Shown: positions 1 through 23,032 of the stretch, piece by piece
Position numbering within the stretch: position 1 is the stretch's first letter
Layout: every line of letters begins with the position of its first letter
Source of the DNA: a virus
Virus record (IMG/VR): IMGVR_UViG_3300025889_007657
Location: 1 to 23,032 of that record
Direction: 5' to 3' (one strand)
DNA length: 23,032 nt
Made by a program: the position numbers and the translations under genes
The notes under the pieces: generated by a model
Databases searched by the model: none
Seen by the model: only the letters and a program-made list of their open reading frames with translations
Told to the model about the DNA's origin: nothing

Positions 1-357
1 CCAAAAGTAGCAAACCTACAACTTCTTCACACCTTTGCTAAACATAGAGGTAAGGGAGTTGGTCGTATTCTTTGCGAGGACTCTCTCCGCTTTGCGAGAC
101 AGAACGCTGCTTTGTATTTTAGAGTATCCGCTGAACCTGACGCTGTAAAGTTCTATGAGCGAATTGGGTTCACTATGCTTGGAAAGCAAAAGAGTGGGTG
201 TCAATTATCTATGTTTCGGATTACTGGTGACACCTTCTTTGACGGCGATTATAGTCTAGAAAATAAACCGATCTACGAAGCAGTACACAAAAAAGGCAAG
301 GGAGGATGTGTTGAAGTATTCGCTGACGAACCCCTTGGACTGGAAGGGTTTCTGTAA
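1..357 (+). CDS. GNAT-family N-acetyltransferase, 5' end cut by window
   Basis: The reading frame is open from base 1, so the true start lies upstream; 118 codons remain before the TAA at 355-357. The acetyl-CoA-binding signature of GNAT enzymes is visible as HRGKGVGRIL (residues 15-24 of the visible part), the Q/RxxGxG/A loop. It is followed by VKFYERIGF (44-52), the usual motif B, where a Tyr often acts as general acid. GNATs transfer acetyl from acetyl-CoA to an amine on a protein, antibiotic or small metabolite; the substrate cannot be read here. The roughly 60 residues after motif B have no recognised motif. The TTG at 112 is internal to the fold and not a start. The gene ends 128 bases before the next and has no obvious terminator. 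Confidence 0.8.
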   Translation, partial: PKVANLQLLHTFAKHRGKGVGRILCEDSLRFARQNAALYFRVSAEPDAVKFYERIGFTMLGKQKSGCQLSMFRITGDTFFDGDYSLENKPIYEAVHKKGKGGCVEVFADEPLGLEGFL

Positions 358-386
358 GTTGTTGATCTAGAAGCAAAAAAAAGGTG

Positions 387-415
387 TTGACAAATACACC
401 GAAAATAGGTACAAT
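387..415 (+). promoter_or_regulatory. sigma70-type promoter TTGACA-17-TACAAT
   Basis: A perfect -35 (TTGACA, 387-392) is separated by 17 bases from TACAAT (410-415), one mismatch from consensus. It should drive the 486-3523 operon, with a start near 422. The -35 lies inside an inverted repeat (GGTGT 383-387, ACACC 396-400), which could be a repressor site. The predicted leader contains a short hairpin (TGTAG 422-426, CTACA 437-441) before the ribosome binding site AGAGGA at 472-477. Confidence 0.8.
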
Positions 416-485
416 TGTTTTTGTAGGGTTGATACTCTACATAATTTTAATCTAAATGCTAATTACCGAATAGAGGATATGCATA

Positions 486-1787
486 ATGTACTTACAATCA
501 AAAGTTATAGTCTATGGTTTTCGCAACATAGAAACTCAAGAAGTTTATATTGGGTATAAACCCGCAGGAAAATCTCACTACGTCAGTTCTTCTGGCAACG
601 CCGATTTCTGGCGTGATTATTCTCAAGGGTTGCTTCGCCAATATATTCTTTTCATTGGCGATGGTTACTATGAAAAAGATCGCCAAATCGCCGAAGCATT
701 AGAGTGGTTTGCACTCGATTATGCGTTTAACGTCTTGGGGGAATCCAAGATGTATAACTCGCATAACAATGCGCACAAAAAGCATGAGTCTCTTCTCACT
801 GCTGAGATTAAGTCCGTTGTCGTCGACTGGATCGAATTCCGTTCGGACGGAATTGTGTTGAGAAACACCTACCAAGAAGATCGGGAAAGAGTTCAAGCAA
901 TTGTCGATCGCATAAAGGATAAGTTCTATCCCGTTGAGCAAGTTTCGTTGTCAAAGGTATCTAAGTTCGAAGCCAATCAGGTTCGATGCGAGCAGTACAT
1001 CCGTTCTCATGTAAACGACATTGCTCAGCGCATTAAAGAGAACCCAGACAACTATGAGAAAAACGTTGACCCCATTGTCACAGTGGTGGGTAAGGATACA
1101 ACTATCCTTGATGGCAACAACACTGCTCGCGCGTTAGAAAAAGTTCCTGGGATTAGTGAAGCTCCAGTCATTTTCATTAACGAAACTGAGTTTGGTGAAA
1201 CTGAAGAAGTTCGTGAAAGGTGTTACAACTTGTTCGGTCTTATTATGAACAAGGCACCTGATGTAGTTCGGGTAGAAAATAGTAACTCTGACATCAAGCG
1301 TCAGATACAGTTACTTCTCCAAAACGAGAACTTGGACCTTACAAAACCACTTCACGTTGACCGCGCTAGAAAAGTTGTAGAAGATTTCTTTCTACACAGT
1401 GTCATCCCCACTAAACAAAAACTCAATGGCGTGTGGAAGTCTTTCATGACTGACTTTGCGAAAGGGCAGTCTGAAAAATATCGACAAAACATGAAAGTCT
1501 ATGACGACTCATATCTTTCCAGATACTGCTGGGAAAATTATGAGTCAAAAGACGTGGCTGTTATTCACGCTTCAATGTCTAAGACTGAATATGCGCAGGC
1601 ATTTGCTTACGTTTGTCGTCGTATGAGAAACGTCGACACCAACAAAGGTGCAATTGTGCTTCATTATGCCACTCCCTATGAGTACCAAAAGTACAATGAT
1701 GGAGTATCGTTGGAAGACCTCAAGTCTACCGTTGAACACACTGGATTAAATATCATAGTGGACGTGCTGCCAGCATTTGATGAATAA
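486..1787 (+). CDS. ParB-like domain protein with possible GIY-YIG-like N-terminus
   Basis: This 433-aa protein opens the candidate DNA-modification operon. Residues 195-215 contain DPIVTVV followed by ILDGNNTAR, matching the ParB/Srx-type core in which a Pro-Ile strand leads to a DG-N-R turn. Residues 7-25 (VIVYGF, then EVYIGYK) with E73 and YNSHNN (90-95) resemble the layout of a GIY-YIG nuclease, but the usual arginine helix is not clear, so this part is tentative. The C-terminal half, residues 240-433, is unassigned. ATG at 486 is preceded by AGAGGA with 8-base spacing. The stop overlaps the next gene. ParB-like proteins are known neighbours of phage thymine-hypermodification enzymes. A role as a DNA- or nucleotide-binding partner or nuclease in that pathway is inference; plasmid-style partitioning is unlikely in this context. 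Confidence 0.6.
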   Translation: MYLQSKVIVYGFRNIETQEVYIGYKPAGKSHYVSSSGNADFWRDYSQGLLRQYILFIGDGYYEKDRQIAEALEWFALDYAFNVLGESKMYNSHNNAHKKHESLLTAEIKSVVVDWIEFRSDGIVLRNTYQEDRERVQAIVDRIKDKFYPVEQVSLSKVSKFEANQVRCEQYIRSHVNDIAQRIKENPDNYEKNVDPIVTVVGKDTTILDGNNTARALEKVPGISEAPVIFINETEFGETEEVRERCYNLFGLIMNKAPDVVRVENSNSDIKRQIQLLLQNENLDLTKPLHVDRARKVVEDFFLHSVIPTKQKLNGVWKSFMTDFAKGQSEKYRQNMKVYDDSYLSRYCWENYESKDVAVIHASMSKTEYAQAFAYVCRRMRNVDTNKGAIVLHYATPYEYQKYNDGVSLEDLKSTVEHTGLNIIVDVLPAFDE

Positions 1788-2754
1788 TCGTAGCATATTT
1801 GTAGAGTGGTTCGGTCGCAGTCTTGAAATAGAAGACTGCGACCCTGCATTGTACATGACTAAATACTTCTTTGATCGTTTTGAATACAACAAAGAACAAA
1901 GACTCTGGATAACTTGGATTTATGGAACAACTTATTATTGGCCAACTGCCTATGTGGTTTGGAACGAATTCCCCGACATGGAGTTGGTTGGCGTTGATCG
2001 CCTTCGCGATTGGAATAACACCAATTATCGCCGCTTGCGTTATCAAACCGACACGAAATGGAATAAAGGACATCTTACAGATCAGTTCGTTTCGTACCAG
2101 CGATATGTTGGAGAACGAACACAACACGATGCACTCACACAAGGATTTGTCGGAGACCCCGTAAAGGATTTCTATACTCTTTGGGAGACAGTTAATGCGT
2201 TTCACAAATTTGGTAGATACTCTTCTTGGTTTTATATCCAAACGCTCAAACAGTGCTGTGATATTCCAGTTGATGTTGATAGTCTTTGGTTGCACGACTA
2301 TAGCGGTTCTCGTTCGCATCGTAACGGACTATGTTACGCACTAGGAAAAGAAGATTGGGTAGATCAAAAGTTGGACAAAGATCAAATAGCATTTCTGGAA
2401 AGTGAAGCAAAGGAAATGTTAGAAGAAACCAAACTAAAATATCCTCACGTTGCTGATAAGGCAGACTTCTTTGCCATGGAAACCTGCCTCTGCTCCTTCA
2501 AAAAACTATTCCGTAGAAAACATGGTCGATATCTTGGATACTACCTTGACCGACAATCAGAAGAGATAAAAAAGGTTGAGAGAGACGGTTGGGATGGGAT
2601 TGACTGGACACCGATGTGGGATGCCAGAAACGAAACTATTGACCGAGAGTGGTTAAAGGGTAGAATAGACAAAGAACTGTTTAACGTTTTCCTCGATACA
2701 GGGGACTTTCATCCCAAAGATAGAGCGAATGGATTAGAGGATTTCTTTGCATGA
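1780..2754 (+). CDS. Alpha-glutamyl/putrescinyl-thymine pyrophosphorylase-like protein (amino acid:DNA transferase family)
   Basis: The protein has 324 aa from ATG 1780; the TTG at 1777 just upstream is a less likely start. The start lies inside the end of the previous gene, implying translational coupling. The family-like features are a Trp/Tyr-rich region near residues 38-60 ending in WNEFPD, a GRYSSW segment at 145-150, and the string DYSGSRSHRNGL at 173-184. These resemble the all-helical phage family proposed to displace pyrophosphate from 5-pyrophosphomethyl-uracil in DNA with an amine or amino acid. Such enzymes act after a 5-hydroxymethyluracil DNA kinase, and a kinase of that type sits two genes downstream. 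Assignment is from memory of family motifs plus neighbourhood; the amine donor cannot be predicted. It ends in an ATGA overlap with the next start. Confidence 0.65.
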   Translation: MNNRSIFVEWFGRSLEIEDCDPALYMTKYFFDRFEYNKEQRLWITWIYGTTYYWPTAYVVWNEFPDMELVGVDRLRDWNNTNYRRLRYQTDTKWNKGHLTDQFVSYQRYVGERTQHDALTQGFVGDPVKDFYTLWETVNAFHKFGRYSSWFYIQTLKQCCDIPVDVDSLWLHDYSGSRSHRNGLCYALGKEDWVDQKLDKDQIAFLESEAKEMLEETKLKYPHVADKADFFAMETCLCSFKKLFRRKHGRYLGYYLDRQSEEIKKVERDGWDGIDWTPMWDARNETIDREWLKGRIDKELFNVFLDTGDFHPKDRANGLEDFFA

Positions 2755-2981
2755 CACCTCAACAAATATTTGATTACAAGAATCGTTGGATGCCTGGATT
2801 TGAAGTTACTTTGCACAGCGACCTTGAGCGAGAAGGAAAGGATTGGTGCAAGAGATTAATGGGTAAAGAGTCTTGGCATTTTAAATCTTTCACCAACATA
2901 TACCAACATTCCTTCTACTTTGAAAAAGAGATCATGGCACAGAACTTTATTATGGAATTCGGGAGATTCACCAACCAATGA
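2751..2981 (+). CDS. Small conserved phage protein of unknown function in the modification operon
   Basis: A 76-aa protein without signal peptide or membrane segment, rich in aromatic residues and Trp (W13, W32, W42). It overlaps the genes on both sides by ATGA (2751-2754 and 2978-2981), so it is almost certainly translated as part of the operon. The opening MTPQQIFDYKNRWMPG and a compact alpha/beta pattern recall small hypothetical proteins of other T4-type phages, but no function is known to me. Its position between the putative transferase and the DNA kinase suggests an accessory or adaptor role in the same pathway. That is inference from position only. Confidence 0.75.
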   Translation: MTPQQIFDYKNRWMPGFEVTLHSDLEREGKDWCKRLMGKESWHFKSFTNIYQHSFYFEKEIMAQNFIMEFGRFTNQ

Positions 2982-3523
2982 AAGTGATCTACCTTATTGG
3001 TATTCCTGGAACTGGCAAGTCCACCATCATGAAAGAGTTTATGAAGACTCAATGTGGTGAGTGGAAGCAAGATCGACCTATTGACCTTCTTGACACTCAC
3101 GTGAATGGTACTGTCCGTATCCTTGGCAAGTATGAGGAAGGCGAGACTTTCAGTGGTACTGATCGTCTGAGCATGGCAGTTGCCCCCAAAGCAATCGAGT
3201 GGATCTCCACTCAACCCGACGAACTAATCGTCGGCGAAGGTGATCGTTTGAACAACGCAGGTTTCTTCGAAGCATGCGGCGACAACCTCACCATTATCCA
3301 CCTAACTGTATCGGACGCTGAACGTGAACGCCGATATAAAGAGCGAGGATCCGACCAGTCTGAGAAATTCATCCAGACTTGCCGCACCAAATGCGCCAAC
3401 ATCCTTGAGCGTTTCGGCGACCAGCAGACCCTGTTCGGGGAGGAGAAAGGATGCGTCATTGAGATGCGTCATGAAACTCCCTCTGACACACAGGAGATAG
3501 TCAACTTCATTCTAAGTTGTTGA
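2978..3523 (+). CDS. P-loop kinase, likely 5-hydroxymethyluracil DNA kinase-like
   Basis: This 181-aa nucleoside-kinase-like protein begins directly with a Walker A loop, GIPGTGKST at residues 8-16. GTDRLSM (60-66) and EGDRL (87-91, the probable Walker B region) follow. An Arg-rich lid segment around 115-124 (ERERRYKERG) resembles the LID of AMP/shikimate-type kinases. The combination of GTDRLSMAV and EGDRL matches what I know of phage 5-hmdU DNA kinases, which use ATP to phosphorylate hydroxymethyluracil within DNA before amine substitution. A GGGAGA box at 2961-2966 precedes the ATG, which overlaps the previous stop. It is the last gene of the operon. Specific substrate is inferred from motif resemblance and the neighbouring transferase-like gene; a generic (d)NMP kinase is the alternative. 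Confidence 0.7.
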   Translation: MKVIYLIGIPGTGKSTIMKEFMKTQCGEWKQDRPIDLLDTHVNGTVRILGKYEEGETFSGTDRLSMAVAPKAIEWISTQPDELIVGEGDRLNNAGFFEACGDNLTIIHLTVSDAERERRYKERGSDQSEKFIQTCRTKCANILERFGDQQTLFGEEKGCVIEMRHETPSDTQEIVNFILSC

Positions 3524-3573
3524 TTTTTAAGAACTTTTTATTACTTTACTTTGTACTGGTTTTCAGCGATAAT
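3513..3573 (+). promoter_or_regulatory. Promoter cassette A: TAAGTTGTTGATTTTT element plus TTTACT-17-GATAAT
   Basis: The element starts at the stop-codon region of the kinase gene. A conserved upstream block (TAAGTTGTTGATTTTTA, 3513-3529) is followed by TTTACT (3545-3550), a 17-base spacer and GATAAT (3568-3573). The same block and spacing recur before 3856 and 6270. The string AGCGATAATATCT is shared with the copy before 3856. A weak stem AAGTT/AACTT (3514-3518, 3531-3535) followed by T-rich sequence might also end upstream transcription. Confidence 0.6.
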
Positions 3574-3602
3574 ATCTCTATACTGAAATAAAGGAGATAG
3601 TT

Positions 3603-3770
3603 ATGTCAAAGTGGTATGATCGTGGTCGGACAGGCGAGTACCTGTTGGACCAAGTAGAGTCGCTCCTCGACGGGTACATCACCCTCGACCAGTTCGTTGC
3701 ACGCTGTAAGCAGGTGGGTCTCGACGAAACTGAGATCGACGAAATCCTTGAAGAAGATGTGTTGCTGTAA
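3603..3770 (+). CDS. Small acidic protein of unknown function
   Basis: A 55-aa protein, short enough to be easily missed. It starts at ATG 3603 after AAGGAG (3591-3596, 6-base spacing) and ends at TAA 3768-3770. The sequence opens MSKWYDRGRTGEYLLDQVES and is strongly acidic toward the C-terminus (DETEIDEILEEDVLL). It has no Cys pair or membrane segment, and its GC-rich third positions match the downstream CobT-like gene, supporting that it is real. It has its own promoter cassette. The function is unknown. A small acidic protein expressed early could be a regulator or inhibitor of a host protein, but nothing in the sequence shows that. Confidence 0.75.
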   Translation: MSKWYDRGRTGEYLLDQVESLLDGYITLDQFVARCKQVGLDETEIDEILEEDVLL

Positions 3771-3828
3771 GTTGTTGTTTTTACACGACTTTTTCAAACT
3801 TGTATTTGTACACGGTTTGAGCGATAAT
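3768..3828 (+). promoter_or_regulatory. Promoter cassette B: TTGTAT-17-GATAAT
   Basis: A second copy of the cassette begins exactly at the stop codon of the 55-aa gene (TAAGTTGTTG, 3768-3777). TTGTAT (3800-3805) and GATAAT (3823-3828) are 17 bases apart. The stretch TTTTTCAAACTTGTATTTG is shared with the copy at 6172-6232. It should drive the CobT-like gene at 3856. Confidence 0.7.
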
Positions 3829-3855
3829 ATCTGTATTGGTTGAGGAGACACGAGC

Positions 3856-6174
3856 ATGAATGAAGCAAACAAATCTACCCTAGCAAAACTGCTTGCCACC
3901 GAGAACATCTCAGTGGTTCAGGACAAGGTTTCGACTGCTTCTTTCGATGTCAAGAATCGTGTACTCACTCTCCCCATGTGGGCAGACGTTTCCAAGCACA
4001 CCGAGGATCACCTGATCGGACACGAAGTCGGTCACGCGCTCTTCACTCCCCTTGAAGGTTGGCATGACGCTGTGTGCGATCGTGGTCCTTCTTTCAAGTC
4101 ATATCTCAACGTGGTCGAGGATGCCCGAATCGAGAAGTTGATTCAGCGCAAGTATCCTGGACTGCGTGGTTCTTTCATCAAGTCATACCGCAAACTGTTC
4201 GCTGACGGTTTCTTCGGTGCTGACCTTGATACCATTAACAAGATGGGTCTGATCGATCGTATCAACACCTACTTCAAGTGCGGTATGTCTGCTGGCGTTC
4301 AGTTCGCAGCAGACGAGAAACACTGGTTGCCGCGCATCGAGAAACTCGAGACGTGGGAAGAAGTTGTTGCCCTCACTGAAGAATTGTTCCAGTTCGCCAA
4401 AGAGCAGCAGGAGCAGAAAGAACAGGAAATGGCGAATGACCCCGACACCGACGAAGATGAAGAAGGTGACGAGGATGGTGCTGGCATGTCTGGTGTTGAT
4501 GACTTCGACGACGAAGAGATGGATGAGTTTGACGAACTCTTCAGCGACAAACCCCAGCAGGAAGAGCAGGGCGAAGAGTCTGATGAAGAAGACGACGCTG
4601 ATGCGCCCGATTCTGCCACCACTGGCACTGGCGAAGAAACTGCTTCCGAGCAGGATGAAAAGACAGGCACTGAAACTGGTGGCGAGCAGGGTGGGCGATC
4701 TGACACTTCAACCGAACAGGCAATCGAGTCTCAGACAGACAAGAACCTGCGCGACAACATCGACCGTGAAGTGTTTCAGAACTTCGACGGTACTGTAAGA
4801 AATTGGATACTTCCCAAAGCATCAGGCGATATCGTCGTAGACTACAAGACTGTGCTCGCCGACATCCGATGTGAGTTGATCGCTGGGGAAGATGATACTT
4901 CTTCATGGCGATTTTCCACATTAGAGTCTCGTGCAAAAGAGTACAGCGTATATGATAAACACTTCGGCAATATATTGTTCAGTGGTTGGTATAGCAAGAA
5001 CAAGAAAGCAATCAACCTGATGGTCAAAGAATTCGAGATGCGAAAGTCTGCTGCTGAGTTCCAGCGAGCAACCATCTCCAAGTCTGGTGTCATCGACACC
5101 ATCAAGATGAACAACTACAAGACTTCAGAAGATATCTTCAAGAAAGTCACCGTTGTACCTGAAGGGAAGAATCACGGTTTCCTGATGTTACTCGACATGT
5201 CTGGTTCCATGAACGATGTGTTCTATGACGTGGTCAAGCAGACTCTACTGATGACCATGTTCTGTCGTCAGATCAACGTGCCTTTCCGCGTGTATGGTTT
5301 CTCCGATTCTTTGTCCTATAATGGTCGGCGAAATGGCGAAGAAACTGAGGATAACTCTCTTCAATTCAACCAAGATTGCCGACTGATCGAGATCTTCAAC
5401 GAGAAAATGTCCAAGTCTGACCTTGCTGAAGTCGCAGGTGCACTGCTCGTTGCTGGTGCTTCTCACCACAGCAGGACAGCGGTTAAAGAGTTTGGTTCTC
5501 ATCCCGATTTGTGCTTCTATGGAAACCGTCTTCGTTGTAACCCTGCTGAAGTATTCAGACTTGGCGGTACTCCTCTTGATACTGCAATCAATCACCTGAT
5601 TCCGATTGCTCTCGAGTTTCGAACCAAGTATCGTCTGGACAACCTGAACACGATAACCCTGACCGATGGATACTCTCATCCTCTCACAACCAACTCTGGT
5701 TGGGATTACGTTGACCATATGGCACGTCAGAGAAATACGATGACTTCTATTCGTTGCGCTTGGAACAACAAGACTTATCGTTGGGGTTGGGTTGGTAATC
5801 GCCCTATGGTCGGCACCGAGTTGTACCTCAAGATGTACAAAGATATAACTGGTTCCACTGTACTTGGATACTTCGTCCAGACTGGTGGCAAGGCAAACTT
5901 CCAGAAAGTCATTGGTCGTATGACTGGTGTATGGTTTGATGACTCTGAAGCATGGAAGAAGGCAAACAAAGGTGAGCACTACTCCATCGTGGTTCCTGGA
6001 TATGACGAGATGTTCATCGTCAACCAGAAAGCACTGGTCCCCGTGACCAACGCTATGGATGAAGTTTCTGCTGGCGAGTCAAAGGCAAAGATCCGAACTG
6101 CCTTCAAGAAATCAGCGAACAATGCTCTCCGCGCCCGAAAGATGCTTGTCGACATCGTCAAGAGGGTTGCCTAA
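3856..6174 (+). CDS. CobT-like protein with N-terminal HExxH motif and C-terminal VWA domain
   Basis: A 772-aa protein in three parts. The N-terminal part carries HEVGH (residues 56-60) with VVEDARIEK downstream, a gluzincin-like zinc-site arrangement. Residues about 193-295 are a very acidic, low-complexity linker. The C-terminal VWA domain has an intact MIDAS: DMSGS (447-451), T572 and D604 in LTDG. It resembles CobT, the VWA partner of the AAA+ CobS in aerobic cobaltochelatase, and phage VWA proteins paired with MoxR-type ATPases. That ATPase is the next gene. No CobN chelatase is present in the window, so cobalamin synthesis is not supported. A chaperone- or protease-like remodelling machine is more plausible (inference). 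GAGGAG (3842-3847) precedes the ATG by 8 bases. The first two thirds are visibly more GC-rich than the window average. Confidence 0.85.
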   Translation: MNEANKSTLAKLLATENISVVQDKVSTASFDVKNRVLTLPMWADVSKHTEDHLIGHEVGHALFTPLEGWHDAVCDRGPSFKSYLNVVEDARIEKLIQRKYPGLRGSFIKSYRKLFADGFFGADLDTINKMGLIDRINTYFKCGMSAGVQFAADEKHWLPRIEKLETWEEVVALTEELFQFAKEQQEQKEQEMANDPDTDEDEEGDEDGAGMSGVDDFDDEEMDEFDELFSDKPQQEEQGEESDEEDDADAPDSATTGTGEETASEQDEKTGTETGGEQGGRSDTSTEQAIESQTDKNLRDNIDREVFQNFDGTVRNWILPKASGDIVVDYKTVLADIRCELIAGEDDTSSWRFSTLESRAKEYSVYDKHFGNILFSGWYSKNKKAINLMVKEFEMRKSAAEFQRATISKSGVIDTIKMNNYKTSEDIFKKVTVVPEGKNHGFLMLLDMSGSMNDVFYDVVKQTLLMTMFCRQINVPFRVYGFSDSLSYNGRRNGEETEDNSLQFNQDCRLIEIFNEKMSKSDLAEVAGALLVAGASHHSRTAVKEFGSHPDLCFYGNRLRCNPAEVFRLGGTPLDTAINHLIPIALEFRTKYRLDNLNTITLTDGYSHPLTTNSGWDYVDHMARQRNTMTSIRCAWNNKTYRWGWVGNRPMVGTELYLKMYKDITGSTVLGYFVQTGGKANFQKVIGRMTGVWFDDSEAWKKANKGEHYSIVVPGYDEMFIVNQKALVPVTNAMDEVSAGESKAKIRTAFKKSANNALRARKMLVDIVKRVA

Positions 6175-6232
6175 GTTATTGATTTTACAAGAGTTTTTCA
6201 AACTTGTATTTGGGTTCGTTTTGCCGTATAAT
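6172..6232 (+). promoter_or_regulatory. Promoter cassette C: TTGTAT-17-TATAAT
   Basis: The third copy of the cassette starts at the stop codon of the CobT-like gene (TAAGTTATTG, 6172-6181). TTGTAT (6204-6209) and TATAAT (6227-6232) are 17 bases apart. The -10 is a perfect match. It gives the AAA+ gene its own promoter independent of its VWA partner. Confidence 0.75.
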
Positions 6233-6269
6233 GGTTATATAGATTGGTGATTAAGTAAAGGAAATGATT

Positions 6270-7439
6270 ATGAGTAAAGCACAACAGTTGGTCGACATCT
6301 TCGCTGGTATGTATGGTGATGAACCCCGAACAATATCCAAGGATGAGGTGAAGCGTGTCGCCAAAGAGAATGGTATCCCCTCTCTGTATCGGATCTTGAA
6401 TGCTAACAACCTTGCTGAAAATGGCGAATACCACTTTCCGCCTATTGGCAAGTCAGTTGTGCCTCGTGCGACGACACGCAAGGTGTCTGCTCCCAAACCA
6501 GTTGCTGTGGTTGCTCCTGCACCTACTCAACAGACCGCGAGTTTGTCTGTGAACAGTGACGGGTTTACCGATAACTTGGTCCCTGTCAAAGACGACTTGT
6601 ATGTCCCCTTCGGCAACTTCAAGATGGTTCGGGATATTATCAAGTCCAATATGTTCTATCCTATCTTCATTACTGGTCTGTCTGGTAATGGCAAGACCTA
6701 TATGGTTGAGCAGGCATGTGCTCACACCAAACGTGAAGTCATCCGTGTCAACTTCACCGTCGAGACAGACGAGGATGACCTGATCGGTGGTTTCCGACTC
6801 GTTGATGGCGAGACCAAGTTCTTTAAAGGTCCAGTAATCAAGGCAATGGAGCAAGGTGCTGTCCTGCTCTGTGACGAGATTGACCTCGCTAATCCTGCGA
6901 AAGTCATGTGTCTTCAGTCTATCCTTGAGGGCAAGGGATACTTCATCAAGAAAACTGGTGAGTACATTCAACCTGCCTCTGGATTCACCGTGGTTGCTAC
7001 TGCCAACACCAAGGGTAAAGGATCAGACGATGGTCGGTTCATCGGTACTAACATCCTCAACGAAGCATTCCTTGAGCGATACCCGATTACCTGTGAACAG
7101 GAGTATCCTTCTGCTGCTGTCGAACGCAAGATTCTCGACAAACTGGCAGAGTCGATTGGTGTCGAAGATACCGAGTATCTCCAGAAGTTGGTTGACTGGG
7201 CAGATATTATCCGCAAGACTTTCATGGACGGTGGTGTTGATGAGATCATCTCGACTCGCCGACTGGTCCACATCGTCAAAGCATACGCCATCTTCGGTGA
7301 CCGTATGACTGCGATCGAGATGTGCACCAACCGTTTCGACGAAGAGACCAAGTTGTCCTTCCGTGACTTGTACACGAAGGTGGACGAGACCGTGAGTCTA
7401 GAATCTGAAGAAAATGTTAATGAAACACTTGACATCTGA
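6270..7439 (+). CDS. MoxR/CobS-like AAA+ ATPase
   Basis: A 389-aa ATPase. ATG 6270 is chosen over ATG 6264 because AAAGGA (6257-6262) is 7 bases from the former and only 1 from the latter. An N-terminal region of about 100 residues ends in an Ala/Pro/Val-rich linker. The AAA+ core follows: Walker A GLSGNGKT (136-143), Walker B ending in CDEID (DE 202-203), sensor-1 segment VVATANTKGKG, FLERYPIT with a probable arginine finger, and STRRLVHIVKA as sensor 2. This is the MoxR/CobS type, which works with a VWA protein, here the preceding gene. T4-type marine phages often carry it under the name porphyrin biosynthesis protein CobS. That pathway role is unsupported here; ATP-driven remodelling of an unknown target is the safer reading. 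Confidence 0.88.
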   Translation: MSKAQQLVDIFAGMYGDEPRTISKDEVKRVAKENGIPSLYRILNANNLAENGEYHFPPIGKSVVPRATTRKVSAPKPVAVVAPAPTQQTASLSVNSDGFTDNLVPVKDDLYVPFGNFKMVRDIIKSNMFYPIFITGLSGNGKTYMVEQACAHTKREVIRVNFTVETDEDDLIGGFRLVDGETKFFKGPVIKAMEQGAVLLCDEIDLANPAKVMCLQSILEGKGYFIKKTGEYIQPASGFTVVATANTKGKGSDDGRFIGTNILNEAFLERYPITCEQEYPSAAVERKILDKLAESIGVEDTEYLQKLVDWADIIRKTFMDGGVDEIISTRRLVHIVKAYAIFGDRMTAIEMCTNRFDEETKLSFRDLYTKVDETVSLESEENVNETLDI

Positions 7440-7456
7440 TTCTACTTGTGTATAAT
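7429..7456 (+). promoter_or_regulatory. sigma70-type promoter TTGACA-16-TATAAT
   Basis: Both hexamers are perfect (TTGACA 7429-7434, TATAAT 7451-7456) with a 16-base spacer. The -35 overlaps the last codons of the AAA+ gene. It should drive the sliding clamp gene. Confidence 0.85.
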
Positions 7457-7485
7457 AGTATTTGTTGCTTGTAAAGGAGATCGTG

Positions 7486-8160
7486 ATGCAACTAAATGAA
7501 ACAACTATGGAAGTTCTGAAGAACTTCGCCAGTATCCAAAAGAACCTTCTAATCCCAGAAGGTGATACTGTTAAGACGATTGCAGATGCCAAGAACGTAA
7601 TGGCAGTTGCAAAACTGAATCAGTCTTTCGATAAGTCTTTTGGAATTTATGATGTAGACCAGTTCTTGTCTGCTTTGGGTTTGGTAGATGACCCGACTCT
7701 AGACCTTGGTGATAGGTTTGTAACTGTCAAGGATTCTAGCGGTCGATCAAGTGTGAAGTATTTCTACTCCGATGCAGATATCCTAACTACTGTTTCCAAA
7801 GATATTCCTATGCCCGAGTCTGAAGTTCGCTTCAAACTGGACGAGGCAACTTTGGGACGGGTTCGACGTGCCGCTGGTACGTTGGGTCACGAGAAGATGA
7901 CAATTACTGCTACCGAAGGTGGGGTTCTGTTGTCTGTTGTTGATAACACAGACGATACTTCCAACGCTTTCAGTATCACGGTTCCAGGTTCATACGATTC
8001 AGAGAACTTCTCTTTCGTTATGAACATTGCTAACCTTCAATTGTTATCTGGTAATTATGATGTTGAGGTTTCCTCTCGTCTGATTTCCAAGTTTACTAAC
8101 GAAAGCATTGATGTATGTTACTACATCGCTCTTGAAAAATCCTCAACTTACGGAGAATAA
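7486..8160 (+). CDS. 45: Sliding clamp (DNA polymerase processivity factor), T4 gp45-like
   Basis: A 224-aa protein, close to the 228 aa of T4 gp45. ATG 7486 follows AAAGGAG (7473-7479) by 6 bases; the in-frame TTG at 7462 would translate through that ribosome site and is rejected. The N-terminus (MQLNETTMEVLKNFASI) aligns with gp45. The segment FGIYDVDQFLSALGLVDD corresponds to the gp45 IYDLNGFL region, and the C-terminal MNIANLQLLSGNY and YYIALEKSST match its end. gp45 forms a trimeric ring loaded by gp44/gp62, holds gp43 on DNA and, in T4, also activates late transcription from TATAAATA promoters, two of which occur in this window. In T4 the clamp gene sits next to 44; here about 8 kb of accessory genes lie between. 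Confidence 0.93.
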   Translation: MQLNETTMEVLKNFASIQKNLLIPEGDTVKTIADAKNVMAVAKLNQSFDKSFGIYDVDQFLSALGLVDDPTLDLGDRFVTVKDSSGRSSVKYFYSDADILTTVSKDIPMPESEVRFKLDEATLGRVRRAAGTLGHEKMTITATEGGVLLSVVDNTDDTSNAFSITVPGSYDSENFSFVMNIANLQLLSGNYDVEVSSRLISKFTNESIDVCYYIALEKSSTYGE

Positions 8161-8164
8161 TCTC

Positions 8165-8377
8165 ATGGCAGAAAAAGAAAAGACATTCAAGGTCGACGAT
8201 GTTCGCCCAATCTACGACGCTTCTTTCCGAGCATCGCGTACTATGATCTCAGTGATCGATGCTATGTGTGGTCGTGGCGCAGTAAAGGGTGAGGAGTTGT
8301 CCGCTGTTGGTCAATTGCGCGACCAGTGTGTACAAATCGCCCAGATGTGTGAACAGTTCCACTCTGAAAACGAGTAA
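8165..8377 (+). CDS. Small protein of unknown function downstream of the clamp gene
   Basis: A 70-aa protein from ATG 8165, preceded by GGAG (8152-8155). An upstream in-frame start at 8108 would lie inside the clamp gene and is rejected. It starts MAEKEKTFKVDDVRPIYDAS and contains two Cys in an otherwise helical, charged sequence. It has no membrane segment. It sits 4 bases after the clamp stop and its stop overlaps the next start (TAATG, 8375-8379), so the three genes are probably co-transcribed. T4 places the RNA-polymerase-binding RpbA beside gene 45, but no sequence resemblance is visible. Confidence 0.75.
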   Translation: MAEKEKTFKVDDVRPIYDASFRASRTMISVIDAMCGRGAVKGEELSAVGQLRDQCVQIAQMCEQFHSENE

Positions 8378-8868
8378 TGATCTTCGATAAGTCTGAATAC
8401 GATTTCGTGGATGCTCTTGAAAGTAATTGGAAAGGCATTCGCGAAGAGTATTATCAATCTACTCTAGAACATATGCAGTGGTTTGAACCAGACTTAAACG
8501 AAGATAAGAAGTGGCAAGTATTACCAATCTATGATTGGCCAATGGGACTGGCGGTTGAAGGGTACGCGGAAAACCTTCCCTTCACTAAAGGTATCATCGA
8601 CAAGCATATCCCTTATCACCGTGCAGCGAGTTTCTCTCGGTTACAAGCAGGAGCGTTTGTTCCTGAACATAACGGTATAAGGGGAGATTGGCATAGGTTG
8701 CATTTAGGCATAGACATACCAGAAGGTGATTGTGGTATTACTATTGGCGGTGCACCCTATAAATGGAAGAATGGAGAGTGTATGGTGTTCGATGATTATG
8801 AACGCCACTCTGCTTGGAACAAAACCGATCAAGATCGGATTGTATTGATAATAGACTTTATACCATGA
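8377..8868 (+). CDS. Aspartyl/asparaginyl beta-hydroxylase-like dioxygenase
   Basis: A 163-aa protein consisting almost only of the double-stranded beta-helix core of the Asp/Asn hydroxylase family (Asp_Arg_Hydrox type). Visible landmarks are H98 in PEHNG, R107 in WHRLHLGIDIP, C119, W130 and G133 in WKNGECMVFDDYERHSAWN with H144, and R154 in RIVLIIDF. This family coordinates iron with two histidines and lacks the usual acidic third ligand, which fits H98/H144. R154 would bind 2-oxoglutarate. Members hydroxylate Asp, Asn or Pro side chains on proteins. The target is unknown; a clamp-proximal or virion protein is a guess from position. The start overlaps the previous stop. Confidence 0.8.
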   Translation: MIFDKSEYDFVDALESNWKGIREEYYQSTLEHMQWFEPDLNEDKKWQVLPIYDWPMGLAVEGYAENLPFTKGIIDKHIPYHRAASFSRLQAGAFVPEHNGIRGDWHRLHLGIDIPEGDCGITIGGAPYKWKNGECMVFDDYERHSAWNKTDQDRIVLIIDFIP

Positions 8869-8876
8869 GAATTCTT

Positions 8877-8953
8877 CGGAGATTGGCGCAGTCTGGTAGC
8901 GCATTCGCTTTGGGAGCGAAGGGTCGTAGGTTCGAATCCTACATCTCCGACCA
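8877..8953 (+). tRNA. tRNA-Pro (anticodon UGG), CCA encoded
   Basis: The 77-base cloverleaf is complete: acceptor CGGAGAT (8877-8883) pairs with ATCTCCG (8943-8949), followed by discriminator A and encoded CCA (8951-8953). The anticodon stem TTCGC/GCGAA (8904-8908, 8916-8920) encloses TTTGGGA, giving anticodon TGG at 8911-8913. The T-arm contains GGTTCGAATCC. The pattern closely resembles gammaproteobacterial tRNA-Pro. It starts 8 bases after the hydroxylase stop codon and would be cut from that transcript. A short hairpin (GTGTTC 8966-8971, GAACAC 8984-8989) follows it without a T-run and could mark 3' processing. Confidence 0.96.
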
Positions 8954-9019
8954 GAATAAGGTATCGTGTTCGCCTTCAACAAAGAACACATTAACTGAAA
9001 CAGTCAAATATGGAGTTAT

Positions 9020-9268
9020 ATGATGACTAAGACTGAACGTGTGCTTGAGGCACTTCAAAACGGTGAGCAACTGACTGCTAAGCAAATCGCTGCTCGTTTC
9101 TCTTCTGGCAATCCTCGTGAGGTTGTTCGAAGTCTTCGTTCAAAGGGTTATGCTATCTATGCAAACCAGCGAACGAACAGCAAGGGTGAGTCAAAGACTT
9201 TCTACCGTCTTGGTACTCCTACTCGTGCCATGGTTGCTGCTGCATATGCCGCTGTAGGCGCAGCATAA
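9020..9268 (+). CDS. Small winged-helix-like DNA-binding protein
   Basis: An 82-aa protein of the helix-turn-helix type. TERVLEALQNGEQLTAKQIAARF forms helix 1, a turn and helix 2; GNPREVVRSLRSKGYAI looks like the recognition helix entering a beta-wing ending TFYRLG. A short Ala-rich tail follows. Similar small proteins are common in T4-type phages, with no defined regulon known to me. Two starts are possible: ATG 9020 and ATG 9023. GGAG (9012-9015) is 7 bases from the second and 4 from the first, which slightly favours 9023. A terminator follows directly. It could regulate phage or host transcription, but no operator can be identified here. Confidence 0.75.
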   Translation: MMTKTERVLEALQNGEQLTAKQIAARFSSGNPREVVRSLRSKGYAIYANQRTNSKGESKTFYRLGTPTRAMVAAAYAAVGAA

Positions 9269-9313
9269 ACCTTTGAGGTTTGCCCCACCTCTACCAAACG
9301 GGGCATTTATTTC
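9267..9313 (+). terminator. Intrinsic terminator after the winged-helix gene
   Basis: Two adjacent hairpins: AAACCT/AGGTTT (9267-9272, 9276-9281; loop of 3), then TGCCCC/GGGGCA (9281-9286, 9300-9305), followed by TTTATTT. They share T9281, so only one forms at a time. The second has the standard GC stem plus T-rich tail. Confidence 0.75.
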
Positions 9314-9319
9314 CTCCCT

Positions 9320-9340
9320 TGCTCTTTTCTAGAGCATTTT
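9320..9340 (+). terminator. Second short hairpin with T-run
   Basis: TGCTCT (9320-9325) pairs with AGAGCA (9331-9336) across a 5-base loop and is followed by TTTT (9337-9340). It sits just upstream of the late promoter and would insulate it from early transcription as a back-up terminator. Confidence 0.6.
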
Positions 9341-9343
9341 AAG

Positions 9344-9351
9344 TATAAATA
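9344..9351 (+). promoter_or_regulatory. T4-type late promoter TATAAATA
   Basis: An exact TATAAATA, the -10 element recognised by T4-type late sigma (gp55) with the gp45 clamp as activator. It is placed between a terminator and the secreted/membrane cassette starting at 9435. No -35 is needed for this class. The rest of 9352-9434 is AT-rich leader with no gene seen. Confidence 0.75.
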
Positions 9352-9434
9352 ACTTCGAATTGATCTGATTCCAACTCACAGTATTTCTCGTCATTACTTT
9401 AGAACAATAATAATTTCTATATTAAGGTAATGAT

Positions 9435-10034
9435 ATGCACCAATTAGATAAATCATTAATCCGCATATGCATATTTGCGGTAATAGCGACATTTGTTGTC
9501 AGTATGATGCCTGCACTCGTCTACGGTCAAGAAGAATCGTTAAACGACGTTATACGAACAGAGTCTATTACAGATAGCACTGTCACAACTAACGGTAATA
9601 CTACTACTCGATTGAAGTCGCCTCCTGCTTCGGCAATCACCCCAACAATAAATACTTCTAACTCTGACCTTTGTACCTTTGGAGTTGCTGGCGCGATACA
9701 AACTCAGATATTGGGTGTGTCCACAGGAACTCAGTTCACAGATGAAAACTGTGAACGACTAAAGAATGCCAAAACTCTGTACGATATGGGCATGAAGGTT
9801 GCCGCTGTTTCTGTTATGTGTCAAGACGAAAGAGTTTTCAATGCTATGATGCATGCGGGAACCCCTTGCCCATATGATGGGTTAATCGGCGCAGAAGCAA
9901 AGGCAGCGTGGTTGGCAGAAGGTAAAAGTGTCGAGAGTCCAGCGGAAGAGGCAGGGATAGATGAAAAGACAAAAGATACAGCAGTTGCTAGTGGCGGTAT
10001 CGCTGGTTTGTTGGCACTCTTACTCTTACTCTGA
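9435..10034 (+). CDS. Exported protein of unknown function with hydrophobic C-terminal tail
   Basis: A 199-aa protein, first gene of the late cassette. The N-terminus (residues 10-29) is a hydrophobic signal or anchor, with a possible cleavage after VYG (31). A Thr/Ser-rich region follows. Residues from about 78 (SDLCTFGVAGAIQTQILG) to 145 hold four Cys, consistent with disulfides in the periplasm. The last 14 residues, SGGIAGLLALLLLL (186-199), form a short hydrophobic tail. TAAGGT before ATG 9435 is the ribosome site. The last 74 bases overlap the next gene in another frame. The sequence recalls proteins from other marine T4-type phages, but I know no function. Envelope or virion location is inferred from the signal and the late promoter. 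Confidence 0.75.
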   Translation: MHQLDKSLIRICIFAVIATFVVSMMPALVYGQEESLNDVIRTESITDSTVTTNGNTTTRLKSPPASAITPTINTSNSDLCTFGVAGAIQTQILGVSTGTQFTDENCERLKNAKTLYDMGMKVAAVSVMCQDERVFNAMMHAGTPCPYDGLIGAEAKAAWLAEGKSVESPAEEAGIDEKTKDTAVASGGIAGLLALLLLL

Positions 10035-10848
10035 GCAAGTATTCGGTACGACTAATAATGCCTCACGAGCAGGGTATAATTGGGTGATGACCAATATACT
10101 GCCTGCACAAGCAGGGTTGACTGTCAACGGAGTGGTGTATCAATATACCACCGTAAAAGAAGAACAAGACCAAATGGTGGTTCACGTTCAAAACGAGAAC
10201 CCGATAGATGGCGGATATACATTCAGGAGTTCTGACGATTGGTCAGGTATTCCAGGGAACACAATCAATAAGATTGTGCCCGTTGCTAGAATCCCGATAC
10301 AATATTGGGGGGAAGGTTCGATAGAGGTAGAGGGAAATGGAGAGGTGACCGACCCATTTGTGTTCTACTCTTATCAATACGATACTTGTTTTGACCCACA
10401 ATCAAACCCAGATTGTCCTGGATATAAAGTTGAGGTTCCAGACATACCCTCAGTACAAATTGTGGACCCCCTTGACGATCAATTTGTTCAAGATGAAATT
10501 GACAGGGATATGATGATGCGTGACGAAGATGAAGAAGAACGTACTCGAAAAGAAGTTGCGCAAGATGATGAAGAAAGAGAAGAGGAAATAGATTTAGAGA
10601 ATGTTTTGGGTATCGTGAATCGCTCATTACAGACAGCAGAAGATACCGCAAAGCACAATCAACAGATGGCACTGAATCAGTTTTCGCAAGGGTACTTTGT
10701 ACAATTACCCGATACAATATATGAAGAAACAACTACATTGAAAGACGCGACGTTACCGAGAAATAAACGTGGTCGTCGTTTGGAATTTACACAACAATTA
10801 TTGCATCAACAATTAGTGAAAAGTCAATATAAACTAGGAGAACGATAA
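9961..10848 (+). CDS. Exported structural-like protein with charged coiled-coil region
   Basis: A 295-aa protein. ATG 9961 gives an N-terminal signal (MKRQK, then LLVAVSLVC 9-17, possible cleavage after SYS 24), which supports this start despite a 74-base overlap with the previous gene. A GAGG box at 9948-9951 precedes it. The body begins QVFGTTNNASRAGYNWVMTN, with a beta-rich part to about residue 150 and a Cys pair in DTCFDPQSNPDCPGYK. A highly charged helical stretch (about 175-225, DEDEEERTRKEV and so on) and a Gln-rich C-terminus follow. The layout suits an envelope-spanning or virion fibre-associated protein, but no function is known to me. The stop overlaps the next ATG (TAATG, 10846-10850). 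Confidence 0.75.
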   Translation: MKRQKIQQLLVAVSLVCWHSYSYSEQVFGTTNNASRAGYNWVMTNILPAQAGLTVNGVVYQYTTVKEEQDQMVVHVQNENPIDGGYTFRSSDDWSGIPGNTINKIVPVARIPIQYWGEGSIEVEGNGEVTDPFVFYSYQYDTCFDPQSNPDCPGYKVEVPDIPSVQIVDPLDDQFVQDEIDRDMMMRDEDEEERTRKEVAQDDEEREEEIDLENVLGIVNRSLQTAEDTAKHNQQMALNQFSQGYFVQLPDTIYEETTTLKDATLPRNKRGRRLEFTQQLLHQQLVKSQYKLGER

Positions 10849-11345
10849 TGTTCAAGAAAACGATAGTCGCTACTATGCTCTCGGCATCTTTTTGTGCTCA
10901 GGCGATAGAGACTCCAATCATAGGTAACGTGGAGTCTAAATGCGTTGTCACAACAGATAAGCAGGGTGTCTATGGAAACCCAACCTCTGACGTGTTGAGT
11001 ACTGACGCAGCAGATGGTGGAGTTGAACCAGTAGTTCGGTACGACGTAATCATAGCAGATGCTTACAAAGCAGTTATAACCCATCCAACTTCTTTCTCGC
11101 AGAGTCCAACGTTGAATGACACCGTAGCATGGACAGGTTCTACTTCTGTAGAAGCAGTTTCTGATGCTCAGATGTCTGCCTATGATAATGATAAAATTGT
11201 GTACGAGTCGACCACTGAAGTAGATCTTTCTTACACTGGTAGCACTTGGTTCAAAGTAAGTTCAGAAGCAAGTTACGGGTTTAACAAAGCATTCCCTGGT
11301 GGAACCTACACTGCAATTGTACAAGCATCTTGTATAGCATTGTAA
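10848..11345 (+). CDS. Exported protein of unknown function
   Basis: A 165-aa protein with a classic Sec signal peptide: MFKK, a hydrophobic core, and cleavage after AQA (17-19). AGGAG at 10836-10840 precedes the ATG. The mature part is beta-rich, with many Thr/Ser/Val, and two Cys: one near the start (ESKC) and one in the closing QASCIAL, likely a disulfide. The general look resembles pilin-like or fimbrial-adhesin-like beta-sandwich proteins, and the segment NPTSDVLSTDAADGG recurs, as I recall, in homologues from marine phages. No catalytic motif is visible. Being the third of five successive exported proteins, it may form part of an envelope or particle-surface assembly (inference). Confidence 0.75.
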   Translation: MFKKTIVATMLSASFCAQAIETPIIGNVESKCVVTTDKQGVYGNPTSDVLSTDAADGGVEPVVRYDVIIADAYKAVITHPTSFSQSPTLNDTVAWTGSTSVEAVSDAQMSAYDNDKIVYESTTEVDLSYTGSTWFKVSSEASYGFNKAFPGGTYTAIVQASCIAL

Positions 11346-11348
11346 ACC

Positions 11349-11723
11349 ATGATATATGTTATGGCATTGCTGGCATCCTTCTTTAGTGGGCAAGTATTTG
11401 CTCACGAATGGGTGCCAACTTATCCTAAGTTGGAACTATCTTCTGTTCCATCTATTTTACGTGCTGAAATGCACCTACTTAATCGAAGAGAGGACGTAGA
11501 GTATTATTCTTTTGAAGTGTTTGATGAAGATTTTGAACCAGTACCATTCGCCGCTACCCAGAGAACTGTGAGACTAAAGTATCTGGATAGAAAAAATGTA
11601 AATATTTACATAAGAGTTAGAGATGCGGACAAGGTAGTTTACATATGTTCTAGATCTGAAATTGTTGCTGACAAAGAAACTAGAACTGTAGTTTCTTCTA
11701 GAATATGCTCTAAAGTGAAATGA
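11349..11723 (+). CDS. Exported protein of unknown function
   Basis: A 124-aa protein with a signal peptide (hydrophobic residues 2-14, cleavage after VFA 16-18) and a mature start HEWVPTYPKL. The mature domain is small, beta-rich and ends with a Cys pair (YICSRS, then RICSKVK). The beta-strand pattern (VEYYSFEVFDEDFEPVPF, NVNIYIRVRDADKVVYIC) resembles an immunoglobulin-like or chaperone-like sandwich, without a family match I can name. It starts 3 bases after the previous stop and lacks a good ribosome site, suggesting translational coupling. Its stop overlaps the next start by ATGA. Its base composition is more AT-rich than the replication genes. Confidence 0.72.
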   Translation: MIYVMALLASFFSGQVFAHEWVPTYPKLELSSVPSILRAEMHLLNRREDVEYYSFEVFDEDFEPVPFAATQRTVRLKYLDRKNVNIYIRVRDADKVVYICSRSEIVADKETRTVVSSRICSKVK

Positions 11724-12160
11724 GAAGAGTATTAGTTGTATTCGTATATTTCATATTTGGGTTTTGGGTTGGTTCTGCATATGCGCAATCCAACGGAATA
11801 AACCTGAGTATACCTCAGAGTGGGCAGAACTTTCAAAACGATCGCGTGAGAGCGGGTGATGTTGAGTGTTCTGCTGCTATAGGTTCTTCGACTAACGTTG
11901 AGTTTGGTGTAGTTGGAATCATGAATCAAAATGATCCTCTCTACAACTTAGCAAGTAGTGATCCAAACTTTTATTATAATAACAATGACTTTGTAAGAGA
12001 TGTTGGTGTCTATGGAAAGATAACTATCCCGATTGGTGCGCCAAAGAAGAGATTGAATTGTGATGCTTTGTATCAACTAGAGTTAGAAAAGAAACGACTT
12101 GAAGTTATAAAGTTAAGGCAAGAAATACAAAACTTACAAAACCTACAATTCGAGAAATAG
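11720..12160 (+). CDS. Exported protein with C-terminal coiled coil
   Basis: A 146-aa protein with a signal peptide (MRR, hydrophobic 4-18, cleavage after AYA 20-22). The mature part begins QSNGINLSIPQSGQNFQND and contains VECSAAIGSSTNVEFGVVGI, then VGVYGKITIPIGAPKKRLNC: two Cys and a beta pattern that looks like paired strands of a barrel or pore-lining element. Residues 115-146 form a Leu/Lys/Glu heptad coiled coil ending LQNLQFEK. It overlaps the previous gene by ATGA and ends 8 bases before the next. Function unknown. A small oligomeric outer-membrane-associated protein is one reading, not proven. Confidence 0.72.
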   Translation: MRRVLVVFVYFIFGFWVGSAYAQSNGINLSIPQSGQNFQNDRVRAGDVECSAAIGSSTNVEFGVVGIMNQNDPLYNLASSDPNFYYNNNDFVRDVGVYGKITIPIGAPKKRLNCDALYQLELEKKRLEVIKLRQEIQNLQNLQFEK

Positions 12161-12168
12161 GGGGAATT

Positions 12169-12756
12169 ATGGAAATTATCCTAGACTTAATGATCACTTG
12201 GTGGCAGTTTACTATTGTCGGAGCACTCATACTTGTTGGACTTTGTGTTAACATGTTTGGTGTCGACAACGACAAAGAACTAATTGGTTTTAGCGCAAAG
12301 GAAATGCCTCACATGCAACCTATCGTCATTCCCACAGCTGGGAAGGGATTCTGGGGAGCAATATTCCTGTGGTTGATGGGTACTCGCACTTGGACGATTA
12401 CCAAAGATTATCACTTCACCATTCACGGTCAAAACTATGTGATACCAAAAGGGTTCACTTTTGACGGGGCATCGGTTCCTAAGTTTTTAGCATCATGGTT
12501 GTCTCCCGTTGGTGTACTTTTAGTTGGGGGTTTGGTACACGACTACATCTACAAATATGAGATGCTACTAAAGAAAGGAGGAAAGGAGACTTCTCATACC
12601 CTCACTCAGAAAGATGCAGATATCATCTTCCGTGATATTAACATCGAGCAAAATGGTTTTCATCTCATGAATTACTTAGCATACTGGGCACTTCGCTTAG
12701 GAGGTTTTGTGGCATGGAACGGACACCGTAAACGCAACTGTAAAATAGGAGAATAA
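12169..12756 (+). CDS. DUF1353 membrane protein
   Basis: A 195-aa protein. Residues 11-31 are a membrane segment; a second hydrophobic stretch covers about 61-72. The DUF1353 core follows: IPKGFTFDGASVP at 92-104, a hydrophobic turn, and HDYIY at 124-128, then an Asp-containing helix (KDADIIF) and a C-terminal Trp region. The conserved Asp and His-Asp pair suggest a metal or catalytic site, but no activity is established for this family. Phages often carry DUF1353 genes among late or lysis-proximal genes. An AGGGGGA box at 12159-12165 precedes the ATG. It is followed at once by three more small membrane proteins. Confidence 0.78.
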   Translation: MEIILDLMITWWQFTIVGALILVGLCVNMFGVDNDKELIGFSAKEMPHMQPIVIPTAGKGFWGAIFLWLMGTRTWTITKDYHFTIHGQNYVIPKGFTFDGASVPKFLASWLSPVGVLLVGGLVHDYIYKYEMLLKKGGKETSHTLTQKDADIIFRDINIEQNGFHLMNYLAYWALRLGGFVAWNGHRKRNCKIGE

Positions 12757-12757
12757 T

Positions 12758-12916
12758 ATGGACTGGTTAAAAGGAAGACTCGGGGAAAGAACTTCATTAG
12801 ATGGCGCAGTATTGATTGCCATTGGAGGTTCTGTTTTACTTCTCGGTCCATTGGCAAAATGGGCAGCACTAGGTGCAATCGGTTACGGCATCTGGACGTT
12901 ACTCAAGAAGGGATAA
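12758..12916 (+). CDS. Small membrane protein, 52 aa
   Basis: ATG 12758, one base after the previous stop, preceded by AGGAG; TAA at 12914-12916. The sequence opens MDWLKGRLGERTSLDGAVL and is hydrophobic from residue 16 to 46 (LIAIGGSVLLLGPLAKWAAL and on), long enough for one long or two short membrane helices, with a basic end LKKG. Similar tiny proteins accompany DUF1353 genes in other T4-type phages, as far as I recall. It might be a holin-like or membrane-accessory peptide. Size and position fit, but nothing proves it. Confidence 0.75.
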   Translation: MDWLKGRLGERTSLDGAVLIAIGGSVLLLGPLAKWAALGAIGYGIWTLLKKG

Positions 12917-12919
12917 AAA

Positions 12920-13396
12920 ATGGCAGAATTTGAATTCGCCGGAATGACATTTAGAGGAGGAAAGGCAGTGGTCTTGGTCACTGCCCTTTCAACTTTGGGT
13001 GGTGGTGCATGGGGTGCGTTCGAATTTTATAATGACTATCGCAACATGAAGGCACAGATAGAAGAATATGTTGCTCCAGATTTATCGCACATTGAACAAG
13101 AATTAGCAGTTCAAAGCGAAACAATGGCATCCTTACAAGCATTGGTTGAACAGATGGAGAAGAAGTTGGATGCCACTGAAGAGAAATTGAATGATGATAT
13201 GGACAAAGTAGAAGCACTTGCTCGTAAAGTAGACGATGAAACTGCTTCGACTCAACGAGAACTCAGGGATGATGTTTATGCGATTGAGCAAAAGGTTAAT
13301 GATAGATTGAGAACTGTGGACCAAGACATTCGTGATGTCAGGAAGGATCTTGAAGAAAAGATTCAACTCATACTAGACAATCCATTAAATAACTAG
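12920..13396 (+). CDS. Membrane-anchored coiled-coil protein
   Basis: A 158-aa protein. A short N-terminal stretch (MAEFEFAGMTFRGGK) precedes one membrane helix at about 15-37 with a Gly-rich face. From about residue 42 to 152 it is almost entirely heptad-patterned (SETMASLQALVEQMEKKLDATEEKL, in two blocks), a long parallel coiled coil projecting from the membrane. No signal cleavage site is seen. The layout, one anchor plus a rod, is like inner-membrane spanins or superinfection-exclusion proteins, but no partner outer-membrane lipoprotein lies beside it. AAGGGA before ATG 12920 is the ribosome site. Confidence 0.75.
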   Translation: MAEFEFAGMTFRGGKAVVLVTALSTLGGGAWGAFEFYNDYRNMKAQIEEYVAPDLSHIEQELAVQSETMASLQALVEQMEKKLDATEEKLNDDMDKVEALARKVDDETASTQRELRDDVYAIEQKVNDRLRTVDQDIRDVRKDLEEKIQLILDNPLNN

Positions 13397-13405
13397 GAGT
13401 CCGGA

Positions 13406-13729
13406 ATGTCAGAAGAAGAAAAGGCAGGGTTTCACCCAGCAGATACTAATGGTGATGGCAAGGTTAGCGAAGAAGAGCATGCAATGTATATGGAATTTCG
13501 CCGCAAGGAACTTGAAGACCAAGATGCTATGCGGGACGCACAACGAAGCATGACTTGGTTTGCTCTTGCTGGTATGTTAATGTATCCATTCGCCGTTGTC
13601 GGTACGGAATTTATCGGTATGGACAAAGCAGCAAATATTCTTGGCGACATGGCACCTACATACTTTGTCGCTGTTGCTGGTTTGGTTGCAGCGTTCTTTG
13701 GTGCTCAAGCATGGTCCGGAAAAAAGTAG
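13406..13729 (+). CDS. EF-hand membrane protein
   Basis: A 107-aa protein with a canonical calcium-binding EF-hand loop near the N-terminus: DTNGDGKVSEEE at residues 13-24, with D1, N3, D5, G6, hydrophobic V8 and E12 all in place. A charged helix (25-48) leads to two membrane helices at about 50-70 and 84-103, so both ends probably face the same side. AGGAG (13395-13399) precedes ATG 13406. It is the last gene of the late cassette. A calcium-responsive two-helix membrane protein could be a holin or pore regulator; this is inference from topology. Confidence 0.78.
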   Translation: MSEEEKAGFHPADTNGDGKVSEEEHAMYMEFRRKELEDQDAMRDAQRSMTWFALAGMLMYPFAVVGTEFIGMDKAANILGDMAPTYFVAVAGLVAAFFGAQAWSGKK

Positions 13730-13758
13730 TTGCTTTTTCATTATAGATAAAGTATAAT
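13730..13758 (+). promoter_or_regulatory. sigma70-type promoter TTGCTT-17-TATAAT
   Basis: TTGCTT (13730-13735), 17-base spacer, TATAAT (13753-13758), starting just after the stop codon at 13727-13729. The opening TAGTTG plus T-run partly resembles the cassettes at 3513, 3768 and 6172. It should drive 13865-16051. Confidence 0.7.
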
Positions 13759-13792
13759 TACTACAGTCTCGAGATGACTCTAAACTCGCTCT

Positions 13793-13833
13793 GGTCGGTA
13801 CGCACCGTCACCTGAGTATGTGAAAAACTGCTC
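13793..13833 (+). promoter_or_regulatory. Structured 5' leader: two adjacent hairpins
   Basis: The transcript from 13730-13758 would have a leader of about 100 bases. It contains a strong hairpin, GGTCGGT (13793-13799) pairing with ACCG (13804-13807) and ACC (13810-13812) around a 2-base bulge and an ACGC loop. A second hairpin follows, GAGTA/TGCTC (13814-13818, 13829-13833). The second is repeated before the next gene. This arrangement is suggestive of a cis-acting RNA, family unknown. Confidence 0.45.
13811..13833 (+). repeat. Leader repeat, copy 1 (CCTGAG-N-CTGCTC hairpin)
   Basis: The string CCTGAGTATGTG, then AAAAACTGCTC, is repeated nearly exactly at 14081-14104. The T/C difference at 13817 keeps pairing (G-T here, G-C in copy 2), as expected for a conserved RNA stem. 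Confidence 0.6.
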
Positions 13834-13864
13834 AACACACAACACAACACACAAGGAGACTATT

Positions 13865-14071
13865 ATGTCTAATCCATATGAACTTAGGTTTGAAATTTTC
13901 CAACAAGCGAAAGAAATCCTCATAGACGAGTATCACGCAAAAAGAGATGCGGTGTTACACCAATATGAGATGGAAGAGGAGGCATTCTACCCTGACATGC
14001 CAGAGTACCCTTCCTTTGATTCTATCGTTAAAATGGCGAAAGAAATCAACCATTACGTTTCAAAGAGTTGA
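13865..14071 (+). CDS. Small conserved phage protein of unknown function
   Basis: A 68-aa protein from ATG 13865, preceded by AAGGAG (13853-13858, 6 bases). A longer GTG start at 13820 would run through the ribosome site and leader hairpin and is rejected. The protein is mostly one or two amphipathic helices (YELRFEIFQQAKEILIDEYH), acidic, with a Pro-rich turn DMPEYPSF. Similar small proteins occur in T4-type marine phages to my recollection, without assigned function. It is not an acyl carrier protein: there is no DSL phosphopantetheine site, which matters because a ketoacyl synthase follows. Confidence 0.75.
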   Translation: MSNPYELRFEIFQQAKEILIDEYHAKRDAVLHQYEMEEEAFYPDMPEYPSFDSIVKMAKEINHYVSKS

Positions 14072-14080
14072 GTTTTACTA

Positions 14081-14104
14081 CCTGAGCATGTGGTAAAACT
14101 GCTC
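14081..14104 (+). repeat. Leader repeat, copy 2, with an alternative hairpin
   Basis: The second copy of the element lies between the 68-aa gene and the ketoacyl synthase. GAGCA (14084-14088) pairs with TGCTC (14100-14104). A competing stem, GTTTTAC (14072-14078) with GTAAAAC (14093-14099), cannot form at the same time. The ribosome site GGAG of the next gene (14113-14116) lies 8 bases downstream. Confidence 0.55.
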
Positions 14105-14123
14105 GATTTAATGGAGTTTTGTT

Positions 14124-15329
14124 ATGAAAATTGCTGTTACTGGAGTCGGAATTGTTTCTCCCATCGGGAGCAATTTGTCCGAAAATATGCAGAACCTCTT
14201 TGACATGACAGTAGGTTCGTCAGATAACAGAATCCCGCCTGATAACTTATCATCGGAATTGATTAAAAGCACTAAAATATTCTATTCTCAATATACTGAT
14301 GAGCAAGCAAGTCAGCACATCAATCTAAAAGAACTCCGTTACTCTGACCCTGTCATTAAAACTAGCATGATGGCAGTTGACGAAGCAGTACAGATGAGTG
14401 GGATAGACTTACCGAAAGAGACCCCTGTGGTTGTAGGGAGCATCCAGGGTGGAGTCACCACTTACAATGCTTGGGTTGATAAACTATCAAGAAAGGCATC
14501 AAGGAAGGTTCACCCAAAAGTCCTTTTGAGTAGTTCTCATGAATATATCGGCAATCTTATCTCAGAAAGATACCAGATACATGGTCCTTCCTGCGTTGTT
14601 TCTGCTACTTGTATCAGTGGCGTTCAATCATTAGAGTTTGGTAGAAATTATTTGATGCAAGGACACGATTGTGCCATAATCGGTGCTTCTGATCATATGA
14701 CTGCCAGTCTCACTATGTACTATTTTGAACAGTTGGGTGCGTTAAGTCCAACCTCTGAGGTTAAACCATGGGACGTTTCTCGTAATGGGACGGTGATGGG
14801 CGAGGGTAGTGTTTATCTCGTAATAGAACCACTTGACTCTGCACTTAAAAGAAAGGCAAAGATTCGCTGGGTCATCGACGGTATCGCGACTTCTAGTGAC
14901 GCAGGGCATCCGACTGCTCCTTCTCCTGAAGGTATCGGTGGGAAGATAGCAATTAAAGAAGCGATGAGGCAGTCTAATGTTGCCCCCAAGGATTACTCTG
15001 TATTGAACGCTCACGGTACAGGCACTGTATTGGGCGACCCTATTGAGTATAATGTTCTTCGTCATTTCTACGATTCTGGTAAAATTTATAGCAACAAAGG
15101 GCAGATAGGTCATTTGATGGGTGCTAGTTGCCTTGCTGAGTTGGTGCTTGGTGCCGAAGCGATGATAGAAGATTGGATTCCAGGTAACGCAGGATTGCAA
15201 GAACCATTTCCCAATGATGGGCACTTTGAGTTTATGTTCTCTCCCCAAAAATATTCATACAACCATATGATGAAAACCAGTTTTGGTTTTGGGGGACGTT
15301 GTTCAGCAGTGAGTGTGAGAAAATCATGA
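14124..15329 (+). CDS. Beta-ketoacyl-ACP synthase (FabF-like)
   Basis: A 401-aa protein, close to the 413 aa of bacterial FabF. The thiolase fold opens with VTGVGIVSPIGSN. The full catalytic triad is present: Cys163 in SATCISG, His297 in NAHGTGTVLGDPIE and His330 in GQIGHLMGAS. The C-terminal loop FGFGGRCSAV replaces the usual FGFGGTN. The enzyme class condenses malonyl-ACP with an acyl chain, so the phage could alter host acyl chains or make an acyl group for a conjugate. No acyl carrier protein or other fatty-acid gene is nearby, so it would depend on the host ACP. GGAG (14113-14116) precedes the ATG by 7 bases. The ATGA overlap with a glycosyltransferase suggests a joint product, for example a modified glycolipid or DNA adduct (inference). 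Confidence 0.9.
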   Translation: MKIAVTGVGIVSPIGSNLSENMQNLFDMTVGSSDNRIPPDNLSSELIKSTKIFYSQYTDEQASQHINLKELRYSDPVIKTSMMAVDEAVQMSGIDLPKETPVVVGSIQGGVTTYNAWVDKLSRKASRKVHPKVLLSSSHEYIGNLISERYQIHGPSCVVSATCISGVQSLEFGRNYLMQGHDCAIIGASDHMTASLTMYYFEQLGALSPTSEVKPWDVSRNGTVMGEGSVYLVIEPLDSALKRKAKIRWVIDGIATSSDAGHPTAPSPEGIGGKIAIKEAMRQSNVAPKDYSVLNAHGTGTVLGDPIEYNVLRHFYDSGKIYSNKGQIGHLMGASCLAELVLGAEAMIEDWIPGNAGLQEPFPNDGHFEFMFSPQKYSYNHMMKTSFGFGGRCSAVSVRKS

Positions 15330-16051
15330 TAAGTCTTTGTATTCCGTACTATGAAGATCCTAACAGACTTCGCAGTATCCTCATGAACGATTGGATAGAA
15401 CTTTTCGATGAAGTGATTATTGTTGATGATGGTTCTGTTGAGTATCCAGCGAAACCAATCATTGAAGAGTTTGAAGATGAGGGCATATTTTGGTATGCTA
15501 ATTTATCTCTCTATCGAGTGATACACGACCTTGGATTCAATGCTCATGGTGCCCGTAATCTCGCCGCCAAAGAAGCAACTAGCGACTGGTTGTTCTTTAT
15601 GGACGTGGATATGGAGTTGACTGAAGGATTCTGTAAAGAACTCTTCGAGAGAGTCGAGAGCACTCCAGAGGGCGAGTTTATAGTCTGTAGGGTACTTGGC
15701 CAAGACTGTATAAACATATTCTGTGTGCGCTCGGAGGACTTCTGGAAGGCAGGAGGATACGACGAGGAGACTAAAGGGTATCATTTGGGCGATAGAATGT
15801 TCAGGGAGAGACTAGATTCCTTTTGCAAACCAGTTCTGACCGACACCAATTTGCCGTGTAACAGAATGGCAAGAAAGAAGTATGCAGATGATACCATAAC
15901 AGGCACGATGTACCCAGATGATCGCACCGTTGTAGAGAGAAATGTTAAACACATTAAACCAATATTGAAGATGATAGAGGAGAGAAACAAAGACCCCAAA
16001 TTATGGGTTAAAATACCTAAAATTTGTTTTGACTGGGAAAAGATTTTTTAG
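15326..16051 (+). CDS. GT2-like (GT-A fold) glycosyltransferase
   Basis: A 241-aa protein from ATG 15326, overlapping the ketoacyl synthase stop by ATGA; an in-frame TTG at 15299 is less likely. The GT-A fold is clear: ISLCIPYYED at the start, EVIIVDDGS (29-37) for nucleotide binding, ARNLAAKEATSDWLFFMDVDME with a DxD-type metal site (D93-V-D95), and GGYDEETKGYHLGDRMF, the acceptor/catalytic region. Members transfer a sugar from a nucleotide-sugar to lipid, protein, sugar or, in phages, hydroxymethylated DNA. Coupling to a ketoacyl synthase is unusual. The acceptor is unknown. Confidence 0.8.
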   Translation: MISLCIPYYEDPNRLRSILMNDWIELFDEVIIVDDGSVEYPAKPIIEEFEDEGIFWYANLSLYRVIHDLGFNAHGARNLAAKEATSDWLFFMDVDMELTEGFCKELFERVESTPEGEFIVCRVLGQDCINIFCVRSEDFWKAGGYDEETKGYHLGDRMFRERLDSFCKPVLTDTNLPCNRMARKKYADDTITGTMYPDDRTVVERNVKHIKPILKMIEERNKDPKLWVKIPKICFDWEKIF

Positions 16052-16057
16052 TATAAT
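16029..16057 (+). promoter_or_regulatory. sigma70-type promoter TTGACT-17-TATAAT
   Basis: TTGACT (16029-16034) and TATAAT (16052-16057) are separated by 17 bases. The element overlaps the last codons and stop of the glycosyltransferase gene. It should drive the replisome operon beginning at 16084. Confidence 0.85.
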
Positions 16058-16083
16058 TGTTGCATTGACGTTGGAGATATATT

Positions 16084-17022
16084 ATGATGAATGACTTGTG
16101 GTGCGAAAAGTACCGTCCTTCCACTATTGATGAGTGTATCCTTCCCCAGAACCTCAAGGATACCTTTAAGGAAATCGTTGCCACTGGCGAAGTTCCAAAT
16201 ATGCTTTTCACTGGTACAGCAGGTCTTGGCAAGACGACCGTTGCTCGTGCCATCTGTAACGAACTTGACCTTGACTACATTCTGATCAACGCGTCAGAGT
16301 CTGGCAACATCGACACTCTCCGTGGCAAGATCAAGCAGTTCGCTTCTACCATTTCTCTTCAAGGTGGGTATAAGGTTGTAATCCTCGATGAGGCAGACTA
16401 CTTAAACGCACAATCTACTCAACCTGCTTTGCGTGGATTCATTGAAGAGTTTTCTAACAACTGTCGGTTTATCCTGACGTGTAACTTTAAAAATAAGATC
16501 ATCGAACCACTCCACTCGCGATGTGGCGTTGTTGAGTTCAATACTTCTAAGAAGGATATGGTTCAACTGTGTGGTCAGTTCATGCAACGGGTTATGAGCA
16601 TCTTGAAAGACGAAGGTGTGTCGGTCTCTAATCCTGATTTGGTTGCAGAACTAATCATGCGCCATGCGCCCGATTGGCGTCGTATCCTCAACGAACTCCA
16701 ACGCCACTCGCGAGGTGGAGAACTACAACTTGATGTACTGAGTGGTTCTACCTCTGGTAATATCGCAGACCTGTTTAAGCACCTCAAAGGTAAAGACTTC
16801 AAACAAATGCGTCAGTGGGTTGCTAACAACATGGATGTAGATTCTTCTGCTATCTTTCGAGGAATCTATGATACAATGAATGATAATGTGACACCGAACA
16901 GCATCCCACAGTTGGTGTTGATTCTTGCTGACTATCAGTTCAAGGCAGCATTTGTTGCTGATGCGGAGTTGAACGTGGTTGCTTGTATGACGGAGGTAAT
17001 GGCCAATGTCGAGTTCATCTAA
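16084..17022 (+). CDS. 44: Clamp loader ATPase subunit, T4 gp44-like
   Basis: A 312-aa protein, matching T4 gp44 (319 aa). It opens with LWCEKYRPSTIDECI, typical of the gp44/RFC family. Walker A is GTAGLGKTT (44-52), Walker B ends in DEAD (102-105), sensor 1 is ILTCNFKNKI, and the SRC motif carrying the arginine finger is at 145-147. A helical collar domain makes up the C-terminal third. Four gp44 and one gp62 open the gp45 ring and place it on primed DNA. GGAG (16073-16076) is 7 bases from ATG 16084. The partner gp62-like gene comes 1.2 kb later rather than directly after, as in T4. Confidence 0.93.
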   Translation: MMNDLWCEKYRPSTIDECILPQNLKDTFKEIVATGEVPNMLFTGTAGLGKTTVARAICNELDLDYILINASESGNIDTLRGKIKQFASTISLQGGYKVVILDEADYLNAQSTQPALRGFIEEFSNNCRFILTCNFKNKIIEPLHSRCGVVEFNTSKKDMVQLCGQFMQRVMSILKDEGVSVSNPDLVAELIMRHAPDWRRILNELQRHSRGGELQLDVLSGSTSGNIADLFKHLKGKDFKQMRQWVANNMDVDSSAIFRGIYDTMNDNVTPNSIPQLVLILADYQFKAAFVADAELNVVACMTEVMANVEFI

Positions 17023-17302
17023 GGTAAACTATAAGTTCCGCGAAGATAAGTTGATTGAAGAGTTCAAGAACTATATTGATTCGACTTATAGTGGGCATTA
17101 TGGACAAGGTGGTCTACAGTCATCAGAAGTTATCGTTGATCGTGGGCATGGTCTTGGTTTCTTCCTTGGCAATGTTGATAAGTATAATGGCAGGTACGGT
17201 AAAAAGGGCACACCTGACGATCATCGCAAAGACATCATAAAAATTATTCACTATGGTTTCCTTGCTCTTTACGAACATGATAGAATTCATGGTGATATTT
17301 AA
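17006..17302 (+). CDS. DUF3310-like small protein
   Basis: A 98-aa protein starting inside the end of the clamp loader gene (17-base overlap), with CGGAGG (16991-16996) before the ATG. The DUF3310-like pattern is visible: GFFLGNVDKYNGRYGKKG (51-68) followed by DDHRKDIIKIIHY (71-83), a helical block seen in many phage proteins of unknown function, sometimes labelled nucleotide-kinase-related. No Walker motifs are present. It is the first of three cargo genes placed between 44 and 62. Confidence 0.65.
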   Translation: MSSSSKVNYKFREDKLIEEFKNYIDSTYSGHYGQGGLQSSEVIVDRGHGLGFFLGNVDKYNGRYGKKGTPDDHRKDIIKIIHYGFLALYEHDRIHGDI

Positions 17303-17538
17303 TGGATTGGGATTTTGATGAAAATGAGATGGACCCTGAGTTCACCTCAGAGTTAACCAGAAAACTCTATGAGTTGATGATTGCTCTTAACAAAACCAGC
17401 ATAGAACATTTCAATACATTTTCTTTGAAAGAGTTGAGCGCAATAAAAGAATTCTATGGCGGTAGTCTGGTATATTCAATCTACAAAGATGTGGACTTTG
17501 TGCTGCGTGAACCAAAACCATCGGATACAATACACTAA
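17302..17538 (+). CDS. Small acidic protein of unknown function
   Basis: A 78-aa protein overlapping its neighbours on both sides at TAATG junctions (17300-17304 and 17536-17540). It starts MDWDFDENEMDPEFTSELTR, then a helix-rich region (KLYELMIALNKTSIEHF), and ends with FVLREPKPSDTIH. There is no signal or membrane segment. Tight packing supports translation. I do not recognise a family. It precedes an epimerase-like gene, but no functional link can be drawn. Confidence 0.7.
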   Translation: MDWDFDENEMDPEFTSELTRKLYELMIALNKTSIEHFNTFSLKELSAIKEFYGGSLVYSIYKDVDFVLREPKPSDTIH

Positions 17539-18281
17539 TGAAGATTTTACTTACAGGAACCAAAGGATATCGAAAGGGATTTATTGCAAGTCGTTTCATT
17601 GAGTTGTATGAAAATTCTTATGATATTACAGAGTACGAAGGCGACATTCGCGAATTTGAAATAAACATGTTTGATGATGTTGACTTGGTGCTACACCTTG
17701 CTGCTATGGCAGGTGTTCGCCGCTCTCATCTTGAACCAGATTTGTTCTGGGACGTGAATGTAATGGCGTCTCAAAAAATATTTCACCAATGCGAGGAGGC
17801 AAGAATACCAGTGCTGTATGCTTCTTCCTCTTCGATCTATGAGTGGTGGTTGTCGCCCTATGCATCTACGAAGTGGATGATGGAATTTATCGCGCCACCA
17901 AACACTCTGGGTCTCAGGTTTCATACAGTCTATGGACCAAACAGTCGAAAGGACATGCTGTATGAAATGTTGAAAGAAAAGAACGTCAAGTATTTGACTA
18001 ACCACACACGTGACTGGACGCACGTTGACGATATTTGCTCTGCTATTGATATCTGTATCAAAAATTTTGACGAGATTAAAGAGTATCGAGCAATTGACGT
18101 TGGTAATGGTCAACCAGTGACAGTGGTTGATATGGCGAATAAAGTTTGGCCAGATAATAACCTGCCTGTCAAAGAAGTTACTGGCGAACGAGAAGATACT
18201 TGCGCTAACCCTAAAATTTTATTACAATATGGTTGGGAACCAAAGCACCATATATTGGAAGATGATCATGAATCCATTTGA
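17538..18281 (+). CDS. NAD-dependent epimerase/dehydratase (extended SDR), short form
   Basis: A 247-aa extended short-chain dehydrogenase of the sugar-nucleotide type. The Rossmann start MKILLTGTKG is followed by an extra YRKG before FIASRF, so the glycine loop is 4 residues longer than the usual TGxxGFIGS. Further landmarks are HLAA (53-56), YASSSSIYE (94-102) holding the catalytic Ser, the YxxxK pair Y108/K112, and RFHTVYGP (127-134). The protein is about 60-70 residues shorter than typical family members, with the substrate-binding C-terminus reduced. It would act on a nucleotide sugar, perhaps supplying the glycosyltransferases in the window. The 14-base overlap with gp62 shows it was inserted tightly into the replisome operon. 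Confidence 0.82.
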   Translation: MKILLTGTKGYRKGFIASRFIELYENSYDITEYEGDIREFEINMFDDVDLVLHLAAMAGVRRSHLEPDLFWDVNVMASQKIFHQCEEARIPVLYASSSSIYEWWLSPYASTKWMMEFIAPPNTLGLRFHTVYGPNSRKDMLYEMLKEKNVKYLTNHTRDWTHVDDICSAIDICIKNFDEIKEYRAIDVGNGQPVTVVDMANKVWPDNNLPVKEVTGEREDTCANPKILLQYGWEPKHHILEDDHESI

Positions 18282-18642
18282 ATTTTTGAACAGCATCACC
18301 TACAATAAACAAGACCTGATGGTAGATGAGGAAACGGAAAAGGCATACAATTCATTCCTAGTCAACCGTGGTCTATCGTATTTTCAAGATACGGTTCTAC
18401 TGGCAAACGAGATGAACTGTAATCACCACCTTGACGAAAAGTTGCAGTATGATTTCCTGCGCAACATTGTTCGCAAAAGGAAGCGATTCAGCAAGTGGGC
18501 GAAAAAGGATACGATAGACTCAATTGAGGTTATCAAAGAATATTATGGGTACAGCAACTCCAAAGCAGAGTCAGTTGCTGACCTGATTAGTCCGGAGCAG
18601 TTAGATTATATGCGAAGCAAGTTGTCAAAAGGTGGTATCTAG
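18268..18642 (+). CDS. 62: Clamp loader small subunit, T4 gp62-like
   Basis: A 124-aa protein from ATG 18268; a longer in-frame start at 18127 would lie deep in the epimerase gene and is rejected. MNPFEFLNSITYNKQDLMVD, then LVNRGLSYFQDTVLLANEMN, LDEKLQYDFLRNIVRKRKRFSKW and YYGYSN are the hallmark strings of the phage clamp loader A (gp62) family. T4 gp62 is longer (187 aa), but short forms are normal in marine T4-type phages, as I recall. It bridges the gp44 ring and contacts DNA and the clamp. Its separation from 44 by three cargo genes is the notable feature. Confidence 0.9.
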   Translation: MNPFEFLNSITYNKQDLMVDEETEKAYNSFLVNRGLSYFQDTVLLANEMNCNHHLDEKLQYDFLRNIVRKRKRFSKWAKKDTIDSIEVIKEYYGYSNSKAESVADLISPEQLDYMRSKLSKGGI

Positions 18643-18653
18643 AGTTAAATGTT

Positions 18654-18661
18654 TATAAATA
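18654..18661 (+). promoter_or_regulatory. T4-type late promoter TATAAATA
   Basis: An exact TATAAATA 12 bases after the gp62-like stop codon, upstream of regA. Late transcription into regA/43 would be unusual, as these are early/middle genes in T4, so it may be a chance match or a second phase of expression. Confidence 0.5.
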
Positions 18662-18670
18662 TTACTTGTA

Positions 18671-18699
18671 TTGTTTGTCATGACAATAATTCCTATAAT
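18671..18699 (+). promoter_or_regulatory. sigma70-type promoter TTGTTT-17-TATAAT
   Basis: TTGTTT (18671-18676), 17 bases, TATAAT (18694-18699). Start of transcription would be near 18706, giving regA a leader of about 44 bases if its start is ATG 18750. Confidence 0.6.
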
Positions 18700-18749
18700 T
18701 TGACTTGGACTCTATTATGTACGAAGCTGTATATTGGTCTCCGCAAGAT

Positions 18750-19130
18750 ATGCTTGAGATCACTCTGAACGAACCAGACGACTTTCTCAAAGTAAGAGAA
18801 ACCCTAACGAGAATCGGCATTGCCTCTCGTAAAGACAAAAAACTATTTCAATCTTGTCATATCCTCCACAAGCAAGGAAGGTATTTTATAGTACACTTCA
18901 AAGAATTGTTCCTCCTTGATGGCAAGAAATCTAATTTAGAAGAATCAGACCTCCAAAGAAGGAACACCATAGCGACCCTTCTTAGTGACTGGGGTCTTGT
19001 TAACATTGTCGACTCCTCTAAGGTGAAAGATAAAGCACCTATAAGGCAAATTAAAGTTGTTTCGTTTCGTGAAAAGGATGAGTGGGAACTTTGTCAGAAA
19101 TACAATATAGGAAACAAACCCACAAACTAA
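18750..19130 (+). CDS. regA: RegA translational repressor
   Basis: A 126-aa protein, close to T4 RegA (122 aa). MLEITLNEPDDFLKVRETLTRIGIA aligns with the T4 N-terminus, and SCHILHKQGRYFIVHFKELF, LLSDWGLVNIV and the ending KYNIGNK also match. RegA binds ribosome sites of many early phage mRNAs and represses their translation, including its own and clamp-loader messages in T4. ATG 18750 is preferred because it matches the T4 start; an in-frame ATG at 18717 would add 11 residues but would sit only about 11 bases from the predicted transcription start. Neither has a strong ribosome site, which may relate to RegA self-control. Confidence 0.93.
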   Translation: MLEITLNEPDDFLKVRETLTRIGIASRKDKKLFQSCHILHKQGRYFIVHFKELFLLDGKKSNLEESDLQRRNTIATLLSDWGLVNIVDSSKVKDKAPIRQIKVVSFREKDEWELCQKYNIGNKPTN

Positions 19131-19133
19131 TAT

Positions 19134-19982
19134 ATGATTGATGCTTACATGCTAGTGGATTTTAACAATCCACTCTCTTTGCAATATATGAATTTATCTT
19201 TGGAGTCTTTCTCTGCTGTAGATGATATAGTAAAAATTACCCCTGTACAGTGTACGACTCCAGAAACTCTCCCTATAAGGTTCCAAAAAAACGAGGAACC
19301 TTTGCCACCTTACATAGACAGAAACAACCCCAACGATGTTTTAAGACCAAGATATTTTGGTGGAAGTTTTTGTGATACTGGTACATATCAAGCAATTATG
19401 TATTCTCAGTACCAATTAATACAAAGGATAGCAAACGGAGAACCAATTGCTATTATGGAGCATGACGCTGCTCTTGTGAACGAAGATTCTTTCAGGGAAA
19501 TGGTTGATTTATTTTGGGCACAGGTTGATGTGTTTATTCCTGGTGCTTGTTTAGAATTTTTTGGTTTAAGTCAGAAGTATGCTAAATGGATGGTTGATGT
19601 GTTAGACAACTTCCCTACTTTTGGTAAACCCAATTCCCATCATAACAGACTTTCTGGAGCGTATGGTATTATTTCATCTTGTATGCAAAAAGAAAAATTT
19701 GACTTTGACATGTCCTGTAATTTCCTCTTACCAACAAAAAGATCCAACTTGGATAAAATCTGTCTGTCTTTCATACCTAGAAACTCAGAATATGGAATAG
19801 GACATTTATTCGACCCTGCTTGTAAACAATTTTTATTTGACACTTTAGAAAATACTAACGAAATGGTATATGATTTAAATGCTAAAAACCACGATCATGA
19901 TGTTGGCGTTGATGCTAATACTGTTAGTGGATATTACTGGTCTAGAGATTTTGTAGTTGTTGAAAAGCCAAAAGAAATATAG
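19134..19982 (+). CDS. Putative glycosyltransferase-like protein between regA and 43
   Basis: A 282-aa protein. It opens MIDAYMLVDFNNPLSLQYMN, a strand like the first one of a GT-A fold. GEPIAIMEHDAALV (about 102-115) resembles the acidic metal-site motif of family 25-like LPS glycosyltransferases (typically EDD or EHD). A His/Asn-rich region (FGKPNSHHNRLSGAYGII) follows, and the last part holds DHDVGVDANTVSG. Base composition is clearly more AT-rich than the neighbours, suggesting separate acquisition. No ribosome site is seen before ATG 19134, 3 bases after the regA stop. The glycosyltransferase label is a moderate guess; the frame itself is well supported. Confidence 0.5.
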   Translation: MIDAYMLVDFNNPLSLQYMNLSLESFSAVDDIVKITPVQCTTPETLPIRFQKNEEPLPPYIDRNNPNDVLRPRYFGGSFCDTGTYQAIMYSQYQLIQRIANGEPIAIMEHDAALVNEDSFREMVDLFWAQVDVFIPGACLEFFGLSQKYAKWMVDVLDNFPTFGKPNSHHNRLSGAYGIISSCMQKEKFDFDMSCNFLLPTKRSNLDKICLSFIPRNSEYGIGHLFDPACKQFLFDTLENTNEMVYDLNAKNHDHDVGVDANTVSGYYWSRDFVVVEKPKEI

Positions 19983-19988
19983 TATACT
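19960..19988 (+). promoter_or_regulatory. sigma70-type promoter TTGAAA-17-TATACT before gene 43
   Basis: TTGAAA (19960-19965), 17 bases, TATACT (19983-19988). Transcription would start at about 19995-19996, at or beside the A of the gene 43 ATG, which would make a leaderless message. The -10 is inside a 14-base palindrome. Confidence 0.55.
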
Positions 19989-19991
19989 ATA
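19978..19991 (+). repeat. 14-bp perfect palindrome upstream of gene 43
   Basis: TATAGTATACTATA is its own reverse complement. It covers the stop codon of the preceding gene and the -10 element, and ends 4 bases before the gene 43 ATG. As RNA it folds into a 5-bp stem with a UAUA loop. As DNA it is a possible operator. Confidence 0.7.
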
Positions 19992-19995
19992 GTCT

Positions 19996-22515
19996 ATGAG
20001 ATTCTATACTAATATTTCCCGCATAGGTAACAGCATTTGTTATCGAGGATACAAGGATGGTGTCCGAGAGCAATTCAGAGATTCCTTCAATCCTGTCATG
20101 TATTTGACCTCTCGTAAAACTGATTGTGAGTGGCGAACTCTTGATGGTCGTTGCGTCGAACCTATGGTGTTTGACAGTATGTCTGAAGCGACCGACTTTG
20201 CAAAACGTTATGAAAACGTTGATTCCCTCGAAGCACACGGTAATACCAACTTTGCCGCTCAGTACATTCAAAAGAATTATCCGAAAGACATACAATACGA
20301 TTCTTCTGTAATCAAGATAGCAAACATTGATATCGAGGTTGCCTCAGATGATGGATTCCCAGAACCAGAACGTGCTGATGCTGAGGTACAATCGATTTGT
20401 TTGAAATACTTTGGCAAAAAGACAGTTTACATCTGGGCACTCGAAGAAAAATACGATCCATTCAAAACTCAGCTGGACATTAATCCTGAAGATATTATCT
20501 TCATCAAGTGCGATGGCGAACTTGATCTGATATTAAAATTTATTCAGTTCTGGAATCATAAAGATACCTGCCCAGACGTTGTAACAGGTTGGAACGTGCG
20601 TATGTTTGACCTGCCCTATCTTATCAATCGAACTAACCGATTGATTGGTGTTGACACTTCCAAGAAAATGTCTCCTTGGAACATGGTTCGCGAAAAACAA
20701 GTCAGTCTACAGGGTAGGACTCAACAGGTTTATGATATTGTAGGCATTGAGCAGTTGGATTACTGGGACTTGTTCCAAAAGTTTGGTGTTTATTCCTATG
20801 GTGTGCAAGAGTCTTACAAACTCGATCATATCTCCAACGTGGTACTCGGTGAAAAGAAACTGTCATACGAAGAGCATGGCAATCTGTACACGCTGTATAA
20901 AGAGGACTACCAGAAGTTTATTGATTATAATATCAAAGACGTTTTGTTAGTAGAACGCATTGACGAGAAGATGGGTCTGATCGACCTCGCTATGACTATT
21001 GCTTACAAGGGTGGTTGTAACTATCAGGAAGCATTCGGTACTACGCAACTCTGGGACACCTACATTTATCGCGAACTTTGTAGTCGTAAGATTGTTGTCC
21101 CTCCCAAAATGGATCATGGTAAAGTCGACTTTGGTGGTGGTTTTGTAAAGGCACCACAAATTGGTCGCCACTCTTGGGTTGTTTCTTTTGACTTGAACTC
21201 TCTGTACCCTCATCTTATCATGCAGTACAATATGTCTCCTGAGACTATCGTGCCAACTCGCACCTCTGGTGTTACTGTAGACAACTGCCTTGATAAAACT
21301 CGTCCCGATTCTAAATCCCCAACGGATTGTATCGCCGCCAACGGTGTTCACTTCAGCAAAGATGAACGTGGTGTTCTTCCCTCTATTATTGATGGGTTGT
21401 ATTCTGAAAGAAAGCAGATTAAAAAGAATATGCTTGGTGCACAATCTCAGGTTGAAAAAGGTGTTGCTGGTGCTGAGAAAGAGATAACGAAACTCGACAC
21501 TCAGCAGATGGCGATTAAGATTATGATGAACTCACTCTATGGTGCACTCGGCAACAGGTGGTTCAGATACTATGACATTCGCATGGCAGAGGCAATTACC
21601 ATGTCAGGTCAGTTGTCCATCCGCTGGGCAGAAAAGGCAGTGAACGAGTATATGAACAAGATCGTTGGTACTAAAGACTTTGACTATGTTATCGCGATTG
21701 ACACTGACTCGGTGTATGTAAACTTCGGTCCGCTCGTTGACAAGATGGGTCTAACCGACACTAAACAGATAGTGAAAGTGCTGTCGCAGATTGGTGAAGA
21801 GAAGTTTGAACCACTGTTTGAGCGATCATACTCTGACCTTGCCAACTACATGAACGCATACGCCAACAAGATGGTGATGGGTCGTGAGGCAATCGCCGAT
21901 GCTGGTATCTGGACTGCCAAGAAACGCTACATCCTCAACGTGCACAACAACGAGGGTGTCCAGTATGCCAAACCTAAATTGAAGATCATGGGTATCGAGG
22001 CAGTCAAGTCATCCACTCCCGCCTCCTGTCGTGATGCACTGAAGGGTCTGTTCAAGGTGATGATCACTGGCACTGAGAAGCAGACGCAGGACGCCATTAA
22101 ACTATTCAAAAATCATTTTAAAAGTCTCTCCCCTGATGAAGTCGCATTCCCTCGTGGTGTGTCAGACATAGGAAAATGGCGAGATGCCTCGACAGTGTAC
22201 AAGAAAGGTTGTCCGATCCACGTCCGTGGTTCTCTATTATACAACAAATTACTACTTGACAATAGGTTAGAAAAAAGGTATAATACTATCAAAGATGGCG
22301 AGAAGATTAAATTCCTCTATCTTGACAAGAAGAACCCTATGAAGGAAAACGTGATAGCATTCTATGATTTCCTTCCGAAAGAGTTTGGATTACACAAATA
22401 TATTGATTATGATACACAATTTGAGAAGGCATTTCTCGCCGTTGTTCGCCCAGTCTTGGAGGCGATCGGTTGGACAGAGGAGGAAGTCATCTCGCTTGAG
22501 GACTTTTTTGGGTAA
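19996..22515 (+). CDS. 43: Family B DNA polymerase, T4 gp43-like
   Basis: An 839-aa polymerase, slightly shorter than T4 gp43 (898 aa). The N-terminus (MRFYTNISRIGNSICYR) matches the T4 start. All exonuclease motifs are intact: D112/E114 in NIDIEVA, D205 in NVRMFDLPY, and D315 in YNIKDVLL. Polymerase motifs: A, SFDLNSLYP with D399; B, KIMMNSLYG starting at K508; C, IDTDSVYV with D569/D571; and AKKRY. The enzyme should therefore be both replicative and proofreading. The C-terminus ends ISLEDFFG, plausible for clamp binding (hydrophobic plus FF). No ribosome site is visible before ATG 19996, where a palindrome and promoter lie. The stop overlaps the next ATG (TAATG, 22513-22517). Confidence 0.96.
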   Translation: MRFYTNISRIGNSICYRGYKDGVREQFRDSFNPVMYLTSRKTDCEWRTLDGRCVEPMVFDSMSEATDFAKRYENVDSLEAHGNTNFAAQYIQKNYPKDIQYDSSVIKIANIDIEVASDDGFPEPERADAEVQSICLKYFGKKTVYIWALEEKYDPFKTQLDINPEDIIFIKCDGELDLILKFIQFWNHKDTCPDVVTGWNVRMFDLPYLINRTNRLIGVDTSKKMSPWNMVREKQVSLQGRTQQVYDIVGIEQLDYWDLFQKFGVYSYGVQESYKLDHISNVVLGEKKLSYEEHGNLYTLYKEDYQKFIDYNIKDVLLVERIDEKMGLIDLAMTIAYKGGCNYQEAFGTTQLWDTYIYRELCSRKIVVPPKMDHGKVDFGGGFVKAPQIGRHSWVVSFDLNSLYPHLIMQYNMSPETIVPTRTSGVTVDNCLDKTRPDSKSPTDCIAANGVHFSKDERGVLPSIIDGLYSERKQIKKNMLGAQSQVEKGVAGAEKEITKLDTQQMAIKIMMNSLYGALGNRWFRYYDIRMAEAITMSGQLSIRWAEKAVNEYMNKIVGTKDFDYVIAIDTDSVYVNFGPLVDKMGLTDTKQIVKVLSQIGEEKFEPLFERSYSDLANYMNAYANKMVMGREAIADAGIWTAKKRYILNVHNNEGVQYAKPKLKIMGIEAVKSSTPASCRDALKGLFKVMITGTEKQTQDAIKLFKNHFKSLSPDEVAFPRGVSDIGKWRDASTVYKKGCPIHVRGSLLYNKLLLDNRLEKRYNTIKDGEKIKFLYLDKKNPMKENVIAFYDFLPKEFGLHKYIDYDTQFEKAFLAVVRPVLEAIGWTEEEVISLEDFFG
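22256..22284 (+). promoter_or_regulatory. Perfect sigma70 promoter inside gene 43
   Basis: TTGACA (22256-22261), a 17-base spacer and TATAAT (22279-22284): both hexamers and spacing are ideal. It lies within the gp43 coding region about 230 bases before the next gene at 22515, which it would drive separately. Confidence 0.7.
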
Positions 22516-23032
22516 TGTATTCCCTGACAATTTTTCGTAATGCGTTCGACAATAAAACGCACAGAAAGATGGACTTTCCCGATTGGGAAGGTCTTGTCGC
22601 ATTGCTAGAAAAATTGAGTAAAGTTTCCCTATCAGGAAAGAAAGAAGCGCAACTGATCAGTCCAGCAGTTTACAAAGAAGGGACCACACGTGCTAACAAA
22701 AATGTTGAATGCTGGGCAAACTGGGCATGTGTTGATGTCGACGATTATGAAGGGGACATAGAAGATGTACTTAATCGGTTTTCAAATAATAACATTGTGG
22801 TTTACTCTACTGCTTCATCTACACCTGAAAAAATTAAATTCAGAATTGTCTTTGATCTCGATAGAGCAGTTGGAAAAGAAGAGATCAAAAAATTCTGGTT
22901 TGCTCTTAATAAATCCATTGGCGATCTTGGAGACGCACAGACAAAAGACAGTTCGCGAATGTATTACATCCCAGCGGATTACGTTGATGCTTTTAATTTT
23001 TTCTACACTAGGACTGGCGAACCAATTTCTGT
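22515..23032 (+). CDS. Possible archaeo-eukaryotic-primase-like protein, 3' end beyond window
   Basis: The frame is open from ATG 22515 to the window end (172 codons, no stop). It overlaps the gp43 stop by TAATG. Landmarks are WANWACVDVDDYEGD (67-81) with D74/D76 like the hDhD metal site of AEP-type primases, VVYSTASS (95-102), KIKFRIVFDLDRAV (106-119), and QTKDSSRMYYIPADY (142-156). The order DxD, small/Ser motif, then RIVFDLD fits replication-initiator or primase domains of mobile elements, but no histidine is seen in motif II. In T4 and most relatives, 43 is followed by uvsX. This is not RecA-like: no Walker A is seen in the visible part. The assignment is tentative; a replication role fits the position. 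Confidence 0.5.
   Translation, partial: MYSLTIFRNAFDNKTHRKMDFPDWEGLVALLEKLSKVSLSGKKEAQLISPAVYKEGTTRANKNVECWANWACVDVDDYEGDIEDVLNRFSNNNIVVYSTASSTPEKIKFRIVFDLDRAVGKEEIKKFWFALNKSIGDLGDAQTKDSSRMYYIPADYVDAFNFFYTRTGEPIS

Follow-up and report, generated by a model that had tools for sequence, protein, structure and literature searches.

The stretch of DNA analysed here (the window, an entire 23-kb IMG/VR fragment of a T4-like virus of bacteria) is predicted from its genes to hold the right-hand part of a TET/JBP-initiated phage DNA-hypermodification cluster. Such a cluster is widespread in environmental T4-like phages; its thymine-modifying route is predicted to begin with hydroxylation within DNA by TET/JBP and not with the supply of a hydroxymethylated nucleotide. 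Similar predicted gene sets are already known from actinophages; what is new here is the presence, in a modification cluster, of a swappable GIY-YIG/ParB gene that has a sigma70-like promoter of its own.

Gene content and extent of the cluster

At the left end of the window, four genes on the plus strand overlap by 4 to 8 bases. They code for a 433-aa GIY-YIG/ParB protein (positions 486 to 1787), a 324-aa amino acid:DNA transferase of the ADDT or aGPT-Pplase type (1780 to 2754, with an in-frame TTG at 1777 as an alternative start), a 76-aa protein (2751 to 2981), and a 181-aa P-loop kinase (2978 to 3523). An earlier, sequence-only reading of this DNA had taken them as a compact candidate operon of four genes. 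The four overlapping genes stood, but the proposed extent did not, since TET, glutamine-amidotransferase (GATase), and GNAT genes proved as constant as those for the transferase and the kinase. These additional genes were found on a near-identical contig, L007, which prolongs the window leftwards (positions 7940 to 17184 match 1 to 9245 of the window with 99.8% identity) and on which the cluster continues past the window edge with a TET/JBP dioxygenase followed by GATase, amidoligase-like, and GNAT genes. Only the 3' end of the last gene of this block, the GNAT acetyltransferase, falls within the window (1 to 357, plus strand; complete at 7754 to 8296 of L007), and it matched the Pfam family Acetyltransf_10 with an E value of 2.2e-9 for the window part and 2.1e-13 at full length. 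On contigs that were long enough, linkage to the cluster was found for the kinase in 77/77 cases, TET in 39/39, GATase in 56/56, and GNAT in 56/56, counts that take in some duplicate loci. The closest GATase relatives were all located in this cluster or on contigs ending within it, and distant homologues appeared in phage groups outside the leading ADDT matches.

The 76-aa protein, encoded on the plus strand, had been considered a possible new component. It gave no match in a Pfam profile search and was confined to three near-identical loci; it is therefore not a general pathway component and is best described, from its distribution, as a lineage-specific orphan.

The claim that the genes have a promoter of their own held up. 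The sigma70-type promoter TTGACA-N17-TACAAT (387 to 415, plus strand) is placed to serve the GIY-YIG/ParB gene and those that follow. It agrees with the consensus at 11 of 12 positions, and the pattern TTGACAN16-18TANAAT occurs three times in the window versus 0.06 expected by chance. The position is also kept: a sigma70-like box (at least 10 of 12 positions) was present no more than 160 bp upstream of the first gene in 32/48 relatives, compared to control rates of ca. 6% in shuffled sequence and 10 to 18% for the ADDT, kinase, and GATase genes.

Transferase and kinase

The resemblance of the 324-aa protein to aGPT-pyrophosphorylases, first suggested by its motifs, was confirmed by its match to the Pfam family ADDT (PF18724), with an E value of 4.9e-21 and 76 bits (curated cut-off, 26.2). 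The motif cited for it, DYSGSRSHRNG, falls in the core of the ADDT alignment, which is almost invariant. PDB profiles 25qc (E value of 9e-4) and 8z2m (0.015) were also matched, with the motif ETxLCxxK common to them. When the structure model (pTM 0.85) was searched with Foldseek, the top three matches were the 5-phosphomethyl-dU glycinyltransferase structures 8z2n/8z2m (probability 1.00, TM 0.49 to 0.62), with E values of only 0.1 to 0.2. The protein is thus predicted to swap the phosphate on 5-phosphomethyl-U in DNA for an amino acid. By analogy the donor may be glycine.

The 181-aa protein (plus strand) belongs to the Pfam family Ploopntkinase3 (PF18751; E value of 2.4e-18) and is predicted to be a 5-hydroxymethyl-U DNA kinase. 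In an alignment of 31 sequences, Walker A, GTD, EGxR, R119, and Q127 were conserved, and the previously cited GTD and EGDR were invariant or nearly so. The assignment as a kinase was upheld, but not as the HMUDK type (PF18723) of ViI-like phages, which was present in 0/8 large relatives and was found in Cygsa01 and D506.

From the homologies, the conservation of catalytic motifs, and the strict co-occurrence of the genes, we consider a three-step pathway likely as a whole. TET/JBP would act on thymine in replicated DNA and hydroxylate its methyl group, giving 5-hydroxymethyl-U, Ploopntkinase3 would phosphorylate this base to 5-phosphomethyl-U, and the ADDT protein would displace the phosphate by the amine of an amino acid, yielding alpha-aminoacyl-thymine. 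The side chain may then be trimmed or capped by the co-conserved GNAT and GATase and, in some relatives, the amidoligase. The cluster thus offers candidates for the enzymatic production of DNA with 5hmU, 5-phosphomethyl-U, or aminoacyl-thymine.

Origin of the hydroxymethyl group

The Tet_JBP gene is located on L007, ca. 1.7 kb to the left of the window (E value of 2.5e-15; 56.5 bits versus a cut-off of 34.9), and we infer its presence in the phage of the window from the 99.8% identity of that contig. The Fe/2OG residues H304, D306, H358, and R375 (HxD...H...R) were invariant across 33 sequences, the profile matched human TET2 (E value of 1.6e-7), and a TET/JBP gene was found in 12/12 viral relatives searched. 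Another 2OG dioxygenase, at 8377 to 8868, was discarded as the thymine hydroxylase, as it is of the aspartyl/asparaginyl beta-hydroxylase type and the true TET/JBP lies beside the cluster.

The earlier expectation that another part of the genome would code for a dUMP hydroxymethylase corresponds to the route of phages ViI, M6, and phiW-14, in which the polymerase would incorporate 5hmdUTP and a kinase and a transferase would decorate it. The final enzyme family (ADDT) is identical in that route and the kinase is analogous, and the T4-like phage Cr30 does have a PF00303 gene (thymidylate synthase/dUMP hydroxymethylase) besides ADDT, Ploopntkinase3, and TET. However, no hydroxymethylase was located inside or near the cluster, and PF00303 appeared in 0/21 relatives, among them a 154-kb and a 162-kb contig (the genome of the window being itself a fragment), nor was it detected in six further relatives, one of them a 161-kb contig. 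Besides, ADDT phages that follow the hydroxymethylase-type route (Cygsa01 and D506) carry PF00303 and HMUDK, without TET or Ploopntkinase3. Given also the constant TET/JBP and the missing HMUDK described above, a dUMP hydroxymethylase is very probably not used here, and we regard this route as highly improbable.

A second alternative, to which we give little credit although slightly more than to the previous one, is that TET oxidizes 5-methylcytosine and that the kinase and transferase work on 5hmC. Gene sets of this sort exist, as Melnitz-3 (L004) combines a C5-cytosine methylase (C5-MTase) with TET, GIY-YIG/ParB, and Ploopntkinase3, and another contig (L160) combines C5-MTase, TET, and TAGT. 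Against it, a C5-MTase was found in 0/21 relatives of the window, the same set used for the PF00303 search, and in none of C48C1, DLP6, and S-CBWM1, and the substrate of the structurally characterized ADDT relative is 5-phosphomethyl-dU. The preference for thymine over 5-methylcytosine rests on this absence in viral relatives, some of which are fragments, and a methylase provided by the host is possible. Altogether, the constancy of TET and the absence of PF00303 and C5-MTase in relatives point to thymine as the base that is probably hydroxylated within DNA, then phosphorylated, and then aminoacylated. Since hydroxylation would take place within DNA, a sequence-selective modification is predicted.

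The GIY-YIG/ParB protein

The product of the first gene (plus strand) consists of a GIY-YIG nuclease-type domain (residues ca. 1 to 100), a ParB-like domain (ca. 150 to 235), and a helical C-terminal part, in agreement with its initial description as ParB/GIY-YIG-like. Residues Y10, G23, Y32, E73, and N91 of the GIY-YIG domain were present in 15/15 homologues and Y21 in 14/15; the classical Arg position was not identified, and a Pfam search gave no GIY-YIG match for the protein of the window itself. The ParB protein Noc was matched both by profile (E value of 0.009) and by the structure model (pLDDT 86), for which Noc 7nfu was the best PDB match (E value of 2.9e-4). The model also had viral ParB and GIY-YIG matches, and the relatives had phrog ParB matches. 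A NAD_kinase match (E value of 0.004, below the cut-off) was dropped given the evidence for ParB and GIY-YIG, and the interferon-gamma matches of the profile (chance helical matches) and the Foldseek matches ranked below ParB (noise) were disregarded. A tblastn search among named phages gave no match, and the relatives were drawn from IMG/VR.

A recognizable copy of the gene was present in 31/56 long clusters and missing from the other 25/56. When the 433-aa protein alone was used as the query, 67 further loci were recovered, 57 of which were in this modification cluster, while others adjoin C5-MTase, TET, and TAGT (L160) or Mom (L152). Three pairs of clusters were nearly identical except that the gene had been replaced by an allele with only 17 to 24% identity, and in L096-L100 it was found upstream of TET. 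It behaves as an optional, promoter-bearing block that is mainly confined to modification clusters.

Our tentative interpretation, held with somewhat less than even confidence, is that the protein would be a nuclease attacking DNA that lacks the modification. As a last element of the proposed mechanism, it would be a DNA nuclease with modular target recognition that cuts unmodified DNA of the host, a rival phage, or a satellite. This functional reading draws on the two domains, the nuclease residues kept among homologues, the location next to modification genes, and the exchange of alleles. With a similar degree of reserve, it could represent a new modification-linked phage nuclease whose alleles are exchanged and whose family accompanies thymine ADDT, cytosine TET/C5-MTase, and Mom-type systems. 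If true, this would be a phage-borne restriction module destroying DNA without the phage's own decoration.

Two other explanations appear less probable, each to about the same extent. The gene could be a free-standing, homing-endonuclease-like mobile element merely lodged in the cluster, as matches to phage homing-endonuclease families (phrog_314) were obtained for the GIY-YIG domain and the gene is optional, sits between other genes, brings a promoter of its own, and is swapped as one block. Nevertheless, its loci are concentrated in this cluster or lie beside other modification genes, the ParB-like domain is kept, the gene can move within the cluster, and replacement by a different allele, beyond mere presence or absence, is unlike simple homing. 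The protein could equally be a non-cutting factor that chooses the sites for TET, kinase, and ADDT, like a specificity subunit. ParB is likewise the first gene in the actinophage TET and kinase sets, and the allele swaps resemble exchanged target-recognition modules. However, many clusters lack the gene, and all the GIY-YIG catalytic positions are kept in proteins mostly only 16 to 39% identical to that of the window, which suggests selection for cleavage. A swappable nuclease-like partner would be common to several base-modification systems, and the role of the ParB gene in such clusters is therefore directly testable.

Comparison with known systems

The nearest precedent is the actinophage set of Rhodococcus phage Tonitrus, with ParB, TET/JBP, aGPT-Pplase2/ADDT, and Ploopntkinase3 (PMC11955845). 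The same four co-occur in the cluster described here (TET on L007), as in TET-initiated sets of the actinophage type. ParB-like, TET/JBP, and Ploopntkinase3 genes are also found in Mycobacterium phage Hangman and Microbacterium phage MementoMori, and the ADDT-type gene in the sets of Tonitrus and Hangman (E value of 5e-24 between the Hangman protein and that of the window). In contrast, the actinophage ParB is strongly different, with no GIY-YIG domain in the sequences compared, no GATase, amidoligase, or GNAT is annotated alongside, and the sets adjoin the terminase, whereas the cluster of the window adjoins T4-like replication genes.

Pseudomonas phage M6, Salmonella phage ViI, and Delftia phage phiW-14 likewise combine phosphorylated 5hmU in DNA with transfer of the aGPT-Pplase/ADDT type (PMC6449724, PMC5977210, PMC9476957). 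However, in them a hydroxymethylase makes 5hmdU as a nucleotide, instead of TET/JBP, and the kinase is of another family. The closest fold match to the 324-aa protein, the Pseudomonas phage 5-phosphomethyl-dU glycinyltransferase gp46/PUGT (8z2m, 8z2n), has ETxLCxxK in common with it but only ca. 14% identity.

Among phage nucleases, T4 endonuclease II (denA) is a GIY-YIG member and is not known to have a ParB-like domain. This endonuclease of a 5hmC phage cuts host DNA and spares the phage's own modified DNA (PMC6071114). Although the origin-directed nuclease Odn of ICP1 has the reversed domain order, a RepA-type instead of a ParB-like domain, and no reported linkage to modification genes, it is likewise a chimera of a GIY-YIG-superfamily nuclease and a DNA-binding domain, encoded by a gene that varies between isolates (PMC8263062).

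Gene content of the predicted modification cluster

The window is the entire 23,032-bp IMG/VR fragment and comes from a T4-like phage, with genes for a sliding clamp, a gp44-type clamp loader, and a family-B DNA polymerase located downstream of the cluster. The four ORFs described in the sequence-only reading (486-1787, 1780-2754, 2751-2981, and 2978-3523) were all recovered, with neighbors sharing 4 to 8 bases. The Pfam search assigned the 181-aa product (2978-3523) to PF18751 (Ploopntkinase3, E 2.4e-18); it gave no match for the 76-aa product and no credible match for the 433-aa product.

The transferase role first suggested for the 324-aa protein (1780-2754) was borne out by the profiles, which matched PF18724 (amino acid:DNA transferase, ADDT; E 4.9e-21), with aGPT-Pplase3 as a weaker second hit, and, among solved structures, 25qc (amino acid:DNA transferase, E 9e-4) and 8z2m (glycinyltransferase, E 0.015), the alignment having an ETxLCxxK motif in common. 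The three best PDB matches of its AlphaFold model (pLDDT 86, pTM 0.85) were the 5-phosphomethyl-dU glycinyltransferase gp46/PUGT of a Pseudomonas phage (probability 1.00, TM 0.49 to 0.62, Foldseek E 0.1 to 0.2), followed by endonuclease III at low probability. Membership in the ADDT family is firm.

The IMG/VR contig L007 matches window positions 1-9245 at 99.8% and reaches 7.9 kb further left. There we found a Tet_JBP dioxygenase (TET; 4821-6224, E 2.5e-15), whose profile matches human TET2 at 1.6e-7 and in whose family the Fe(II)/2OG residues are conserved in 33/33 aligned sequences. Alongside ADDT, L007 6224-8296 holds a GATase_6 protein (6224-6895), an amidoligase-like protein (6892-7767, slightly below the curated cut-off), and a complete GNAT (to 8296) whose 3' end opens the window; these three may modify the amino acid once it is attached, or may form a cassette of their own. 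TET lies upstream in some relatives, as it does in this phage, and between ADDT and the kinase in others. On contigs long enough to judge, we counted the kinase in 77/77, TET in 39/39, GATase and GNAT in 56/56 each, the amidoligase-like gene in 33/56, and GIY-YIG/ParB in 31/56; some of the loci counted overlap, and all belong to a single broad phage lineage.

Elsewhere in the window, the motif GCGATAATATCTNTAT occurs at 3566-3581 and 3821-3836 (2 copies against 0.05 expected, ≤2 mismatches), ahead of a small ORF at 3603 and a 772-aa gene at 3856, respectively; both copies are candidate phage promoters. A 2OG dioxygenase of the aspartyl/asparaginyl beta-hydroxylase type (8377-8868; PF05118, E 1.6e-32) lies near the sliding-clamp gene, and the 77 bp of a tRNA-Pro(tgg) (8877-8953) are 100% identical in the locus L021, the flanks of which do not align. 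Beta-ketoacyl synthase (PF00109), GT2 glycosyltransferase, and NAD epimerase genes (14124-18281) sit amid T4-like replication genes.

Two predicted routes to the transferase step

Homology and linkage support a pathway in which TET would hydroxylate T in DNA, the kinase would phosphorylate the hydroxylated T, and ADDT would then substitute an amino acid. PF00303, the thymidylate synthase/hydroxymethylase family in which the anticipated hydroxymethylase would fall, was not found in 21 viral relatives, including contigs of 154 and 162 kb, nor in six more, one of 161 kb. The C5-cytosine methylase PF00145 was also missing from the same 21. In contrast, the ADDT phages Cygsa01 and D506 have PF00303 and HMUDK_hel, without Tet_JBP or Ploopntkinase3. 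From these opposite gene contents, two predicted routes to the same transferase are visible, nucleotide hydroxymethylation with HMUDK or TET with Ploopntkinase3. There were two exceptions. Cr30 has TET, Ploopntkinase3, and ADDT together with a PF00303 gene, and Melnitz-3 carries a C5-cytosine methylase with TET and Ploopntkinase3, so that TET may act on cytosine there.

In the phages C48C1, DLP6, and S-CBWM1, which have no PF00145, a related TET adjoins sugar-transfer or sugar-nucleotide genes instead. In C48C1 (8998-12445), the TET shares 74% identity with the L007 enzyme, and an unassigned protein and a UDP-galactopyranose mutase take the place of kinase and ADDT after it; the product is perhaps a sugar-decorated hmU.

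An exchangeable GIY-YIG/ParB partner

The view of the first gene (486-1787) as ParB/GIY-YIG-like held for both parts of the protein. The GIY tyrosine, YIG glycine, Y32, catalytic glutamate E73, and asparagine N91 were invariant in 15/15 homologues, and the second half matched ParB (Noc) by profile (E 0.009) and fold (E 2.9e-4). Viral fold matches were ParB/Srx and GIY-YIG proteins.

Relatives are only 16 to 39% identical to the window protein, except for one copy at 82%. In three cluster pairs, this protein was replaced while the remainder was almost identical: 17% between window/L007 and L010 (ADDT 96%, kinase 99%, TET 95%, GATase 99%), 24% between L084 and L085 (ADDT, kinase, TET, and GATase 98, 100, 100, and 100%), and 23% between L087 and L077 (ADDT 100%, kinase 99%). 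The unit exchanged is the gene plus most or all of its upstream region, which has a sigma70-like promoter in 32/48 copies. A homing-type cassette is one possible reading of this gene.

Querying with this family alone, leaving the modification genes aside, retrieved 67 further loci, 57 of them inside a TET/ADDT/kinase cluster or on contigs ending within one. L160 (536-6749) is a cytosine-type cluster in which this protein again appears as a partner, near a C5-cytosine methylase, TET, and a TET-associated glycosyltransferase. Relatives in L151 to L158 have a different context with Mom-like genes (seen in L151, L152, and L154); in L152 (1099-5734), a tandem pair of Mom-like proteins (PF25680, E about 1e-44) is encoded 1.5 kb upstream of the relative, and L151 and L154 show the same ORF at their edges. 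L149 and L150 retain the GIY-YIG part alone. A modification-targeting factor is another possible reading; we favor a nuclease that would spare modified DNA and whose target recognition would be exchangeable.

Comparison with known systems

Iyer and colleagues (2009, 2013) reportedly predicted sets of TET, ParB, ADDT, and kinase. Such sets have also been predicted in the actinophages Hangman and Tonitrus (PMC11955845). The literature searched yielded no description of an environmental T4-like version with constant GATase and GNAT, or of a swappable GIY-YIG/ParB partner common to other modification chemistries; we therefore consider the cluster a variation on a known kind of system. For the predicted nuclease, there are two closest working precedents. 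One is T4 endonuclease II, whose cytosine specificity leaves the DNA of the phage itself uncut (PMC6071114). The other is ICP1 Odn, in which a GIY-YIG-type domain is joined to a DNA-binding domain and whose gene varies between isolates (PMC8263062).

Follow-up and report, generated by a model that had tools for sequence, protein, structure and literature searches.

What does a compact run of late genes for exported and membrane proteins do in a marine T4-like phage? The window, a fragment of such a phage of 23,032 nucleotides, carries at positions 9435–13729 a tight operon of nine genes, here called S1 to S5, DUF1353, M2, CC and EF in their order. The initial annotation had seen in it nine exported or membrane proteins in a row, and our analysis bears this out: all nine ORFs were found on the plus strand, separated by gaps of -74, -1, 3, -4, 8, 1, 3 and 9 nt, with signal peptides in S1–S5 and four membrane proteins after them. 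No near-identical DNA was found in phage records, the longest match being 38 nt.

The late timing of the operon is suggested by a T4-type promoter motif, TATAAATA, at 9344–9351 (plus strand), where a T4 late promoter had been proposed. Taken within the window alone, this single match could be due to chance; against this stands the enrichment of the motif among relatives, 26 of 80 of which have it no more than 150 nt upstream of S1, versus 35 of 1600 random stretches. Isolation by two terminators had also been claimed. The terminator search returned a terminator-like hairpin before the block (9320–9336, plus strand) and reported none just after EF, so that only one of the two is supported.

Export of the first five products is well supported by comparison with their homologues. 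An N-terminal hydrophobic stretch is present in 92/96 homologues of S1, 77/82 of S2, 74/75 of S3, 68/71 of S4 and 65/69 of S5, as against 112/544 control ORFs on the same contigs, and in the window these stretches end at the Sec-type cleavage sites that the initial annotation had named. The cysteine pairs that it had noted are borne out by conserved even numbers of cysteines, found in nearly all homologues of S1–S5. No lipobox was found in S1–S5 of the window, none of the five falls into a named family of Pfam or NCBIfam, and PDB sequence searches with profiles of S1–S5 and DUF1353 returned nothing significant, phospholipase A2 included.

S1 (9435–10034; phrog_20531, function unknown) combines a conserved domain of four cysteines with a C-terminal tail that is hydrophobic, rich in leucine and kept in 87 of 96 homologues. 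Its 25 loci in bacterial genomes all lie on metagenome-assembled or single-cell contigs, and thus give no hint that the family is bacterial or prophage-borne. The signal peptide of S2 (9961–10848) is encoded out of frame within the 3' end of S1, an overlap kept in 85 of 88 loci with a median of 71 nt. AlphaFold predicts for S2 (pLDDT 83.5, pTM 0.51) a jelly-roll domain (residues 26–141), a long helix (174–238) and a C-terminal helix; the best VIA match of the jelly roll, at Z 8.4, is generic and assigns no family.

The other three exported proteins carry Vibrio phage homologies, disulfide-like pairs or a recognizable fold. S3 (10848–11345) has a Vibrio phage homologue at E 5e-6 and an invariant C32/C162 pair linking its N and C ends. 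S5 (11720–12160; phrog_37374), with a Vibrio phage homologue at E 1.3e-13, has an invariant C50/C114 pair and a helical C-terminal segment. S4 (11349–11723), a single domain modelled at pLDDT 91.1 and pTM 0.78, is predicted to fold like the PapD-like domain 1 of pilus chaperones and matches PapD in Foldseek at E 1.4e-4. Its matches in BFVD were unnamed or weak, no relatedness between S3 and S4 was detectable, and the literature searched yielded no papers on phage-encoded PapD-like chaperones.

The membrane genes contain the DUF1353 domain, coiled-coil rod and EF-hand protein that had been reported, as judged from the Pfam score, the coiled coil of CC and the loop pattern of EF. CC (12920–13396) has an N-terminal membrane segment followed by a coiled-coil rod of ~110 residues ending in NPLNN; its N-terminus is hydrophobic in 56 of 73 homologues, and its membrane orientation is deduced from flanking charges only. 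DUF1353 (12169–12756) matches PF07087 at E 1.2e-13 (50.9 bits against a cut-off of 22.5) and has an N-terminal membrane anchor before a phospholipase-A2-like domain, in which H124, D125 and D151 are invariant in 18 relatives and kept across distant phages. The same Pfam family includes TtaP, which has phospholipase A2 activity and whose islet partner is a muramidase (PMC11525133). The His, its neighbouring Asp and the dyad Asp of TtaP are kept in the phage proteins, and the His-to-Asp spacing of 15 in phage Eowyn DUF1353 is that of H70/D85 in TtaP; the phage protein of the window differs by its extra N-terminal membrane anchor. The window protein is thus a candidate membrane-anchored phospholipase.

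M2 (12758–12916; 52 residues), which often adjoins DUF1353, and EF (13406–13729) look like small membrane hairpins. M2 has one long hydrophobic stretch and resembles a holin in size only. EF has a canonical 12-residue calcium loop, DTNGDGKVSEEE, whose pattern is met by 108 of 119 homologues; against the Pfam EF-hand it scores 18.2 bits, under the gathering cut-off of 25.9. Two hydrophobic stretches follow by eye, one of them above the TM threshold, in a holin-like arrangement that makes EF a candidate calcium-linked holin. No papers on EF-hand holins of marine phages were found in the literature searched.

Which of these genes belong together can be read from their distribution. Among 53 related contigs, the closest relatives out of more than 600 matches, S1-S2-S3-S4-S5-CC is colinear in 52, so that the proposed conservation of the block as a unit applies to six genes and not to nine. 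DUF1353, M2 and EF are movable neighbours that also occur apart from the block, EF for instance beside the tape-measure gene of Melnitz and HTVC008M. Independent occurrence, which would speak against a unit, is therefore seen for these three, while the six-gene core is otherwise kept together. The core itself splits in some relatives: S3-S4-S5 is found without the rest in Vibrio phages, and S1 without S3–S5 in pelagiphages, which makes the core look like two sub-modules. Parts of it occur in cultured Vibrio, Pelagibacter and Roseobacter phages and the colinear set in dozens of viral contigs. In the pelagiphages Mosig, HTVC023P, HTVC202P and HTVC115P, a homologue of S1 (53–57% identity over ~100 residues) precedes an acidic exported protein and a coiled-coil membrane protein, a region that differs from the block in lacking S3–S5. 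Of the coiled-coil proteins, that of HTVC115P is a homologue of CC; for S2 and CC in the other three, profile comparison did not show homology. The core appears to be undescribed and without a Pfam or NCBIfam family.

The genes around the block in relatives point to lysis. Holin and endolysin genes often adjoin it, sometimes contiguously, as in the orders S2-DUF1353-CC-SleB endolysin (L006), S1-S5-CC-EF-GTA_holin-GH19 (L086, L088 and L108) and, in phages Thalassa and Bennett, S3-S4-S5-lipoprotein-T holin-endolysin. L063 has lysozyme, i-spanin and o-spanin directly upstream of S1, and in ctXG6705 a holin-like gene and a lysozyme lie 2 kb downstream of S1. In CRP-345 and CRP-810 the neighbours of EF are spanin-like, holin and endolysin genes, and DUF1353 adjoins amidase endolysins in Fnu1 and Carin1. 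Distances to endolysins in eight isolate genomes, in a comparison chosen after the fact, gave a combined p of 1e-6, and p = 3e-4 when five non-supporting lineages were added at p=1. Endolysins of the three families searched occur in only 11 of the 43 longer contigs, and as most contigs are very short, nearness to an endolysin means little there. The window itself yielded no endolysin or holin belonging to a known family, no lysis gene lies within 5 kb of S3–S5 in PS14A.1 and D82, and in JWAlpha an S1-like domain stands outside any lysis region. Of the four options raised initially, lysis has the most neighbourhood support, with superinfection exclusion, a channel for egress or decoration of particles in the periplasm as possible alternatives.

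We therefore put forward, as a proposal about evenly balanced between right and wrong, that S1-S2-S3-S4-S5-CC is a late trans-envelope module that works alongside holin and endolysin to breach or weaken the envelope of the Gram-negative cell, DUF1353 and EF serving as accessory phospholipase and accessory holin. As the set usually lies beside lysis genes, it may be a new way to open the envelope from inside. We infer that the six proteins form a single complex, where it sits and that it takes part in lysis. S1–S5 would pass through Sec into the oxidizing periplasm and fold there with the help of disulfides, while CC would be anchored in the inner membrane with its rod reaching across the periplasm. 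The helical ends of S2 and S5 could dock on CC and so hold a jelly-roll domain and beta domains, PapD-like or of another kind, against the cell wall or the outer membrane, and the hydrophobic tail of S1 might insert into a membrane. Three further genes of lysis type would join them in this window, namely DUF1353, the small hairpin protein M2 and EF: the putative phospholipase would cleave membrane lipids, and EF, as a two-helix holin candidate, may respond to sea-water calcium once the membrane leaks. A stronger form of the proposal, which we hold to be doubtful, is that the six proteins make one envelope-spanning machine, with S4 as a PapD-like part, S2 as a jelly-roll carrier and an inner-membrane rod, that opens the outer membrane by a non-spanin route, is widespread in marine phages and has exchangeable halves, S1-S2-CC and S3-S4-S5.

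The neighbourhood also contains evidence for superinfection exclusion or receptor masking, in which the exported proteins would occupy or alter receptors from the periplasmic side, late or before release, and so shield the cell or the progeny against rebinding. In Vibrio phages S3-S4-S5 comes directly after a long putative tail gene of ~2.4 kb, the apparent end of the tail region, which fits a receptor-related role equally well; several contigs have tail-fibre-like ORFs upstream of S1, the jelly roll of S2 is lectin-like, and in phage T5 the gene of a receptor-blocking lipoprotein adjoins that of the receptor-binding protein. However, six co-conserved proteins are many for masking, expression from a late promoter would come late for exclusion, and such a function does not predict that holin and endolysin genes should adjoin the block repeatedly; we consider this explanation unlikely.

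The chaperone-like fold of S4 raises the alternative of an exported fibre or pilus-like structure. In it S4 would be a pilus chaperone in reduced form, S3, possibly with S5, would supply the subunits, and CC with S2 the base; it would serve to attach to surfaces, to capture cells or to decorate particles after release. S4 shares the domain 1 fold of FimC, PapD, Caf1M and CsuC, aligned from the first mature residue, and matches FimC and Caf1M over 98–107 residues (VIA Z 10.8, rmsd 2.9–3.4); at this Z, the match to domain 1 of FimC, Caf1M and SafB extends over the whole of mature S4. The adjoining S3 is beta-rich by eye, with a cysteine pair near its ends as in many pilins. S4, however, is a single domain of 124 residues that stops at the end of domain 1, and its first mature residues, compared in 46 homologues at the sequence level only, have no conserved Arg or Lys near mature position 8, where the Arg8 of the basic chaperone cleft (Arg8, Lys112) would be expected. 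Furthermore, no usher-sized gene was found inside the conserved block in 52 loci, the search being limited to the block, and S3 has no convincing Pfam pilin match. We regard a fibre as quite improbable. That the block encodes ordinary virion proteins with incidental N-terminal hydrophobic segments is highly improbable, since the tail assembly chaperone label of the DUF1353 family in PHROGs and RefSeq and the tape-measure neighbour of EF, which would suit it, are opposed by the run of five proteins with Sec-type signals and cysteine pairs, which points to export, and by a DUF1353 protein that bears enzyme residues and adjoins endolysins.

Returning to envelope breach at lysis, a close known parallel is Rz/Rz1. 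CC has a putative N-terminal membrane segment and a long coiled coil, as an i-spanin does, the genes are late and near holin and endolysin, and S1 and S2 overlap out of frame, as do Rz and Rz1. In contrast to that system, the exported proteins of the block have no lipobox and six proteins take the place of one or two. Spanin-like pairs moreover adjoin the block in L053, L054, L063 and L098; as some relatives thus have ordinary spanins, the module is not a simple spanin replacement. Passage of the outer membrane by marine phages with few recognizable lysis genes is poorly known, and a conserved six-gene exported module makes the question testable. The analysis further gives the DUF1353 phospholipase family, which often bears the label of tail assembly chaperone, a likely role, and points to a candidate for a calcium-linked holin. 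Phage-encoded envelope proteins are found elsewhere in marine T4-like phages: Melnitz and pelagimyophages encode CsgGF-like envelope pores with a proposed role in lysis timing (PMC9004378). These are curli secretion proteins, not described within such a block, and are set beside S1–S5 by description. The genes annotated as 'lysozyme' after S1/S2 in CRP-207 and CRP-810, considered as endolysins, encode CC-like coiled coils ending in NPL, and were for this reason dropped as lysis evidence.

The nine ORFs at 9435-13729, encoding five exported proteins (S1-S5) and the membrane proteins DUF1353, M2 (a small hairpin), CC (a coiled-coil rod) and EF (an EF-hand protein), lie on one strand with intergenic gaps of -74 to 9 nt. 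T4-type replication genes are carried on the same 23-kb virus record: a sliding clamp and, by sequence, also a clamp loader, regA and DNA polymerase. The late promoter that the initial annotation placed at the block start is present as TATAAATA, some 85 nt before S1 begins, and among relatives the motif precedes S1 more often (26/80) than it occurs in random stretches (35/1600). The two terminators said to flank the block are reduced to a terminator-like hairpin on its 5' side, none being reported just 3' of it.

The block had been presented as a single cassette, and its conservation as a unit holds for S1-S5 and CC. A scan with S1 gave the best 80 of at least 600 matches. Of 53 loci with enough downstream sequence, 52 keep the order S1-S2-S3-S4-S5-CC, a figure that applies to close relatives of the window; the other locus reads S1-S2-CC. 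EF is clustered with these genes in 28 loci, DUF1353 and M2 in fewer, and EF is sometimes elsewhere, as in Melnitz and HTVC008M, where it sits in the tail region, away from DUF1353. All nine genes, with insertions, occur in three (L021-L023) of the 23 loci found by scanning with the DUF1353 protein.

The export signals proposed for S1-S5 are borne out: these proteins and their homologues begin with a signal-type segment much more often than control ORFs do, and the cysteine counts of S1-S5 are even. The C-terminus of S1 is a hydrophobic, leucine-rich tail in 87 of 96 homologues, and the out-of-frame overlap of its gene with S2 is retained in 85 of 88 loci; thus the S1 tail and the S2 signal peptide share overlapping DNA. 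Among 43 contigs, one encodes the T4 major capsid protein and three a T7-type portal; S1 is therefore not confined to a single kind of tailed phage. Its matches in bacterial genomes all come from metagenome or single-cell contigs, with none in the genomes of cultured bacteria.

The six-gene unit appears to comprise two sub-modules, and parts of it are also seen in isolates. In the Vibrio phage Bennett, adjacent genes match the S3, S4 and S5 profiles (E 5e-6, 3e-6 and 1.3e-13), with no S1, S2 or CC found in that stretch, and Bennett S3 as query retrieves 179 Vibrio phage records. In Thalassa, two genes lie between S3-S4-S5 and a T-type holin gene, the first for a short lipoprotein and the second small, and an endolysin gene follows the holin; at least S3-S4 are present in PS14A.1, D82, D288 and BP15. 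Invariant cysteines are common to the window and the Vibrio phage homologues. The Pelagibacter phages Mosig, HTVC023P, HTVC202P and HTVC115P encode S1, then an acidic exported protein, then a coiled-coil membrane protein, and S3-S5 are absent from this region. The S1 proteins and the CC of HTVC115P are clearly homologous to those of the window; the acidic proteins and the other coiled-coil proteins are candidate counterparts of S2 and CC.

The S4 prediction (pLDDT 91) shares, from the first mature residue, the fold of pilus-chaperone domain 1 (Z 10.8; Foldseek, VIA). Because the second domain is missing and the conserved block contains no usher gene, we do not class S4 as a pilus chaperone. 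S2 is confidently predicted as a jelly roll plus a long helix, with generic structural matches only, and 108 of 119 EF homologues match the canonical calcium-loop pattern. In DUF1353, H124, D125 and D151 are kept in all relatives examined. Phospholipase A2 activity, dependent on the dyad Asp, has been demonstrated for the founding family member TtaP, whose authors mention prophage relatives (PMC11525133). PHROGs and RefSeq label the family "tail assembly chaperone" (12169-12756; HTVC008M, Fnu1 and Eowyn records); the phospholipase residues and endolysin neighbours suggest that this label is wrong.

In several relatives, lysis genes lie beside genes of the block. L006 reads S2-DUF1353-CC-SleB hydrolase, SleB lies directly 3' of EF in L023, and L086, L088 and L108 share the order S1-S5-CC-EF-GTA_holin-GH19. 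A lysozyme and a spanin-like pair precede S1 in L063, EF adjoins spanin-like, holin and endolysin genes in CRP-345 and CRP-810, and amidases adjoin DUF1353 in Fnu1 and Carin1. A post hoc test of distances to endolysins in eight isolate genomes gave p = 1e-6; adding five non-supporting lineages at p = 1 raised this to 3e-4. We take this neighbourhood as support and not proof, because most contigs are short and an endolysin of the three searched families was seen in just 11 of 43. From late expression, position and neighbours, a lysis role for the six-gene unit has about an even chance of being correct; its setting is close to that of known lysis systems, but its parts differ. That the unit would instead serve superinfection exclusion seems improbable, and an exported fibre is a slightly poorer prospect again.

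In the Roseobacter phages CRP-207 and CRP-810, "lysozyme" genes (L030:3292-3873, L038:5219-5641) encode CC-like coiled coils ending in NPL. Some relatives (L021:6478-6897, L020:1266-1670) encode, within the block or next to it, a protein with the motif GDCEDYALT that by eye resembles the transglutaminase-like cysteine peptidases of bacteria. Downstream of the block in the window, 38 nt (13761-13798) are 94.7% identical to an annotated tRNA-Leu of Synechococcus phage S-CAM9, with no tRNA called there by ARAGORN or Rfam; a complete beta-ketoacyl synthase and a family 2 glycosyltransferase (14124-16051) separate the block from the clamp-loader genes. An aspartyl/asparaginyl beta-hydroxylase gene (8377-8868) adjoins tRNA-Pro, and an amino acid:DNA transferase (ADDT) with a P-loop nucleotide kinase (1777-3523) are signs of DNA base hypermodification.
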